Under the pieces are notes generated by a model. It was not told the origin of the DNA. It saw only the letters and a list, made by a program, of their open reading frames with translations, and did no database searches. A stretch of DNA of 64,000 bases from Fulvivirga sp. GTDB lineage: Bacteria > Bacteroidota > Bacteroidia > Cytophagales > Cyclobacteriaceae. Positions within the stretch are counted from its first letter, which is position 1; each line of letters starts with the position of its first letter. This document shows positions 1 through 64,000 of this stretch, piece after piece. A program made the position numbers and the translations under genes. The DNA lies in NCBI GenBank assembly GCA_028280565.1, contig JANQLQ010000198.1:1-64000 (forward strand), in the 5' to 3' direction.

Positions 1-246
1 GAACATGAACCTATTTTTTAAGTGTCCTGGGTTTTCGTTTCACGACTTCACAGATTCCTTGTCACGCCTAGCCCAACACACGGGCGGCAAGGAATGACGA
101 GGTTAGAAAGTAAGGAATGACGTTCTTAGGTATAGGTTTTGGATAGATTTAGAACAGGATGTGGATCCCCCATCCTTTACAGCTTGCTGGCACAAGGTTT
201 GAAACTAAAACCTCATTATCCATTATTTAAACCTGGCAAAGTAGTC
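1..246. repeat. Dispersed repeat B, copy 1 (window edge)
   Basis: This gene-free stretch recurs in the 25.6-26.6 kb intergenic region. Bases 1-99 match 26038-26137 in inverted orientation, and about 113-246 match 26236-26368 in direct orientation. It contains the short motif GGAATGACG twice. It runs without a break into repeat A (247-442), exactly as the second copy runs into the A element at 26369. No open reading frame of interest was seen. The left boundary lies at or beyond the window edge. Confidence 0.75.
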
Positions 247-442
247 CTAGTGTTAAGTTAAGCCTCCAATGACACAACGGGTACAGGTTGATCTATGTTC
301 GAGGTATTGATCAGTGGGCAATAGGCAAAAGGCAGTAGGCAAAAAGATAGGGGGGTGCCGATTGCTCATTGCCAACTGCCGACTTTAAGAACGGTATTGG
401 AAAAAATAGCTAACCGTCTAGTGACACTTAACTTAATACTAG
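247..442. repeat. Repeat A, copy 1 (MITE-like element)
   Basis: The element begins CTAGTGTTAAGTTAA and ends with an imperfect inverted copy (ACTTAATACTAG). Inside it are purine-rich strings such as CAATAGGCAAAAGGCAGTAG and, after a G-rich centre, the roughly complementary GCTCATTGCCAACTGCCGAC, so the element can fold on itself. Other copies lie at 25749-25941, 26369-26570 and 60415-60595. There is no coding capacity. It is likely a non-autonomous mobile or structured repeat; its transposase is not in this window. Confidence 0.75.
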
Positions 443-928
443 ATCAAGCTCTTGAAACCGGGAAGATAAGACCTAGAAAATAACTGCCTGTTGAAAAACA
501 TTGAGAAAGGTTGAATTTGAAAGCTTACAGTCTTTGAGGATTAATAATTTTTCAACCAAAGATTGACGAGTTATGATCAAAGCCCTATTCATTTTCACAC
601 TTCTTAGTTTCCCATGAGGAGGGATGATATTTATTCACAGGCTTAAATTTTACTAAGTAGGTATAGCCGTTTACCATACGTTCGGAGAAAACCGGTTCCG
701 TGGTGTCCTTTTGAATCGCTTACAGGAGTATGTCGGTTATCATCATTGGAACTCGATAACCCTTTATCACTTTGAAGTTATCCGGGACAGTTTTGGCTGG
801 TAATTTTAGTGAGCCTTAGTGCATTTGCGTCTTAATGGCAGGGGAAGCTTCGCCACCAAAGCACCAAAGCTCAAAGAATCACAAAGGGATCTTCTTTACG
901 CTTTAACCTAGCCCTATTTTATATCAAC
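443..928. other. Gene-free region with repeat C
   Basis: No convincing gene is visible. About 752-890 resembles 5848-5935: both contain CGATAACC, then TTTATCACTTTGA, then GTTATC, and later CCTTAGTGCATTTG. A stretch near 850-890 is rich in CACCAAAGC-like words, a low-complexity intergenic repeat type. The region lies downstream of queG, which ends at 929. Confidence 0.5.
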
Positions 929-1864
929 TCACGTTTGCAGGAAACTGATATTCCGTTTTAACCCCTCGAACTTCGTTCGTTTCACCGCCGATTTTTTAAA
1001 AAGATCATTGAAAACCTCCCGGGTTATTTCTTTCCACTCGGAAGGGCCCATATTCTCTAAGTCGGGGTGAGGGTCAAAAGCTTTTTCAGTGTGGGGCTGG
1101 CTAAATCGGTTCCAAGGGCATACATCTTGGCAAATGTCGCAGCCAAAGATCCAATTCTCAAATTGGCCTTTGAAGCTTGCAGGGATGTTTTCTTTCAACT
1201 CGATGGTAAAATAGGAAATACACCGGCTGCCGTCCACTACATAGGGACTTGGTATGGCGTCTGTAGGACAAGCGTCCATGCAGGCGGTACAGGTGCCACA
1301 GTAGTCTTTGACCGGTCCGTCGTATTCTAGCTCTAAGTCTATGATCAACTCAGCCAAGAAAAAAAAGCTGCCGGCGTTTTTATTGAGCAAAAGACTATTT
1401 TTCCCGATCCATCCCAGCCCACTTTTTTGTGCCCAGGCTCTCTCCATGACCGGCGCGCTATCTACGAACACACGACCGTGAATCTCCCCGATCTTATCGG
1501 TCAGTAATTGCATAAAGGTTTTTAACTTGTCCTTGATTACAAAATGGTAGTCCCTTCCATAAGCATACTTGGCAATTTTATAATTCCCCTCGCTTGCCAG
1601 GTCTCGTTTCGGGAAATAATTATAGGCCAGTGATATTACCGATCGTGCACCAGGCACCAGTTGGGTAGGGTCCAGGCGCTTGTCAAAGTGATTGGCCAAA
1701 TAGGCCATCTTACCATGCCGGTCCTGTTTTAACCATTGCTCTAAACGAGGAGCCTCTTCCTCTAAAAATTCCGCCTTGGAAATGCCGCAGAACATAAATC
1801 CCAACTCCTTGGCAATTTTTTTGACCAACAGGCTATTTTTTAATATCAAAGAATGACCGGGCAT
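929..1864 (-). CDS. queG: Epoxyqueuosine reductase QueG
   Basis: This enzyme reduces epoxyqueuosine to queuosine in the anticodon wobble base of tRNAs, the last step of queuosine synthesis, using cobalamin and two [4Fe-4S] clusters. The N-terminal half carries the conserved [12 protein letters not shown] and GLGWIGKN segments (the Asp is the expected acid). The C-terminal ferredoxin part has [12 protein letters not shown] and, later, [11 protein letters not shown], giving the cluster cysteines. Length (about 311 aa) is usual for the shorter family members. I chose the ATG at 1864 rather than the in-frame GTG at 1885 because it aligns with known N-termini, and because a promoter-like TATCTTTG sits at 1873-1880 between the two. 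The mRNA leader would then be nearly absent. No operon partner is evident. Confidence 0.93.
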
Positions 1865-1913
1865 ACCTCCTGCAAAGATAAACACCTGGGATCAGAAAGA
1901 TGAAAATGGGGGG

Positions 1914-2123
1914 CTACCTGTCTAAGGGTTTCAGAATTATTTTTGTGGAAAGGATCACGAACTCCGTAAATGGAGCGATATACCCTTCGTTTGTCAAGGA
2001 TACCGGCTTGGATGGTGATTTACTCACTGTGTGGACTGGCGCAAGGCACAAGTAATTACCTATAAGCAAAGCCACAACTAACCCTAGGATCAATACAAGC
2101 TCTTTGAAATGTTTTTTAACCAT
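1914..2123 (-). CDS. Small membrane-anchored hypothetical protein
   Basis: A protein of about 69 aa that starts MVKKHFKEL and continues with one hydrophobic segment (residues about 9-28, LVLILGLVVALLIG), so it is a single-pass membrane protein or has an uncleaved signal anchor. The rest is a short polar tail that includes the hydrophobic stretch FVILSTKIIL. An in-frame GTG lies three bases earlier; ATG at 2123 is preferred. It is divergent from the sigma factor gene at 2222, with 98 bases between them. I do not recognise the family. The positive-inside N-terminus followed by a clean hydrophobic run argues for a real gene, but it is short. Confidence 0.5.
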   Translation of the reverse strand: MVKKHFKELVLILGLVVALLIGNYLCLAPVHTVSKSPSKPVSLTNEGYIAPFTEFVILSTKIILKPLDR

Positions 2124-2221
2124 CACTTTTCGGTTTGTTTACTAGGTTAGTACCTTCATTTCTTCGTTTCTTACAGCTTAGAAGAAAAAAAGTTGTGAAT
2201 GGCTAATCTTTAAGACGTTAA

Positions 2222-2701
2222 ATGAAGGAGGAGGCTTTTTTAAAAGAATTTATAGAAGACAACAAGGCCACCATTTATAAGATCTGCCGGGTGTATGCAA
2301 ATGACACAGAGGAGCTTAAAGATTTTGTCCAAGAAGTGGCTATTCAGCTTTGGCGATCCCATAAGAATTTTGAGAACAGGTCGAAATTATCAACTTGGGT
2401 GTACCGGGTGGCACTTAATGTATGTATGACCTTATCTAAAAAGAGAAAAAAAGGGATTAATACCGTCTCTTTGTTATCTAAAGACTTTCATGATGACGAC
2501 AATGAGACTGAGAAAGAACAAATAGCTGCCCTCTATCGTGCTATACGTAAGTTGAATGAATCTGAGCGAGCGATAGTTTTACTGTACTTGGAAGATAAGA
2601 GTTACAAAGAAATGGCCGAAATATTGGGGATTACCACAAGCAATGTAGGAGCGAGAGTAAACCGGGCAAAAAACCAATTGAAAATGCTGATCAATGGCTG
2701 A
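2222..2701 (+). CDS. ECF-type RNA polymerase sigma factor
   Basis: A sigma-70 family protein of 159 aa with only regions 2 and 4, the ECF layout. Region 2 covers roughly residues 10-75 (DFVQEVAIQLW and the STWVYRVALNVC core-binding segment). Region 4 covers about 100-155 (LNESERAIVLLYLEDKSYKE, then the helix-turn-helix EILGITTSNVGARVNRAKNQ). It overlaps the next gene by 8 bases (ATGGCTGA), so the two are translationally coupled. That neighbour is a membrane protein, the usual arrangement of an ECF factor with its membrane-bound anti-sigma factor. The regulon is not identifiable from the window. Confidence 0.9.
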   Translation: MKEEAFLKEFIEDNKATIYKICRVYANDTEELKDFVQEVAIQLWRSHKNFENRSKLSTWVYRVALNVCMTLSKKRKKGINTVSLLSKDFHDDDNETEKEQIAALYRAIRKLNESERAIVLLYLEDKSYKEMAEILGITTSNVGARVNRAKNQLKMLING

Positions 2702-3275
2702 AATAGATTTGAAGGACATATGGCAAAAGGGAGCGGGAGCGTTAGGAAGTGGTAATGTTACGCTGCAACCTGTGGAAACGCAGCGGTCCAGGACCGTGCT
2801 GTATTGGCTCCGTGTGATCCTGTTGATCGAATTTTGGTTGAACAACATCATTACCCCACTAGCGGTTTACCATGAGTTTAGTAAAAACTCAAAGGCTACC
2901 GCGATCTTCCTAATAGTAGTAGGGATAGTATATTTCATTTATTATATATTTTTAATTCGACAGATCCGGCGGTTTGATTTTTCAGGTAACGTACGCGAGA
3001 GCCTTTCAAAGATCTATGGATATTTAAAATTCTACCTGCTGCATTATAAGGTAGTTTTTTTTGCAGCCTTGTATTTCGGGGGATTTTACGGATTTTATGA
3101 AGCAGCCGCAGCGGATGGTGATTTCGTGCTTGGGAGCCAAATAATTTGGCCGCTCCTTCTGCTGGTCGTTGCGCTGATACCTGTTTATTTGATCTTTCAC
3201 TTTTTGATCAACCTGGTCTACGGCCGTAAGATCAAAAGACTGAAGGCCATTATTGAAGGGCTCCGGGATGACTGA
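2694..3275 (+). CDS. Membrane protein, probable anti-sigma factor
   Basis: A 193-aa protein with a soluble N-terminus of about 35 residues (MAEIDLKDIWQKGAG...) and four likely membrane segments: about 37-58, 68-90, 113-135 and 148-172. The C-terminus is basic (YGRKIKRLKAIIEGLRDD). Its start codon overlaps the stop of the ECF sigma gene, so it is co-translated with it. From that coupling, plus the short cytosolic N-terminus able to hold the sigma factor, I infer an anti-sigma role. No zinc-binding HxxxCxxC motif is present, so it is not a ZAS-type anti-sigma. The family is not recognised from sequence alone. Confidence 0.6.
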   Translation: MAEIDLKDIWQKGAGALGSGNVTLQPVETQRSRTVLYWLRVILLIEFWLNNIITPLAVYHEFSKNSKATAIFLIVVGIVYFIYYIFLIRQIRRFDFSGNVRESLSKIYGYLKFYLLHYKVVFFAALYFGGFYGFYEAAAADGDFVLGSQIIWPLLLLVVALIPVYLIFHFLINLVYGRKIKRLKAIIEGLRDD

Positions 3276-3611
3276 AAGAATTAGTCGGTTTTGGGTGGCC
3301 TTTAAAGGGTTTCGGCTGCTAATTTTAGTTGAGTTTTAAGTTAATTTACCGGTAATCAATTGCTTAACCGCAGGGTTAACGGGGGAAATCGCTGAGGGCC
3401 GCAGAGATTATCTTGTGCTCCAGGAATTAAGAGCTAGTTATCAATATTTTGTGGGGGAACAGGTTATTTTGGGAACACTCTATTCACCCAAAGCTTACCT
3501 CAATTTTGCCAGCTCACCTTTTTTGTAGGTTACTTGTGGTGTACAAAAAGATTGCTTTGACCCTTAAAAGCTATATTCTAAGTATATTGAGAAAAACTAA
3601 ATCTTGGACCT
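3276..3611. other. Intergenic region with repeat D
   Basis: No gene is supported. Bases about 3366-3412 (TTAACCGCAGGGTTAACG followed by CGCTGAGGGCCGCAGAGAT) match 20702-20750 (TTTAACCGCAAAGATCGCGG followed by CGCTGAGGGTCGCAGAGAT). This is a short dispersed repeat of the AACCGCAAAG...CGCAGAG type. The rest is AT-rich leader for the gene at 3612. Confidence 0.45.
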
Positions 3612-4052
3612 ATGCGATTCATCATTCTATTCATATTCTCCGGCGCGTTATGTGCCCATGTAAATGGGCAGACCTGGCGATCTGTTTATGCTAATGATGC
3701 TTATGGTAAACCTGTGAAGGGTGATTTCCAGGCATTAATACAGGCGATAGAGGCAGGCAAAGAGGTGCGCATAAGCTGGAATATGGGAAGCGGCGAACAA
3801 ATCGTAAAGCACTATGCACCCGTGCAGTTCATTACCATTATCGATTCAATCGTTTATGCCCAGATCACCCCGATCATAGGTCAACAGCCCAGCTTCGAAA
3901 AAAAACAGGTCACCTTCCATGAAAATTTGCAGTGGTCCATGATTGCAGGTTCTCATGGTAAAAATGATACTATTATGCGAGATGTGATCTCTGGGAGTAT
4001 CTTGGGGCATAATATGTACCGCTGGGGTACGGAATGGTTTATCCGGGATTGA
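3612..4052 (+). CDS. Small secreted hypothetical protein
   Basis: A 146-aa protein with a clear signal peptide (MRFIILFIFSGALCAHVNGQ, cleavage near residue 20). The mature part begins WRSVYANDAYGKPVKG and contains LIQAIEAGKEVRISWNMG, a pattern I associate with small exported Bacteroidota proteins of unknown function (VYAND ... GKEVRI.W). The remainder looks like beta strands. It probably resides in the periplasm or is released. It converges on ruvB, whose stop is 27 bases away, and has no evident operon partner. No function can be assigned. Confidence 0.72.
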   Translation: MRFIILFIFSGALCAHVNGQTWRSVYANDAYGKPVKGDFQALIQAIEAGKEVRISWNMGSGEQIVKHYAPVQFITIIDSIVYAQITPIIGQQPSFEKKQVTFHENLQWSMIAGSHGKNDTIMRDVISGSILGHNMYRWGTEWFIRD

Positions 4053-4079
4053 GCCCGGGGGTGCAGCCATAGGCCTTCT

Positions 4080-5108
4080 TTAATCGAATAAACCGGGTGT
4101 TTTCGTGGGAGGTACGATCTTTAGATGCTTGTAGGCTAGGTCCGTAGCTTCCCGGCCTCTTGAAGTGCGTTTTATATACCCTTCTTGGATCAAGAAAGGT
4201 TCGTACACTTCCTCTATGGTCTCGGCTTCTTCCGCACAGGCGGTGGCTATGGTAGAGATGCCCACCGGACCGCCTTTGAACTTTTCTATAATGGTAGACA
4301 GGATGCGGTTATCCATTTCATCTAGCCCATGTTCGTCTACATCCAGCGCCTCGAGTGCCATTTGAGCTATGTCTTTTGTAATACTCCCATCCCCTTTGAT
4401 ATCCGCAAAATCCCTTGTTCTACGTAATAGGTTGTTAGCGATACGCGGTGTTCCCCTGCTGCGCCTGGCTATTTCGTAGGCGGCATCATCGTGTATGGGG
4501 GTGTTGAGGATATGGCACGAACGCTTTACAATACCGGTCAGGATCTTAGCATCATAGTATTCTAAACGGGCGTTGATACCGAACCTGGCCCGTAAAGGTG
4601 ATGTGAGCAAGCCAGAGCGCGTAGTAGCGCCTACCAGTGTAAAAGGAGAAAGCGTGATCTGTACTGTCCTGGCGCTAGGGCCAGAGTCGAGCATGATATC
4701 TATCTTGTAGTCTTCCATGGCAGAATACAAATATTCTTCCACGATTGGGTTTAGCCGGTGTATCTCGTCGATAAACAGCACTTCGTTGTCCTCTAAATTC
4801 GTCAACAGGCCGGCTAAGTCACTGGGTTTGTCCAGGATAGGCCCCGAGGTGACTTTTATATTGGTGCCCAGCTCGTTGGCGATAATATGAGAGAGAGTAG
4901 TCTTGCCCAGCCCGGGAGGGCCATGGAGTAGGACATGATCGAGCGGTTCGCCTCGTTTCTTTGCAGCCATTACAAAGACTTTGATGTTATCGACGATCTT
5001 TTGCTGCCCTGTAAAGTCCCCGAAGTTCAGCGGCCTTAAGGCCCGTTCAATTTCACGCTCTACCGGGCTTAAATTTTCGTCGCCTGCCTGCAAATAGTCC
5101 TCTCTCAT
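4080..5108 (-). CDS. ruvB: Holliday junction branch-migration helicase RuvB
   Basis: The hexameric AAA+ motor of the RuvABC system, which drives branch migration of Holliday junctions in recombination and repair. Walker A is GPPGLGKT at residues 63-70. Walker B is DEIH at 114-117, within [11 protein letters not shown]. Sensor 1 is in [11 protein letters not shown], and the arginine finger lies in LRARFG. The C-terminal winged helix ([10 protein letters not shown] ... [17 protein letters not shown]) is complete. Length (342 aa) is typical. ruvA and ruvC are not adjacent, which is common. The start is set by MREDYL, which leads into the normal N-terminus. Confidence 0.97.
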
Positions 5109-5305
5109 GTTTAACGTTTAAAGATTAAGTCTATGCCTCTTTTTGGTCTTATGGGGTATAAGACAAGTCAGCTTACTACCGCTATGTTGAATTTTGGTGA
5201 TGTAAGCATATCAAAGGTAATCAAAATCCTTGACCAGTTGTTGGGCCACTAAGGCAGAAAGGCACAAAGCTACACCAAGATTCTTTTAGGCTAGCACAAA
5301 GTATA

Positions 5306-5707
5306 TCAATTAACGAATCTTCTAATTCCATTTTTAATCTTTGGTACATTAAAATTGACCAGGTAACCCAACCTTTTGTTGGTTAATTTCAAATGGCTTA
5401 TGATTTGGGCTTCCCACACAGGATTAACGGTTTCAAGTGCTTTTAACTCACAAATTATTTCATTGTTAACGATTACGTCAAGTCTAAGGCCCTCTTTAAA
5501 ATGTAGGTCATCGTAGACAATGGGAATGTCCACTTGCCTTTGATAAGAAAGTTGTCTTTTGGCAAGCTCATGGCAAAAGCATACCTCGTATACTTTTTCT
5601 AACAAGCCCGGGCCTAAATTTTTGTGAACTGCATACGCAGAGTCGACAATCTTTTTTCCAATGGTATCTAAGTGCCCAGGAATTGGAGCGTAATGAGGGT
5701 GATCCAT
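5306..5707 (-). CDS. GxxExxY family protein
   Basis: A 133-aa protein of the GxxExxY family, a small PD-(D/E)XK nuclease-like fold common in Bacteroidota and often found singly among repeats. The naming motif is seen as GLLEKVYE near residues 34-41. The nuclease-like core is LRLDVIVNNEIICELKAL (Asp, then E-x-K). The family's biochemical role is not settled; association with genomic repeats and defence has been suggested. It stands alone between ruvB and apbE, flanked on both sides by repeat-like intergenic sequence. Confidence 0.85.
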   Translation of the reverse strand: MDHPHYAPIPGHLDTIGKKIVDSAYAVHKNLGPGLLEKVYEVCFCHELAKRQLSYQRQVDIPIVYDDLHFKEGLRLDVIVNNEIICELKALETVNPVWEAQIISHLKLTNKRLGYLVNFNVPKIKNGIRRFVN

Positions 5708-5819
5708 TTAATAATGAGTTGGTCCAAAAAAATTAAAATTAGTAAAACCAATTGCCATGAACGAATGCATACGCAAAATACCGCGTTAAAAGTAGTCTTT
5801 CAACGGTAAGAAGTTTTCT

Positions 5820-5940
5820 ATATCTTTCTCATGACCTGGGCTCGATAACCATTTATCACTTTGATGTTATCAAGGGTAGCATTGGCGCCTAAGCTTGGTG
5901 CCCCTTAGTGCATTTGTGGCTTGGTGGCTAAACACCCCCT
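5820..5940. repeat. Repeat C, second copy
   Basis: CTCGATAACCATTTATCACT at 5839 onward, followed by TTGATGTTATC and, 30 bases later, CCTTAGTGCATTTGTGGC. The same order and spacing occur at 751-835. No coding capacity. Together the two copies show that the intergenic spaces here hold several unrelated dispersed repeats. Confidence 0.5.
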
Positions 5941-5993
5941 ACAATAGAATGGACTACTGAAATTTACAACAACAATTAATCTCGTTAATTCCT

Positions 5994-6001
5994 TACTTTT
6001 G
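5994..6001 (+). promoter_or_regulatory. Bacteroidota -7 promoter element for apbE
   Basis: TACTTTTG fits the TAnnTTTG consensus of the main sigma factor of this phylum and lies 18 bases before the ATG at 6020. No good TTG is seen at the -33 position. Its place rules out the upstream in-frame TTG at 5999 as a start. Confidence 0.5.
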
Positions 6002-6019
6002 CCCGCAAAAAACTGGACT

Positions 6020-7063
6020 ATGAGTAACCGGTACAAGAATATTCTTTACACCGTTATTTTGTTGTTGGCTATGTTTATCGTGTATAAGTACCGACAAGCC
6101 AATAGTAATGATGAAACTATCCCCATGGTACAATTCTCTGGGAAAACCATGGGTCCTATCGTATATAATGTTAAATATTTTGATGCCAAAGAGCGCAACT
6201 TTCAACAGGAAGTAGATTCTGTGCTCAAGGTATTCAACCAATCCTTGAATACCTATATTCCTTCTTCCGAGATATCACAGTTTAATCGTGATACAGCTTT
6301 TATTTTCAAGCTGCCTTACTTCGAAACCGCTGTGACCAAAAGTAGGGAGATCTTTACGCTTACAGGCGGGGCTTTCGACCCTAGCATAGGTCCGCTGATC
6401 AACACCTGGGGCTTTGGTTACCAAAAGCAGATCAATAAAGACAGCGCGGTAATAGACTCTTTGCGGCAGTTTACGGGGCTTGATAAGGTGCTTTACACAC
6501 CTGGTTCAATCCGTAAAACGGATTGGCGTGTGCAACTAGACTTTAGCGCTTCTGCCAAGGGATATGGTGTAGATGTAGTGATGGACCTTTTAAAAAATAA
6601 GGGGATCAAAAATGCTTTCGTAGAGATAGGAGGAGAGGTGAACGCTATGGGAATGAATCTAACTTCACAAAAACCGTGGAAAATAGGGGTACTCGATCCC
6701 AATTCTGAAGAGATCAATCCTTATTTCATTGCCACCCTTGCCTTATCCGATAAGGGTATGGCCACTTCGGGCAACTATTTCAATTATCATATTGTAGACG
6801 GTGTAAAATACGGGCATACCATAAGCCCCCACACCGGGTATCCTATCCAGCACTCCTTGTTAAGCGCCTCGGTACTTGCCGAAGATTGCCATACTGCGGA
6901 CGCGCTAGCTACCGCTTTTATGGTATTTGGCTTAGAAAAAACGAAAGCTTTCTTGCAGGACCATTCTCAATATGATGCTTTCCTGGTGTATAGTGATGAC
7001 CAGGGGAAACTGGAAACCTACGCCACGCCAGGCATTGAACCTTCGATCAATCTTGTAAAATGA
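6020..7063 (+). CDS. apbE: FAD:protein FMN transferase (ApbE)
   Basis: This enzyme attaches FMN covalently to threonine or serine of target flavoproteins (for example NqrB/NqrC or RnfG subunits) on the periplasmic side. The N-terminus has one membrane segment (NILYTVILLLAMFIVYKY), giving an anchor. Family motifs are in order: GKTMGPIVY, TGGAFDPSIGPLINTWGFG, DFSASAKGYGVD, EIGGEVNAMG, MATSGNYFNY, GHTISPHTGYPI and HTADALATAFMVFG (catalytic Asp region). About 347 aa, normal. The ATG at 6020 is chosen because the promoter element overlaps the earlier TTG. It overlaps the next gene by 4 bases (ATGA), so the two are co-translated. No flavoprotein target is encoded nearby. Confidence 0.93.
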   Translation: MSNRYKNILYTVILLLAMFIVYKYRQANSNDETIPMVQFSGKTMGPIVYNVKYFDAKERNFQQEVDSVLKVFNQSLNTYIPSSEISQFNRDTAFIFKLPYFETAVTKSREIFTLTGGAFDPSIGPLINTWGFGYQKQINKDSAVIDSLRQFTGLDKVLYTPGSIRKTDWRVQLDFSASAKGYGVDVVMDLLKNKGIKNAFVEIGGEVNAMGMNLTSQKPWKIGVLDPNSEEINPYFIATLALSDKGMATSGNYFNYHIVDGVKYGHTISPHTGYPIQHSLLSASVLAEDCHTADALATAFMVFGLEKTKAFLQDHSQYDAFLVYSDDQGKLETYATPGIEPSINLVK

Positions 7064-7803
7064 TGCCACAAAGAAGAGAATGGTTCGGTGAATGGTTTGA
7101 TTCCCCCTACTACCACGTATTGTACCAAGAAAGAGACCACAAAGAAGCGCAAGAGTTCATAGAAAACTTGATCGATGAGCTTCACCTGGCTAAGGACCAT
7201 AAAATATTAGATGTGGCCTGTGGGAAGGGGAGGCACTCCATCTATCTCAACCAAAAGGGCTTTAACGTGGTCGGGGTCGACCTATCCGCACAAAATATCC
7301 AGTATGCCCGGCAGTTTGAAAATGAGAGACTTCATTTTGACGTGCACGATATGCGTTTGCCGTATGCGCAAGAACAATTTGACATCGTTCTCAATTTATT
7401 TACCAGCTTCGGGTACTTCAATACCGAAAAGGAGAATGAGATCGCAATTTGCGCGATAGCCAAATCTATTAAACCCGGGGGACTGTTCCTGCTGGATTTT
7501 CTTAATCCCTACACGGTGGTCCATAACCTTAGGCCCGCTGAAGTCAAACTGGTGCAGGGAATTGAATTCCATATTTCAAGGCATCTTAGCGAGGACAATT
7601 TTATCTTGAAGGATATCGATTTTTCTGACAGTGGAAAAAGCTATCATTTCCAGGAAAAGGTGAAAGCGATCCGTCGTATGGAATTCTTAAAATACTTCGA
7701 AGAGGCGGGCCTTACTCCCCAGGGGATCTATGGAAGTTATCAATTTGATCCCTATGTTGCCGAGCGATCTGCTAGGATGATCTTCGTGGTACGCAAAGAT
7801 TAG
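7060..7803 (+). CDS. Class I SAM-dependent methyltransferase
   Basis: A 247-aa Rossmann-fold methyltransferase. Motif I is ILDVACGKGRHS at about residues 49-60, followed by the acidic strand VVGVDLS, the HFDVHDMRLPY segment, and FDIVLNLFTSFGYF (motif IV region, typical of the Methyltransf_25/11 group). It is translationally coupled to apbE through ATGATG at 7060-7065, where two adjacent starts are possible. The substrate is unknown. The fixed pairing with apbE suggests a role in the same process or simply operon convenience. Confidence 0.85.
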   Translation: MMPQRREWFGEWFDSPYYHVLYQERDHKEAQEFIENLIDELHLAKDHKILDVACGKGRHSIYLNQKGFNVVGVDLSAQNIQYARQFENERLHFDVHDMRLPYAQEQFDIVLNLFTSFGYFNTEKENEIAICAIAKSIKPGGLFLLDFLNPYTVVHNLRPAEVKLVQGIEFHISRHLSEDNFILKDIDFSDSGKSYHFQEKVKAIRRMEFLKYFEEAGLTPQGIYGSYQFDPYVAERSARMIFVVRKD

Positions 7804-7817
7804 GCGCAACATTGTTG

Positions 7818-7825
7818 TATATTTG
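7818..7825 (+). promoter_or_regulatory. -7 promoter element for ZIP transporter
   Basis: TATATTTG is a perfect match to TAnnTTTG and ends 15 bases before the ATG at 7841. No clear -33 TTG is visible. The element makes the upstream in-frame TTG at 7823 untenable as a start. Confidence 0.5.
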
Positions 7826-7840
7826 CGCGGTTTATACATC

Positions 7841-8587
7841 ATGATGACCCTTAATATCATTGTTTTATTCCTGGCCGCCTTTGTTGCGGGGCTTAGTTCG
7901 TTCGTCTTTCCTAAGATCAGGGGTAAGATGTATAAGCTTATCCTAGTGTTTGCAGGGGCGTACTTATTTTCTATCACCATCATCCACATTTTACCGGAGC
8001 TATATCATCATGCCGGGGATCCCACCATTATTGGGCTTTATGTTCTAGGAGGTTTTTTCTTGCAGCAAGTATTAGAATACTTCTCCACTGGCGCTGAACA
8101 CGGACACATTCATGTGAATTCCCCCAAGCATTCACATTCCCGGACTTCTGTTTTCCCCATTATCATTGCGCTATCTCTCCATGCCTTTCTCGAGGGTACT
8201 TTACTAGCGCATCCTAGCACGATCCACGACGATCATGACGCGCAGGCACTGCTACTGGGGATCGTGTTGCACAAAGCCCCGGCGGCTTTTGCTCTTATGA
8301 CGATTGTTCTGTGCTATCTAAATAGTAAAAAATGGGCATTGGTATTATTGACCCTCTTTTCATTGGCCTCACCAGCCGGGGTGCTGGCCGGCCATTACAT
8401 CGTAAATGCAGACAACGTTTCAGCAAACTTTTTTACGATCTTGTTTGGGGTGGTAAGTGGTAATTTCTTACACATTTCTACCACCATTGTATTTGAGACC
8501 AACAAGGATCACGATTTTAATGCCCGCAAATTAGGTACAGCGATAGTAGGAGCGTTGGTGGCCGTGCTGGCCGAGGTGTGGATGTGA
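7841..8587 (+). CDS. ZIP family metal transporter
   Basis: A polytopic inner-membrane protein of about 248 aa with 7-8 hydrophobic segments. It resembles ZIP transporters for divalent metals such as zinc: SITIIHILPELYHH in the early part, a histidine-rich cytosolic loop (EHGHIHVNSPKHSHS, about residues 86-100), and the two signature helices LSLHAFLEGTLLAH and GIVLHKAPAAFALM carrying the metal-site histidines and glutamate. GNFLHISTTIVFE follows. The function inferred is metal import; the exact metal cannot be read from sequence. It stands as a single gene behind its own promoter. Confidence 0.85.
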   Translation: MMTLNIIVLFLAAFVAGLSSFVFPKIRGKMYKLILVFAGAYLFSITIIHILPELYHHAGDPTIIGLYVLGGFFLQQVLEYFSTGAEHGHIHVNSPKHSHSRTSVFPIIIALSLHAFLEGTLLAHPSTIHDDHDAQALLLGIVLHKAPAAFALMTIVLCYLNSKKWALVLLTLFSLASPAGVLAGHYIVNADNVSANFFTILFGVVSGNFLHISTTIVFETNKDHDFNARKLGTAIVGALVAVLAEVWM

Positions 8588-8692
8588 AAGGAGTGTTTCT
8601 TCGTTTATCATAGGAATGTAGCAAATGCTTTTAGAAAGGCACAGGACAAAATGAATTACAGGTGCTTCCTGTATCTTCCTAGTTGATATCAC

Positions 8693-8740
8693 AACTATAG
8701 ATTTGCTAAATTAATATAGATATGCTAACTTACTATAGTT
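8693..8740. repeat. 19-bp iteron array upstream of InsA-like gene
   Basis: Three units spaced exactly 19 bases apart begin at 8696, 8715 and 8734: TATAGATTTGCTAAATTAA, TATAGATATGCTAACTTAC and TATAGTTATGCAGATACCC, the last running through the start codon. The block is also bounded by a perfect inverted pair, AACTATAG at 8693 and CTATAGTT at 8740. It looks like an operator array or a transposon end recognised by the adjacent DNA-binding protein. Confidence 0.75.
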
Positions 8741-9160
8741 ATGCAGATACCCTTGTGTCCTAAGTGTTCGTCTACAAAAGTGATCAAAAGCGGGATCATT
8801 AAAAACCGGCAGCGATTTCACTGTAAAAAATGTCATTACTACTTCACAGTGAGCAAATTAGGTAAGAATATTGATGATTACTATGTCATCAAAGCTTTAC
8901 AGCTTTACCTAGAGGGAGTGAGCTACCGGGAGATCGAGAGGCTGCTTGGGGTGAGTCACGTATCGGTGATGAATTGGGTAAAAAAATACCATATTAGTGC
9001 CCCGGAACGGTATGACTACCGGCCGACTTACCAGATCTTAAGTCATTACGAGTTACAAGTTTTTTTAGCAGATATGGAGAATCTAAGAGGTTCTGGTATG
9101 GTGATCACCGAGCTTGGCGACAAATTTATGCTCATTAAATGGGAGCGATTCCGGGATTAA
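8741..9160 (+). CDS. InsA-like zinc-ribbon/HTH DNA-binding protein
   Basis: A 139-aa protein. The N-terminus is a zinc ribbon like that of IS1 InsA (CPKCSSTKVIKSG ... FHCKKCHYYF; cysteine pairs at about 6/9 and 29/32). A helix-turn-helix follows (YLEGVSYREIERLLGVSHVS, then VMNWVKKYH, about residues 57-85). The C-terminal 50 residues are not a DDE transposase domain, and no InsB-like frame follows. It is therefore not a complete IS1 transposase. It is flanked by iteron-like repeats upstream (8693-8740) and inverted relatives downstream (9162-9206). Either it is a domesticated autoregulator or the single gene of a minimal mobile element. Confidence 0.75.
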   Translation: MQIPLCPKCSSTKVIKSGIIKNRQRFHCKKCHYYFTVSKLGKNIDDYYVIKALQLYLEGVSYREIERLLGVSHVSVMNWVKKYHISAPERYDYRPTYQILSHYELQVFLADMENLRGSGMVITELGDKFMLIKWERFRD

Positions 9161-9161
9161 T

Positions 9162-9206
9162 AACTATACCTTTAGCAAAGCTATATCGTTAAATCTATAC
9201 TTTAGG
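9162..9206. repeat. Inverted relatives of the iteron array
   Basis: Read on the minus strand this block contains TATAGATTTAACGA, then TATAGCTTTGCTAAAGG, then TATAGTT, clearly related to the upstream 19-bp units but less evenly spaced. The gene is thus bracketed by inverted repeat clusters about 45-48 bases long. Confidence 0.65.
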
Positions 9207-9284
9207 CCAGGAAAAACCACATTTAGACATTGAAGTTTTAGGCGGCCGTCTTGACTCAAACTAGACAACTAAAATTTCAATGGC

Positions 9285-10607
9285 ATGAAGAAAATACTTT
9301 ACAAGGCCCTAGCGGCTTTGTGCTGGTCGTGGTGTATCTGCATTTCGACCATGGCACAAGAACAGAAAGATGATCTAGTCGTAATGCCCAAAGACGACGA
9401 ATCTTATCAGCCGCTCACTTTAAAAATTAATGATTCGGGTTCAAAATTTGTCAGGTTCATTATCTGGCATCAGCAATGGTTACAGACGAATAACCGGGCG
9501 GAGGATGATTCAAAGCTCCAGCTTAATTCTTTTGCAAGAAGAAGCCGGTTTTTAGCCTACGCCCAGATTTCCCCTAAGTTTTTGATCTTAACACATTTCG
9601 GGCTTAACAACCTGAATACTGTTAACCTTAGTGCACTAGGAAATGATGGCGATGGGCCACAACTCTTCTTACATGGTGCTTGGACGGAATTTAAAGTCTC
9701 CAGCAGCAATGCACTCTTTGTTGGAACAGGTCTACATTATTGGAAAGGGCTGACACGTTTATCAAATGCCTCTACACTTAATTTTATGACCATGGACAAT
9801 CCCCGTCCTTTTGTTCATTGGCATTCTTTAGGAATAACCGATCAATTTGCTCGTCATTTTGGGGTTTATGCCAAAGGGCAGATCGGTCAGTTCGATTACA
9901 GGTTTGCGATAAACAACCCGTTAAATCCTGCGAATGCGCTGGGGCAAGGAACCAATTTTGGACAACGCTTCCCGGATGCATCAGTGGAGGCTTCGAATAT
10001 TACCTACAATGGGTCTGTGATAGATGAGGAGGATGGTGATCCTACTGGCAATACGATCGTAGAAGGATACTTTAGGTACAACCTTTTCGATACGGAATCC
10101 ACTAAGCTGCCCTATCAAGTCGGAACTTACTTCGGCAAGAAAAAGATACTGGGTATAGGCGCAGGTTTTTTCTCCCATGCCAATGGCGCCTACGATACGC
10201 TGGCTTTAAGTCATGAAAATGTTTTTCATGCGGCGTTAGACGTATTCTATGATGCCCCTGCCCCAGGAGGGGCTATCAATGCCTATGTTTCCTTTATTAA
10301 TTTTGACTATGGTGATAATTATGTATCTCGGTGGGCCGGGACAGGCACTAACCTTTACGGACAAGTGGGATACTTCATTGAGGCGTTGAAAATAATGCCC
10401 TATGTAGCTTTCCAGTCAGGTAATTATGATGGCTTGGAAGACAACATTACCGCTACAAACGTGGGTGTCAATTATTATGTAAACGGCCACCACGCCAAGA
10501 TTACCCTGGAGTACCATGCCATTAGGAATGATTTTAGAGAGCCCGGAACGGATACCACCAACGGCGATGTAACCCAATGGCGCCTTCAAACACACATTTT
10601 CCTCTAA
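9285..10607 (+). CDS. Outer-membrane porin-like protein of the acetate module
   Basis: A 440-aa protein with a signal peptide (MKKILYKALAALCWSWCICI ... TMAQ, cleavage near 24) and a beta-barrel-like mature part with alternating aromatic strands. Examples are FVRFIIWHQQWLQTNN, FLAYAQISPKFLILTHFG and the final strand VTQWRLQTHIFL, which ends in Leu. Composition and length fit phosphate-selective/OprP-type porins of Bacteroidota. It ends 11 bases before the symporter small subunit and is presumably in that operon. I infer that it lets acetate or other small carboxylates through the outer membrane. Confidence 0.75.
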   Translation: MKKILYKALAALCWSWCICISTMAQEQKDDLVVMPKDDESYQPLTLKINDSGSKFVRFIIWHQQWLQTNNRAEDDSKLQLNSFARRSRFLAYAQISPKFLILTHFGLNNLNTVNLSALGNDGDGPQLFLHGAWTEFKVSSSNALFVGTGLHYWKGLTRLSNASTLNFMTMDNPRPFVHWHSLGITDQFARHFGVYAKGQIGQFDYRFAINNPLNPANALGQGTNFGQRFPDASVEASNITYNGSVIDEEDGDPTGNTIVEGYFRYNLFDTESTKLPYQVGTYFGKKKILGIGAGFFSHANGAYDTLALSHENVFHAALDVFYDAPAPGGAINAYVSFINFDYGDNYVSRWAGTGTNLYGQVGYFIEALKIMPYVAFQSGNYDGLEDNITATNVGVNYYVNGHHAKITLEYHAIRNDFREPGTDTTNGDVTQWRLQTHIFL

Positions 10608-10618
10608 ACACAACCGTC

Positions 10619-10876
10619 ATGGATAAAGAAAAAATGAAATTGTACTGGAAGAAGAACCTAGGGTATTTGATGATATTGTTGGTGATTTGGTTCGTGGTAT
10701 CTTATGCCTTCGGGATCTTATTTGTAGATCAACTGAACTCGATCAGGATCGCGGGTTTTAAACTTGGTTTCTGGTTTGCCCAGCAAGGCTCTATTTACAC
10801 GTTCGTGGTGCTCATATTCGTTTACGTGCGGCTTATGAACAAGCTAGACAAGGAATACGACGTGCACGAAGACTAA
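10619..10876 (+). CDS. DUF4212 small subunit of sodium/solute symporter
   Basis: An 85-aa protein with two membrane segments (about residues 12-32, LGYLMILLVIWFVVSYAFGI, and 52-72). The central phrase DQLNSIRIAGFKLGFWFAQQGS is typical of the DUF4212 family (small subunit partnered with VC_2705-type symporters; functional counterpart of YjcH beside ActP). ATG at 10619 gives MDKEKMKLYWKKN, the usual start; an earlier in-frame ATG inside the porin gene is unlikely. It is followed 24 bases later by the large subunit. Confidence 0.9.
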   Translation: MDKEKMKLYWKKNLGYLMILLVIWFVVSYAFGILFVDQLNSIRIAGFKLGFWFAQQGSIYTFVVLIFVYVRLMNKLDKEYDVHED

Positions 10877-10900
10877 TTCAATCAAAAAATATTTACTGTT

Positions 10901-12601
10901 ATGGATATTCAACTTTGGACCTATATCATCGTAGGTCTCACCTTCGGGCTGTATATTGGCATTGCCATTTGGTCCAGGGCAGGATCTACCAAAGACTTTT
11001 ATGTGGCCGGGGGTGGCGTACCGCCTTTGGCGAATGGGATGGCTACGGCCGCCGACTGGATGTCAGCTGCGTCTTTCATTTCTATGGCCGGCCTTATTTC
11101 CTTTATGGGATATGACGGCGGTGTGTACCTGATGGGGTGGACAGGAGGCTATGTTTTATTGGCCTTGTTGTTGGCGCCTTACCTGAGAAAGTTCGGGAAA
11201 TTTACTGTCCCTGATTTTATCGGTGACCGTTATTACTCTAACGTAGCCCGGACTGTGGCCGTGATTTGTGCCATTGTAGTTTCTTTCACCTACGTTGCCG
11301 GCCAGATGCGGGGCGTGGGCGTAGTGTTTGCCCGTTTCTTGGAGGTGCCCATCGATGTAGGGGTTTACATTGGCATGGCGATCGTGTTTTTTTACGCAGT
11401 ATTGGGAGGGATGAAAGGCATTACCTACACGCAAGTAGCACAGTACTGTGTGTTGATCTTTGCCTACATGGTCCCGGCGTTCTTTATTTCGATCCAATTG
11501 ACCGGACATATCTTACCCCAGTTCGGCTTTGGAGGGACCCTGGCTGACGGCTCGGGCACGTACTTGCTGGATAAGCTCGATCAACTTCACGTGGAGCTGG
11601 GTTTTGCTGAATACACGTCAGGGTCAAAATCCATGGTCGATGTATTTGCCATCACTTTCGCATTGATGGTCGGTACCGCAGGCCTTCCCCACGTGATTGT
11701 GCGGTTTTTCACGGTACCGAAGGTTAGGGACGCACGGAAGTCCGCTGGCTTCGCATTAGTTTTTATTGCCATACTGTACACGACTGCCCCGGCTATTGGC
11801 GCTTTCGCCAGGACGAACCTGATCGAGACGGTCTCGGAAAAAAGCTATTCTTCCATGCCCACGTGGTTCTCTAATTGGGAAGCGACAGGATTGATCTCTT
11901 TTGAAGACAAAAATGGCGATGGCAATATTCAATATGTCGGGGACGCTGCAACTAACGAGTTGACCATAGACCGCGACATTATGGTATTGGCCAATCCCGA
12001 GATTGCCAACCTGCCGAATTGGGTCATAGCCCTTGTGGCTGCCGGGGGATTAGCAGCGGCACTTTCCACCGCTGCCGGGCTGTTGCTGGTCATCTCCACT
12101 AGCTTATCCCACGACCTGATCAAAAAACAGATCAAACCGGATATTTCTGAAAGAGGGGAGCTCCTATGGGCAAGGATCGGTGCCGCGGTGGCAGTAGGTA
12201 TAGCAGGTTATTTTGGGATCAATCCTCCTGACTTTGTAGCAGCCACGGTGGCCTTGGCTTTTGGACTGGCGGCGGCTTCTTTCTTCCCGGCTATCATTTT
12301 AGGGATCTTCGACAAGCGAATGAACCGCCAAGGGGCGATCAGCGGGATGGTCGTAGGGATCACGTTGATGTTCTTTTATATGGCTGTGTTCAAGTTGGGG
12401 TGGTTCGTAGATGAAAAACCTCCTTCTTCCGCATGGTGGTTCGGTATTTCGCCTGAAGGCTTTGGCACAATAGCCATGATCGTAAATATGGTGATCTCTA
12501 TTGTCGTTTCCCGGCTCACGCCAGAACCTCCCCAGGCTGTACAAGAATTGGTGGAGGACATACGGTTCCCTAAGGGCTCAGGGGCTGCCCAAGACCATTG
12601 A
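10901..12601 (+). CDS. Sodium:solute symporter, acetate-permease type
   Basis: A 566-aa SSS-family transporter with about 13 membrane helices. Recognisable segments include GGVPPLANGMATAADWMSAA (substrate and sodium site region), GWTGGYVLLALLLAPYLRKF, GTAGLPHVIVRFFTVP and the late ALSTAAGLLLVISTSLSHDL. The DUF4212 gene directly before it marks it as the large subunit of the VC_2705-like pair. An insert around residues 310-355 (FEDKNGDGNIQYVGDAATNE) has a calcium-binding-loop look (DKNGDGNIQ). With acs downstream, acetate or a similar short carboxylate is the likely substrate; this is context, not proof. Confidence 0.88.
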   Translation: MDIQLWTYIIVGLTFGLYIGIAIWSRAGSTKDFYVAGGGVPPLANGMATAADWMSAASFISMAGLISFMGYDGGVYLMGWTGGYVLLALLLAPYLRKFGKFTVPDFIGDRYYSNVARTVAVICAIVVSFTYVAGQMRGVGVVFARFLEVPIDVGVYIGMAIVFFYAVLGGMKGITYTQVAQYCVLIFAYMVPAFFISIQLTGHILPQFGFGGTLADGSGTYLLDKLDQLHVELGFAEYTSGSKSMVDVFAITFALMVGTAGLPHVIVRFFTVPKVRDARKSAGFALVFIAILYTTAPAIGAFARTNLIETVSEKSYSSMPTWFSNWEATGLISFEDKNGDGNIQYVGDAATNELTIDRDIMVLANPEIANLPNWVIALVAAGGLAAALSTAAGLLLVISTSLSHDLIKKQIKPDISERGELLWARIGAAVAVGIAGYFGINPPDFVAATVALAFGLAAASFFPAIILGIFDKRMNRQGAISGMVVGITLMFFYMAVFKLGWFVDEKPPSSAWWFGISPEGFGTIAMIVNMVISIVVSRLTPEPPQAVQELVEDIRFPKGSGAAQDH

Positions 12602-12620
12602 TATTAAGAGAATAATATAG

Positions 12621-12687
12621 GATAGTGTAAGGCATGGGCAAGAGATCCGTTAAGATGGATTTTTCATTTGCCCAGGCTTACACTGTC
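12621..12687 (+). terminator. Long hairpin between symporter and kinase genes
   Basis: GATAGTGTAAGGCATGGGCA pairs with TGCCCAGGCTTACACTGTC to give an almost perfect stem of about 20 bp; the loop holds a smaller ATCC/GGAT pairing. TTATTTG follows, so it is a weak rather than a strong U-tract. It lies 19 bases after the symporter stop and about 180 bases before the next start, so it may terminate or attenuate the transport transcript, or stabilise its 3' end. Confidence 0.6.
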
Positions 12688-12867
12688 TTATTTGCCCGGA
12701 ATTTGCTAACTTAAATAACGATCCTGTTTATACTCCAGCGGCTTTGAGGCTTCCGAGCAGTGTTGCGTAACAAAGTTTAAGCATGATATCGTAGGCTCAA
12801 TATCGTTCCTGTTTTTCATCGGGGACAGGGCCTGGACAAGGCATTTCAATTGCAAAAAGATCAAAAA

Positions 12868-13077
12868 ATGAATCGCAGGGTAGCACAAGCATTGATCATC
12901 ATTTTTGTTATTTTCCTGATGCTCTTCCATGCGCCCGTGATAGAGGTCATCAACCGTAACGCCCTTGTATTGGGTATCCCGGTTATGCTCCTTTATTTCG
13001 GCCTGCTCTGGCTAGCCCTCATTTTTTTGACTTGGTTCGTTATCGACAAATTCAAAGACCAGGACCATGGAAATTAA
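12868..13077 (+). CDS. Small membrane protein preceding sensor kinase
   Basis: A 69-aa protein with two hydrophobic helices (about residues 6-24, AQALIIIFVIFLMLFHAPVI, and 33-58) and a charged C-terminus (FKDQDHGN). ATG at 12868 (MNRRVAQAL) is preferred to an in-frame TTG at 12850. It overlaps the kinase gene by 11 bases, a tight coupling. Similar short proteins precede SSS-type transporters or sensors in other bacteria, in the manner of DUF3311/DUF997, so I infer an accessory subunit of the transporter-like half of the kinase. Family membership is not certain. Confidence 0.7.
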   Translation: MNRRVAQALIIIFVIFLMLFHAPVIEVINRNALVLGIPVMLLYFGLLWLALIFLTWFVIDKFKDQDHGN

Positions 13078-15778
13078 GGGTTTGGTCATACTGTTTTCCT
13101 TTTTGTACTTAGGCTTGCTCTTCGCCATAGCCTATTGGGCGGAAAAGAACAGCCAGAGCAAGTGGGTCAATAATTCTTACATTTATGCCCTGTCACTCGC
13201 AGTGTATTGCACGGCATGGACTTATTATGGCAGTGTGGGCCGTGCTGCAGATGAGGGATTGGATTTCCTTACCACTTACATTGGACCCGTGCTGGTATCC
13301 CCTTTGATGTGGGTGCTGCTACGTAAAATAATTCGCATCTGCAAGGTACAGCGGATCACTACGATTGCCGATTTTATTTCCGCTCGGTATGGCAAAGACC
13401 CCTTCCTAGGGGGGCTTGTTACATTGGTCTGTGTCATCGGCATTTTACCCTACATTTCCATCCAGATCAAGGCGATATCAGTGAGTTTTTCTACCCTGAT
13501 GGGGACGGAAGTGATAGGCAGAGAGGCTTCTTTCTTTGATGATACGGCCTTCTACATTACCTTGTTTTTATCCATTTTCACTGTACTCTTCGGGGCACGT
13601 AAAGTTGATGCCAACCAGGCCAATAATGGATTGATCGTGGCGATTGCTTTTGAGTCGGTCTTCAAGCTGGTGGCTTTCCTAATCGTAGGGCTCTACGTGA
13701 CTTTTGTCATTTTTGGAGGGTTCGAAGATCTTTTTACCCAAGCTTCAGCGCTGCCTGACTACGCAAAGCTCGTCACCATCGATGAAAAAGATGGCTATGC
13801 CAACTGGATGTGGCTCAACTTACTTTCGATGATGGCGATCCTGCTGCTTCCGCGACAATTCCACATGGGAGTTAAGGAAAATAAGGATGAACAGCATCTC
13901 AAGAAGGCCATGTGGCTCTTCCCATTGTACCTGTTACTGATCAATATTTTTGTGATCCCCATCGCGCTCGGGGGCAATCTTTTATTTCAAGGCCAGCAGG
14001 TGGACACGGATACCTATGTATTGGCCATACCGGTGTCAAACGGGAACAGTCCGTTGGCCATGATTGCGTACTTGGGAGGGTTATCGGCGGCTACCAGCAT
14101 GATCATTGTCTCTACCACTGCCTTGGCGGTGATGCTAGGTAACAGTGTCTTTATGCCTACCATTGTACGGAGCAAGAGACTTTCTACGGTCTTCGCTAAC
14201 AACCTATCCCTGATCTTGGTGAGAAGCCGCCAAGCCATGATCCTATTGATCATGCTGTTTGCCTACCTGTACTTCAAAAATGTGAGCGGGCAGTTTTCGC
14301 TGATCTCCATTGGATTGATCTCTTTTGCCGCGGTGGCCCAGTTTGCCCCGGCGGTGCTGGGAGGGATCTACTGGAAAGGAGCTACTCGCCATGGCGCCAT
14401 TGCCGGTATCATTATTGGGTTTATCCTATGGTTTTATACCTTGATCGTTCCCACTATGATAAACTCAAGTGGTACAGGCTCTTACATTCTTTCTGACGGC
14501 CTGTTTGGGATAGCCTTGCTCAGGCCACAGGAGTTTCTCGGGCTTACCTCGCTGAGCTACATTAACATCGGGGTTTTTTGGAGTCTCTTTTTTAATGTAT
14601 GCACCTTTTTCGTGGTTTCCGTTTTTTCCGTACGGTCTACGAAAGAGACGAACCAGGCCGAGGTATTTGTGGATATTTTTAAATATTCCATGGTTTACGA
14701 AAGCTCCATCGTATGGAAGGGTACCGCCTATGTAGAGGACATAAAATCGTTGATCAGCGCTTTTTTGGGGAAAGAACGTACCGAACGTGCCTTTGTAAAG
14801 TTCATAAAGAACAATAACCTGGACAGTCGGTCTGCCGAGGCGGACTTTAGGGTGGTAAACTACGCGGAGAAGCTTTTGGCGGGAGCTGTAGGATCTGCAT
14901 CCGCCAGGGCACTGATCTCGACCGTGGTGAAGGAGGACCATATTGATATCAACGAGGTGTTCCAGATCTTGCAGGAATCGCAGCGGGTGATCTCGGATAA
15001 CAAGGAACTCAAGCAGAAGTCCGAGGAATTGGAGATTGCCAGTGCCAAGCTAAGAAAGGCTAACCGCGAACTGACCCAGCTCGACAAGCTAAAAGATGAG
15101 TTTATATCCACTGTGACCCACGAGATGCGGACCCCGATCACCTCGATCCGGGCGTTTTCCGAGATACTTACTGATCATACTGACCTTGAGCCGAAGGAAC
15201 GTGCGCATTTCTTGCGTACTATCATCAGTGAAACGGAAAGAATGGAACGGCTGATCAACCAAGTGCTGGATTTAGAAAAAATGGAATCCGGCCAGCTCAA
15301 GATGGATCTTGTCCCGGTACAGTTGAATGATATTGTAAAAGATGCTGTAAACGCATTAGAGCAACTTGCCAAAGACAAAGGCATTGATCTTTCGGTAGAC
15401 CTGTTAAATCGTCTGCCACCCGTTCAAGGTAACCGGGACAGGCTTATGCAAGTGCTTATTAACTTGGTTTCCAATGCGATCAAATTCTGCGATCCCGAAA
15501 AAGGTGTGATCGTAGTTTCTACAAGCAATAGTGACGGTACCGCCAAATTATCCGTGGAAGATAATGGTATAGGTATACCCGGTGAGAGCCGGAAGCTAAT
15601 ATTCGAGGCATTTTACCAGGCCAAAGACCAAAATCTTAAAAAACCTGGGGGAAGTGGACTAGGACTGACTATATGTAAAAAAATTATCGAACGGCACAAT
15701 GGTAAGATCTGGGTAGAAAATAACAAGACCGGTGGATCTGTCTTCACCTTTAGCCTACCATTAAGTGATTTGTTATGA
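13067..15778 (+). CDS. SSS transporter-histidine kinase fusion (CrbS-like)
   Basis: A 903-aa hybrid. Residues about 1-500 form a sodium/solute symporter-like module of about 13 helices (SLAVYCTAWTYYGSVGRAAD near 43; ATSMIIVSTTALAVMLGN near 344). A soluble linker and a coiled coil follow (about 625-680). The kinase comprises HisKA with His685 in VTHEMRTP and HATPase boxes NLVSNAIKFC, DNGIGIPG and GGSGLGLTICKKI. This layout matches CbrA and CrbS; CrbS controls acs in Vibrio and Pseudomonas. No PAS domain is obvious. Genes before and after overlap it, and acs lies two genes downstream, so it probably senses acetate flux or state and controls acs or transport. Confidence 0.9.
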   Translation: MEIKGLVILFSFLYLGLLFAIAYWAEKNSQSKWVNNSYIYALSLAVYCTAWTYYGSVGRAADEGLDFLTTYIGPVLVSPLMWVLLRKIIRICKVQRITTIADFISARYGKDPFLGGLVTLVCVIGILPYISIQIKAISVSFSTLMGTEVIGREASFFDDTAFYITLFLSIFTVLFGARKVDANQANNGLIVAIAFESVFKLVAFLIVGLYVTFVIFGGFEDLFTQASALPDYAKLVTIDEKDGYANWMWLNLLSMMAILLLPRQFHMGVKENKDEQHLKKAMWLFPLYLLLINIFVIPIALGGNLLFQGQQVDTDTYVLAIPVSNGNSPLAMIAYLGGLSAATSMIIVSTTALAVMLGNSVFMPTIVRSKRLSTVFANNLSLILVRSRQAMILLIMLFAYLYFKNVSGQFSLISIGLISFAAVAQFAPAVLGGIYWKGATRHGAIAGIIIGFILWFYTLIVPTMINSSGTGSYILSDGLFGIALLRPQEFLGLTSLSYINIGVFWSLFFNVCTFFVVSVFSVRSTKETNQAEVFVDIFKYSMVYESSIVWKGTAYVEDIKSLISAFLGKERTERAFVKFIKNNNLDSRSAEADFRVVNYAEKLLAGAVGSASARALISTVVKEDHIDINEVFQILQESQRVISDNKELKQKSEELEIASAKLRKANRELTQLDKLKDEFISTVTHEMRTPITSIRAFSEILTDHTDLEPKERAHFLRTIISETERMERLINQVLDLEKMESGQLKMDLVPVQLNDIVKDAVNALEQLAKDKGIDLSVDLLNRLPPVQGNRDRLMQVLINLVSNAIKFCDPEKGVIVVSTSNSDGTAKLSVEDNGIGIPGESRKLIFEAFYQAKDQNLKKPGGSGLGLTICKKIIERHNGKIWVENNKTGGSVFTFSLPLSDLL

Positions 15779-16134
15779 AAAAGATCCTAATTGTGGATGA
15801 TGAGCCCAATATCATAATGTCATTGGAGTTCCTCATGAAAAAGAATGGGTATGAAGTATTCATCGCCAGGGACGGTTCCGAAGCGATCACTATCGTGGAC
15901 CAAGAAGTACCCCAAGTGGTGGTGCTGGATATTATGATGCCCAAAGTGGACGGCTACGAGGTGTGTGAATACATTAAAAAACAAAAAAGACTGACCACTA
16001 AGGTGATATTTCTTTCTGCCAAAGGCAAGGAAAGTGACATTCGCAAGGGGTACGACTCCGGGGCGGATTTTTACATGACAAAACCTTTTTCTACGAAGGT
16101 TTTAGTACAAAAAGTGAATGAACTTACAAACTAA
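15775..16134 (+). CDS. Receiver-only response regulator
   Basis: A 119-aa CheY-like receiver. The acidic pair is Asp8/Asp9 (ILIVDDEP), the phosphorylation site Asp52 (VVVLDIMMPKVDG), the conserved Ser in IFLSAKG, and the Lys in MTKPF. There is no output domain, unlike CrbR, which carries a LuxR-type HTH. It overlaps the kinase gene by ATGA and is surely its partner. A receiver alone must act by protein contact, as a phosphate sink, or through another regulator. Confidence 0.93.
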   Translation: MKKILIVDDEPNIIMSLEFLMKKNGYEVFIARDGSEAITIVDQEVPQVVVLDIMMPKVDGYEVCEYIKKQKRLTTKVIFLSAKGKESDIRKGYDSGADFYMTKPFSTKVLVQKVNELTN

Positions 16135-16155
16135 CCTATAAAGTATTGATGTATT

Positions 16156-18060
16156 ATGAGTAACAAGATACAAACGCTAAGCGGATACATTCATGAGTAT
16201 TCGAAAAGCATCCAGCAACCTGAAAATTTCTGGTCACGGGTGGCTGATTCCTTTCATTGGCAAAAACGATGGGATAAGGTAGTAGATTGGAATTTTGAAG
16301 AGCCCAGTGTAAAATGGTTCATCAATGCCAAACTGAACATCACGGAGAACATCCTGGAAAGGCATTTATATACCCTAGGTGATAAACCTGCCATCATTTG
16401 GGAACCCAACGATCCCGATGAAGAAGGAAGGATCATTACCTACCGTGAGTTATACGAAATGGTAAGCCAGTTTTCCAACGTGCTGAAAGCACAAGGTGTA
16501 GGGAAGGGAGACCGTGTGATCATTTACATGCCGATGGTCCCCGAGGCGGCTGTGGCTATGCTGGCCTGTGCTCGTATCGGGGCGGTTCATTCCGTGGTAT
16601 TTGCCGGTTTTTCTGCCCAGTCATTAAGCGATAGGATCAACGATTGTGAAGCTAAAATGGTGCTTACCTCTGACGGTAATGCCAGGGGGAACAAGACCAT
16701 CCCTGTAAAGGAAGTAGTGGACGAGGCGCTCCAATCCACCTCTTCTATTGAAAAAGTGATCGTACTCCAGCGCACCCGGCAGGCGGTGGAAATGCAGGCG
16801 GGACGCGACATTTGGTGGCATGAAGCCCTGGAGGGGGTTTCTAAAGAAAACAAAGCTGAGCCGATGGATTCCGAAGATATGCTCTTTATCCTCTACACTT
16901 CCGGCTCCACCGGGAAGCCAAAAGGTGTGGTACACACCTGCGGAGGGTACATGGTCTATACCAGCTATTCCTTCCAGAACGTTTTCCAATACAGCGTAGG
17001 GGATGTATACTGGTGTACCGCGGATATTGGCTGGATCACCGGTCACTCTTACATCGTGTATGGGCCACTACTGGCAGGTGCTACTACGTTGATGTTTGAA
17101 GGTGTACCTACTTATCCTAATGCCGGGAGGTTTTGGGAAATATGCGATAAATACCAAGTAAACCAGTTTTACACGGCGCCTACGGCCATCCGGGCATTAC
17201 AAGCTTTTGGTACCGAGCCCATTGAGCCGTATAAGCTAGACTCTTTGCGGGTGATCGGTTCCGTGGGTGAACCCATCAATGAAGAGGCCTGGCACTGGTA
17301 CCACGATCATGTGGGGAAAGGTAAATGCCCGGTGGTAGATACATGGTGGCAAACAGAAACAGGGGGCATCTTAGTGTCGCCCATAGCAGGAGTAACCCCT
17401 ACAAAACCAGCTTATGCTACACTGCCTTTACCCGGTGTACAGCCCGTTATTGTAGATAATGAAGGAAACGAGCTTACCGGCAATAGCGTAGAGGGGAACT
17501 TATGTATAAAATTCCCTTGGCCATCGATGTTACGTACCACGTATGGAGATCATGAAAGGTGCAGGCAAACCTATTTTTCGAGCTTTAAAGGATATTACTT
17601 TACCGGCGATGGGGTCAAAAGAGACGAAGACGGTTACTACCGCATCTTAGGCCGTGTGGACGATGTAATCAACGTTTCTGGCCATCGCATGGGTACGGCC
17701 GAAGTAGAAAATGCCATCAATGAGCACCCTAAGGTCATAGAATCTGCCGTAGTAGGTTACCCGCATGACATTAAAGGACAAGGCATTTACGCTTACGTGA
17801 TCTGCGATATGGAGGGACGTTCTGAAGAGAACCTTGTGAACGAGATCCGGGAGACTGTCACCAAGATCATCGGGCCTATTGCCAAGCCGGATAAGATCCA
17901 GATCGTACCCGGGCTGCCTAAGACGCGCTCCGGTAAGATCATGCGGAGGATATTGAGAAAGATCGCTTCAAAAGATCTTAGCAATATGGGTGATACCTCT
18001 ACGTTACTCAACCCCGAAGTGGTAGAACAGATCAAAGACGGGGCTATGGCCGTTTCCTAA
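16156..18060 (+). CDS. acs: Acetyl-CoA synthetase
   Basis: Acetate--CoA ligase (AMP-forming): acetate + ATP + CoA to acetyl-CoA + AMP + PPi. Length 634 aa, standard. The P-loop-like motif YTSGSTGKPKGVVH lies near residue 248, DTWWQTETGG near 395 (acetyl pocket Trp included), the hinge GRVDDVINVSGHRMGTAEVE near 512, and the acetylation-site Lys594 in TRSGKIMRR. It is in the same direction as the sensor kinase, the regulator and the transporter, with 21 bases to the preceding gene and 8 to the next, so it is the metabolic core of this acetate operon. Confidence 0.97.
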   Translation: MSNKIQTLSGYIHEYSKSIQQPENFWSRVADSFHWQKRWDKVVDWNFEEPSVKWFINAKLNITENILERHLYTLGDKPAIIWEPNDPDEEGRIITYRELYEMVSQFSNVLKAQGVGKGDRVIIYMPMVPEAAVAMLACARIGAVHSVVFAGFSAQSLSDRINDCEAKMVLTSDGNARGNKTIPVKEVVDEALQSTSSIEKVIVLQRTRQAVEMQAGRDIWWHEALEGVSKENKAEPMDSEDMLFILYTSGSTGKPKGVVHTCGGYMVYTSYSFQNVFQYSVGDVYWCTADIGWITGHSYIVYGPLLAGATTLMFEGVPTYPNAGRFWEICDKYQVNQFYTAPTAIRALQAFGTEPIEPYKLDSLRVIGSVGEPINEEAWHWYHDHVGKGKCPVVDTWWQTETGGILVSPIAGVTPTKPAYATLPLPGVQPVIVDNEGNELTGNSVEGNLCIKFPWPSMLRTTYGDHERCRQTYFSSFKGYYFTGDGVKRDEDGYYRILGRVDDVINVSGHRMGTAEVENAINEHPKVIESAVVGYPHDIKGQGIYAYVICDMEGRSEENLVNEIRETVTKIIGPIAKPDKIQIVPGLPKTRSGKIMRRILRKIASKDLSNMGDTSTLLNPEVVEQIKDGAMAVS

Positions 18061-18068
18061 GCACACGT

Positions 18069-19982
18069 ATGCCGGCGAATACTATCGTACATCGTGTCTT
18101 CGAGTTTCTCAGGAAATACCCTCCTTTTTCCTTGATGAAAGAGGACCGGTTACTGGAAATAGCCGCAAAAATAAAGATCAAATATGTAGACCGGGGGCAG
18201 GTCATTTTCGATGAAAATGACGCCCCCGGTGACTTTCTTTACTTGGTTCGGGAGGGCTCCGTAAGTCTTTCGCATAACGGGGAAACTGTAGATATCTGCG
18301 ATGAGGGTGATCTCTTCGGGGTACGATCTATGCTTAGCGGGAAGCCGTATCTTTTACGTGCGCTAAGCACTGCTGAATCCCTGCTTTATCTCATTCCTAT
18401 CCCTGGGTTTAAGGTTATCCTGGAACAGAATAGCCAAGTCGGGATGTATTTTGCAGCAGGTTTGGCCAGCGGCCAGGCCATATTGCGCGACGAACCTTCA
18501 AATTCTTCTATTGCCGATAAGTACCAGCTCAAAGCCTCACCGGCCATTATGGGCGCTGCTCCCGGGCATAAGACGCTCATCACCTGTAAAAAAAATGAGA
18601 CCATTAGTGATGTGGCCAAGGTCATGCGGCACCATAACATCGGCTCTATGGTCATCACTGGTGACCGCGGTGCCCCGATAGGCATTATCACAGATACCGA
18701 TCTCAGGAAAAAAGTGGCCACAGGAGAATATCCTGTGAATGTACCGGTGGAAGCTATCATGAATTCACCGGTGATCACCATGAAAAAGGGAGCTACACTT
18801 ATCGAAATGATGATCACTATGATGACGGGGCATATCCATCATCTATGCATTACAGAAGATGGTACGGACCAAAGCAAAGCAGTGGGAATTTATTCCGAAC
18901 GGGACATGCTGCTGGCCCAAGGTAATCACCCGGCCATTTTGGTAAAAGAGATATCGAAAGCCGGGACATTGCAACCCCTGCCGGCCCTCAGGGACAAAGC
19001 GGAAAAGCTACTCCAACAGTACCTCCAGCAAGGGGTGAGCATAAGTATCGTTGCCAAAGTCATGACGATCATCAATGATGTGCTGATCCGCAAGGCCATT
19101 TCTTTTGGGCTGGACGCTGTTTCTAAAGAGTTCAACGACCCAGGACTGAAATTTTGCTGGCTTTCTTTAGGAAGCGAAGGTCGCGAGGAACAGCTCCTAC
19201 GCACGGATGTAGACAATGCTATTTTGTATGAAAATCCTCCTGGGGATAAACGGGCGGAGGTAAAAGAGTATTTCCTGTCCCTAGGGCGATATGTAAATGA
19301 TGTATTGATGCAATGCGGTTTTGCAAAATGCCCGGCAGACATTATGGCGAGCAACCCGGCGTATTGCCTTTCATTACAGGAGTGGGAGCAAAAATTCTAC
19401 CGCTGGATCAACGCCCCGGACCCACAGGCACTCATGAATGGCACCATCTTTTTTGATTTTCGTGCGGTTTATGGAGATCCTGGTTTAGAAAAGTCCTTAC
19501 AGGAATACCTTGTTTCCAGTATGGCACAAGCAGGTACATTTATCAATCACCTGGCTAAAAATGCACTTCAAAATCCCCCGCCATTAACCTTTTTCAAAAA
19601 CTTTGTGGTAGAAAAAGGGGGGGAGCATAAAGATGAATTTGATGTCAAAAAAAGAGCTATGATGCCGCTCGCGGATGCCGCCCGTGTACTGATCTTACAT
19701 CACGGACACCCTACTGTACATCACACGGCGGAGCGCTTTAAAGAGCTGGCCGCCCTGGAGCCAAAACAGGCTGACCTTTTTAACGAGGCGGGTATGGCTT
19801 ATGAATGGCTGATGGGCCTACGGACCCGGTTTGGGCTGGCTCAACAAGATTCGGGAAGGTTCCTGCCCATTGAGTCGCTGAACAAGCTGGAAAAGCAAAT
19901 GTTGCGTAACTCCTTTGTTCCTATCAAAGAATTACAGAAGCTATTAGAAGTACGATTTCAGCTAGATTATTTCAGGACCTAA
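18069..19982 (+). CDS. cNMP-binding/CBS/DUF294 nucleotidyltransferase-like protein
   Basis: A 637-aa multidomain cytosolic protein. The cyclic-nucleotide-binding fold spans about residues 10-130 (RGQVIFDENDAPGDFLYLVR). A pair of CBS domains covers about 165-300 (IGSMVITGDRGAPIGIITDT; VGIYSERDM). The DUF294 nucleotidyltransferase-like domain is at about 320-480 with GSEGREEQLLRTDVDNAILY, the GS...DxD active-site pattern. DUF294_C occupies the rest. Homologues commonly sit next to acs/actP-type genes with a DEDDh exonuclease, as here. A uridylyltransferase-like signal role linked to acetate uptake is inferred; the true reaction is unknown. Confidence 0.88.
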   Translation: MPANTIVHRVFEFLRKYPPFSLMKEDRLLEIAAKIKIKYVDRGQVIFDENDAPGDFLYLVREGSVSLSHNGETVDICDEGDLFGVRSMLSGKPYLLRALSTAESLLYLIPIPGFKVILEQNSQVGMYFAAGLASGQAILRDEPSNSSIADKYQLKASPAIMGAAPGHKTLITCKKNETISDVAKVMRHHNIGSMVITGDRGAPIGIITDTDLRKKVATGEYPVNVPVEAIMNSPVITMKKGATLIEMMITMMTGHIHHLCITEDGTDQSKAVGIYSERDMLLAQGNHPAILVKEISKAGTLQPLPALRDKAEKLLQQYLQQGVSISIVAKVMTIINDVLIRKAISFGLDAVSKEFNDPGLKFCWLSLGSEGREEQLLRTDVDNAILYENPPGDKRAEVKEYFLSLGRYVNDVLMQCGFAKCPADIMASNPAYCLSLQEWEQKFYRWINAPDPQALMNGTIFFDFRAVYGDPGLEKSLQEYLVSSMAQAGTFINHLAKNALQNPPPLTFFKNFVVEKGGEHKDEFDVKKRAMMPLADAARVLILHHGHPTVHHTAERFKELAALEPKQADLFNEAGMAYEWLMGLRTRFGLAQQDSGRFLPIESLNKLEKQMLRNSFVPIKELQKLLEVRFQLDYFRT

Positions 19983-20671
19983 TGTTTCGCTTTTTTTCCA
20001 AACCAAAAAACCTTCCTCCTTTTTTAGAAGAATATGAGAGACTGTGCGCCATAAAAGTGCGTCCTGCCACACCAGTGGAAGAATTAAAATTCATCGTTTT
20101 TGATACGGAAACCACGGGCTTGGACCTTACCCGTGCAAAGATGCTTTCTTTTGGCGGTATAGCGGTAAGCGATAGAACCGTGGACCTGGCGGATAGCCTG
20201 GAAATCATTTTTCAGCAGCCAGGTATATCAGTGAAAGAAACAGCGGATATCCATGGTATCCTGAGGTCACATGCTGAAAAAGGGGTTTCATCACTGGAAG
20301 CCCTCCGGCAGATCATTGAATTCATAGGCAATGCTATACTGGTGGCCCACCATGTCGAGTTTGATAGGAAAATACTTGAAAAAACATTACAGCAAGAGTT
20401 CCCAGCGGCTAAGCTTAAAAATAAGGTGATCGACACCGCGGAACTTGCTCTACGCTTGGAACACTTTAACGATGACTATGTCTACAAAACCGGGGACTAC
20501 ACGCTGGATGCCTTATGCCAAAGATATCATCTTGCCCCTGATGACCGGCACACCGCGGCCGGCGATGCTTTCATCACCTCGAAGCTATTTGTAAAACTAT
20601 TAGGAAGGTGTAAGGCCCGGAAAATTTTCTCCTTCAAAGACTTGATGAAAAAACGTGGTTTTTTTGAGTAG
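19982..20671 (+). CDS. DEDDh 3'-5' exonuclease (DNA Pol III epsilon-like)
   Basis: A 229-aa exonuclease. Exo I is FDTETTGLDL (Asp, Glu) near residue 40; Exo II is in LVAHHVEFDRKIL near 119; Exo III is HTAAGDAF, which has the His and Asp of the DEDDh group. It starts one base inside the stop of the DUF294 gene (TAATG), so the pair is coupled. The exonuclease-DUF294 pairing beside acs recurs in many bacteria. Its DNA or nucleotide substrate is unknown; it is shorter than DnaQ and lacks a clear PolC-binding tail, so I would not call it dnaQ. Confidence 0.88.
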   Translation: MFRFFSKPKNLPPFLEEYERLCAIKVRPATPVEELKFIVFDTETTGLDLTRAKMLSFGGIAVSDRTVDLADSLEIIFQQPGISVKETADIHGILRSHAEKGVSSLEALRQIIEFIGNAILVAHHVEFDRKILEKTLQQEFPAAKLKNKVIDTAELALRLEHFNDDYVYKTGDYTLDALCQRYHLAPDDRHTAAGDAFITSKLFVKLLGRCKARKIFSFKDLMKKRGFFE

Positions 20672-20957
20672 TAGATCTCCTAATATAAGCTTTAGCTAAA
20701 TGGTTTAACCGCAAAGATCGCGGAGGAGACCGCTGAGGGTCGCAGAGATGAAGAGGGTGAGGGTTTGATACAGGTGGCGTAATTTCTATGCTAGTCAGCG
20801 ATAGAACCGTTTCGCCCATACCCGGATTTGACTATCCAATCGGGAACCTACTGCTTGGATAACAATTGAGTCGAATATCAATTTTCCCAAGAGTATCACC
20901 CATCTAGGAACTAAATCAATGAGGTCCAATAATTGCCGGGAATGAATAACCCACTCC
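20672..20957. other. Intergenic region with repeat D copy
   Basis: No gene is seen. 20702-20750 repeats the AACCGCAAAG...CGCTGAGGGTCGCAGAG motif also present at 3366-3412. The region lies between the converging exonuclease and frr genes. No strong terminator hairpin was recognised. Confidence 0.45.
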
Positions 20958-21518
20958 CTAAACTGTCATGATCTCCTCTTCCTTTTTATGCAGGATATCG
21001 TCCACCTTTTTCGTATGCTCATCCGTTAGGTGCTGTACTTGGTCTTCCGCTCTTTTGATATCATCTTCTGAGGCCCCGTCTTTTTGAAGCTGTTTTAGGG
21101 CGTCATTGGTTTCTTTGCGGGCATTTCGGATGCTTATCTTGCCCAATTCGCCTTCGTGCTTGACCTGTTTTACCAGCGCTTGCCGTCGCTCTTCGGTGAG
21201 TATAGGGATATTGATGATCACCTGTTCGCCATCATTTTGAGGATTCAGCCCTAGGTCGCTATTTATGATAGCCTTTTCTATTTCGGGGATCAGGCTCTTT
21301 TCCCAGGGTTTGACCATCAACGTTCTCGCGTCTGGGGTAGTGACAGAGGCCGTCTGGTTCAAAGGCGTAGAACTACCATAATAATCTACCATTATACTAT
21401 CCAGCATGTTGGCAGAAGCTTTACCGGCTCTTATTTTTAGCAATTCTCCCACCAAATGCTTTATCGCTTTCTCCATCGATTCCTTAGCTTCATCGAGGTA
21501 CAACTGGATCTCTTCCAT
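20958..21518 (-). CDS. frr: Ribosome recycling factor
   Basis: RRF separates the 70S post-termination complex together with EF-G. Length 186 aa, normal. Conserved parts are present: LLKIRAGKASANMLDSIMVD (first long helix), YYGSSTPLNQTASVTTPDAR (domain II), and NIPILTEERRQALVKQVK with RNARKE. It follows pyrH at 37 bases, the classical pyrH-frr order, and shares its promoter at 22292. Confidence 0.97.
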   Translation of the reverse strand: MEEIQLYLDEAKESMEKAIKHLVGELLKIRAGKASANMLDSIMVDYYGSSTPLNQTASVTTPDARTLMVKPWEKSLIPEIEKAIINSDLGLNPQNDGEQVIINIPILTEERRQALVKQVKHEGELGKISIRNARKETNDALKQLQKDGASEDDIKRAEDQVQHLTDEHTKKVDDILHKKEEEIMTV

Positions 21519-21555
21519 ATCAGGTCGTTATCTTAATGACTAATAAACTAAAATT

Positions 21556-22260
21556 CTATTTTATCAACGTGCCTGCCGTCTCTCCTTTCATGATATTCAG
21601 CAAGTTGCCCGGTTTGTTCATGTCAAATACGATGATAGGCAGGTTATTTTCTTGGCAAAGGGTGAATGCTGTCATATCCATAATACTCAAATTCTTTTCA
21701 TAGGCCTCCTGGAAAGACAACTCTTGGTACCTTGTGGCTGTAGGATCTTTTTCCGGGTCAGCGGTGTATACACCGTCCACTCGTGTGCCTTTCAGCACTA
21801 CGTCGGCTTGGATCTCTATGGCCCTAAGGCTGGCGGTGGAGTCCGTGGTAAAATAAGGGTTCCCGATACCCGCACCGAAAATCACGATCCTACCTTTTTC
21901 CAGGTGCCGTATGGCACGTCTCCTGATGAAGGGCTCACAAACCTGCTCCATCTTAATTCCTGACATCAAGCGTGTGTAAAGCCCAGCGCTTTCTAAAGCG
22001 CTCTGGAGCGCCATTCCATTGATCACCGTGGCCAGCATCCCCATGTAATCTCCTTGTACCCTTTCTATGCCAGAAGCCTCGGCCTGTACACCCCGGAAAA
22101 TATTGCCCCCTCCAATAACAATGGCAATCTCAACATCTTCCTCTTTTACTGCCCTGATCTCTTCTGTATACTGCTTTAAACGATTCGGATCTATGCCATA
22201 CTGGCCCGATCCCATTAGCGATTCACCGCTTAGTTTGAGTAATATTCGCTTGTACCTCAT
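21556..22260 (-). CDS. pyrH: UMP kinase
   Basis: Phosphorylates UMP to UDP with ATP; a hexameric amino-acid-kinase-fold enzyme of pyrimidine synthesis. Length 234 aa. Markers are [13 protein letters not shown] at the N-terminus, [45 protein letters not shown] and [13 protein letters not shown]. It is the first gene of a pyrH-frr operon. Confidence 0.97.
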
Positions 22261-22291
22261 GGAGTGGGAGAAACATTAATACAAAATTTCA

Positions 22292-22299
22292 CAAATATA
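22292..22299 (-). promoter_or_regulatory. -7 promoter element for pyrH-frr
   Basis: On the minus strand TATATTTG, a full match to TAnnTTTG, lies 31 bases upstream of the pyrH ATG. A TTG at the expected -33 spacing is not evident. Confidence 0.5.
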
Positions 22300-22332
22300 A
22301 CAGGGTTAGATAAATATTAAGGATTGGTAGTG

Positions 22333-22827
22333 TTAAAATTGAATGATGACCTGGTTTTTCTCTACGCTATCCCCTTGCGAAGCTACGATAGACTTTACTG
22401 TACCGTCACCCGGGGCTTTGATCACATTTTCCATTTTCATAGCCTCCAGTATCAAAAGCGGATCACCCTTTTTCACTTCCTGCCCTTCGCTCACTTCTAT
22501 CGATAGGATCAGCCCAGGCATAGGCGCTTTCACGTCGTTCAACTTGGTGCTGCTGGCTTTGTCAATTCCTAGTTTTTCCAAAAGCAGGTCCAATTTATCC
22601 TGGACCTTTACAGGATATTTTCTGCCGTTGATCTTAAAAACGATCTCTTTCTCCTCGGGGTTAAAACTTGCCACTTCCACATTGTAAGAGACATCATTTT
22701 TAATGACGTGGTAATTATTCTCTTGTAGTTTGGAAAGGTCCCATTGAAATTCCTCGTCGTCAAGGATTATTTTGTTATCAAGGAAATTAACGTTGAACTC
22801 TTTGGCGCTGGTTTTTACTTTATACAT
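22333..22827 (-). CDS. Biotin carboxyl carrier protein (acyl-CoA/pyruvate carboxylase)
   Basis: A 164-aa protein whose C-terminal ~75 residues form a biotinyl domain with EAMKMENVIKAP; the Lys is the biotin site (about residue 132). PMPGLILSIEVSEGQEVKKG precedes it. The N-terminal ~90 residues form a mostly beta region (NGRKYPVKVQDKLDLLLEKL) as found in Bacteroidota biotin carriers of acyl-CoA carboxylases. The carboxylase and carboxyltransferase subunits are not adjacent. It has its own promoter at 22848-22878. The exact partner (propionyl-, methylcrotonyl- or acetyl-CoA carboxylase) cannot be told. Confidence 0.9.
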   Translation of the reverse strand: MYKVKTSAKEFNVNFLDNKIILDDEEFQWDLSKLQENNYHVIKNDVSYNVEVASFNPEEKEIVFKINGRKYPVKVQDKLDLLLEKLGIDKASSTKLNDVKAPMPGLILSIEVSEGQEVKKGDPLLILEAMKMENVIKAPGDGTVKSIVASQGDSVEKNQVIIQF

Positions 22828-22847
22828 GGCTCATAAATTGGATTGTC

Positions 22848-22878
22848 CAAATATAGCCGCTTTGGTGTCAAGAGCCAA
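22848..22878 (-). promoter_or_regulatory. Promoter of the biotin carrier gene
   Basis: On the minus strand TTG, 20 bases, then TATATTTG: an excellent Bacteroidota -33/-7 pair, with the -7 element ending 20 bases before the ATG. Confidence 0.7.
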
Positions 22879-22952
22879 TAATGTTGGCTAAACCCCGTCA
22901 ATTAAATGTTAAATCAGTTCCTTCTTTTCTTAACGTTGTTTTAATTTGCATC

Positions 22953-23068
22953 AAAAGGGGTGCCTTATCGCCATACCAGGTGGTTTAAAGAAAGGCTGAG
23001 ATTATACCCAAGGTCCTATTCTTCAACGGGGCCGTAACCTGATCCAGGTAATGCTGGCGTAGGGAGGT
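22953..23068 (+). promoter_or_regulatory. TPP riboswitch
   Basis: The conserved thi-box strings appear in order: GGGGTGCC at 22957, GGCTGAGATTATACCC at about 22995-23010, ACCTGATCCAGGTAATGC at about 23037-23054, and TGGCGTAGGGA. The P3 arm is longer than minimal. Downstream, CGGGA and TCCCG (about 23080-23101) form a hairpin without a U-tract, which could serve as the expression platform at the level of translation. It precedes the TonB-dependent receptor at 23128, so that receptor is predicted to be made when thiamin pyrophosphate is scarce. Confidence 0.93.
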
Positions 23069-23127
23069 ATGTTAAAATTCGGGATGATCCCCTACTCCCG
23101 ATTTGGTATGACACAAAGGGATTAAAA

Positions 23128-25599
23128 ATGAAAAGTTTGTTAATGGCAGTTCCATTACTGCTGAATGCCTTCATTTCTTTTGGGCAGTTCAATGTTTCCG
23201 GGCGAGTCACGGACTCCGAAACAGGTGAGCCTCTCATGGGGGCTAATGTCTTATTACTAGGCACGTCGAAAGCTACTGCGCCCGGACCGGGAGGTAGGTT
23301 TATCCTTGAAAACGTTTCCAAAGGAGCCTATACGTTAAGGATCACCCATATAGGTTTTGTAACGCAAGAAAAGACGGTGGAGGTAAGTAGCGATGTCGTA
23401 CTTGGCGACCTGGCCCTTGCTCCGAGCAGCTATATGACGGACGAGGTGATCGTAAATGCTACCCGGGCCGATGAAAACACACCCGTTACCTATACTTTCG
23501 TAGACCGGCAGGCCATTAAAAAACAGAACTTTGGCCAGGACTTGCCTTTCGTACTGAACTTTACCCCTTCTTTGGTCACCACGTCCGATGCCGGGGCCGG
23601 GGTAGGGTATACAGGCCTAAGAATACGTGGCTCCGATGCCACCAGGATCAACGTGACCATCAACGGGATCCCCTTGAATGATAGTGAGTCGCAAGGCGTG
23701 TTTTGGGTGAATACCCCGGATATTGCATCGTCTACGGAAAACATACAAATACAACGAGGAGTAGGTACCAGTACCAACGGCGCCGGTGCCTTCGGGGCTA
23801 CGATCAATTTACAGACCAATACGCGTAAAGATGCCGCGTACGCCGAGGTGGTAAATGCCGTAGGGTCGTTCAACACCCTCAGGCATACCGTGGAATTTGG
23901 TAGTGGCCTGATCGACGATAAATGGACCTTCGATGGCCGGCTCTCCAAGATCACATCGGATGGCTATATCGATCGTGCATCTTCTGATCTGCAAAGCTAT
24001 TACCTATCCGGGGGATATTATGGGGAAAAAACGTTGATCAAAGCCATTGTCTTTGGCGGTAGGGAGCGTACGTACCAGTCTTGGTACGGTACGCCGGAAG
24101 CAGTGCTGGAGCGTGATCCCGAAGGTATCGAAGCGGTGATCATCAACAACGGCCTCAATGAACAACAGGCAGAAAATATGCGCACGGCCGGAAGAACCTT
24201 CAACTGGTACTTGTACGAAGACCAGGTGGACAACTATCAGCAAGATCACTACCAGCTCCATCTCTCGCAAACGCTGGCCAATAGCCTTACAGGTAATGTG
24301 GCCTTGCACTATACCTATGGCCGCGGGTACTTCGAGGAATTCCGGGAAAATGACAGTTTCTCCGGGTATGGGCTTCCGAACGTGATCATTAGCAATGACA
24401 CCATACAAAACGCTGATTTTGTGAGGAGAAGGTGGCTGGATAACCATTTTTATGGGTTCACCTACTCGCTGGCCTACGAAAACACTAAGACAGATATAGT
24501 ACTGGGTGGAGGCTATAACGAATACGACGGCGACCATTTTGGAGAGATCATTTGGACCGAGTTTGGTCAGAACGCTTTTATTGAAGATCGCTATTATGAA
24601 AATGTGGGTAGGAAGCAGGATTTCAACACCTACATAAAAGCAAATTATCAATTATCGGACCGTCTTAATGTATTTGCTGACTTGCAATACAGGAACATCG
24701 GTTACACCATAGAGGGCGTATTCGATGAACGTGACCCTTCGGGCAATGATATCATCCTTGATGTCGATGAAAACTATAATTTCTTTAACCCCAAATTTGG
24801 GTTGACTTACCAATTGGACCAGGGAGCGCTGTATACCTCTTATGCTGTGAGTAATCGTGAGCCGATCCGGTCTGATTTTGTCGATTCCAGGAGACCGCCT
24901 GAACATGAAACCTTGAGGAACTTGGAATTAGGCTACCGATTTTCAAGGGCAAGCTCACAGTTTTCGGCAAACCTTTATTACATGGACTATAAGAACCAGC
25001 TGGTATTGACAGGTGGCTTGAACAACGTGGGAGGATCCTTACGGACCAACGTAGACCGGAGCTACCGTGCCGGGATAGAGCTGGAAGGCGCCGTGGCGCT
25101 CTCACCCAAACTGAGATGGAATGCCAACGTAGCTTTAAGCAGGAACAAGATCGATACGTACGTAGAAGAGCTTAACGATTATGGGGTAAACTTTGACCAA
25201 CAAGAAAACTTTGTCACTGCCGAGTTCAATGATACGGATATTGCCTTTTCGCCGAACGTAATTGCCGGGTCGCAGCTTAGCTATATACTCTTTAACTCGT
25301 TTGAGGTCAGCCTGCTTACAAAGTATGTAGGCGAACAGTTTTTAGACAATACCTCTAACGATGATAGGACCATCGACGCCTATTTTACTAACGACCTAAG
25401 ATTCAACTATTCCATAAAAACGAACTTTATCCAAGAGATCGGGCTCAATTTATTGGTCAATAATGTGTTCAGTGAAATGTATTCTTCTAACGGGTACACG
25501 TTCGGGTATTTTGCCGGGCAGGATTTCGAGGTAAGAGAAAATTATTTTTATCCCCAAGCGCCTCGGAATTTTCTGTTTTCGGTGATGCTTAGGTTTTGA
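23128..25599 (+). CDS. TonB-dependent receptor under TPP riboswitch control
   Basis: An 823-aa outer-membrane receptor. Signal peptide (MKSLLMAVPLLLNAFISFGQ), a carboxypeptidase-regulatory-like domain (FNVSGRVTDSETGEPLMGAN, about residues 21-105), a plug with LRIRGSDATRINVTINGIPL near 165, and a 22-stranded-type barrel ending in the aromatic terminal strand NFLFSVMLRF. The riboswitch directly upstream implies uptake of thiamin or a precursor. Thiamin-linked receptors (OMR1-type) are known in Bacteroidota, often followed by an inner-membrane PnuT-like carrier; none follows here, so the partner must be elsewhere. It has no SusD partner. Confidence 0.92.
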   Translation: MKSLLMAVPLLLNAFISFGQFNVSGRVTDSETGEPLMGANVLLLGTSKATAPGPGGRFILENVSKGAYTLRITHIGFVTQEKTVEVSSDVVLGDLALAPSSYMTDEVIVNATRADENTPVTYTFVDRQAIKKQNFGQDLPFVLNFTPSLVTTSDAGAGVGYTGLRIRGSDATRINVTINGIPLNDSESQGVFWVNTPDIASSTENIQIQRGVGTSTNGAGAFGATINLQTNTRKDAAYAEVVNAVGSFNTLRHTVEFGSGLIDDKWTFDGRLSKITSDGYIDRASSDLQSYYLSGGYYGEKTLIKAIVFGGRERTYQSWYGTPEAVLERDPEGIEAVIINNGLNEQQAENMRTAGRTFNWYLYEDQVDNYQQDHYQLHLSQTLANSLTGNVALHYTYGRGYFEEFRENDSFSGYGLPNVIISNDTIQNADFVRRRWLDNHFYGFTYSLAYENTKTDIVLGGGYNEYDGDHFGEIIWTEFGQNAFIEDRYYENVGRKQDFNTYIKANYQLSDRLNVFADLQYRNIGYTIEGVFDERDPSGNDIILDVDENYNFFNPKFGLTYQLDQGALYTSYAVSNREPIRSDFVDSRRPPEHETLRNLELGYRFSRASSQFSANLYYMDYKNQLVLTGGLNNVGGSLRTNVDRSYRAGIELEGAVALSPKLRWNANVALSRNKIDTYVEELNDYGVNFDQQENFVTAEFNDTDIAFSPNVIAGSQLSYILFNSFEVSLLTKYVGEQFLDNTSNDDRTIDAYFTNDLRFNYSIKTNFIQEIGLNLLVNNVFSEMYSSNGYTFGYFAGQDFEVRENYFYPQAPRNFLFSVMLRF

Positions 25600-25748
25600 A
25601 CAGAAGATTTGGTAAACCACCTTCCAACGCAGGCCAATGCTGTTTCGTTAAGACTAATACTCACCCTTAAACCCCTAAAGAGGAATCGACTGTCGGTAGA
25701 TTGCTCCTTTAATAAGGTAGGGGGTATGATGGGTAGGCTGCTAAATCC

Positions 25749-25941
25749 TGATGTTAGGTTAAGCCTCTAATGCCGTACCGGTACAGGACGAGCGATGTTC
25801 GAGGCATTGATCAGTGGGCAATAGGCAAAAGGCAGTAGGCAAAAAAATGGGGGTTGCCGACTGCTTATTGCCAACTGCCGACTTTAAGAACGGGATTGGA
25901 AAAAATAGCTAACCGTCCAATTACACTTAACTTAACACTAG
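25749..25941. repeat. Repeat A, copy 2
   Basis: The same element as 247-442, in the same orientation. The internal strings CAATAGGCAAAAGGCAGTAG and AAAAAATAGCTAACCGTC are shared, and it ends ACTTAACACTAG. The left end is degenerate (TGATGTTAGGTTAAGCC). It lies just behind the TonB receptor gene. Confidence 0.75.
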
Positions 25942-26037
25942 CTCTACTTTGTCACATTCAATTATTTGACAGGCAGGGATTTAGCTAAAAATGAGACCGT
26001 TGGGTGTCCTCATCAAAAACGAAAAAAAACTCTTTAT

Positions 26038-26137
26038 CGTCATTCCTTGCAGCCTGTGTGTTGGGCTAGGCGTGACAAGGAATCTGTGAAGTCTTGAAAC
26101 GAAAACCCAGTACACCCAAAAAAAAAGGTTCACGTTC
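26038..26137. repeat. Repeat B, inverted partial copy
   Basis: The reverse complement of window bases 1-99, with a few substitutions (for example CCTTGTCACGCCTAGCCCAA read on the minus strand). Confidence 0.7.
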
Positions 26138-26189
26138 AACGACACAGCAGGTTCCTGCTCTCGCGCATCGCTCACCCGGCAAGGCCGGC

Positions 26190-26368
26190 AGGAATGACGA
26201 GGGTAGAAAGTAAGAATGACGAGGGTAGAAAGTTAGGAATGACGTTCTTAGGTATAGGTTTTGGATAGATTTAGAACAGGAGGTTGATCCCCCATACTTT
26301 GCAGCTCGCTGGCACTAGGTTTGAAACTAAAACCTCATTATCAATGACTTAAATCTGACAAAGTAGTC
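26190..26368. repeat. Repeat B, direct partial copy
   Basis: Matches window bases about 91-246, including GGAATGACG motifs, TTCTTAGGTATAGGTTTTGG and CTAAAACCTCATTATC. It abuts the A element at 26369 as copy 1 abuts 247, so A and B travel together or A inserted before duplication. Confidence 0.7.
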
Positions 26369-26570
26369 CTAGTGTTAAGTTAAATCTTAAATGACGTATC
26401 GGCTACCGCATGAGCTGTTTGAAGTATTGATCAGTCGGCAGTTGGCAAAGAGCAATCGGCAACCCCTTATTTTTTTGCCGACTGCCTTTTGCCTATTGCC
26501 CACTGATCAATACCTGGAACATAGCTCATCCTGTACCTGGTACGTCATTTAAGGCTTAACTTAACACTAG
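26369..26570. repeat. Repeat A, copy 3: near-perfect 200-bp palindrome
   Basis: Both ends are CTAGTGTTAAGTTAA in inverted orientation, and the two arms (about 95 bases each) are largely complementary throughout: ATGACGTA/TACGTCAT, GTATTGATCAGT/ACTGATCAATAC and GGCAGTTGGCAAAGAGCAAT versus GCCTTTTGCCTATTGCC. The loop is CCCCTTATTTTTTT. It would form a very long hairpin in single-stranded DNA or RNA. Confidence 0.8.
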
Positions 26571-26585
26571 ACGAGACAGGCGTCC

Positions 26586-26620
26586 AAAAAAATGAAGCTG
26601 CCCCTTTTGGAGACAGCTTC
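26586..26620 (-). terminator. Rho-independent terminator of nrdB-nrdA
   Basis: On the minus strand GAAGCTGTCTCC, loop AAAA, GGGGCAGCTTC, then ATTTTTTT. Strong stem with a single bulge and a U-tract, about 43 bases after the nrdA stop. Confidence 0.85.
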
Positions 26621-26662
26621 CCTTTAACTTATAACTCAATTACTAATAATTCTTTAATGGAT

Positions 26663-29056
26663 TTAACTTCCACAAGCCTCGCATTCATCGGGATTATCCA
26701 ATGAACAGGCCATATCCGCTTGCTTTTGCGCAATGGCGGCCGCTTCTTTTTCTGCTATTGTTTTGGTTGCTTTCGGCTCTTCTTGTTTGCTTTTCTCAAC
26801 GGTAAATTGGATTGCGCTGGCTGCCGCTTTGGATCTCAAGTAATACATACCTGTTTTCAATCCTTTTTTCCAGGCATAAAAGTGCATAGAAGTTAGCTTC
26901 CCAAAATTAGGATCTTGGATATGTACGTTCATACTTTGACTTTGGCAAATGTACGCCCCCCGGTCGGCTGCCATGTCGATAATAGCTTTTTGAGAGATCT
27001 CCCAAACGGTCTTGTAGATATCCTTTATGTTTTGCGGGATCTCAGGAATGCCCTGGACAGAGCCATTTGCTGCGATCAACCGGTTTTTCATCGATTCGTC
27101 CCACAAGCCCAGCGAGATGAGGTCTTTCATCAAGTGCTTGTTCACTACGATAAACTCCCCGGAGAGTGTTCGCCTTGTATAAATATTAGAAGTATAAGGC
27201 TCGAAACATTCGTTGTTCCCTAATATTTGGGAGGTAGAAGCTGTAGGCATAGGCGCAACCAACAGGGAGTTACGTAAGCCATTTTTCTTGACTTCTTTTT
27301 TCAGGCTATCCCAATCCCATCTGCCGGAACCCGGGGTTACACCCCACATATCAAACTGGAAAATACCTTTACTTACCGGCGAACCTTTAAACGATTCGTA
27401 GGGACCGTTCTTTTGCGCTAACTCCATGGAAGCAGTCATAGCGGCAAAGTAGATCGTCTCGTGGATATCTTTGTTCAAACCGGCCGCTTCTGCAGAATCA
27501 AATGGCATCTTCAATTGGATGAACGTATCTGCCAATCCCTGTACACCAATACCGATCGGGCGATGGCGCAGGTTAGAATTTCGTGCCTCCGGTACGGGAT
27601 AGTAGTTGATATCAATTACTTTATTCAAGTTCCGTGTGATCACTCTTGTGATCTCAAAAAGCTGCTGGTGATCGAATTTACCATCTTCCGTCACAAATTT
27701 CGGTAAAGCAATTGAGGCCAGGTTACACACGGCGACTTCATCCGGGGAGGTATATTCTAAGATCTCCGTACATAAGTTACTGGACTTAATGGTACCTAAA
27801 TTTTTCTGGTTCGATTTTTTATTGGCAGCATCTTTATACAACATATACGGTGTGCCGGTTTCTATTTGTGCTTCCAAAACCTCGAACCAAAGGTCTTGCG
27901 CTTGTACTTGACGCCGGTAACGCCCTTCTTTTTCGTATTTCGTGTATAGTCTCTCAAATTCTTCTCCATAGCAATCTGCCAGCCCGGGAGCCTCATTAGG
28001 GCAGAATAGCGACCACATCTCATTTTTTTCTACACGCTTCATAAAAAGATCAGAGATCCACATGGCATAGAACAGGTCCCGGGCCCTGAGCTCTTCTTTG
28101 CCATGGTTCTTTTTTAGATCGAGGAAATCGAAAATATCAGCATGCCAAGGCTCGAGGTAGATGGCAAAACTTCCTTTTCGCTTACCCCCGCCCTGGTCTA
28201 CGTAGCGGGCAGTCATATCGAAATTCCGCAGCATGGGCACGATCCCGTTGGATACTCCACCCGTACCTTTGATGTAAGAACCCGTGGCCCTGACATTATG
28301 GATGCTTAACCCGATGCCTCCTGCGGATTGAGAGATCTTGGCCGTTTGCTTCAGTGTGTCGTAAATACCGTCGATGCTATCTTCTTTCATCGTAAGCAAG
28401 AAGCAAGATGAGAGTTGAGGCTTGGGTGTACCTGCATTGAATAAAGTAGGCGTAGCATGGGTAAACCACTTTTCTGATAGCAGGTTGTAGGTTTCTATAG
28501 CCGCTTCAATGTCATCCATATGGATCCCTACCGCTACGCGCATCAGCATATGCTGTGGCCGTTCCACGATCTTACCCTCTATTTTCATTAAATAGGATCG
28601 TTCCAGTGTTTTGAATCCAAAATAATCATACCCAAAATCACGATCATAAATGATGGATGAATCTAGTAATGCAGCGTGTTTTTTGATGATCCCATAGACT
28701 TCGGTGGAAATCAAAGGCGCATTTTCCCCGGTTTTAGGATCCACGTAGGTATAAAGTCTTTTCATGGTATTGGAAAAAGACTTACTTGTAACCTTATGCA
28801 GGTTAGAAATGGCGATCCTGGCCGCCAGCTTGGCAAAATCAGGGTGTTTTACTGTCATAGAGGCGGCTGTTTCAGCAGCTAAGTTGTCTAACTCTACGGT
28901 CGTTACACCATCATAAATGCCATTGATCACTTTCTTCGCAATGTCGACAGGCTCTACATAGTTCGTGTCAAGCCCATAACACAGTTTTTCAATGCGGGCC
29001 GTTACCTTATCAAATTTAACGGACTCCCGTCTTCCGTCTCTTTTTATTACTAACAT
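26663..29056 (-). CDS. nrdA: Ribonucleoside-diphosphate reductase, alpha subunit (class Ia)
   Basis: The large subunit reduces ribonucleoside diphosphates to deoxy forms. Length 797 aa. The N-terminal ATP-cone begins [16 protein letters not shown], giving allosteric activity control. Active-site regions include [11 protein letters not shown] (first redox Cys), [20 protein letters not shown] (Asn-x-Cys-x-Glu radical site and second Cys), and [19 protein letters not shown]. The C-terminal shuttle cysteines are in CEACGS. The sequence resembles the eukaryotic R1 branch, as usual in Bacteroidota. It follows nrdB at 42 bases. Confidence 0.97.
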
Positions 29057-29098
29057 TGTTTTTTGGTGATTTTGGGGTTCAATAAAAAGTTTAAAAAA

Positions 29099-30082
29099 TT
29101 AGAAATCCTCGTCTAATGAGAATCTCGGCGCATCTTCTGCGCCTTTCATCACACCAGCTTTTTGGTAGTCGCCCACCCTTTTTTCGAAGAAATTCGTTTT
29201 ACCCTGCAAAGAGATCATTTCCATGAAATCAAAAGGATTTGTAGCACCGTATACTTTTTCGCCTATTAATTCAAATAACAACCGGTCTGCCACAAATTCG
29301 ATGTATTGACACATCAGGTCAGCATTCATGCCGATCAAGTTGACAGGCAGGGCATCTGTGACAAATTCTTTTTCGATATCGACGGCATCTTTTATGATAC
29401 CAATGACCGTCTCTTTAGGCAGTTTATTAACTACATGGTTGTTATATAATAAACAGGCGAAGTCACAGTGAAGTCCTTCGTCCCTGGAAATAAGTTCGTT
29501 TGAAAAAGTAAGGCCCGGCATAAGCCCGCGTTTCTTTAACCAAAAGATAGAGCAGAAACTCCCGGAGAAAAATATCCCTTCTACCGCCGCAAAAGCAATT
29601 AACCTTTCTTGGAAAGATCCCTCATCGATCCATCTCAGTGCCCAATCCGCTTTTTTCTTCACGCAATCCATCGTCTCGATCGCATTGAACAGCTTATCTT
29701 TTTCTTCTGGATCTTTTACATAAGTGTCTATTAACAACGAATAGGTCTCCGAATGAATATTTTCAATGGCTATTTGAAAACCGTAGAAGAACTTAGCCTC
29801 GGTGTATTGTACCTCTGCTACAAAGTGCTCTGCCAAATTTTCATTGACGATGCCGTCGCTGGCTGCAAAAAAAGCCAACACATGTGTTATAAAATGCCGC
29901 TCCCCGTCGTTCAAGTTTGCCCAATCCCTAAGGTCCTGGCTGAGGTCGATCTCCTCTGCAGTCCAGAAACTGGCCTCTGCCTTTTTGTAAAACTCCCATA
30001 TATCATCATGTTGGATCGGGAATAGGACAAATCGGTTTTTATTCTCCTGAAGGATCAATTCGTCTGCGGCTGTTTCACTCAT
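29099..30082 (-). CDS. nrdB: Ribonucleoside-diphosphate reductase, beta subunit
   Basis: The radical-bearing small subunit, 327 aa. Ligand and radical motifs: [18 protein letters not shown] (first metal Glu/His region), [20 protein letters not shown] (tyrosyl radical Tyr in FYGFQ, Glu and His ligands), [19 protein letters not shown], and [12 protein letters not shown]. It is of the eukaryote-like R2 type. It is the first gene of the nrdB-nrdA operon; no NrdR box was recognised upstream, although two DnaA-box-like words lie about 310-350 bases ahead. Confidence 0.97.
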
Positions 30083-30459
30083 CTCTTTGTTATGTTTAAT
30101 AGTTCGGGAAGCTTCGCTTGAAAAAATCGAAGCCTCGTTATCACGTTATTAGTCAAAAATCGCTCTGAAAGTTACAAGGAAACCACGAGCTACTATCGGA
30201 TTTTAGTTGTGGCCAATAGGTCATACAAATATTAGTAAAGGAGAGGTAAAATCAAAGCACGGGATATAGGCCTTCTTATGCCACTATCAAAGCATTTAAA
30301 TACTTGATTATCAATTATTTATGTTTGAATTTGCAATGAATACTTTCGCCAAAAACCGCTAATTTTAGGGGGTTGAGAAAAATGAAAAAGTTTTCCACAA
30401 ATGCAAGCGATATGCACAAGGATATGTGGACAAATAAATGGCGAAATCTTACGTGTTAC
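30083..30459. other. Intergenic region upstream of nrdB
   Basis: No gene is supported. It holds the nrdB leader and, at 30391-30399 (TTTTCCACA) and 30425-30433 (TGTGGACAA, i.e. TTGTCCACA on the minus strand), two single-mismatch relatives of the DnaA box TTATCCACA in opposite orientation. AT-rich otherwise. Confidence 0.4.
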
Positions 30460-30963
30460 TTACCTTTTCAGAAGTCGGTTTTTAAGCTCGTCCGGGATAA
30501 AATCAATTTGAGGTTTACCATCAGACAAGAACCAATCCGTAGGCCCGTAATAGGTGTTTCCGGATATAGGATCTTTGAATTTTGAATACTTCTTACTTTT
30601 TACCCCGTTCGATAAAGCTGCCGATACGGAGCTGCGGACTTTATTTTTATCTAAAGCAGGCTCATGGTCCACTATATACTCCACTACTTCGCTGGCTAAG
30701 ATCAATTTTCCTTTCACAGACTCAAATTGAGCTATTTTTTTGGTCCAAGACCACTGGGGTATGTAGTCCGAACTATTCCAAGAAGATAGGTCAATCGTGG
30801 GGCTGTCATTAAAAATGGGGAAGCTGGTAAGATTCCGGATATGATTGTCTATCTCAACGATCTCTTTTTTAAATTCTTCTATTTTTAATTCTAATGTACG
30901 CTTTTTCTCTGTCAAAGCTTTTAAATAGAGATCGGCATACTTTTCCGGTAAATTGATCTTCAT
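30460..30963 (-). CDS. Hypothetical protein: coiled coil plus winged-helix-like domain
   Basis: A 167-aa protein. Residues about 17-45 (EKKRTLELKIEEFKKEIVEI) form a coiled coil. A proline/serine/tryptophan-rich linker follows (WNSSDYIPQWSWTKK). The C-terminal part resembles a winged helix of the HARE-HTH sort: KLILASEVVEYIVDHEP, then VRSSVSAALSNGVKSKKYSK and a beta wing ending in YYGPTDWFL. It probably binds DNA or a protein partner. It is the only gene between nrdB and rplU, with no recognised family. Confidence 0.7.
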   Translation of the reverse strand: MKINLPEKYADLYLKALTEKKRTLELKIEEFKKEIVEIDNHIRNLTSFPIFNDSPTIDLSSWNSSDYIPQWSWTKKIAQFESVKGKLILASEVVEYIVDHEPALDKNKVRSSVSAALSNGVKSKKYSKFKDPISGNTYYGPTDWFLSDGKPQIDFIPDELKNRLLKR

Positions 30964-31151
30964 GAACCTATTTAAAACAGTGTGTAAACGATGATAATGA
31001 ATATTAGGTCAAAAAGCAAGCAATTCAAGCTGTGCAAGCAAGCATATCAAGCAATAAGTTCTTTGCGCTTGATTTAGAGCGTGGACGAACTACTGGTGTA
31101 TCGAGTTTGGTATTCCTACCAAATTAGCTGTTAGGGCTTTAAAAATAAGGT
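30964..31151. other. Intergenic stretch with CAAGC runs
   Basis: The stretch 31014-31060 contains several copies of CAAGC (GCAAGCAATTCAAGC, then GCAAGCAAGC, then TCAAGC). No gene is seen. Their meaning is unclear. Confidence 0.3.
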
Positions 31152-31181
31152 TTGAAAATTAAGATAAAACCACTAAATTTG
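31152..31181 (+). promoter_or_regulatory. Promoter of rplU-rpmA
   Basis: TTG at 31152, 19 bases, then TAAATTTG at 31174-31181: a textbook Bacteroidota promoter, 28 bases ahead of the rplU start. Confidence 0.8.
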
Positions 31182-31209
31182 CACTCCGTTTTTTAAAGTA
31201 ACTTTTTAG

Positions 31210-31521
31210 ATGTACGCAATAGTTGATATAGCCGGAAAGCAGTTCAAAGTAACGCAAGACCAATTCGTATATGCTCCGAAAATGGAGGGCGAAGAAGGCG
31301 CTTCCGTAGAGTTCGACAAAGTGCTTTTGTTAGATAATGAAGGCAAGGTCGAAGTAGGCGCACCATTGGTAAAAGGCGCCAAAGTTTCAGGTAAGATCCT
31401 GGGGCATGTAAAAGGTGACAAAGTAGTGGTTTTCAAGAAGAAGAGAAGAAAGGGCTACAAAGTCAAAAATGGACATCGTCAAGAGTTTACCAAGGTTTTA
31501 ATTGAAGGTATTTCTAAATAA
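31210..31521 (+). CDS. rplU: 50S ribosomal protein L21
   Basis: L21 of the large ribosomal subunit, 103 aa. MYAIVDIAGKQFKVTQDQF is the typical N-terminus, and KKKRRKGYKVKNGHRQEFT carries the rRNA-binding basic loop. It is followed 9 bases later by rpmA in the universal order. It has its own strong promoter. Confidence 0.98.
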   Translation: MYAIVDIAGKQFKVTQDQFVYAPKMEGEEGASVEFDKVLLLDNEGKVEVGAPLVKGAKVSGKILGHVKGDKVVVFKKKRRKGYKVKNGHRQEFTKVLIEGISK

Positions 31522-31530
31522 GAGAACAAC

Positions 31531-31788
31531 ATGGCACATAAAAAAGGAGCAGGTAGTTCAAGAAATGGAAGAGAGTCAGAAAGTAAACGGCTCGGCGTCA
31601 AGATATTTGGAGGCCAAAAGGCCATTGCAGGTAATATTATCGTGAGACAAAGGGGTACAAAACATCATCCCGGCAATAATGTAGGTATAGGTAAGGATCA
31701 TACCCTGTTTGCCCTCAGCGATGGTGTGGTGAATTTTAAAAAAGGAAGAAATAACCGATCTTATGTATCGGTAGAACCTAACGCTTAA
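31531..31788 (+). CDS. rpmA: 50S ribosomal protein L27
   Basis: L27, 85 aa. [20 protein letters not shown] is the conserved N-terminal tail that reaches the peptidyl transferase centre; it begins directly with the mature form, so no cleaved N-terminal extension is present. [20 protein letters not shown] follows. It is the last gene of the rplU-rpmA transcript, closed by a terminator. Confidence 0.98.
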
Positions 31789-31822
31789 TTTCTCCTCCCT
31801 AGCGAGAATAGTTTTAAAGACT

Positions 31823-31856
31823 AAGGCTGCCTTCATCAAAGGCGGCCTTTTTTGTT
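31823..31856 (+). terminator. Terminator of rplU-rpmA
   Basis: AAGGCTGCCTT, loop CATCA, AAGGCGGCCTT followed by a T-run: an 11-bp stem with one G-T pair and a U-tract. Confidence 0.88.
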
Positions 31857-31859
31857 GGT

Positions 31860-32817
31860 AACTGTTGATTCGAGATAAAACATACTAAGTAAGCCCAAAG
31901 CCATAAATCTTCCTGTCATTGCCATGGTGATTCCGATAGCTACTCATAGCTTTTTTAGCTTAAGGTTTATTAAATCCCGAAGGGATGGGATTATTATTTA
32001 TAGAAAATAACAAATGCCTAATGTGTCAACCCCGAAGGGGTGATATTATTTCACCCCTTCGGGATTTGAAAATAAAGGGAGGGCTAAGGTTATTCCCTTA
32101 AATTAGGAGCTACGATAGCTATCGGGAGAAGAAGTACCCCAATTGGAGAATGTAAATAGCTTGCCCGCCGCGTATCAGAAGTAGGGGAGTTGCTTCACCG
32201 CCGGTCCTGCCGTCCGGGTCCCGCGTTTCGTAAAAATGGTAAGGGATGGTTTTTATTCCTGTAATCCTGGCTGAGGTTAGCAGGATTCCTTTGGGTACAC
32301 ATTGCAAAAGCCTGTGATTGGGGAACTTCATTTCCGGCCAGGGGCTGAAACCATTTGAAATGGAGGTAATGGATTTGTCACACCCCTCATTTTGAGTGAT
32401 CCAAGCTGCGATGTAAACGCTACCTAGATCTTTTGTCCCCTTCTATGCGTGGTAAGCCCTGTGCCCCGTTCGTTCACTTCTTTTTACCTCCCTCGAAGCG
32501 TTCCTTTTCAAGGATTTAGGTGCCGTATTTTTAGTTAAAAGAACTTGTAAGAAAATAACCTAAAAAGTTCCAAAAAACAGCAGAATGACAAATAATCCGC
32601 TGTTTTTGACATGTCGGATAGAATTGTTCAATTGATAAAAAAGCTCATTTTTTTGAATTATTTCGATGTAACTCCTTGAAAACGAGAGTAAACGCGTATT
32701 TGCTTGATTATCAAGTTTATGAAACAATTTTTTTTCAAAAAAGTTTCAAAAAATTTTAATTTTTTATTTCCAGCCGTAAATTGGGGGTTAACTCTATTTT
32801 AACCTAATCAAAACTGT
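31860..32817. other. Long gene-free region before SusC locus 1
   Basis: No credible gene. It contains the REP-like hairpin block (31971-32067), a short palindrome CGATAGCTATCG near 32110, and an AT-rich leader from about 32630 to the SusC start. A 70-codon minus-strand frame at 32119-32331 has no coding character and is rejected. Confidence 0.5.
31971..32067. repeat. REP-like palindromic repeats
   Basis: AAATCCCGAAGGG at 31972-31984 is repeated inverted as CCCTTCGGGATTT at 32055-32067. Inside lies a second hairpin, CCCCGAAGGGGTGA with TTCACCCCTTCGGG. TCCCGAAGGGA-type elements are frequent extragenic repeats in Bacteroidota and are often linked to RAYT (Y1-type) transposases; none is encoded here. 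Confidence 0.75.
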
Positions 32818-35800
32818 ATGAAAAAGCTAATACTTAGTTTAGTAGTAGTCCTGTTTGCTATTGGGCAAAACTGGGCGCAAGAAAGGACCATATCGGGTAA
32901 GGTTACCTCGCTGGAGGATGGCTCTCCCTTACCGGGTGTGAATGTGGTCTTGAAAGGGACCACCAGCGGTTCAGTCACGAACGTTGATGGAAGCTACTCA
33001 CTTCGTGTCCCTGCCAGTGGCGGGACGCTCGTTTTTTCTTTCATAGGACTGGCCACGGAAGAGGTGCAGGTGGGAACGAGAAGTACTGTTGATGTCAAGA
33101 TGTCTACAGATGTGAAACAACTCTCGGAAGTTGTGGTGACGGCCTTAGGTGTATCCAGGGACAAAAAGGCGGTCGGCTATTCTGTACAAAGTATCGAGGG
33201 CGAGGAAATAGCACAATCTGCAGAGCCTAACATTGTAAATTCCCTGCAGGGGCAGGTAGCCGGGGTGCAGATCCAAGGAACATCCGGCGCGCTGGGCGGC
33301 TCTTCACGGATTACCATCCGGGGTTCGAATTCCTTCCTTGGAGAAAACCAGCCCTTGTTCGTCGTAGATGGTATGCCCATCAACAACGACAACTATGCCA
33401 CTAACGCTCAACAAAGAGGGTTTGGTGATGGAGCCTTCGATTACGGAAATGCGGCTTCGGATATCAACCCGCAGGATATAGAGTCTATCTCTGTCTTGAA
33501 AGGTGCAGCTGCTACGGCGCTGTACGGTACTCGTGGTTCTAACGGGGTTATCCTCATTACTACCAAATCAGGTAAAGGTAAAAAGGGGCTTGGGGTAGAT
33601 GTAAACTCCTCCGTAACGTTTGAAAGTCCGCTGGCGCTGATAGAGCACCAAGATAAATACGGCGGAGGTGCCATCCAGTCCACTCCGTCAGGTTTTACGG
33701 AATTCACAGAAGGTGGAGAAACCTTTTTCGCCCCGGCATATGCCAAGGATGGTGCATGGGGTCCGCGGTATGACCCTAATATTTCAGTAAGGCACTGGGA
33801 TTCTTGGGACCCTACTAGCCCTAACTATGGAGAAACCCGGCCCTGGGTAGCCCCAGAAAATGGATATGAAGAGTTCTTCGAAACGGGTGTGACCTACCAG
33901 AATTCGGTCGGTTTTTCAGGAGGCAACGACCGGGGAAGTTTCCGCCTGGGGTACACACGCCTGGATCAAACCGGCATTTTGCCTAATTCAGAGCTTGACA
34001 GGAATATCGTCAGTTTTAATGTACAGCAAAATCTTACAGATAAGCTCAAAGTCTTTGGAGCCGGGAGCTGGGTTACGCAAGAAGCCACTGGGCGTACTTC
34101 TACGGGCTATGATAATAGAAACCCCATGCAGGCTTTTACCCAATGGTGGCAACCTCAACTCGACTTGGAAAGACTACAGAACTATGAAAGGGGAGACGGG
34201 TCGCAATACACTTGGAACCCGATCGGGATCACCAAAAACCCTGACGGTTCTTTAAAAAGTTTTGATTCATCACCAAAGTTCTTTGATAATCCTTACTGGG
34301 TCAGGAATAGAAATTTACAAGAAGATACTAGGGATCGTTTTTTTGGCAACGTAGGGTTCAATTATGAGATCATAGAAGGTTTGAGCGTTGCGGTTAAAGC
34401 CATGACCGATGGTTTTACATTCCAAGCGCGGGAAGGTATCGAAGTAGGAGGCGTGGATCAATCGGACTATACCGAGAGGACCCGGGTGTTCAGGGAGACC
34501 AACCTTGAAGGTAAATTGCTTTACACGAAAGATCTTTCCCAGGACATCTCTTTGAGCGCTATGCTGGGCGGTAACCTTATGCAACAGGAAAGAGACTACA
34601 CCTTTGCTTCGGTCAATGGCGGCTTGGCATTGGGAGGGTTTTTCAACATAGAGAATGGCATTGGAAATCCCACGGTGACCACTACACGTGAAGAAAGGAA
34701 GATCAATAGTGTTTTTGCGACCACATCGTTGGGATACGCTTCCACCATTTTTGTGGATTTTGCAGTGAGGAATGATTGGTCCTCCACGTTGCCGGAGGGA
34801 GATAACAGTTACATATACCCATCGGTCTCTACCAGTTTTGTGTTTACCGAGCTTCCCGTTTTGCAGAATAACAGGATCATCTCTTTTGGTAAATTAAGGG
34901 CTGGTTATGGTACGGCGGCCACTGACTCAGATCCTTATCGATTGACCAGTGTTTATGAGCCATTGTCACCAAACTTTGGAGAAGCCCCGAGGTATGCCGT
35001 ACCTAATGCCAGGAATAACCCTGCGTTAAAACCAGAATTCACCAAGGAATTTGAAGTGGGTTTGGAGATGAATTTCCTGAACAATCGCGCTGGGTTTGAT
35101 ATATCGTACTATAACCGTGTCACCGAAGACCAGATCTTTGAAGTAGCCACCTCTGCTACTACTGGCGTTACTTCGCGCTTTCTGAATGCCGGGTCTATGG
35201 AGAATAGTGGTTTTGAAATTATGCTAAGAGGAACCCCGGTAAAGGTAGGGGCATTTTCTTGGGATGTGAATGTGAACTTTGCCACGTATAACAATGAAGT
35301 GGTTGAATTGGCAGATGGTGTGGATAATATCTTGATCGGCACTACCTGGGCCGCTAATCTTAGCATTGAAAAAGGACAGCCTTACATGGCATTGATGGGA
35401 CAGGATTTCCAGCGTAACGAGGCCGGCAAGATCATTGTTGATGAGGAGGGAATGCCTTTAGTGGAAGAGAATAGGAAATTCTTAGGCTCAGCGGTTGCAG
35501 ATTTTACAGGCGGAATAAGGAATACGTTCAGCTACAAAGGGATCCGGGCCAGCGCGCTTATCGATTTTCAAAAAGGGGGAGTGATACATTCTACCTCTTT
35601 GCAGTGGGCCAAATATTCCGGGATGCTGCCGGAAACGGCCGAGGGTAATATTCGTGAAGAAGGTATGATCATAGACGGTGTCCGCGAGGATGGTACGGAG
35701 AATACGGTTGCCATTGATCCCCAGGTATATTACCAAACCTATTGGGATGTAGCATCGCCCAATGTATACGATGCCGATTTTGTGAAGCTGCGAGAAGTTA

Positions 35801-36015
35801 GTGTTTCGTATACTTTGCCCAACTCAATTATGGAAAAATTGCCCATCCGCGATCTTACCATTGGCTTTCTCGGGCGTAACCTAGCCATCATACATTCAGA
35901 TCTTCCCTATTTGGATCCGCAGGTGGTTACAGGTACTGGCAATGCTCAAGGCCTGGAAAATGCACAGGTCCCTTCGACCAAATCATTGGGCTTTAATGTA
36001 AGTTTCAAACTGTAA
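32818..36015 (+). CDS. SusC/RagA TonB-dependent importer, locus 1
   Basis: A 1065-aa outer-membrane protein of the SusC family, the transport barrel for nutrients captured with SusD. Signal peptide MKKLILSLVVVLFAIGQ..., CarboxypepD_reg-like domain (ISGKVTSLEDGSPLPGVNVV; about residues 24-100), TonB-box/plug region (QLSEVVVTALG; SLQGQVAGVQI; FVVDGMPINND; SISVLKGAAATALYGTRGSN), and the barrel. The N-terminus is strongly similar to SusC of locus 2, suggesting duplication. It is followed after 7 bases by its SusD. The substrate is unknown, since no degradative enzyme lies in the locus. Confidence 0.95.
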   Translation: MKKLILSLVVVLFAIGQNWAQERTISGKVTSLEDGSPLPGVNVVLKGTTSGSVTNVDGSYSLRVPASGGTLVFSFIGLATEEVQVGTRSTVDVKMSTDVKQLSEVVVTALGVSRDKKAVGYSVQSIEGEEIAQSAEPNIVNSLQGQVAGVQIQGTSGALGGSSRITIRGSNSFLGENQPLFVVDGMPINNDNYATNAQQRGFGDGAFDYGNAASDINPQDIESISVLKGAAATALYGTRGSNGVILITTKSGKGKKGLGVDVNSSVTFESPLALIEHQDKYGGGAIQSTPSGFTEFTEGGETFFAPAYAKDGAWGPRYDPNISVRHWDSWDPTSPNYGETRPWVAPENGYEEFFETGVTYQNSVGFSGGNDRGSFRLGYTRLDQTGILPNSELDRNIVSFNVQQNLTDKLKVFGAGSWVTQEATGRTSTGYDNRNPMQAFTQWWQPQLDLERLQNYERGDGSQYTWNPIGITKNPDGSLKSFDSSPKFFDNPYWVRNRNLQEDTRDRFFGNVGFNYEIIEGLSVAVKAMTDGFTFQAREGIEVGGVDQSDYTERTRVFRETNLEGKLLYTKDLSQDISLSAMLGGNLMQQERDYTFASVNGGLALGGFFNIENGIGNPTVTTTREERKINSVFATTSLGYASTIFVDFAVRNDWSSTLPEGDNSYIYPSVSTSFVFTELPVLQNNRIISFGKLRAGYGTAATDSDPYRLTSVYEPLSPNFGEAPRYAVPNARNNPALKPEFTKEFEVGLEMNFLNNRAGFDISYYNRVTEDQIFEVATSATTGVTSRFLNAGSMENSGFEIMLRGTPVKVGAFSWDVNVNFATYNNEVVELADGVDNILIGTTWAANLSIEKGQPYMALMGQDFQRNEAGKIIVDEEGMPLVEENRKFLGSAVADFTGGIRNTFSYKGIRASALIDFQKGGVIHSTSLQWAKYSGMLPETAEGNIREEGMIIDGVREDGTENTVAIDPQVYYQTYWDVASPNVYDADFVKLREVSVSYTLPNSIMEKLPIRDLTIGFLGRNLAIIHSDLPYLDPQVVTGTGNAQGLENAQVPSTKSLGFNVSFKL

Positions 36016-36022
36016 ATCCATT

Positions 36023-37498
36023 ATGAAGAAATACATGAATACTAATAATAAAATAGTATCAATGTTACTGGTGCTAACATTGATCGTAGTTTCTTGCACA
36101 GACGATTTCGATGAGATCAACACGGATCCTAATAACCCCACCAGTGTACCGGCTGAAAACCTTTTTACCCAGGCCCAGTTTTCGTTAGTGGATGAAATGT
36201 GGGGGAGAGCCCTGAATTTTGAATATGCCATGTTAATGGTCCAGCATTTTGCACAGGTAGAATATGCCGAGGACTCTAGGTACAATCAAAGTAATTCTAC
36301 ATTCAATACTCCTTGGGTCACTCTTTTTGCCGGGAACCAGGACACACAATCCGACGGGGGCTTGGCAAACGTCCAAGAGGCTATGGAGCTAACCATGGAA
36401 GACCCGAATATCAACGAGGCACAAAGGAATAACCGGTTGGCACAACTTGGTATTATGAGAGCTTGGACCTTTCAAATTATAACCGATGTGTGGGGAGATG
36501 TTCCCTATTCAGAAGCTTTGCAGCCCAATGAATTCCCTTTTCCAGCGTATGATCCTCAAGAAAATATCTACAGTGGATTATTAGCAGAACTGGATGAGGC
36601 TTTAGGTAGGATAAGCACCTCGGAAAGTGGATTTGCTTCGGGTGACGTACTTTTTGGTGGAGATATGGCGTCGTGGGGAAGGTTTGGCAATTCCCTGAAA
36701 TTGAGAATGGGAATGCGGATCTCGGATGTAGATGCTACGTTGGCAAGCACCGTGGTTTCCGAAGCAATGAGTTCAAGTTTGGGGCTGATCGGCAATAACG
36801 AGCAAAACGCTGTTTTTGTGTTTAACTCGGACCAAAGGCTGGCCAACCCGTTTTACGTGGATAATGTAATAAATAACCGGGACGATTTCGCCGTTTCAGA
36901 GATCTTGATATCCAGGATGGAATCGGCCAACGACCCTCGCCTGTCGGCTTATGCCTTGAGAAATACAAACGATGAGTTTGTAGGAATGCCTTATGGACTG
37001 ACGGACGCTGATGCTTTTGCATTAAATACTGTTACTTCGAGGCCGAATGGTTCTATTCGAGAGGCTACTGCACCGGCGACACTGCTGAGCTATGCCGAGG
37101 TGGAATTTCTCCGTGCTGAAGCAATACAACGTAATTTCACCACCGGGGATGCATCCCAGTCGTATGCTAACGCTATCGAAGCGTCTATGAAACAGTGGGG
37201 AATAAGTGATCAATCGGCCATTGACAGTTACCTTGCCGCGCACCCTTATGACGCTGCTAATTTCAAAGAATCCATTGGCTATGAAAAGTGGATAGCACTT
37301 TACACGCAGGGCGTTGAGGCCTGGGCGGAAAGAAGAAGGTTAGATGCCCCTTCACTGCCGGTACCGGAAGCGGCTGTATTGGATATGATCCCGGTACGTG
37401 CTTTCTATCCCGCCGTGGAGCAGGAGGCCAATGCCACTAATCTTGATGCCGTAGGTTTTAACAATCAAACCACGAAAGTTTGGTGGGATGTGTTTTGA
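36023..37498 (+). CDS. SusD/RagB-type lipoprotein, locus 1
   Basis: A 491-aa surface lipoprotein; lipobox ending at Cys25 (IVVSC). The mature part begins TDDFDEINTDPNNPT, a signature of the SusD-like_2 subgroup. It is helical and TPR-like, with motifs IMRAWTFQIITDVWGDVPYSEAL, then YAEVEFLRAEA and the terminal TTKVWWDVF. It caps the SusC barrel and binds the ligand. SusD-like_2 proteins are frequent in loci without glycosidases. A second ATG at 36035 would also keep the signal peptide. Confidence 0.93.
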   Translation: MKKYMNTNNKIVSMLLVLTLIVVSCTDDFDEINTDPNNPTSVPAENLFTQAQFSLVDEMWGRALNFEYAMLMVQHFAQVEYAEDSRYNQSNSTFNTPWVTLFAGNQDTQSDGGLANVQEAMELTMEDPNINEAQRNNRLAQLGIMRAWTFQIITDVWGDVPYSEALQPNEFPFPAYDPQENIYSGLLAELDEALGRISTSESGFASGDVLFGGDMASWGRFGNSLKLRMGMRISDVDATLASTVVSEAMSSSLGLIGNNEQNAVFVFNSDQRLANPFYVDNVINNRDDFAVSEILISRMESANDPRLSAYALRNTNDEFVGMPYGLTDADAFALNTVTSRPNGSIREATAPATLLSYAEVEFLRAEAIQRNFTTGDASQSYANAIEASMKQWGISDQSAIDSYLAAHPYDAANFKESIGYEKWIALYTQGVEAWAERRRLDAPSLPVPEAAVLDMIPVRAFYPAVEQEANATNLDAVGFNNQTTKVWWDVF

Positions 37499-37503
37499 CA
37501 AAC

Positions 37504-37520
37504 CCTATTTCAATAGGGGT
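37504..37520 (+). terminator. Short hairpin after SusD 1
   Basis: CCCTATT/AATAGGG with loop TC just after the SusD stop; no U-tract follows. It is more likely mRNA 3'-end stabilisation or partial termination than a full terminator. Confidence 0.35.
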
Positions 37521-37601
37521 GAAGGCCATAAAGAGTTGTCGGGCTGTATCCATAGTGATCGTAAACTAAGCCGGGTAACGGTCAAATAATAAAGAACAAA
37601 A

Positions 37602-37712
37602 ATGAATTTATACAAGCGTTTAGTTATGGAAATAGTCAAGAAAGGAAGCTTACCGAAAAGTCTTTTCTCCTGTAGCTACACGATCTTATACACATTGGAA
37701 ATAATTAAATAA
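37602..37712 (+). CDS. Possible 36-aa leader peptide
   Basis: ATG at 37602 opens a 36-codon frame (MNLYKRLVMEIVKKG ... TLEIIK) that stops 2 bases before the ATG of the lipoprotein gene at 37715. The proximity suggests a leader or coupled small ORF. The MNLYK start resembles the MNLYKN segment near the start of the lipoprotein at 52167. Coding status is unproven. Confidence 0.25.
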   Translation: MNLYKRLVMEIVKKGSLPKSLFSCSYTILYTLEIIK

Positions 37713-37714
37713 GA

Positions 37715-38767
37715 ATGAAATTTTCGAATAAATTTAATGTACTGAAAAGATGGACGCTGATGAGCCTGGTCCTTTTCGTCATTACTTCCTGTGATGATAA
37801 TGAAGAACAAGACTTTTTTAGTCCCGGTAGCCGCTTAGTCATCGTAGGCGCCGATGAGGTTAAAGTTGGAGATCTCGACGTTCAATACTTTGTCCAGAAT
37901 AATACCTTGGACAAGGATTATACATGGACTTTAGGCCAGCTCGCCACGCTGCAAGAAGACAGCTTTAATGACGCGTTTGCCTACCTGTCGTTTTCTGCGC
38001 TGGGTCAATTGCAACTGCAAACAAACAATGGCACAGCGACAGGCTCGAAAATCATCGAGGTGACTAGCCGGGAGGTGGGTTTCACCGTAGATTCACTTCA
38101 AACGATGGAGTCTTTGGTGAACGATACTATATCGGTCCCGCTGTCCGTATCCGGGGGATTGGGAGGTAATGTAGAAATTGCCTACACCATCTCTGGGACA
38201 TTGGACCCCTCGCAATATGATATTTTGCCCGGTTTCGAAAGCCCAATCACACTCAACCGAGACGGTGAGGCGGAAATCATGATGGTACTAAAGCCAGAAA
38301 CCAATTTAGATGCAGGCAATATCATCTTGACGATTGACAACATCACACCGACGTTGAGTGATGAGTATGTTTTGACGAGCTCTACGGAATTGCGTTCCAT
38401 TCAATACTGGATCATGAATGATTTCAAAGAAGTGTCAATAGATACGACCACGCTGGCATTAGACAGCGCGGAAGGTGTGTTTTCATACCCTATACTATTG
38501 TCTAATCCGTCAAGTTCGGAAATCGAGGTGAGTTATGAAATAACTGCCAGCGGACCTGGGGTGAGAGATGCAACAGCAACCTCTACACTGGGAACCTTGG
38601 TCTTCAGCCCGGGTGAAACTGGTAAGGACATCACATTAAGCATCGATATTTCCGCATTTGCTTCTGATCAAGCCATAACGATAAGCATAACAGGCATTAC
38701 TGGTCCTGATGCTGAGGCAAGGCTTTCTGAAAGAATAGAGAAGGTTATTGAAATTGATGTGAACTAA
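37715..38767 (+). CDS. Surface lipoprotein of SusCD locus 1 (unknown)
   Basis: A 350-aa lipoprotein with Cys26 after FVITSC. The mature part is all-beta with repeated Ig/Calx-beta-like segments (GLGGNVEIAYTISGTLDPSQ near 150; SEIEVSYEITASGPGVRD near 272; ITISITGITGPD near 327). Such proteins follow SusD in many loci and serve as surface ligand-binding proteins. The sequence gives no known family. It follows SusD by 216 bases that hold a small ORF and a weak hairpin. Confidence 0.78.
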   Translation: MKFSNKFNVLKRWTLMSLVLFVITSCDDNEEQDFFSPGSRLVIVGADEVKVGDLDVQYFVQNNTLDKDYTWTLGQLATLQEDSFNDAFAYLSFSALGQLQLQTNNGTATGSKIIEVTSREVGFTVDSLQTMESLVNDTISVPLSVSGGLGGNVEIAYTISGTLDPSQYDILPGFESPITLNRDGEAEIMMVLKPETNLDAGNIILTIDNITPTLSDEYVLTSSTELRSIQYWIMNDFKEVSIDTTTLALDSAEGVFSYPILLSNPSSSEIEVSYEITASGPGVRDATATSTLGTLVFSPGETGKDITLSIDISAFASDQAITISITGITGPDAEARLSERIEKVIEIDVN

Positions 38768-38774
38768 AATTAAA

Positions 38775-38789
38775 CGGGAATTTCTCCCG
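38775..38789 (+). terminator. Small hairpin after locus 1
   Basis: CGGGA, loop ATTTC, TCCCG, directly in front of the larger terminator hairpin at 38800. Confidence 0.3.
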
Positions 38790-38799
38790 CTAATGGAAT

Positions 38800-38860
38800 G
38801 GGCCGTGGAGTATGCCGGTATACGTTTAAACGTACCGGCCTATTGCACGGCCCTGTTTTA
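38800..38860 (+). terminator. Terminator of SusCD locus 1
   Basis: A two-tier stem: outer GGGCCGTG/CACGGCCC and inner GCCGGTATACGT/ACGTACCGGC around TTTAA, followed by TGTTTTAT. Very stable; it separates locus 1 from locus 2. Confidence 0.75.
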
Positions 38861-39344
38861 TAAGAACCCTCCCTATCTTCCCCGTTGGCACGGATACGCT
38901 TCTTCTCATGTTATATAGAGTCCATATAGCCAATTACTGGGATCAGCCTTTAACTTACTGGCAATCAAATGCCAGGTTGTTTATAGGTGTAATTTTTGAA
39001 TAGGGTCTATATACTACTTTTTGGGGTGTATTATTTGTCATATTTATCACGTAATTTTTATATTTCAATTCATTTGGAGCTTCTTGGTAAACAGGGTCTT
39101 GTTTTTGAAATGGTATTATTCCAATAATAAAATAATATTTGGTTAATAATAATTTTTAAAAACTTTTAATCTGATTATTTTAAAAAATAACATATTTAAA
39201 TCTTTATTTTTATTTAAATCTAAAATTCGGTTAAGCAAATTAATAAATATTTTTTAGGATAAAATCTTTCGAAGAAATTTTACAGTTCAATTTATATAAC
39301 CTAAATTGGGTCAATTATTAAATAATTAACCTAACCAAAACTGT
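38861..39344. other. AT-rich leader before SusC locus 2
   Basis: No gene. From about 39040 the sequence is extremely AT-rich with long T and A runs, ending in AACCTAACCAAAACTGT just before the ATG. The same leader end (AACCTAATCAAAACTGT) precedes SusC 1 at 32818, so the two loci share the 5' untranslated end. Confidence 0.5.
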
Positions 39345-42300
39345 ATGAAAAAGTTTCTACAACTAACTTTTGTTGTAGCCGTGTTTGCTATTGGGCAAAC
39401 TTTGGCTCAAGAAAAAGCGGTCACCGGAAAGGTAACGTCCATTGATGACGGAAGTCCTTTACCCGGTGTGAATGTAGTCCTCAAGGGAACAACCAACGGT
39501 ACGGTTACCGATGTAGAAGGTAACTTCTCGTTAAACGTTCCATCCACAGGAGGTGTACTCATTTTTTCCTTTATTGGTCTGACGACAGAAGAAATTGACA
39601 TCGGTAACCGATCGGTGATCGATCTTCAAATGGCTTCTGATGTGCAACAGCTTTCCGAAGTGATAGTTACTGCCCAAGGGATTGAACGTAAAAAAGAAGC
39701 TCTTGGCTTTGCGGTCAGCTCCGTCAGCTCAGATGAAGTGGCCGATAAGACCGAGGGCGACGTGGTGCGTTCTCTTAGGAGTAAAGCCTCCGGGGTACAG
39801 ATCACTCAACAAAGTGGCTTATCCGGTTCCGGGACGAATATTATTATCCGAGGGTATACTTCTTTCACAGGAGATAACCAACCTTTGTTTATCGTAGATG
39901 GGGTCCCTTTTAACACCAACACGAATTCAAGCGGGGGTGATTCAGGTGGCGGAAATGATTTTATTGACGGTACCAATAATGGGTCTTCTAGGTTTTTAGA
40001 CTTGGACCCCAACAACATCGCCGATATCAAGATCTTGAAAGGGCTGGCGGCTTCTACACTATATGGTACGCAAGGAAGGAATGGTGTGGTGCTCATTACC
40101 ACTAAGACCGGGTCTTCTGCCAAAGTCAATAAAAAAATGGACATCACCGTCACCCAATCAGTTTTTGCCAACGAGATCGCTTCCATGCCTGATTACCAAA
40201 ATTCATTCGGTAATGGTTTTGACCAAGTTTTTGGCTGGTTCTTTAGTAACTGGGGACCTAGCTTTAACGAGAATGGCCTGGCAGGATGGAGTACGGATGC
40301 CACTATTGATGAAAATGGCAACTTGCCACACCCTTACTCGCAGTACTCCAACCCAGCGCTCCGGGCGGTTTTCCCGGAATTTCAAAGGGATGGCTCGGAA
40401 GCTGATGCCGTAGTCACCCCCGGCGCCTCGCGACCCGGCGCTCCTTATGCCTGGCAGCCCTATGACAATGTAGAGTCCTTTTTTAGGACAGGTACCGTAG
40501 CCAATACGTCTGTCAATGCCAGGGGGGTAAGCGATGACGGCAATAGTAGCTTTAACCTAAACTTCGGGTATTTGAACGACGAAGGCTTCACTCCCGGCAA
40601 TGAACTAGAAAGGATCTCATTTAGCGTAGGCGGTAGAACAAGGCTAAAAAATGGTTTGTCTATCAACGGTACGATGAACCTTTCACGTACGGATTATATT
40701 TCGCCTCCTGTATCTGCCAGTGAAGGGAACGGGGCTTTTGTGCCGGATGGAGTCAACGCTACAGTACCGACTTCTTCTTCTGTCTTTGGTCATCTTTTCT
40801 TTACACCAAGAAGTATCGACCTGATGAATCTTCCATTTCAAAATCCATTGGATGGGAGCAGTGTCTACTACAGGAGTGGAAATGATATCCAGAACCCACG
40901 ATGGACAGTAGCCAATGCCTTCAATGGTCAAATTACCGACCGGGTATTCGGTACTTTAGGAGGTGGGTATGACATCAATGAAAACCTGAACGTCGCCTAT
41001 CGCTTAGGGTATGATCTCTATACGGAAAGTAACGAATCCGGTCAAAACCGGGGAGGTGTAGAGGGTCCTATCACCGGGCAGTACAGGACGTTTGATAACA
41101 TTAGCACTATCTGGGACCATACCTTGAGTTTAAATGGTAACTATGCTCTCTCAAGTACGGTGGCGTTGAACTTTAACTTAGGCGCTACCAGCCGTAGGTC
41201 TACCCTGGATAGACAAGGAGTAACCAGTACTAACCAGCTGGTATTTGGAACTTTCAGGCACTTTAACTTTACTGACCAAGCGCCTATCCAGTTTACCACT
41301 GAACAGAATATTCTCGGGTTTTTTGGCCAGGCAGAAATTGACTACAAAGGTTACCTTTTTGTTACTTTGGCAGGCCGTAACGATGCGGTATCCAACTTTT
41401 CAGAAAATAATAGGTCCCTGTTTTATCCTAGTGTGAGTACAGCGGTCATTCTTTCGGAGATCTTCCCCGGCATCACCAATCCAAACTATATTAATTTGGT
41501 CAAGTTGAGGGCTGGGTTCGGAACATCGGCAGGTTTTAGGGTTGGGTTCCCAACGGTATCCGTGGTAGATGCGGAGTCGAGAAAGTTTGTCAACTCCAGT
41601 GGAAACATTGTATCAGGGAATACTACAGGTGACCAGCTCGGGAATCCTAACTTGAAACCTGAAAGGCAAGAAGAATTCGAGATTGGGTTAGAGGCCAGGG
41701 CATGGAATAACCGGGTGAGCTTGGATATGTCATGGTACCGAAGGGCCTCTACGGACCTCATCGTACAACAACCCTTGGACCCTTCTACGGGATTTCTTTC
41801 CACATTTACCAATCTTGGCGAGGTCGTCACGCGTGGGCTGGAACTGGATCTAGGGGTAGATATATTTCAAAATACGGCTGTAACCTGGAACGCACGTTCG
41901 AATTTTACCCGCTTTAGAAGCGAAGTAACCGACCTGGGCACGGATACAGATCAAATCAATATAGCAGGCCAAGCCAGCCTTGGAAATTTTGCCGTTGAAG
42001 GTGAGCCTCTCGGGGTCATGTTGGGCAGCAGGATACTTCGCAATGACGACGGTGACAGGGTAGTGAACAGCATTGGCGATTACGTGATAGAAGAAGGTAC
42101 ATTCAAGATAGGAGACCCTATCCCTGATTTTGTTCTCAACATCAGTAACACGGTCACTTATAAAAACTTCTCCTTTTCGGCAGTGATCAATTACCAGCAG
42201 GGAGGTGATATCTACTCGAGGACAGTGTCCGCACTACTGGGGAGAGGATTGACCACGGATACTGAAGACAGGGTACAGACCTTCATTTTAGAAGGAGTGA

Positions 42301-42671
42301 AAAACATTGGCACTGCCGAGGAACCTAGTTATGTGCCCAATGACTTACAAATCAATAACTCTAGCTTTTATTTCAATAATGTCCTCTTCGGCCCGGATGA
42401 GTTAGGGGTGTTTGATGCTACGACTATCAGGCTGCAGGAGATTTCTTTGACCTACACGCTGCCGGCCTCATTACTTTCCAAGACACCGTTTGGATCCGTT
42501 AGCCTCACGGCATCTGGGTTCAACCTTTGGTTTGAAGCGGTTAACATTCCCAGCGGGACCAACTTTGATCCTAACGTAGCCGGTTTAGGTGTGGGTAACG
42601 GTCAAGGGTTTGACTACCTCAATGGGCCAAGTTCAAGGCGTTACGGGGGCACTTTAAAGCTTACTTTCTAG
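39345..42671 (+). CDS. SusC/RagA TonB-dependent importer, locus 2
   Basis: A 1108-aa SusC-family barrel. Signal peptide (MKKFLQLTFVVAVFAIGQ...), CarboxypepD_reg-like domain (VTGKVTSIDDGSPLPGVNVV), then QLSEVIVTAQGIERKK, SLRSKASGVQITQ, FIVDGVPFNTNT and IKILKGLAASTLYGTQGRN (plug), and the barrel. The first 115 residues are close to SusC 1, but the barrel is longer and diverged, so the loci probably arose by duplication and now recognise different ligands. A Gly/Ser-rich loop lies near residue 200 (SSGGDSGGGNDFIDG). SusD follows after 4 bases. Confidence 0.95.
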   Translation: MKKFLQLTFVVAVFAIGQTLAQEKAVTGKVTSIDDGSPLPGVNVVLKGTTNGTVTDVEGNFSLNVPSTGGVLIFSFIGLTTEEIDIGNRSVIDLQMASDVQQLSEVIVTAQGIERKKEALGFAVSSVSSDEVADKTEGDVVRSLRSKASGVQITQQSGLSGSGTNIIIRGYTSFTGDNQPLFIVDGVPFNTNTNSSGGDSGGGNDFIDGTNNGSSRFLDLDPNNIADIKILKGLAASTLYGTQGRNGVVLITTKTGSSAKVNKKMDITVTQSVFANEIASMPDYQNSFGNGFDQVFGWFFSNWGPSFNENGLAGWSTDATIDENGNLPHPYSQYSNPALRAVFPEFQRDGSEADAVVTPGASRPGAPYAWQPYDNVESFFRTGTVANTSVNARGVSDDGNSSFNLNFGYLNDEGFTPGNELERISFSVGGRTRLKNGLSINGTMNLSRTDYISPPVSASEGNGAFVPDGVNATVPTSSSVFGHLFFTPRSIDLMNLPFQNPLDGSSVYYRSGNDIQNPRWTVANAFNGQITDRVFGTLGGGYDINENLNVAYRLGYDLYTESNESGQNRGGVEGPITGQYRTFDNISTIWDHTLSLNGNYALSSTVALNFNLGATSRRSTLDRQGVTSTNQLVFGTFRHFNFTDQAPIQFTTEQNILGFFGQAEIDYKGYLFVTLAGRNDAVSNFSENNRSLFYPSVSTAVILSEIFPGITNPNYINLVKLRAGFGTSAGFRVGFPTVSVVDAESRKFVNSSGNIVSGNTTGDQLGNPNLKPERQEEFEIGLEARAWNNRVSLDMSWYRRASTDLIVQQPLDPSTGFLSTFTNLGEVVTRGLELDLGVDIFQNTAVTWNARSNFTRFRSEVTDLGTDTDQINIAGQASLGNFAVEGEPLGVMLGSRILRNDDGDRVVNSIGDYVIEEGTFKIGDPIPDFVLNISNTVTYKNFSFSAVINYQQGGDIYSRTVSALLGRGLTTDTEDRVQTFILEGVKNIGTAEEPSYVPNDLQINNSSFYFNNVLFGPDELGVFDATTIRLQEISLTYTLPASLLSKTPFGSVSLTASGFNLWFEAVNIPSGTNFDPNVAGLGVGNGQGFDYLNGPSSRRYGGTLKLTF

Positions 42672-42675
42672 GGTA

Positions 42676-44370
42676 ATGAATTTTATTGAAAAAAAGATGA
42701 AAAGAGTTTATAGCATATTAATGACCTTTTGCATGGGCTTTGTCTTGGTGATGAACTCATGTGAAACTACAGACTTGGACCTTACGGAAGATCCAAACGC
42801 GTTAAATCCTGGTGATGCGAGCACAAACGGTTACATTAATTCCATACAAGTGGATTTTGGCCGGCTGATCGCTTCTTTGGAAGTAGAAGCATCTGAAACG
42901 GTGCGTATTTTGAATATGGACGGTCGTGTATACCAGCAGGCTTTTTCGCCGGTCCGGTTCAATGAAGAATGGGAAGATGCTTATCAAAAAATACTCACAG
43001 ATGTGAGGAGGCTCATCCCTTTGGCAGAAGCTGAGGAGGAGTACCATCACATCGGCATGGCCCAGGTAATTGAGGCCTACGTGATCGTTACGTTGGTGGA
43101 TCTTTTTGGGGATGTACCCTACGAGCAAGCTTTTCAAGGGGCCGATAATTTTAATCCCGGGGTGGAAGGAGATGGTGGTGCTTCCGTTTATGCTGCGGCT
43201 TTGGGACTGCTGGACGATGCCATTGAGAATTTTGAAAGAGATGCCAGGACAGATCCTTCCGATGACTTGTTTTACGATGGGAATTGGGATAACTGGATCA
43301 AGGCTGCGAATTCCATCAAAATGAAGATCTATGTGACCACCCGTTTGGTGGATTCGAATGCTGCGAGCGCATTTGATGATATCGTTAATTCAGGGAATTA
43401 TATCGATGAGACCTCCGAGGATTTCCAATTTCCTTGGGGAACTTCTTTTAACAACCCTGACGCGCGTCATCCTAACTATGTTTCGGATTACACCCCTTCC
43501 GGGGCGGATACCTACATGTCCAATTGGTACATGGATTACATGCAAAGTGGTAAAATAGGGAATGGTAACGATGTTTTTGAAGCGGCTGACCCTCGAATGA
43601 AGTATTACTTCTATCGGCAGACGGATTTCGTCCCTAACAATCCTAACTTGATCGATTGTGCAGGTTCTAATCCCCCGGGTCACTATGGGGCCGATGATGC
43701 TTACTGCAGCTTAGATAACGGGTATTGGGGAAGAGACCATGGAGATGATGCCGGTATACCCCCGGATGGCCAGCTTCGTACTACTTTTGGCGTATACCCT
43801 GCGGGTGGGCGATTTGATGATAACTCGTTCGAGGTAATTGCAAGTATTAGTTTAGGTGCCGGTGGCAACGGGATCACACCTATTATGTTGGCCTCATGGA
43901 CGGATATTATGAGGGCAGAAATGGCGCTGGTAGATGGGGCTGCCGGGGAGGCCAACCTCTTGCTACAGTCAGGCATCACCAAATCTTTTGAGAAAGTAAG
44001 GCAATTTGGCACTAGGGATGCCAGCGCAGATTTTTCCACCGCCCCGTCGGTTGACCTGGATGCAGCTTACACCAGGGAAGTAGGCCAGCTTTTTGCCGCG
44101 GCCGATGCTGACGGACAAATGGATATTTTAGGCTCGGAGTACTTCGTGACCCTTTTTGGGAATGGCCTAGACGGGTTTAACTTCTACAGGAGAACGGGCC
44201 GTCCGTCTACTTTGCAGCCTAACTTGGAGCGACCTTCAGAGGTAGGAGATTTCTTTAGGTCGTTCTTATATCCCCCGGTATTCGTAGAAAGGAACGCTTC
44301 CGTTTCGCAGAAAACCAGTGTGACAGACCGCGTTTTTTGGGATCCTGGTACTACGCTTTTGGCAAATTGA
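42676..44370 (+). CDS. SusD/RagB-type lipoprotein, locus 2
   Basis: A 564-aa SusD-like_2 lipoprotein. The better start may be the ATG at 42697 (MKRVYSILMTF), which gives a normal signal peptide ending at Cys22 (VMNSC); from 42676 the signal would be seven residues longer. Mature markers: DLDLTEDPNALNPG, EAYVIVTLVDLFGDVPYEQAF, NWIKAANSIKMKIY, and the final DRVFWDPGTTLLAN. It is longer than SusD 1, with a surface insert around residues 315-365 rich in Gly, Asp and Asn. It pairs with SusC 2. Confidence 0.92.
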   Translation: MNFIEKKMKRVYSILMTFCMGFVLVMNSCETTDLDLTEDPNALNPGDASTNGYINSIQVDFGRLIASLEVEASETVRILNMDGRVYQQAFSPVRFNEEWEDAYQKILTDVRRLIPLAEAEEEYHHIGMAQVIEAYVIVTLVDLFGDVPYEQAFQGADNFNPGVEGDGGASVYAAALGLLDDAIENFERDARTDPSDDLFYDGNWDNWIKAANSIKMKIYVTTRLVDSNAASAFDDIVNSGNYIDETSEDFQFPWGTSFNNPDARHPNYVSDYTPSGADTYMSNWYMDYMQSGKIGNGNDVFEAADPRMKYYFYRQTDFVPNNPNLIDCAGSNPPGHYGADDAYCSLDNGYWGRDHGDDAGIPPDGQLRTTFGVYPAGGRFDDNSFEVIASISLGAGGNGITPIMLASWTDIMRAEMALVDGAAGEANLLLQSGITKSFEKVRQFGTRDASADFSTAPSVDLDAAYTREVGQLFAAADADGQMDILGSEYFVTLFGNGLDGFNFYRRTGRPSTLQPNLERPSEVGDFFRSFLYPPVFVERNASVSQKTSVTDRVFWDPGTTLLAN

Positions 44371-44388
44371 TGATTTAAGATTATTCCT

Positions 44389-45639
44389 ATGAGAAAATAT
44401 ATAAATAAGATTTTTGGAAGCGTACTACTGCTTCTTTTAGTAGCCTGTTCCGAAGAATTGATCGTGGATGAGGTGATTGACAATGTTTCAAGCGGGGCCG
44501 TCCTGAGAAATTTGGGCGAGGACAATGACTTGGACATTGCTAACCTCAACTCAACTTACACGATCTTATTGGAAGCTCAAGATGCATCTAACGGCAATCT
44601 CTTATCGGAGGTAAGAGTTAACGTAGGCTATACCGATAGCATGGAGGTGAATATTGATACAGTCACCGTGACCCGTTTCAGGGTCATCCCGGCTAATGAA
44701 TTCAACGAGACCAGCCCGACTACCAATGGGTTGCCTGTGACGCGTTTCACCACTACCCTGCAAGAGCTGTTGGATCATGTCGGGATCTCTTCAGCGGATA
44801 TGGAAGTGGGGGATCGTTTCGCCATTGACTTTGAAATGGAACTCATTGATGGCAGGGTTTTCAACCTGGACAATGCCACAAACGATGTGACCCGGACGGG
44901 CTTTTTCTCCTTTTTCAATGCCCAGTTCAGGTATGGGGCGGCTATAGGAGATCCCCAGCGCTTGGTACTTGATGAAATTAGTATTTCCGATGATAATGAG
45001 CTTGGTATTTTGAGTCTCGGGGATGTCGATACCGTCTTCTTGGAGTTTGACCGGGAAGATGCCTTTGTCGTTAACCCCACGATCACCCAGGTTTCCTCCA
45101 TCGGCGCCGTTGATGGGGACATAGGTGATTTGACCCAATCCGAAGACGATCCCGAGATTTACTATTTCTTGTATACTGCCGGGGCCTCGGGGGCTGATAC
45201 GATCAGCTTCGAGATCAGTGGTGCTGAGACTGTCGCTGGTTTTGTGATGGAAGCCCAAACTTTGAAAAGTGCTTACATCATCGATAATACCGCTCCTGCC
45301 GGCATGGTAGGGCCTACCCAGGTTTCTACCGATGCTAGCCGGAGGATATCAAATGTTTCCATTGATCTCCTTTTTGAGCCGCTAGGTACGGATACCGTTA
45401 CCTTCGAGATCGAGGCTGTAGCTCCTTTCTTTGATACTCAAACCCTCACGAGGGTGATCAGCCAAGATGATGAGGTAGTAAATTTGGAATTTGTACCCCA
45501 GGTAGATGGTGTGGCAATCGGTGAAGGTGCACTAGAATTCAACATCACTACTGACGTAGGAGTTATGCAAGGCGCTGGAATTATCGACCTGATCGGTAAC
45601 GAAGCCAGTGAGGTCATTAATGTACAACTTGGCAATTAG
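44389..45639 (+). CDS. Surface lipoprotein of SusCD locus 2 (unknown)
   Basis: A 416-aa lipoprotein with Cys20 (LLLVAC). The mature part is beta-rich and very acidic (GEDNDLDIANLNSTY; DLTQSEDDPEIYYFLY), with tandem Ig-like modules. No known domain was recognised. It is co-transcribed behind SusD 2 (18 bases) and ends at a clear terminator. Likely a surface ligand-binding partner of the SusCD pair. Confidence 0.78.
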   Translation: MRKYINKIFGSVLLLLLVACSEELIVDEVIDNVSSGAVLRNLGEDNDLDIANLNSTYTILLEAQDASNGNLLSEVRVNVGYTDSMEVNIDTVTVTRFRVIPANEFNETSPTTNGLPVTRFTTTLQELLDHVGISSADMEVGDRFAIDFEMELIDGRVFNLDNATNDVTRTGFFSFFNAQFRYGAAIGDPQRLVLDEISISDDNELGILSLGDVDTVFLEFDREDAFVVNPTITQVSSIGAVDGDIGDLTQSEDDPEIYYFLYTAGASGADTISFEISGAETVAGFVMEAQTLKSAYIIDNTAPAGMVGPTQVSTDASRRISNVSIDLLFEPLGTDTVTFEIEAVAPFFDTQTLTRVISQDDEVVNLEFVPQVDGVAIGEGALEFNITTDVGVMQGAGIIDLIGNEASEVINVQLGN

Positions 45640-45702
45640 TCTCGTACTGTTGAGTAAAACGGTACCGATTTTTTGCTAAGGTCGACTACAATTTAGTTTT
45701 TT

Positions 45703-45735
45703 AAACCGCCACTCGAGAGTGGCGGTTTTATTTTT
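45703..45735 (+). terminator. Terminator of SusCD locus 2
   Basis: AAACCGCCACT/AGTGGCGGTTT around CGAG, followed by TATTTTTG. The stem is perfect and lies between converging transcripts; the U-tract favours the plus strand, but the hairpin may also close the minus-strand operon. Confidence 0.88.
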
Positions 45736-45749
45736 GTCTTCTTTCGAGA

Positions 45750-46823
45750 TCAACGGGTCTTTTTAGTGACCCCAAGCCCGCTTTGGGAGCCTACACTCAT
45801 CCATCCATCCTTGATCTCGAAACCACCGGTTACTACATCCTCCAGCAGGTCCAGGCTGCCATCAAGGTCAAGGTACTTAGTGTTGGTAAACCCTAAGGCA
45901 GTGTGTAGAGCAGCACTGATGCTGATAGCGCTCTCGTCATTGCAACCCCACATGAGCTCTGTACCGGATGCCTGGGCAATAGATGCAATTTGACGCCCGG
46001 GGTGAATGCCCCCGGATTTCATCAGTTTAATGTTAAATATACCACTGGCCGCTGGAGGGGAGGCGAGCCGGAAGGCATCTTTTGAAGAAATGAGGCTTTC
46101 ATCGGCGGCTATGATCTGTTTTATGTCGTCAGGTTGTGCTTTTAGTTGTTCTACCGAAGCAGCGGGAAGTGGCTGTTCGATCAACTCGATATTATCATTA
46201 CGGGTGGTATAAAAAAAATGGGACAATGCTGCCGGGTCGTAGCCTTGGTTAGCATCCACACGTATAGTAAACTCTTTCCCATAGGTTTCACGTAGCTTTT
46301 TCATACGTTCTATATCTTCGTCAACATTGCTGCCCGTTTTCACCTTTAGCACTCTAAACCCCATATCGTAATATTCCTTAGCTTCTTCCAGGGTTTCTGC
46401 TACATTTTTGATCCCGATGGTAACGGAGGTGGGTAAAGACTTGATCTTTTGGCCTAAGAATAAGGCTAAGGGTACTCCCAAGTATTGTGAAAATGCATCG
46501 TGGATGGCAATATCCAGGGCGGCCCGGGCCGCAGGGTTTTTGGGGAACCGAGCTTGGATCTCTTCCAAAAGGGTATAAAAATGACGAATATCTCGACCGA
46601 TCATAAAATCCAAGTCACCCTCTTGAAGTACTGTCATTGTAGAGTCTAAGGATTCGCCCACCACATATTCACTGGGGTTGCCTGATCCAAAACCGGTGAT
46701 GCCGTTCTCCAGCTCTAGTTCTACAAATGCATTGTTGACCTCATCCACCGTCTTAAAAGCGATCGTGTAGGGCCGCGCGTTGCTGAGGTCTTTTTTATAA
46801 ACATTAAGGTGTTTTATCTTCAT
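45750..46823 (-). CDS. Dipeptide epimerase (enolase superfamily)
   Basis: A 357-aa muconate-lactonizing-type enolase superfamily enzyme. Active-site set: K-x-K in LKVKTG (about residue 160), metal ligands in RVDANQGY, ELIEQPL and AADESL, and the second-face Lys in FNIKLMKSGG. Near the C-terminus DLDG gives the DxD motif that holds the peptide ammonium group in L-Ala-D/L-Glu epimerases. It would turn L-Ala-D-Glu from peptidoglycan into L-Ala-L-Glu. An alternative is the N-acetyl-glutamate racemase DgcA, since its neighbour is DUF1611 (DgcN-like). It is the last gene of the muropeptide operon, 69 bases after DUF1611. Confidence 0.88.
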   Translation of the reverse strand: MKIKHLNVYKKDLSNARPYTIAFKTVDEVNNAFVELELENGITGFGSGNPSEYVVGESLDSTMTVLQEGDLDFMIGRDIRHFYTLLEEIQARFPKNPAARAALDIAIHDAFSQYLGVPLALFLGQKIKSLPTSVTIGIKNVAETLEEAKEYYDMGFRVLKVKTGSNVDEDIERMKKLRETYGKEFTIRVDANQGYDPAALSHFFYTTRNDNIELIEQPLPAASVEQLKAQPDDIKQIIAADESLISSKDAFRLASPPAASGIFNIKLMKSGGIHPGRQIASIAQASGTELMWGCNDESAISISAALHTALGFTNTKYLDLDGSLDLLEDVVTGGFEIKDGWMSVGSQSGLGVTKKTR

Positions 46824-46892
46824 ATTTTTGTTACGATTTCAGTTTCATTTACCTAGGGGTGTGAATCAATAAAGCACAATAAGAGGGTGGAA

Positions 46893-47999
46893 TTATGACC
46901 AGTTTTCAATTTTTATATCCTGTACCATTGTTTTTACAATCTCCATGCAGGCGCCCATTCCTTCCTCCAAAGGCAATACCACGGGTATGCCACATTCATC
47001 TTCTATCCTTTTTTTAGCGGCGATGGCCTCGGTATCCGTGAGATCTTCCGTGTTCAGTGTTATGCAGATAGTAGGTGCTCCTAGCTGCCTGATGAGCTCA
47101 ATTTCATCTTTGACCGGGGGAATAGGTTTCCCATAGCTTTCCAGCCCGTTAAAATATTGCCTGGCGGGGGCATGTTGGAGAACCACCCCATCTAGCTCAC
47201 CGGAAATGATGTACTCTGATCCGCAAGGGCCGCTAGGGTTTCTCAAGGAAGACTGCCCTTCCATAACGATCACATTCGGATTTTCTTCGACCCAACATTG
47301 GTATACGGCATGCTCCAATTCCCCGGAGATAAAATCATTGGGTGTGGCATCGAAAATAAATCCATATTTAGTGCCTTGCAGCCACCCCGTTTGCCCTGTG
47401 TAGATCATGTGGGTATTGATGCCGGCGCTATTGAGATCGTTGACCAGGAATTTCGTGGTGGTACGTTTTCCGAGGGCACAATCCGTGCCTAACACCCCTA
47501 GTTTTATTGCTTTTACCTCTTTGATCTTACCTGTCCAAAAGTGCAGGTCATTAAAACCCTTTGGCTTACGTACATCGATGATCCGGGCACTACTTTCATG
47601 GGCTATAGATGCAAATTCTTGGATATCGCCAATGGTTTGATGCAAACCGTTGACAAGATTAATTCCAATCTCCAAGGCATGCTTGACCAGCGGGTAAAGC
47701 TCCTTGGGCAGTACTCCTCCTTTTGTGGCCATCCCTATGATGGCGTATTCTGGCTTTTTACCCGAAGATTGGATCAATTCATCCAACTTAGCCACCACGG
47801 GGATGTTCCTGTGCCTTCCATCCAGCACTTCGCCGGCATCCTTGCCTGCCGAAACATGGTCGATGATCCCAACGATCTTAAAACGATCCGATTGCCGTAT
47901 AAGACCATGAGCCGTTTTTGCATGGATGTCATTTAATAATCCCCCCGTAATGATACAAGCCGTGCCGCCGATTGTATCATGATTCAGTTTACTTGTCAT
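46893..47999 (-). CDS. DUF1611 family protein (DgcN-like)
   Basis: A 368-aa cytosolic protein of the DUF1611 family. The N-terminal half has a Rossmann-like part (ACIITGGLLNDIHAKTAHGL). The C-terminal half has a P-loop-like LGVLGTDCALGKRTTTKFLV near residue 175, then YTGQTGWLQGTKYG and VVLQHAPARQYF. From memory, a member named DgcN is described as an acyltransferase working with the enolase-superfamily racemase DgcA in D-glutamate breakdown. The same pairing occurs here. It overlaps the serine hydrolase by 11 bases. The exact reaction here is inferred, not shown. Confidence 0.85.
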   Translation of the reverse strand: MTSKLNHDTIGGTACIITGGLLNDIHAKTAHGLIRQSDRFKIVGIIDHVSAGKDAGEVLDGRHRNIPVVAKLDELIQSSGKKPEYAIIGMATKGGVLPKELYPLVKHALEIGINLVNGLHQTIGDIQEFASIAHESSARIIDVRKPKGFNDLHFWTGKIKEVKAIKLGVLGTDCALGKRTTTKFLVNDLNSAGINTHMIYTGQTGWLQGTKYGFIFDATPNDFISGELEHAVYQCWVEENPNVIVMEGQSSLRNPSGPCGSEYIISGELDGVVLQHAPARQYFNGLESYGKPIPPVKDEIELIRQLGAPTICITLNTEDLTDTEAIAAKKRIEDECGIPVVLPLEEGMGACMEIVKTMVQDIKIENWS

Positions 48000-49224
48000 A
48001 ATCGAGTTTAAATCTTGTTAGGTCAGCAATAGTTGACCTGGTCCTGGTCAATTCATAATTGTATAGCGTTTGGCCCAACTCCTTCATGAAAGGGTAGCCG
48101 ATGGTTTTGTATTCATAGCCGCCGTCATTGTACGTTTCATTCTCGTTAACATGGATGACAGCAGATAAAAAGAACTCTATGTTGTTTTCAAGGTCGATGA
48201 TATACGCATTGTCGATCAAATACCCGTAAGCCTGCCCGATCTTATTGAAGATCCTTATAGGACTGGGAATGTCTCGATCTTCTCCAAACATTAAATATTT
48301 ACAGTAAGCGTCGTAATATTCTGGCAAACTGTAGGTAGGGTAAGTGGTTTCCCTTGGGAGCTGGGACATGTATTGATATACAAGCGCATAATCTTGCGGA
48401 CCTAAGTTAAACATAGGACTTTCACTGGGAAAGATCACATCCCGTAACATTCGCTGCATTTCGGCTAATGGCATAAAATTTTTGTAGGTAAAATCAAACG
48501 GGGCTTCCACCAGGCTATCTTGGGTGTTGATATGGGCTTTTCCTTTTAAAATTTGCTCTTTCGGTGGGTAGCTTGCCATACTTTTTACAAGCGGTTGGGA
48601 ATAGACCAGCGAATCACCGTCGTAAAATCGCACAGGATTTGTGTGCTGGTTTTCCTCTATGGAAAGAGGAATGGAAAGGCGGTGGATGATCCGGGAATGG
48701 GTAAAACCTTTATCCCGGAGCTTTTGATGAATATATTCTTGGCCGAGAAATTCATAAAGACGATTGTAGGCATCATTATCACTCACCACGAAGATCTTCT
48801 TAATGTATTGAGCTACACTTGGCAGCCCATTTTGAGCCGTAGTGTCTTCTAAAACCGGTGTTTGGCCGGTATAGGCGCTATCCGTAAAGAAAGTCGAGTT
48901 CATATCTAATCCCTCGATCCCGAGCTCGTTCAGTTTTTCCAGTGCCAATAGCGCTATAGGCATTTTGACCGTGCTGGCCGGGTAAAAATACCGGGTGCTA
49001 TCTGCATTGAAATAGAACGAACTAAAATGAGGATGATTTAAATCGTCCCGGTCTATTTTTGTGTAGATCACTTGCACTTCGTACTTGTCCAGGTCGGCAA
49101 GGATCTCTTGGAAAGCAGGGTTCTGTTTGAGCAGGTTTTCAATGAGAAATTGATCTTCTTTCAAGGGCATTTGGCATTGCATAAAGAGGAGGAAGACAAT
49201 GATGACGTTAATAGATCTTTTCAT
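47989..49224 (-). CDS. Class-A beta-lactamase-like serine hydrolase
   Basis: A 411-aa exported protein. The N-terminus is a signal peptide (INVIIVFLLFMQC), possibly a lipoprotein with an unusual box. Motifs: PASTVKMP (nucleophile Ser, S-x-x-K), VSDNDAYNRLYEFLG (SDN loop) and FNKIGQAYG in the place of KTG. The beta-lactamase2 fold is clear, but the KTG is altered (KIG) and the protein is far longer than class A lactamases, so it may be a peptidase acting on D-amino-acid peptides. Its stop overlaps DUF1611 and its ATG overlaps the amidase stop (ATGA). In context it probably trims peptidoglycan peptides in the periplasm. Confidence 0.83.
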   Translation of the reverse strand: MKRSINVIIVFLLFMQCQMPLKEDQFLIENLLKQNPAFQEILADLDKYEVQVIYTKIDRDDLNHPHFSSFYFNADSTRYFYPASTVKMPIALLALEKLNELGIEGLDMNSTFFTDSAYTGQTPVLEDTTAQNGLPSVAQYIKKIFVVSDNDAYNRLYEFLGQEYIHQKLRDKGFTHSRIIHRLSIPLSIEENQHTNPVRFYDGDSLVYSQPLVKSMASYPPKEQILKGKAHINTQDSLVEAPFDFTYKNFMPLAEMQRMLRDVIFPSESPMFNLGPQDYALVYQYMSQLPRETTYPTYSLPEYYDAYCKYLMFGEDRDIPSPIRIFNKIGQAYGYLIDNAYIIDLENNIEFFLSAVIHVNENETYNDGGYEYKTIGYPFMKELGQTLYNYELTRTRSTIADLTRFKLDYDK

Positions 49225-49889
49225 TTTTCAAGGCCCGGCGCGGGTTTAAGTGGATGATCGATGGACTGGTGAAGTTTACGGATAAACCCCGGGCCGACGT
49301 CGCTCTTTTCGGTCAAGTAATCCGGGTCCGTTTCTTTCCATAATGGGTGACCTATAAACTGCTGGTATTGGTCATGGCCTATTAAGTACTCGATATTGTA
49401 TTTCTCAGCGAGGTAGTTAACAAGCTTTAAATTTGCCAGGAACTGTCGTTTGGTAAGAGGGAGTTCCGCACCGTTGGCTACATTTTCAATGCCTATCGCG
49501 CAGTGATTAAGACCTATTACATGCCGGGCAAAGGTGGTTTCCGGCAAAAGCCGGTATACCGTGCCATCCCTGTCTACTAAGAAATGTGCAGATACATTCA
49601 AGCTGCTGGCGTTACTGATCCCGGGACGAGTATTGGGCAAACGCGTGGGATTAAAAGCTTCGAATGACTTTTCCAAGGTAGGGATCACGGTCCAGTGTAT
49701 TACGATGATCTTAGGGTCAATTTCTACGGATCCGGTCTCTATCCCGTGTCGCGTTTTCAAGTACTCAAGGGAAAGTTTCTCCCGGTCCTGGTCAAAGATG
49801 ATGGGTTTATCTATAATGTTTAGTTTTCCATGGCAGGCGGTGGCAAGCATGCAGGCCAATGGAAGGATTATGTTGAGTATCTTAATCAT
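49221..49889 (-). CDS. N-acetylmuramoyl-L-alanine amidase lipoprotein (AmpD/PGRP fold)
   Basis: A 222-aa lipoprotein (Cys19 in LATAC) with an amidase_2 domain. Zinc and catalytic residues are suggested by KIIVIHWTVIP (first His), AIGIENVAN (Glu), and YLIGHDQYQQFIG with the later TDPDY (second His and third ligand). It cleaves the lactyl-Ala bond of muropeptides or peptidoglycan, releasing free stem peptide. It overlaps the LD-carboxypeptidase gene by 8 bases and the hydrolase gene by 4, so it sits at the core of a coupled cassette. Periplasmic placement, unlike cytosolic AmpD, fits use of external or shed murein. Confidence 0.88.
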   Translation of the reverse strand: MIKILNIILPLACMLATACHGKLNIIDKPIIFDQDREKLSLEYLKTRHGIETGSVEIDPKIIVIHWTVIPTLEKSFEAFNPTRLPNTRPGISNASSLNVSAHFLVDRDGTVYRLLPETTFARHVIGLNHCAIGIENVANGAELPLTKRQFLANLKLVNYLAEKYNIEYLIGHDQYQQFIGHPLWKETDPDYLTEKSDVGPGFIRKLHQSIDHPLKPAPGLEK

Positions 49890-50946
49890 GTAAAGCTCGT
49901 TCTAGCAGTTGGAATGTTCCCTTATCTGCGTCCATTTCGGCCTCTGTACCTACAGGTAAGGTAAATTTAGAATCGATATGGCCTATCATAGAACCACTAA
50001 AAGCAGGTATTTTGAGCGGTTTTATGTAATGATCTATAATTTCATCAAAAGTAAGAGAACCATAACCTCCCCCCGGCAAACAACGGGTGCATTTGCCAAA
50101 GATGAACCCGTTTATCTCGTCCAAGAGGCCGGAGAGTTGTAGTTGCGACATCAGCCGGTCTATACGGTACAACTCTTCATTTACGTCTTCCAGGAACAAC
50201 AGGCTTCCTTTGAAACTGGGTAAGTACGCTGACCCCATCAGTCCGCACAGGACCGACAGGTTGCCTCCAAGTAGTCTTCCACGGGCTTTTCCCGGGTGAA
50301 TGGTCCGGGTGCGGTTTTCGGTCTGTACCCACTCTGATTCTTGTTTTGGGGGGTTTTTGAAACTCATCAGTTGGTTGTTAAAAAGGAGGTTGGAGAAATA
50401 ACGAAGAGAAAACTTTCCCCACGAAGATATACCGACCGGCCCATGAAAAGTAACAATACCAGCCTTTTTGTATAAAGCCAATTGCAAGGCGGTAATATCA
50501 CTGTAGCCAATAAAAACCTTTGGGTTTTTTCGGATCATCTTATAGTCGAGCTTGTCCAGGATGCGAGCTGCGCCAAAGCCGCCTCTTAAGCAAATGATGG
50601 CATGGACGTTGCGATCGCTAAACATCTTATTCAACTCCCGGGCCCGGTCATCGTCTTCACCTGCCAAATGGCCATACCGGTCTTTTAAGTGCTTTCCTAA
50701 TTTTACTTGCAGGCCCATAGCTTCTAGTGCTTCCTTAGCCACTTCGTAAGGCTCTGATTCATAAACCGCCCCGGCAGGACTTATAAGTCCAATGACATCG
50801 CCGGGGCGGAGTTTTTGAGGCTTGAGGACCTGGGGATCGCTTGGGGTCAGTTTTGAATGTAGATGCCCTGTGTCTCCTGCGATCAACGGCATCATAATGG
50901 TCCCTGTTGAAAGCTGGTGGAGGAATTTGCGCCTAGGAACATCCAT
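49882..50946 (-). CDS. LD-carboxypeptidase (S66 family), Tat-like signal
   Basis: An S66 peptidase that removes the terminal D-Ala from L,D-linked tetrapeptides to give tripeptides. The nucleophile Ser is in VFIGYSDITAL; the catalytic Glu is near FLEDVNEELYRIDR and the His in MIGHIDSKFTLPVG. GLISPAGAVYESEPYEVAKE and CLRGGFGAARILD are family signatures. The start at 50946 gives MDVPRRKFLHQLSTG, a twin-arginine-like export signal (an earlier ATG at 50985 exists). E. coli LdcA is cytosolic; export here places the reaction in the periplasm. Confidence 0.88.
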   Translation of the reverse strand: MDVPRRKFLHQLSTGTIMMPLIAGDTGHLHSKLTPSDPQVLKPQKLRPGDVIGLISPAGAVYESEPYEVAKEALEAMGLQVKLGKHLKDRYGHLAGEDDDRARELNKMFSDRNVHAIICLRGGFGAARILDKLDYKMIRKNPKVFIGYSDITALQLALYKKAGIVTFHGPVGISSWGKFSLRYFSNLLFNNQLMSFKNPPKQESEWVQTENRTRTIHPGKARGRLLGGNLSVLCGLMGSAYLPSFKGSLLFLEDVNEELYRIDRLMSQLQLSGLLDEINGFIFGKCTRCLPGGGYGSLTFDEIIDHYIKPLKIPAFSGSMIGHIDSKFTLPVGTEAEMDADKGTFQLLERALHD

Positions 50947-51000
50947 GTTAGTGAATTTTCTCTTCAAAAGTCTGCTGTGGTTCACACCCGGGTAACTTGT

Positions 51001-52167
51001 TTACAAGCCTTTGACCTCGAACAGGACTTCGGCTGATGTTTCGGTAATGGTGAGATCCGTCACCTCGAATATCGTATACTCCTCGCTATCTCTTAACTTG
51101 GCCACGAATACATCTCCCACCTGTGTTATTTCGATCTGCGAGGTGGGCTCCCCATTTTCGTAGGCAAGGATGATCGTATTTAAATTAGCCTCATTAAATA
51201 GGCTGGAACTGCTTTCTACGAATCCCGTGCCATTGTTTGCTTCAAGGGAAATAATATTCCCTTCAAAAGCCGTAATACGCAAATCTTTTGCAGGTGCGGG
51301 TCCTGCTGTAGGTACATTGGTAAAATTGACCATGTCATAGGCGATCGTATCTGTTTCGTTAGCAGAAATGGTGCCGGCAACATTGGTATTTAGCGGTGTG
51401 GGTGATACCACAGTTTCAGCGGTAGCGGTAACTTCAGCTATGCCCGCTTTTGTGGATTCCACTTCAAACCGGAATACTACGTCTTCTCCCTCTGAATTGG
51501 GAGGAATGGTCACTGCGAATTCTGTTGTATCCCTCCTGCCAGGAAGAAAAATAGTATCTGCGGCTACCTCTGCCCCGCCATCGATAGAGTAATACGATCT
51601 GACTTCTGCCAAGTCACGATATAAAACAGCGGTATTTTCATTGATACCCAGCTCATAAGTGACTTGCTCTCCTTCGATAATATCTCCAAAGGGCAGATCA
51701 TTTTCTAACGATATGATCCGTACAACTGGTTCATCTTCCAGCACTTGGATCTCTTCTGTGCGCGTATTAGAGAGCTCGTTAGCCGTGATAATTTCGGCCT
51801 CTAATTGTACGCGCCTGCCATTGGCTTCCGCAGGTACTTGGTAGGTGAAGGTTTCCACCTGCGAGTCAGCCGTATTAAAGTTACTGATCTCACGATTTTC
51901 AATTAATACAGGTGCTTCTCCATCAATGGAGGCTCGTAGTACCAAGGCACTTACTGGCTCCCTTTCGGAAAAAAAGGTGAGGTCCATCGTGATGGTTTCG
52001 CCTTGGGAGGGGGAAGCGTCGGAAATATTGAAAACCGATATGGTCCCTACGCCGCCTACCACGTCAAATTCTTCCTCTTGCTCGTCCAGGCAAGCGCTTA
52101 AACAGGCCAGTAGGACCAGGACCATGAAGCTTAATCTATAGTTTTTATATAAATTCATAGTGTTCAA
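51001..52167 (-). CDS. Surface lipoprotein of SusCD locus 3 (unknown)
   Basis: A 388-aa lipoprotein (Cys26, LACLSAC). The mature part is acidic and beta-rich: VGGVGTISVFNISDASPSQG, then repeated Ig-like modules (FTYQVPAEANGRRVQLEAEI; FAVTIPPNSEGEDVVFRFEV) and a final domain of about 110 residues. No family recognised. It lies between SusD 3 and the LD-carboxypeptidase in the same operon, so it probably binds the substrate at the cell surface. Confidence 0.78.
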   Translation of the reverse strand: MNTMNLYKNYRLSFMVLVLLACLSACLDEQEEEFDVVGGVGTISVFNISDASPSQGETITMDLTFFSEREPVSALVLRASIDGEAPVLIENREISNFNTADSQVETFTYQVPAEANGRRVQLEAEIITANELSNTRTEEIQVLEDEPVVRIISLENDLPFGDIIEGEQVTYELGINENTAVLYRDLAEVRSYYSIDGGAEVAADTIFLPGRRDTTEFAVTIPPNSEGEDVVFRFEVESTKAGIAEVTATAETVVSPTPLNTNVAGTISANETDTIAYDMVNFTNVPTAGPAPAKDLRITAFEGNIISLEANNGTGFVESSSSLFNEANLNTIILAYENGEPTSQIEITQVGDVFVAKLRDSEEYTIFEVTDLTITETSAEVLFEVKGL

Positions 52168-52184
52168 AATTTTTATACTTGCAA

Positions 52185-53648
52185 TTACCTATCCCAAAAC
52201 ACCTTGTCCGTATTTACGGCAGGGGGCACATTGGAAGAATTGTTTATAATCTCACTTTGCGGATACAAAAATCTCCTAGGAAACACACCTCCTGTTTCAT
52301 TAGTGGCTGAAGGGGCAAGGTTAGGAATACCACTTACTGTCCCGTCAGCGCCTGCAGGAATACTTCTTCTCCAATCTACCCAAGCTTCCGGCTCTAAGAA
52401 TAAGGCTATATGCTTTTCGGTAAAGATCTTTTCCAGCCCGTTTACCTGGATAGATGCCGCGTCTTCACTAGCGTATTGTGCTTCATAAACGGGATTAGCC
52501 TCGCCGGTAACACGGAGGATTGATGATTTTACGGCTTCGTTAAATGCCTCGGCGGCTTCGCCGAAATTATTAAGCCTGAAATTAGCCTCTGCTTCAATGA
52601 ATTTGACCTCAGTGTAGGTTATAATGTTCGTAGGCGCGGCCAGCCGGTTGATATAGTCTCCCACGAGGGTGACGTCAGACGGGATGTCTATTTGTCCATA
52701 AGGTACGCCGTTATATAGCCCACCTCCATTGTCTCGCAGGTAAAACTCTATTCGAGGATCGTCTACCCCCGGGGCTACTCGGTCCCGGAGCAGTTCTACA
52801 AAGGTCTGGCATACGGCGATATTGTTTTGACCAAACGTACTGGAGAGAAAACTAAACCATGGGCCGGCTTGATCCGCCCCAAAATCAATGTTGGCGTCAT
52901 CTTCATTGCCGACGAAGGTTCCGCCACGGATAGACGCTAAAGCGTCGTTGGCAGAGCCTGTCGGATCCACTTTACTCAGGTGGTTATGATACCTTGCCTT
53001 AAGCGCCCGCGCTACTTTGATCCATTTTGGAGCTGAGTTAGCGACCCAATCCGTTTGTGAACCAGCACGGTAGATGAAGTCGTTACCGGCAGGTGATATG
53101 GTACTTTCCAACTGGAGGTCGGCGATAGCCAGGTCAAGTAGTTCTTGGATCTCAACGTACAGGTCTGCCGCATCATCATAGGTGGGTTGAGGATTACCCA
53201 CTAGATCTAAGGCCGTGGAAAAGGGGGCATCGTTCCAGTTATCTACGATGTTACCCAGTGCCAGTGCTGTTAGTATCCTGGCCACCCCGCGGTAATGCGT
53301 TGCCCCGTTTTCGTTACTTTTTTCTATGATCGTTTCCAGGTCTACCAAGGCCCCTGCATAAAGGCGCTGGTTCCAAGAAAAGTCGAAAAACTCGTTTAAA
53401 AAACTGTAGTTCATCACATCCTGGAAGTCAGACAATGTGCCTGTCATCTGCTGGATTAGAATACTGGCATATTCACCGGTCTCCCCACTGGTACCGAAAA
53501 TAATATTGGTTTGTGCTGCCGGAAGAAGTATGTCCACCGTTGCATCTGTCGCATTGTTAGGATTGATATTCGTTTCTTCTAGGTTGCATGCCGCCAACAC
53601 AGTCATTACACCTCCTAACAGTAATATTTTGTAGTTAAATTTCTTCAT
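52185..53648 (-). CDS. SusD/RagB-type lipoprotein, locus 3
   Basis: A 487-aa SusD-like_2 lipoprotein, Cys21 (TVLAAC), then NLEETNINPNNATDATVDIL. Core motifs: GVARILTALALGNIVDNWND, WVANSAPKWIKVARALKARY, YTEVKFIEAEANFRLNNFGE and the tail NTDKVFWDR. It caps SusC 3 and follows it at 30 bases. It is coupled with murein-degrading enzymes downstream, which suggests peptide or muropeptide ligands. Confidence 0.93.
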   Translation of the reverse strand: MKKFNYKILLLGGVMTVLAACNLEETNINPNNATDATVDILLPAAQTNIIFGTSGETGEYASILIQQMTGTLSDFQDVMNYSFLNEFFDFSWNQRLYAGALVDLETIIEKSNENGATHYRGVARILTALALGNIVDNWNDAPFSTALDLVGNPQPTYDDAADLYVEIQELLDLAIADLQLESTISPAGNDFIYRAGSQTDWVANSAPKWIKVARALKARYHNHLSKVDPTGSANDALASIRGGTFVGNEDDANIDFGADQAGPWFSFLSSTFGQNNIAVCQTFVELLRDRVAPGVDDPRIEFYLRDNGGGLYNGVPYGQIDIPSDVTLVGDYINRLAAPTNIITYTEVKFIEAEANFRLNNFGEAAEAFNEAVKSSILRVTGEANPVYEAQYASEDAASIQVNGLEKIFTEKHIALFLEPEAWVDWRRSIPAGADGTVSGIPNLAPSATNETGGVFPRRFLYPQSEIINNSSNVPPAVNTDKVFWDR

Positions 53649-53678
53649 TGCAGGATTGCGTTTATTCTTTTCATCGAT

Positions 53679-56600
53679 TTAAAAAGACACATTGAGGGTT
53701 ACTCCATAGCTCCTAGTATTAGGAGTTGTGAAAGCGTCTATTCCCTGTGGAGGGTTAGGACTGGAAGCATTCCTGGGAGCGCCGATCCCCACAAGGTTCG
53801 TCTCTGGGTCAATCCCGGAGTACTCGGTGATAAGGATAAGGTTTCTGCCGTATATGCTGAGGTCCAGGCTCTCCAAACCGATTTTACTGATCAAAGTATT
53901 TGGCAATGAATAAGTAAGTGTGACATCTCGTAGCCTCCACCAAGAGCCATCTTCGATCCATCTCTCGGCAATGTTCCGGTTGCCAGCCGTGGACGAATAA
54001 AAGTTTTGATCAAGAAGCACTTGTTTTGTATTGGGCTGCCCGTCATCACTTTCCCCGGGATTGTCTACTACTCCCCGGAACACGACCAACTGGTTCCTAT
54101 TTTCCGAGTGGTCCGCGACACCCTGGGCATCCATCCAGTGGCCTGTGACATTTGCTACGTCGCCTCCCATGCGTATGTCCCACAAGAAGCTAAAAGAAAA
54201 ATCCTTGTACCGGAATGTGTTTCTCCAGCCTCCCAGCCAGTCGGGGTTAGGGTCGCCTATGATCTTTTGTTCAGCGGCTAGCTGGGGAAATCCAGTGGGG
54301 CTGATCAAGAGCTGCCCTTGTTCATTGCGCTTGAAAGCATTCCCATAAAACACATTGAAAGGCTCCCCGGGGATCATGGCCGACTGTAGCCGGGAAGAAA
54401 ACTGGGGAGAAATAATGCTTTCCAAGGGAAGCTCATTTACGATGTTCCTGTTACGAGTAAAGTTGAACATGACATCCCAACTGAAATCATTTATCCTAAC
54501 TGGGGTAGCGCTCAGCACCATTTCGATGCCTGTATTTTCTATTTCCCCTGAATTAATACGCTGGTTTGTAAAACCTGTAGATCCGGGTACAGCTACCGAG
54601 ATGATCTGGTTAGTAGATACGGACTGGTACCAAGTGAAATCAAGGCCGATCCGGTTATTCCAAAACCGAAGATCAGCGCCAAGTTCTATGGTGGAATTCT
54701 CTTCGGGCTCTAGCGCGTCGTTACCTGCTGTATTACTGCGTTGCGCCCCGCCGACACCGTCTACGGGAAAGACGACACCCCTGGCAAAGTCTGAAGAAAC
54801 CGGGTTGTTTTCAAAGAAGGTTTCCGTTGCATATACCGGGGCATCATTCCCTACCTGTGCAAAAGATCCTTTTAACTTACCGAACGTAAGGATGCTTTCG
54901 TCGATATCCAATACCTCGGAGAATACAAAGGCTAAGCTGGTGGCCCCGTAGAAAAAGGAATTATTTTCCACGGGCAGGGTAGAGGACCACTCATTCCTGC
55001 CGGTTAGCTCTAAGAACAGCATTCCTTTCCAGCCTATATTCATCCGGGCAAATGCCGCAGTAGTCCTTTTTCTTGTTTCATCATCAAGAGGTATTATATC
55101 TTCTTGGGTATTGTTGATATTGACGAGCCCCGGAATAGCGAAATTCCGCCCCGAGATAAATTGCCGGGTGGTATTTAGCGTGAAGTAGTTGTGGCCTAAC
55201 ATTAATGACGTAGTCCAATCTTCGCCAAACTGTTTATTGGCCGTGATAAAAAGGTCCGAGTTAAGAATGCGGTCCGTGTACGTGTCTTCGATGAGCCTGC
55301 CAGTGACGCCACTCGAAGCCCTGCTATCACCACCTTTTGACCCGGTGGCCCAGACCTGGTTCCTTTTATCCGTGGCCACATCGGTGCCCAGGCGATACAT
55401 GATATCCAGCCAAGGGAGTACTTTGTAATTTCCTTGCAAAAAACCTATTATCCTGTTTACCTCGTCGTTGTAAGGATTTTTGTTGACAGTCCAAAAAGGG
55501 TTATCCGGCCCGAAACCGAAGGGCTGGCCCGGGATGTATCGCCAATTACGTTGTTCCCCATTGGGAAATTCAAATCCCGCTGAATTTTGAAATGTCCTAG
55601 GCACCCTTAACGTACCCTGTATTACGTCGGAAAAGTTATCTCCTCTTCCAAACTTGGTGCTTTTACTCTGGACATAGGTGGCAGACCCTGTTACTTTTAT
55701 TTTGTCGCTAAGTGATGACTCACCGGTTATTTTTACGGTAGTCCTGCTAAACGCGTCATTAGGAATAATACCTTCTTGGTCTAGGTGGCCGATGGAAAAA
55801 TAATAGCTGCCTTTTTCAGTACCACTGCTCACGCTCAAGTGATTATTCCAAGTGCGCCCGGTTTGGTAAAAATCCTTCTGATTATCGTATACAGGCACCC
55901 TGGCGTCGGCTATTGCACTGGGGTCGTTCATATCTACGATAAACCCGTTCGCATTTTTGGGGTTGTCACTTGAACCATCAAATCGCAGCGTGGAAATAGG
56001 TGGACCAAAATGGCTGAAAGTGGTGCCACCACTGAATACCCCGCCATCACCTTGCGCATAGATCCCCTGTTTTGGAAAGTAGTTCAAAATATCATCAATG
56101 GAATAGCTGGTACTGTAGTTTACACGCATCTGTTTAGCGCCGGCCCGGGAGCCTCGCTTGGTAGTGATCACTATCACACCGTTGCCAGCCTGTAGGCCAT
56201 AAAGGGCGGTGGCCGATGGGCCTTTGAGCACGGTCATGGATTCAATGTCGTCAGGGTTGATATCGATGGCCCGGTTGGCATTATCTACACCAGTTCCAGT
56301 ACCGTTGCTCGTATTGTCACCCTGGCTGCTTCTAAAACTATTATTGATGGGTACACCATCCACAACAAAAAGAGGCTGATTATTTCTACCCACGGAAGCA
56401 TTACCACGAATGATGATAGAAGATGCCGCGCCGGCAGATCCGCCCTGTCGAATAACTTGAACGCCGGCGACTTTGGAGCCTATGGAATTGACCAGGTTCG
56501 TTTCACGAGCTTGTATGATCTCTTCGCCGCTTACTTCTTGTACTGCAGTGGCTAATGCCTTTTTTTCCTGCCGCAGCCCGAAAGCAGTGACTACGATCTC

Positions 56601-56909
56601 GGAGAGCTGGGTGACATCGGGTTCCATTTGAAAATCGATAATGGTACGAGCAGCTATTTCTACTTCCGCGGTCTTGTACCCAATAAACGAAAATACCAGC
56701 GTTCGAGCTTCGCCGGGTACAGTAAGGGTATAATTCCCATCTACATCAGTGACTGTACCCACTGTAGTACCTTTTATTAGCACCGACGCTCCCGGCAGCG
56801 GTTCGCCACCTACAGAGGTTACCTTTCCCCTGATCGCCTGCTGGGCAAATGCTCCAGGGGCCGCCCAAGACAGGCAAAAAAGGATTAAGCATGTAAAAAT
56901 TTTCTTCAT
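53679..56909 (-). CDS. SusC/RagA TonB-dependent importer, locus 3
   Basis: A 1076-aa SusC-family barrel, first gene of the eight-gene minus-strand operon. Signal peptide (MKKIFTCLILFCLSWAAPGA...), CarboxypepD_reg-like domain (IRGKVTSVGGEPLPGASVLI), plug region (QLSEIVVTAFGLRQEKKA; LFVVDGVPINNSF; MTVLKGPSATALYGLQAGNG) and barrel ending in RSYGVTLNVSF. Predicted to import peptidoglycan-derived or other peptides, judged from its downstream enzymes. The promoter region is shared with a divergent gene. Confidence 0.95.
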   Translation of the reverse strand: MKKIFTCLILFCLSWAAPGAFAQQAIRGKVTSVGGEPLPGASVLIKGTTVGTVTDVDGNYTLTVPGEARTLVFSFIGYKTAEVEIAARTIIDFQMEPDVTQLSEIVVTAFGLRQEKKALATAVQEVSGEEIIQARETNLVNSIGSKVAGVQVIRQGGSAGAASSIIIRGNASVGRNNQPLFVVDGVPINNSFRSSQGDNTSNGTGTGVDNANRAIDINPDDIESMTVLKGPSATALYGLQAGNGVIVITTKRGSRAGAKQMRVNYSTSYSIDDILNYFPKQGIYAQGDGGVFSGGTTFSHFGPPISTLRFDGSSDNPKNANGFIVDMNDPSAIADARVPVYDNQKDFYQTGRTWNNHLSVSSGTEKGSYYFSIGHLDQEGIIPNDAFSRTTVKITGESSLSDKIKVTGSATYVQSKSTKFGRGDNFSDVIQGTLRVPRTFQNSAGFEFPNGEQRNWRYIPGQPFGFGPDNPFWTVNKNPYNDEVNRIIGFLQGNYKVLPWLDIMYRLGTDVATDKRNQVWATGSKGGDSRASSGVTGRLIEDTYTDRILNSDLFITANKQFGEDWTTSLMLGHNYFTLNTTRQFISGRNFAIPGLVNINNTQEDIIPLDDETRKRTTAAFARMNIGWKGMLFLELTGRNEWSSTLPVENNSFFYGATSLAFVFSEVLDIDESILTFGKLKGSFAQVGNDAPVYATETFFENNPVSSDFARGVVFPVDGVGGAQRSNTAGNDALEPEENSTIELGADLRFWNNRIGLDFTWYQSVSTNQIISVAVPGSTGFTNQRINSGEIENTGIEMVLSATPVRINDFSWDVMFNFTRNRNIVNELPLESIISPQFSSRLQSAMIPGEPFNVFYGNAFKRNEQGQLLISPTGFPQLAAEQKIIGDPNPDWLGGWRNTFRYKDFSFSFLWDIRMGGDVANVTGHWMDAQGVADHSENRNQLVVFRGVVDNPGESDDGQPNTKQVLLDQNFYSSTAGNRNIAERWIEDGSWWRLRDVTLTYSLPNTLISKIGLESLDLSIYGRNLILITEYSGIDPETNLVGIGAPRNASSPNPPQGIDAFTTPNTRSYGVTLNVSF

Positions 56910-57100
56910 AAGCTTACTTTGGTTTTTAGTGGTTTACTATATTAGGTAAGTCAAAGAAAAACTAAAACGCGTCAGATCTTTTTAGTTCGAATTGTAAACA
57001 ACTCATTTGCAGCTACTTACGTTTTTTGTAATAGCGCCTAATTAGTCAGATCACCGTCAGATCTTTTTTAATAAGTTTCATAGACCGATATTATTACTGG
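56910..57100. promoter_or_regulatory. Divergent control region with GTCAGATC repeats
   Basis: Three direct copies of GTCAGATC occur at 56971, 57045 and 57056, two of them extended to GTCAGATCTTTTTW. The repeats sit between the SusC 3 start (56909, minus) and the start of the unknown gene at 57101 (plus). They are candidate operator sites. No clear TAnnTTTG was found on either strand. Confidence 0.45.
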
Positions 57101-58120
57101 ATGATACCTCGAAAAATCAAATATGCCCTGGAAAATAGCAGTCTCAATAGCATAGTAGACCAGCAAAAGTACGGGCAAGAATGGGCCGGTTACACACGGA
57201 CGGTTTACGATCGCGTAGCCAAAAAAATCAATACTAAAGTCACGAAGGAAGTGATCAACCATCCATACTTGGTAAAGGACCAATTGTTGGTAGGGCAAGA
57301 GGAGCTAGAGAACATACTTTTTAAGCAAGGACTCAAGAGTATCGATGATTTTATCGATTATTTAAAGCAACGCGACGGCCACAGTCCGCATCATTGGATC
57401 AGTGGGAAGACGTTACATTGGTATTGGAATGACGGAAATGCCAAGGATAAAAAGCTCAATGTATTGCTTACTTTCTTGGGGGTGGAAATAGATTATTGGG
57501 ATGATTGGAAGCGACCTACTACTGTAGTAGAAGCCAAAAAAGACGAAAGGCCAGCGTGGGAGAATAAGAAAGACCTGCTGAAAAGGCACTATCTTGGCTG
57601 CTATTTTAGATATTATCAAAAAACGGACGGTAGCCCGGTGCTGGTGAAGGCTCCTTTCCAGGTCAAAGAAGAGACCGACTCCAATATTGTGGCTGTCACT
57701 AAAACAGTAGGCCACTTTTATAAAAGCACTTCCTTGGCCATACGTGCAGGGGCACTGTACATAGAGTGTGAAAATATAAATTGGAATGAAAAGGAAAGCC
57801 ACGTGTACAACTTGGGTTTTGAGACACACCCGAAGCTATTGATCGGTGTGTCGAATACCTTAAATCGACGTGGCCGTGCACTGGCTATAAAAAATATGCT
57901 CGTACGACAAGAAGAACCCTTTGATTACGCCCATACAGAGGCGGTTGAGATCCCTTTTGACTCCATATTTGAAGAGCGATGTGAGGAATCCTATGCCATT
58001 GCGTTTTTCCGGAATAGTTCCGATAACCTGATCGCTACACCTTTGGCACACTCTTTTGAAGAGTTGCTTGGAGGATCATCTATGACAAAAGTAAGCAAAC
58101 CTAATCGTACCCTAGGATAG
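57101..58120 (+). CDS. Unknown protein with HTH-like N-terminal region, possible regulator
   Basis: A 339-aa soluble protein with no signal or membrane segment. About residues 85-140 (WISGKTLHWYWNDGNAKDKK followed by LNVLLTFLGVEIDYWDDW) resemble a pattern seen in Bacteroidota proteins (SkxTLxRxxG ... TLxxLAxFLGYxxWxDF) that may be a helix-turn-helix-like module. The remainder (170-330) is a mixed alpha/beta domain of unknown type (FRYYQKTDGSPVLVKAPFQV; FETHPKLLIGVSNTLNRRGR). It is divergent from the muropeptide operon across repeats, so a regulator of that operon is a reasonable guess. I do not recognise the family. Confidence 0.7.
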   Translation: MIPRKIKYALENSSLNSIVDQQKYGQEWAGYTRTVYDRVAKKINTKVTKEVINHPYLVKDQLLVGQEELENILFKQGLKSIDDFIDYLKQRDGHSPHHWISGKTLHWYWNDGNAKDKKLNVLLTFLGVEIDYWDDWKRPTTVVEAKKDERPAWENKKDLLKRHYLGCYFRYYQKTDGSPVLVKAPFQVKEETDSNIVAVTKTVGHFYKSTSLAIRAGALYIECENINWNEKESHVYNLGFETHPKLLIGVSNTLNRRGRALAIKNMLVRQEEPFDYAHTEAVEIPFDSIFEERCEESYAIAFFRNSSDNLIATPLAHSFEELLGGSSMTKVSKPNRTLG

Positions 58121-58143
58121 ATAAATATATAGGTTTGAGAACT

Positions 58144-58305
58144 ATGAAAATGACTCGAAAACCAACTTTTGCAGGTAAAGTAGAAAAGAAAGATAGGTCA
58201 GGTATATTGTTTTGGGCCTATGAGAAAACCCCTTATGAGCGATTTTTATTTTCTTTTGCGTCCAAAAGAAAACGGCGCCAGCAACCAAGCCCCTTTTCCT
58301 GCTAA
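58144..58305 (+). CDS. Possible 53-aa small ORF
   Basis: MKMTRKPTFAGKVEKKDRSG... to stop at 58303; basic and low in hydrophobics, ending in a KRKRRQQ cluster. It overlaps a perfect 10-bp hairpin (58249-58272). The end looks like a translated intergenic repeat, so I doubt that it is a gene. Confidence 0.2.
   Translation: MKMTRKPTFAGKVEKKDRSGILFWAYEKTPYERFLFSFASKRKRRQQPSPFSC
58249..58272. repeat. Perfect hairpin TTTTCTTTTG / CAAAAGAAAA
   Basis: Ten-base arms with loop CGTC. It lies in the otherwise gene-free 58121-58397 spacer between converging genes and may be a transcription end signal in either direction, although no U-tract stands out. Confidence 0.5.
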
Positions 58306-58397
58306 ACGCACTGTCCAGCCCCTACAGGCCGCTTACCCTTTGGCTTCAAATGTGCCGTGCTGTTCCTGGATACCTCCCCCATACGCCACTTGAATTT

Positions 58398-59639
58398 TCA
58401 ATGATGCCCTGCATATTTTTCCAGTAGTAACTCCATAAGTATCCGTGCTGAAGCTTCTCCTTTTGCCCGTACAAACTCCCTAGGTGTATCGTCTCCCACC
58501 TCGTAGGTGACAGCCTCGGCTTTGAACTCATTCAAAAACCAATTCTTTGAAACCGGTGATTGGGCCCCGCCGTCTTCTTCCGTGATCCGTTCAGTGGGAA
58601 ATTCCTCGCGTAATCTCTTGATCCAAGCCTTGACCACTCCTTTCTCATCGGGAAAGGTTTCATTATTAAAAGTATAAAGCAGGTCCTCGTGGGTGGAGTG
58701 AAAGTCCAAGCCCAGCACCACATCAAGTTTGTTAGTCTTTACCACCTGGTGCATGTACTTTTGGAACTGGTCAATTTCGGGCTGGTTGTAATATTTCCAA
58801 TCCCTATTCAGGTCTACTCCACCGGTATTATGTCTCCAATGGCCGTTGTCTACGCCGTCAGGGTTTAGCATAGGGAGCACAATTACACTGAACTTCTCCC
58901 GGAATTGTTTTGCCAGGTCGTTAGACGACACAAGTTCCTCTACGAAAGCCATCATAGCCAAATACCCGGTAACTTCGGGCGGGTGCTGACGGCTGATCAC
59001 CACCAAGAGGGGTTGTTTGGGGTTTAAAGCTATTTTGAGTGCGTTTAATTCCTTGCCTTCCCGGCTTTCGCCAATGGCCTCTTGGGTGACAAAACTTTGG
59101 CCTGCGACCTGGCCCACCCATTTTTCGTTATCCTTAAAGGTCCAAAGCTCTTGTGCAGATACCCATCGATATTTATCGTCCAATTTGAGTTTCAATATTG
59201 TGCTATCATTGTCATGTACGGTGTAGCGACCACTATCTAAAGGCTCCCAATGAACACCATCGTTGCTCCAATCAGGATAGTAACGGTGCTTTCCATCACG
59301 ATACTTCATGTGTAAATAGATCTCACGAGGTGTCGCTGACCTGATCTTGAAGGAGTACCATGGGCTCATATTGATCGGGGCATTTTCAGGATGGATGTTT
59401 ATACGATAGAGCGAGTCCGATAGCTTTTCAAAGCCGTTCATCCGCGCGCCATCATACTCGTTATTGACAGAAATGCCGTCCAGTGTAAACGTTCCCTTTT
59501 TTTGCAGATCTATTGGCTTTGTTTTGGTATTGGTTGAGCCGGGTGGATCATACGATATAGGTGCGCCTGTTTTTTTTGATGTAGAACAGGAAGTTATGAG
59601 TAATAAGAATGCACAAAATAGCGTCAAAGAGCGGGTCAT
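58398..59639 (-). CDS. M14-family zinc carboxypeptidase lipoprotein
   Basis: A 413-aa lipoprotein (Cys18, LLITSC). An N-terminal beta domain (about residues 45-165, typical of cytosolic-carboxypeptidase-like M14 members) precedes the peptidase domain. Zinc ligands: HPPE (His, Glu) in ISRQHPPEVTGY and His in LGLDFHSTHEDL. The substrate-binding MLNPDGVDNGHWRHNTGGVD ends in DLNRDW, and the catalytic Glu is in AVTYEVGDDTPR. It trims C-terminal residues from peptides at the cell surface or in the periplasm. No operon partner. Confidence 0.9.
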   Translation of the reverse strand: MTRSLTLFCAFLLLITSCSTSKKTGAPISYDPPGSTNTKTKPIDLQKKGTFTLDGISVNNEYDGARMNGFEKLSDSLYRINIHPENAPINMSPWYSFKIRSATPREIYLHMKYRDGKHRYYPDWSNDGVHWEPLDSGRYTVHDNDSTILKLKLDDKYRWVSAQELWTFKDNEKWVGQVAGQSFVTQEAIGESREGKELNALKIALNPKQPLLVVISRQHPPEVTGYLAMMAFVEELVSSNDLAKQFREKFSVIVLPMLNPDGVDNGHWRHNTGGVDLNRDWKYYNQPEIDQFQKYMHQVVKTNKLDVVLGLDFHSTHEDLLYTFNNETFPDEKGVVKAWIKRLREEFPTERITEEDGGAQSPVSKNWFLNEFKAEAVTYEVGDDTPREFVRAKGEASARILMELLLEKYAGHH

Positions 59640-59739
59640 AATACTTTAGATTTACTATTACCACTCTAAAAATCGCAAACAAGATGGTTTTGTCAAACAG
59701 GTTTTTGTGAATAGTTGATTATGCCGCTTGGGAGGGATA

Positions 59740-60360
59740 CTAAAAAATACTAAGGTCTTTAAGTTGTTGAAAGAAATGAGGGATAACTCGAGGTATGGCC
59801 AGTATAGTGAAGGCAACCCCAAATAATCCACCATAAAGGTGGGCATCGTGGTTGACATTATCCATTTGCCGTTTGCCCATATAATAAGAATAGATTATGT
59901 ACAGGATCGCCCATACCACTCCCGGAAGGCCCAGGAGGCCATACAAATATAACTTACTGGCAGGATCAAAGAGTACATAACTGAATAGTATGGAAGAAAC
60001 GCCCCCGGATGCGCCTAATGCATTATAATGCGGTAGATCCTTGTATTTGAGATAAGTAGGAATATCAGAAAAGACAATGCCCAGCAGGTACATGCCAGCA
60101 TACAAGACGGTGCCAAAATCACCATAAGTACTTTTAAACAAATATTCCACCTGCTCACCAAACATGTAAAGCACCAGCATATTAAAGAGCAAGTGGATGA
60201 ACCCGGCATGCAAAAAACCCGAGGTAAGAAAGCGGTAATATTGCCTGCGACGTTTTACTGCGTAAGGGTTAAATATCCACTTCTGTGTGACAGCGTCATT
60301 ATTCCAACCGTAAATGCTGGTAATGATGGTGATAATGATGAAAATTAAGGTAACGGACAT
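59740..60360 (-). CDS. Rhomboid family intramembrane serine protease
   Basis: A 206-aa membrane protein with about six helices. The catalytic Ser is in NALGASGGVSSI (GxSG) and the catalytic His in NHDAHLYGGLFG. RFLTSGFLHAGFIHLLFNML is the conserved helix-2 region with the His/Asn cluster. It cleaves single-pass membrane proteins within the bilayer; substrates are unknown. It is a single gene with repeat A copy 4 upstream. Confidence 0.93.
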   Translation of the reverse strand: MSVTLIFIIITIITSIYGWNNDAVTQKWIFNPYAVKRRRQYYRFLTSGFLHAGFIHLLFNMLVLYMFGEQVEYLFKSTYGDFGTVLYAGMYLLGIVFSDIPTYLKYKDLPHYNALGASGGVSSILFSYVLFDPASKLYLYGLLGLPGVVWAILYIIYSYYMGKRQMDNVNHDAHLYGGLFGVAFTILAIPRVIPHFFQQLKDLSIF

Positions 60361-60414
60361 AATGGTTGTAGTGATTGGGTTACTGGGTGATTATATATTC
60401 TGATCCTGAATAAC

Positions 60415-60595
60415 CTAGTGTTAAATTAAATGTAATTGGTCGGGTTAGCTATTTTTCCAATCCCGTTCTTAAAGTCGGCAGAGGGCAATCGACAACCCTC
60501 TATTTTTTTGCCTACAGCCTATCGCTACTGATCAATACCCCAAACATAGCTCATCCTGTACCCAATACGCCATTTGAGGCTTAACTTAACACTAG
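60415..60595. repeat. Repeat A, copy 4 (reverse orientation)
   Basis: It starts CTAGTGTTAAATTAA and ends TTAACTTAACACTAG, with GGTTAGCTATTTTTCCAATC and CACTGATCAAT-like parts matching copies 1 and 2 on the opposite strand. It fills the spacer between rhomboid and lpd. Confidence 0.78.
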
Positions 60596-60617
60596 TAACC
60601 CAATAACCAAAATAACT

Positions 60618-62018
60618 TCATATATGGATTGGCCTATTTTCGGTAGCTGCCAAACAAGCTTCTTTCATAGCTTCCATGTAAGTAGGATGTGCATGGGACA
60701 TTCTCGAAACATCTTCTGCAGAAGCGCGATATTCCATGGCGGTTACCCCGGAAGCAATCATATCTGCTGCCCGGGCGCCGACGATATGAACTCCTAAAAT
60801 CTCGTCGGTGTCTTTATCAGCCAGGATCTTCACCTGTCCGTCCAGGTCCATACTAGCCCTGGCCCTACCAAGCGCTTTGAAAGGGAAGGCACCTGTTTTA
60901 TAGTTTCTGCCAGCTTCTTTCAGCTCTTCTTCGGTATACCCGACACTGGCTACTTCCGGCCAGGTGTACACTACCCCGGGGATCAACCGGTAGTTGATGT
61001 GGGGTTTTTGGCCGGCCATCTGTTCGGCTACCATGGCACCTTCTTCCTCGGCTTTATGGGCTAACATAGCTCCTTTCACTACATCGCCAATGGCATAAAT
61101 ATTGTCTACGGAGGTTTTTAAGTGTTCGTCTACTTCTACTCTGCCGCGGTCATCGGTTTTTATCCCCACATTTTCCAAACCTAAACCTTCAGTATAAGGC
61201 CTGCGGCCGATGGCTACCAGGCAATAGTCGCCCTTTATTTCTACCTCGTTACCCTTTTTATCTTCAGCCTTTACAATTACCTCCTTGCCTTTGTTCTCTA
61301 CACTTGTAACCTTGTGGCTCAGCTTAAAGTCTATGCCTAATTTCTTGGTGGCCCGGGTCAGTTCCTTACTCATGGTACTGTCCATCGTAGGGATGATCCG
61401 GTCCATATATTCCACCACGGTCACCTGTGAGCCGATCCTGGCATAGACAGATCCTAATTCCATGCCAATAACACCGCCTCCCATCACGATCAAGTGCTTA
61501 GGCACCTCTTTAAGCTCCAGTGATTCGGTGCTGCTAATGATCCTCTTCTTATCGATCTTTGCGAAAGGAAGGTCAGCGGGCTTAGAGCCTGTCGCGATGA
61601 TCACTCTTTCGGTGGTGATTTGGGTAGGATCTCCTTTGGAAGGAGTGATCTTGATCGTATTTTTATCGATAAACGAGCCTATCCCGTGATGTACGTCGAT
61701 CTTATTTTTCTTCATCAGGAACGCTACACCATCTACATTTTGCTGCACCACTTCGGCTTTACGGGCAATCATTTGCTTTAAATTGACCTTAGGCTTATTA
61801 ATGTCTATCCCGTGTTCCTTAAAATGGTTTATGGCATTGTGAAAATGCTCCGACGAGTCCAGCATGGCCTTTGACGGGATGCAGCCTACATTTAGACAGG
61901 TACCCCCCAGCGTGTCGTATTTTTCTATGATAGCTGTTTTGAATCCCAACTGGGCGCAGCGAATAGCTGCCACATATCCTCCAGGTCCTGAGCCTATTAC
62001 CGTTACATCGTATTGCAT
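60618..62018 (-). CDS. lpdA: Dihydrolipoyl dehydrogenase (E3)
   Basis: The flavoprotein E3 subunit of 2-oxo acid dehydrogenase complexes; it reoxidises dihydrolipoamide with NAD. Length 466 aa. FAD-binding GSGPGGYVAAI at the N-terminus, redox disulfide GGTCLNVGCIPSKA (Cys pair), NAD-binding GGGVIGMELGSVYARIGS, FAD site YAIGDVVKGAMLAHKAEEEG, and the catalytic His-Glu in SHAHPTYMEA. It lies downstream of the sucB-like gene, with a two-gene insert between. Confidence 0.97.
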   Translation of the reverse strand: MQYDVTVIGSGPGGYVAAIRCAQLGFKTAIIEKYDTLGGTCLNVGCIPSKAMLDSSEHFHNAINHFKEHGIDINKPKVNLKQMIARKAEVVQQNVDGVAFLMKKNKIDVHHGIGSFIDKNTIKITPSKGDPTQITTERVIIATGSKPADLPFAKIDKKRIISSTESLELKEVPKHLIVMGGGVIGMELGSVYARIGSQVTVVEYMDRIIPTMDSTMSKELTRATKKLGIDFKLSHKVTSVENKGKEVIVKAEDKKGNEVEIKGDYCLVAIGRRPYTEGLGLENVGIKTDDRGRVEVDEHLKTSVDNIYAIGDVVKGAMLAHKAEEEGAMVAEQMAGQKPHINYRLIPGVVYTWPEVASVGYTEEELKEAGRNYKTGAFPFKALGRARASMDLDGQVKILADKDTDEILGVHIVGARAADMIASGVTAMEYRASAEDVSRMSHAHPTYMEAMKEACLAATENRPIHI

Positions 62019-62020
62019 AA

Positions 62021-62470
62021 TTAGTTGTTTATAAATTCCTTTAATCTTAATAAAGCTTTGATTTCACTGTTATCACTTACCAGTTTTTCAAATTTATCCA
62101 AACGGCGATTAATAACCTTTTTAAGCTCCCTTGAAGTTGTTGGGAGAAAAAAAGTCGCTAAGTCGATTTGAGCTTTATCCATAACCCACACAATCCACCT
62201 TTCTAAATGTGGCCGTACAACTATCAATTTGTTGGAGTTGGTCTTGTCCTCGTACTCTATCAAATTATGATCCTTGTTCACCTCTTTTAATTGGCTGATA
62301 TAGCTTGGCTGGGCTTGGTCAGGGTCTTCATCTACCATTCCCTTTACATTTCGATTCTTTTTGAGGCTATTACAGACATTCCCTTTACTGCCTTCCACCC
62401 TGATCAAATGAACTGATATTCCTATACTTTTAAGTAATACCCGATCAGGTTTTCCTTCCACAAAAATCAT
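62021..62470 (-). CDS. Small TOPRIM-like protein paired with AAA ATPase
   Basis: A 149-aa protein. IFVEGKPDRVLL (Glu5) resembles the first TOPRIM motif and GMVDEDPD (Asp47, Asp49) the DxD motif, as in OLD-family nucleases or DUF3226/DUF4435 proteins. The C-terminal part is helical (LKKVINRRLDKFEKLVSDNS). It is much smaller than usual OLD or PARIS AriB nucleases. The start overlaps the ATPase stop by 4 bases, and it ends 2 bases before lpd. Nuclease function is inferred from the motifs. Confidence 0.72.
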   Translation of the reverse strand: MIFVEGKPDRVLLKSIGISVHLIRVEGSKGNVCNSLKKNRNVKGMVDEDPDQAQPSYISQLKEVNKDHNLIEYEDKTNSNKLIVVRPHLERWIVWVMDKAQIDLATFFLPTTSRELKKVINRRLDKFEKLVSDNSEIKALLRLKEFINN

Positions 62471-63441
62471 CTTGCCAACAAGAGATCAAAGTTGAAAAAA
62501 ATGCTAGATGTCATATCTATCATCTCCGATATAACACCTTCGTCTCGTACCTGGTGAACCTTTGTTTCAAAACTATCAGAATAACATACATTTATTTGGA
62601 GGTCCTTTATCGGTGTTTTTTCTATAATGGTTTGGAGAAAATAGGGATTGTGCGTTACGATAAAGTACTGGTTAGTTTCATCCAAAACAATTTGTCGTGC
62701 AAGATCTTGCGTGTAAAACGGGAATGTTTTTGCTTCTGGCTCCTCGAGTAACAATATGTTTCCTTCATTAGTACTTATTGCCGCGAGATAAAAAATTATT
62801 CTTTTTATGGTGTCAGAGATCGTCTCGTAAGAAAAAGATAATGTGATATCTTCATTTTCTTTGTAAAATTCGATTTTGTGCTCAACGGGTTTGATTACTA
62901 ACTTAAAACCTAAAGAGCCCACTAAGGAATAAATTTCACTTCTTAAAGCTTTATTCGTTTGTAAAACACTATCAAGATTACTGCCATAGGGTACTTCTAA
63001 TGAGCTAGAATTACTCTCTTTAAATTTAACTTCATCCAAGTACCTGTAAAATTTAATTTTTGGTAATAGCTTAATTTTACCAGGGTTGGATGATGAATCT
63101 TTCAGCGAACCATCAAAAAAATAATCTGATTTAAATGGGGTAGATTCGTTAAGGTGAGATTCAAGAGTTATTAAATCACCGGATGATACCAGCGTACTCT
63201 CGAAGGTCCCCGTTTTTACCAAAACTTCATTTCCCAAGTCAAAATCGTAGAAGAGGTCAGTAAGATTGTTATATCGAATAAAGTGTTCAAGCGCTTCATA
63301 TTCGTTCAGAAGTACAAGGGCTTCCAATAAATTCGATTTACCAGTATTGGGTTCGCCTATAAAGACATTTATCTTTTTACAGGAGATATCAATATCCCTA
63401 ATAGACTTAAAGTTTTGTATTTTTAAGTTTTCGATCATCAT
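62467..63441 (-). CDS. OLD/RecF-like AAA family ATPase
   Basis: A 324-aa ABC-type/AAA_15 ATPase of the OLD-RecF kind. IENLKIQNFKSIRDIDI is the typical start. Walker A GEPNTGKS is at residues 29-36, Walker B ILLLEEPEAKTFP near 230, and the switch His in YFIVTHNPYF. A signature-like segment LSFSYETISDTIKRIIFYLA precedes Walker B. It is translationally coupled to the TOPRIM gene, together making a split OLD nuclease. Base composition looks more AT-rich than sucB and lpd. Its ATGATG begins immediately after the sucB stop. A phage-defence role is suspected from family membership. Confidence 0.85.
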   Translation of the reverse strand: MMIENLKIQNFKSIRDIDISCKKINVFIGEPNTGKSNLLEALVLLNEYEALEHFIRYNNLTDLFYDFDLGNEVLVKTGTFESTLVSSGDLITLESHLNESTPFKSDYFFDGSLKDSSSNPGKIKLLPKIKFYRYLDEVKFKESNSSSLEVPYGSNLDSVLQTNKALRSEIYSLVGSLGFKLVIKPVEHKIEFYKENEDITLSFSYETISDTIKRIIFYLAAISTNEGNILLLEEPEAKTFPFYTQDLARQIVLDETNQYFIVTHNPYFLQTIIEKTPIKDLQINVCYSDSFETKVHQVRDEGVISEMIDMTSSIFFNFDLLLAR

Positions 63442-64000
63442 TTAAACACCCAACATAAGCCTGGCTGGATCTTCCAAAAGCTCTTTTACGCGGTACAAGA
63501 AGCTCACGGACTCCCTCCCGTCAATGATCCTGTGGTCGTAGGATAAAGCAACATACATGATGGGCCGTACCACTACTTCACCATTTTCCACTACCGGGCG
63601 TTCTACGATATTGTGCATGCCTAGGATAGCTGACTGGGGCGCATTAATGATTGGTGTGGATAACATGGACCCGAAAATACCCCCATTGGTAATGGTAAAG
63701 GTACCCCCGGTCATTTCTTCTATGGAAAGCTTGCCATCCCTTGCCTTTTTGGCTAATCTCACCACCTCGCTTTCGATGCCTTGAAAACTTAGAACCTCGG
63801 CATTGCGGATAACAGGCACCACCAGTCCTCTCGGGGAGGATACGGCAATGGAAATATCGCAGTAGTCAAAGAACACGGTCTCGTCACCATCGATCCCGGC
63901 ATTTACTGCGGGCCACTCTTGAAGTGCTTGGCAGCAGGCTTTGGTAAAGAACGACATAAAGCCGAGTCCCACGCCATGCTTTTCTTTGAATTGCTCCTTA
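63442..64000 (-). CDS. sucB: 2-oxoglutarate dehydrogenase E2 component, C-terminal part (runs off window)
   Basis: The catalytic acyltransferase domain of dihydrolipoyllysine succinyltransferase; the start lies beyond the window edge. Seen are [70 protein letters not shown] and the active-site [10 protein letters not shown] (His and Asp). The end [10 protein letters not shown] is typical of succinyl- rather than acetyltransferases. Its stop codon is directly followed by the ATPase start. It works in the TCA cycle with lpd downstream. Confidence 0.92.

Follow-up and report, generated by a model that had tools for sequence, protein, structure and literature searches.

Described systems for murein-peptide use

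According to passages of PMC2954226, MpaA/YcjG/PepD of Escherichia coli and YkfABC of Bacillus subtilis carry out the same murein-peptide chemistry, in which an LD-carboxypeptidase (YkfA), a gamma-D-Glu-DAP-cleaving enzyme and an L-Ala-D/L-Glu epimerase act in series. The same passages place B. subtilis ykfABC(D) beside dppB-E, a dipeptide transporter, and the epimerase gene ykfB beside the wall peptidase gene ykfC in Bacillus cereus and Bacteroides thetaiotaomicron; for B. cereus ykfB-ykfC, extracellular breakdown together with import of dipeptides is proposed (PMC2954226). In a Bacteroides finegoldii record, a C40 peptidase gene adjoins the dipeptide epimerase gene; this arrangement differs from the present one in that its gene table, which is incomplete, lists no SusC or SusD within ~5.8 kb of the epimerase. 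A third system, for D-glutamate, is the DgcN-DgcA pathway (Yu et al. 2023, ISME J, as reported in PMC12363236 and PMC10845958).

The locus described here lies in a window of 64,000 nucleotides, the whole stretch of Fulvivirga sp. DNA that was analysed. With the ykf and MpaA-YcjG-PepD systems it would share an LD-carboxypeptidase, a gamma-D-Glu-DAP-cleaving enzyme and an epimerase, acting in series on murein peptides. It differs from them by SusCD uptake, hydrolases with export signals, an extra amidase and class-A-fold hydrolase, a cytosolic-carboxypeptidase (CCP)-like M14 enzyme as candidate for the D-Glu/diamino-acid step and a DUF1611 protein in the core. With DgcN-DgcA, as there reported, it has in common a DUF1611-family protein adjoining an enolase-superfamily racemase, but the window proteins fall far under both model cut-offs, and the locus has genes for peptide processing and SusCD besides. 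Most SusCD systems have been assigned to glycans, and some to peptides or vitamins. RagAB is a peptide SusCD system; the present pair would share that character, its likely ligand being a D-amino-acid-containing murein peptide. We consider it probable that the locus imports and dismantles murein stem peptides set free by other cells.

Layout and recurrence of the locus

Eight consecutive minus-strand ORFs run from SusC to the epimerase at the positions claimed by an initial sequence-only reading, and profile searches bear out the families that it named (Table 1). The recomputed distances between them, 30, 17, 15 (54 with the later S66 start), -8, -4, -11 and +69 bases, match its figures. Its limits for the block hold for the eight genes but omit two recurring neighbours, the divergent gene and the M14 gene.

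Table 1. Coordinates of the genes and sequence elements of the locus within the window
Feature	Position	Strand	Basis or remark
SusC/RagA TonB-linked outer-membrane transporter	53679..56909	-	TIGR04056
SusD-like lipoprotein	52185..53648	-	PF12771 SusD-like_2; identities, tree
Third surface lipoprotein	51001..52167	-	Alignment; without Pfam family
S66 family (LD-carboxypeptidase/MccF)	49882..50985	-	Peptidase_S66 N and C domains; GTG start, later ATG at 50946
Amidase_2 lipoprotein	49221..49889	-	Amidase_2
Class-A-fold acyl-serine hydrolase	47989..49224	-	Beta-lactamase2
DUF1611 protein	46893..47999	-	DUF1611_N and DUF1611_C
Enolase-superfamily enzyme, probable dipeptide epimerase	45750..46823	-	MR_MLE_N and MR_MLE_C
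Divergent orphan gene	57101..58120	+	Head-to-head with SusC in related loci
M14 metallocarboxypeptidase lipoprotein	58398..59639	-	Just past the divergent gene, upstream of the block
Perfect 26-base hairpin	45703..45728	.	Between epimerase and convergent plus-strand gene
Tandem element GATCTGAC-N3-GATCTGAC	57045..57063	-	TGAC-N7-TGAC, 11-base spacing
Second TGAC pair	56950..56974	-	21-base spacing; 65 and 44 bases ahead of the SusC start

It is plausible that the eight genes form a single transcript. A consensus scan found one terminator-like site on the minus strand within the block, a 5-pair stem inside SusC, and 21 promoter-like sites against 16.9 +- 4.5 in shuffles, about the chance number. 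The Bacteroidetes promoter consensus, taken with one fixed spacing, has one match in the window and none upstream of SusC, with 1.27 expected by chance. The hairpin lies 22 bases beyond the epimerase stop, its T-run being on the plus strand.

Comparison of gene order across relatives, a check proposed beforehand, recovered the whole order in three Fulvivirga-group relatives (L051/L093, L052/L091, L055/L096) and reduced orders in others (L054, L056, L057, L059, L061 and L062). Being whole in three relatives and partial in others, the order is more than chance. The association with murein enzymes recurs with different SusCD lineages, with a fused or neighbouring M14 peptidase and, in one genome, with only distant versions of the enzymes: there, locus L249 combines M14, S66 (36%), SusCD, an epimerase (34%) and the divergent gene, and DUF1611 has no match in the genome. 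The idea of a murein-peptide SusCD locus is partly supported, and the comparison strengthens it; the family set and the recurrence speak for it, but not for the breakdown outside the cell that had come with it, and the enzyme specificities are putative. A literature search, in part blurred by 'susc' also matching 'susceptible' and covering few subscription journals, listed no paper on such a locus.

The DUF1611-epimerase core

DUF1611 is unevenly distributed, with matches in 121 of the 295 family genomes. In 76 of 81 DUF1611 loci it shares a same-strand run with the epimerase, which follows it immediately in 69; SusC is absent from the run in 71. The sole NCBIfam match of the window protein is DgcN, with 133.9 bits for a cut-off of 480 (Sphingobium control, 523.4). 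Because the DUF1611 protein resembles the N-acetyltransferase DgcN, of which it is a distant relative, the final step of the pathway may use N-acetyl-D-glutamate. This kinship, the exchange of SusCD and the divergent gene were all missed by the sequence-only reading.

The best NCBIfam model for the epimerase is that of L-Ala-D/L-Glu epimerase (NF041118, 217.6 bits, cut-off 500), and the DgcA model gives 132.4 bits (cut-off 400; Sphingobium control, 422.7). The proposal that the enzyme epimerises L-Ala-D-Glu agrees with this best model, but the score is well short of the cut-off and the nearest solved relative, 3rit (353.5 bits), is specific for cationic dipeptides, which leaves the specificity unproven. 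The DLDG (DxD) motif was discarded as proof of a dipeptide substrate: DgcA has the same motif.

A possible, if unlikely, alternative is an ending of the DgcN-DgcA type, which would keep murein feeding and dispense with a dipeptide epimerase: the peptides would be fully hydrolysed, DUF1611 would N-acetylate free D-Glu and the enolase-family enzyme would racemise N-acetyl-D-Glu. The tight gene pairing, the DgcN match, the adjoining annotated dgcN and dgcA genes of Sphingobium and the shared motif, which does not favour dipeptides, all speak for it. Against it stand the scores of both proteins, far under the DgcN and DgcA cut-offs, the better fit of the enzyme to the dipeptide epimerase model, and a SusCD locus (L246) that includes a 62% epimerase, its genome having no match to DUF1611.

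The SusCD pair and the third lipoprotein

SusC exceeds its family cut-off (662.6 bits versus 368.25), as does the adjoining SusD-family lipoprotein (187.2 versus 27). The third lipoprotein, for which a Pfam search found no family, aligns over its N-terminal ~140 amino acids with others of its SusCD lineage, its C-terminal part being additional. No glycoside hydrolase or lyase is among the Pfam matches of the eight genes, one of which has no match at all. The SusD of the window belongs to another lineage than the SusDs of related murein loci, as seen from identities and a tree, which shows that the SusCD cassette was exchanged and is a replaceable module on a better-conserved enzyme core. In 8 of 20 loci that carry this SusCD lineage elsewhere, a gene for a D-amino-acid or murein enzyme follows; in the other 12 no such enzyme was recognised there, four of them having unrelated genes.

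Some members of this lineage have S9 peptidase genes or a gene resembling D-amino-acid dehydrogenase as neighbours, which would suit scavenging of a general kind, for peptides that contain D-amino acids or are cationic, murein not being the specific target. This is quite unlikely. It draws further on 3rit, whose cationic substrate is L-Arg-D-Lys, and on D296, common to the window epimerase and 3rit and replaced by I in 1jpm, G in 2zad and M in 3r0k (in 3jva the residue varies with gap placement). Lukk et al. (2012) reportedly dealt with the specificities of dipeptide epimerases. Yet glutamate 51 of 3rit is a serine in the window enzyme, and the Amidase_2, S66, NlpC/P60 and Amidase_3 neighbours are cell-wall families.

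The core pair in haloarchaea

Enzymes of the S66, amidase and epimerase families are also employed when a cell recycles its own wall fragments. In a genome search the AmpG-like match (164.1 bits versus 350) and the best Mpl match (162.1 versus 388.7) stay below cut-off, so a periplasmic recycling route could stand in. Such a role for the locus is nevertheless very unlikely: SusCD implies uptake across the outer membrane, DUF1611 is patchy within the family, and haloarchaea, which make no murein, also possess the core pair. Haloarchaeal plasmids bear DUF1611-dipeptide epimerase beside NlpC/P60 or ABC-transporter genes, one order being NlpC/P60-DUF1611-dipeptide epimerase and another an ABC transporter gene set with DUF1611-dipeptide epimerase. 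A further record reads lysA-NlpC/P60-dipeptide epimerase-serine hydrolase-D-aminoacylase, with dacB near, and in two of seven records DUF1611 has no adjoining epimerase. Since organisms devoid of murein hold the pair, scavenging is favoured.

The exported hydrolases

Acidic residues after the lipid cysteine are described for surface lipoproteins of Bacteroidetes (in part of PMC5080379), and follow it in the window SusD and third lipoprotein. The amidase, serine hydrolase and M14 enzyme lack acidic residues over the first five positions, and the S66 N-terminus is of twin-arginine type. Wall breakdown outside the cell, as first proposed, finds no support in these signals, from which a periplasmic site is more likely than surface exposure.

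The putative catalytic residues are conserved across orthologues. In the serine hydrolase S84, K87, S148-D149-N150, K328 and G330 are invariant in 31 sequences and make up the SxxK, SDN and KxG motifs of class A beta-lactamases; the protein is longer than the class A enzymes that it matches. The S66 protein scores 193.8 bits with PRK11253 (cut-off 378) and, against the PDB, higher with MccF than with LdcA entries. That these two genes would serve self-protection against microcin or beta-lactam, as chance members of a peptide SusCD operon, is highly improbable despite the MccF preference and the class A fold, as the class A model (NF033103) gives 24.3 bits for a cut-off of 200 and an M14 fusion and the gene order bind the hydrolase to the catabolic core.

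This serine hydrolase-M14 domain fusion occurs in four of 81 loci, in four relatives (Pfam was run on three), and in Fulvivirga lutimaris (L094) a homologue of the window M14 stands ahead of the amidase, serine hydrolase, DUF1611 and epimerase genes. The enzyme set does fit murein stem peptides, as the sequence-only reading held, but an enzyme for the D-Glu/diamino-acid bond had been overlooked; this step, missing from the eight genes, may be performed by the M14 metallopeptidase. Both M14 types, that of the window and the fused one, are closer to cytosolic-carboxypeptidase-like enzymes than to MpaA, and the scores do not support an assignment as MpaA: the MpaA model reaches 14.8 bits on the fused domain (cut-off 157), and an NCBIfam search with the window M14 gave no match. 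The nearest solved structure is 4a37.

The amidase was rejected as a marker of the locus, its relatives being found in 94 of 295 family genomes. The window's genome and four congeners (G671, G629, G648 and G617), which give the four best amidase matches, have it no more than ~3 kb from DUF1611; in G450 the distance is 5 kb. Twenty further amidase loci were compared, of which 19 have no DUF1611 within ~20 kb, the exception (L088) being from G450.

The divergent gene and TGAC elements

The divergent orphan gene may encode a regulator. Its predicted structure is weak (pLDDT 73, pTM 0.45) and has no PDB match reaching E 0.001, and seven members of its family have no Pfam match at E 0.1. It also occurs outside murein loci: in L251-L253 it stands with SusCD genes of other kinds, with Pfam matches to an aldehyde dehydrogenase in L251 and to an amine oxidase and a class-III aminotransferase in L252. 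In L247 and L249 it adjoins a distant epimerase gene, SusC not being its neighbour.

The tandem TGAC element is conserved upstream in related loci. It was first recognised on visual inspection of eight intergenic regions, the same eight in which it was then counted; a wider survey of 18 loci includes eight repeats (L216, L218-L222, L224 and L233). Among the ten further loci (L217, L223 and L225-L232), the element is present within 300 bases upstream of the divergent gene in seven; L227 has none in that interval, and L226 and L229 start at a contig end, which makes this region unreadable.

Proposed pathway and significance

In the favoured reading, murein-peptide scavenging, SusD and the third lipoprotein would capture soluble muropeptides or stem peptides on the cell surface for import by SusC. 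The periplasmic steps would fall to enzymes of established family: the Amidase_2 lipoprotein would release the peptide from MurNAc, the class-A-fold hydrolase would probably act on D-Ala-D-Ala or cross-linked ends, S66 would take off the next D-Ala, and M14, upstream here or fused in some relatives, would cut after D-Glu. The small D-Glu-containing product would pass the inner membrane by some transporter; Pfam recognises no dipeptide transporter in the eight genes, and a genome search for the POT type gave no match. DUF1611 and the epimerase would then convert the D-Glu unit to the L-form in the cytoplasm, as L-Ala-D-Glu or as N-acylated D-Glu.

More tentatively, though as a real possibility, Cytophagales may have modular murein-peptide loci, built of a conserved cytoplasmic DUF1611/epimerase core and periplasmic peptidases to which different SusCD cassettes were recruited several times, with a divergent regulator family reading tandem TGAC operators; the window SusCD would have originated in another locus, one for D-amino-acid peptides. 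Where a single enzyme core has taken up different SusCD cassettes, comparison would offer a route to inferring SusCD ligands. If true, the murein-peptide reading would name a nutrient for some unassigned SusCD pairs, make it possible to test ligands of DUF1611 and of what may be a new regulator family, and hint at how Cytophagales feed on lysed neighbours.

Operon layout and gene order

The positions and gaps that the sequence-only reading gave for the eight genes match the computed values. Profile searches place seven of the products in the families SusC, SusD-like_2, Peptidase_S66, Amidase_2, Beta-lactamase2, DUF1611 and MR_MLE, and returned no family for the third gene's lipoprotein. The only minus-strand terminator-like site that a consensus scan located between SusC and the epimerase gene is a 5-pair stem inside SusC; a perfect hairpin lies directly beyond the epimerase gene. 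A single transcript for the block is plausible. The host genome is a draft of 9.05 Mb in 337 contigs.

Position of the operon and its flanking genes in the window
Feature	Position	Strand	Placement
SusD-like protein and lipoprotein	42676-45639	+	convergent toward the operon
Eight-gene operon (SusC to epimerase)	45750-56909	-	
Divergent gene	57101-58120	+	head-to-head with SusC
M14 lipoprotein gene	58398-59639	-	just past the divergent gene, upstream of SusC

Searches for DUF1611 gave hits in 69 of 395 genomes from the phylum and in 121 of 295 from the family; the first four named loci retrieved belong to Fulvivirga sp. M361, an uncultured Flammeovirgaceae bin, Flammeovirgaceae bacterium BBD 1991-12 and F. 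lutimaris. An enolase-family gene adjoins DUF1611 in 19 of the 20 best phylum neighbourhoods, the window excluded (the exception is locus L039); in L050 this neighbour is 30% identical and lies on the opposite side. We then consider a map of 81 loci, i.e., the window and the best 80 of 562 DUF1611 matches, a choice biased to close relatives, with some loci interrupted by contig ends. Counting the window, 76 of the 81 have the epimerase in a same-strand run with gaps of at most 500 bases, 40 have the serine hydrolase, 10 SusC, six S66 and five the amidase; the SusC of L101 and L105 is downstream and of a different kind. The DUF1611/enolase-family pair is the most constant part of the locus.

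The gene-order comparison across Cytophagales that had been proposed recovers the complete order, from SusC to epimerase, in Fulvivirga sp. M361 (L052, also L091), BBD 1991-12 (L051, also L093) and F. imtechensis (L055, also L096). Reduced orders are found elsewhere: without the amidase in L059 (L097) and L061 (L099), without S66 and amidase in L102, and without SusCD in F. lutimaris (L094: M14-amidase-serine hydrolase-DUF1611-epimerase). Two congeners keep SusCD-S66-DUF1611-epimerase (L056) and SusCD-DUF1611-epimerase (L057). In L058/L095, SusC has shrunk to a 92-residue ORF and a short S66 fragment precedes a fused hydrolase, judging from which the locus is a degraded form. L051 and L052 retain the convergent SusD-like/lipoprotein pair, followed by a long gene (FG-GAP/UnbV in L051). 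Amidase relatives in genomes G446, G503, G510 and G579 lie within open frames of 782-825 residues and may be fusions.

Exchange of the SusCD cassette

Where SusC types agree, SusC and the epimerase are equally conserved (85% and 81% for L051/L052, 76% and 75% for L056/L057). Identity to eight other loci is 38-44% for the window SusC, 30-37% for its SusD and 61-78% for its epimerase. In a SusD tree (one search, with a long-branch warning where L051/L052 meet the window's clade), the window falls together with L196 (support 100/98), within a clade (100/100) that holds 20 SusDs of other loci, and separate from three murein-locus groups, L051/L052, L056/L057/L059 and L055/L061/L062; the second SusD of L051 falls in the last. 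By identities and tree, the window's SusCD cassette was exchanged relative to its enzyme core. With about five candidates scored per genome, 22 full-length relatives of the window SusD (50-61% identity) were found in 295 family genomes, and none in the 14 congeners searched.

Neighbourhoods of 20 of these 22 relatives (L196-L215) were fetched; neighbours were clustered by BLAST and named by Pfam on one member per cluster. They share the triad SusC-SusD-lipoprotein; an H+-pyrophosphatase-family gene is directly upstream of it in 16 of 20, and the downstream genes vary. A D-amino-acid or murein enzyme follows in eight: a D-Ala-D-Ala carboxypeptidase (S13) in six, two of which also have a D-aminoacylase-like amidohydrolase and a class A beta-lactamase-like protein; an Amidase_3 gene in L205; and, in L196, the closest to the window SusD, a D-amino-acid dehydrogenase-like gene (246.4 bits, cut-off 383). 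Four have an unrelated reductase and histidine kinase. No D-amino-acid or murein enzyme was recognised in the remaining eight, one of which has an S9 peptidase and two of which (L202, L210) reach a contig end shortly after the lipoprotein. L254 and L051 carry tandem double SusCD sets ahead of an S66-amidase core; the outer SusC faces the divergent gene, and its SusD partner falls among L055-type SusDs.

Proposed enzymatic steps

The SxxK, SDN and KxG motifs of the serine hydrolase are invariant across 31 sequences. Its predicted model (pLDDT 90.6) resembles class A beta-lactamases, with the precursor LRA-5 as top match, and PBP-A as well. The matched structures include the mutants LRA-5 V166E and PBP-A L158E, which suggests that both proteins lack the usual deacylation glutamate; by analogy, this would fit a peptidase role for the window enzyme. 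Likewise invariant are, in S66, the serine of GYSD with a glutamate and a histidine at fitting spacing and, in the amidase, H65, H172 and D188; we take them to be the catalytic residues.

All the families named in the proposed chain (lactyl-Ala cleavage, D-Ala trimming, L-Ala-D-Glu epimerisation) are present, but cleavage of the D-Glu/diamino-acid bond is missing from it. M14 proteins may fill this place. A C-terminal M14 domain is fused to the serine hydrolase in four of the 81 mapped loci (L095, L055, L059 and L061), Pfam confirming both domains in the last three. The free-standing M14 gene has the same placement in L052 as in the window, and its L094 homologue shares 4 bases with the amidase gene. 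Because both types are closer, in PDB comparison, to cytosolic carboxypeptidase (CCP)-like enzymes than to MpaA, it is by inference that M14 would cleave this bond.

For the last step only, a route via N-acetyl-D-Glu instead of direct dipeptide epimerisation is a rather doubtful alternative. The window DUF1611 shares GTDCxxGK, TGQTG and EGQ with the N-acetyltransferase DgcN, but scores far below the DgcN cut-off, whereas the Sphingobium DgcN and DgcA controls pass theirs. Moreover, in L246, whose genome gave no DUF1611 match, SusCD accompanies a 62% identical epimerase, and direct epimerisation is therefore favoured there. A further DUF1611-racemase pairing is on a Phaeobacter plasmid (L172), where the DUF1611 gene overlaps one of the alanine/ornithine racemase family.

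The divergent gene

The divergent protein (339 residues, no family) is a candidate regulator. Relatives of it were found in 24 of the 295 genomes of the family, its own included (18 at E < 1e-50). Eight distinct loci, the window among them, have its gene head-to-head with SusC, and they span different SusCD lineages. All eight of these intergenic regions contain TGAC-N7-TGAC, whereas over 2000 shuffles the number of loci with it averaged 0.028 and never exceeded 2; the motif was picked from the same regions, and common descent also preserves it. Among ten further loci, seven have the element, one lacks it and two are unreadable. A second TGAC pair, 21 bases apart, is close to the SusC start in 6/8 regions. 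In L251-L253 the gene adjoins other SusCD loci, with an amine oxidase and a class-III aminotransferase in L252 and an aldehyde dehydrogenase in L251; amine uptake is possible there. As it also pairs with such amine-type loci, the gene is not murein-only.

Cellular location

Acidic residues after the lipid cysteine are a surface signal in other Bacteroidetes, according to PMC5080379. Counted by eye within five positions, they number two or three in SusD (9/9 loci) and one to four in the third lipoprotein (8/8 loci); the window amidase, serine hydrolase (whose lipobox is weak) and M14 have zero, and their relatives none or one. RR-x-F is kept in S66 (7/7 sequences), and inspection by eye revealed no obvious signal peptide in epimerase or DUF1611. 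Based on these three features, the best reading is that SusD and the third lipoprotein would capture at the surface, the hydrolases cut in the periplasm and the epimerase act in the cytoplasm. Murein breakdown outside the cell, as originally put forward, is not borne out by hydrolases that lack the surface signal; periplasmic cutting reads better.

Distant parallels and overall reading

A Cytophagales locus, L249, joins M14, S66 (36%), SusCD, a lipoprotein, a 34% identical epimerase and the divergent gene, and a search of its genome gave no DUF1611 match; it is the same gene set, assembled from distant homologues. In L248, S66 (38%) accompanies both SusCD and the divergent gene. In haloarchaea, the DUF1611-epimerase pair follows an NlpC/P60 gene (Halorussus), or adjoins a D-aminoacylase (Natrinema), a second dipeptide epimerase (Haladaptatus) or a divergent ABC transporter set of two permeases, two ATPases and a binding protein (Haloprofundus), probably of peptide type from its layout. 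Natrialba aligns lysA, NlpC/P60, epimerase, serine hydrolase and D-aminoacylase, with dacB close by; DUF1611 is absent from its incomplete gene table, and two of the seven haloarchaeal records opened, with tables also incomplete, list no epimerase beside DUF1611. Haloarchaea produce no murein, and the core there is therefore most likely for foreign wall material.

The individual parts are of known kinds; a literature search, partly weak, returned no description of murein enzymes combined with SusCD, of the SusCD exchange or of the putative operator. The cluster is real and conserved, and most likely serves to take up foreign murein stem peptides and break them down.
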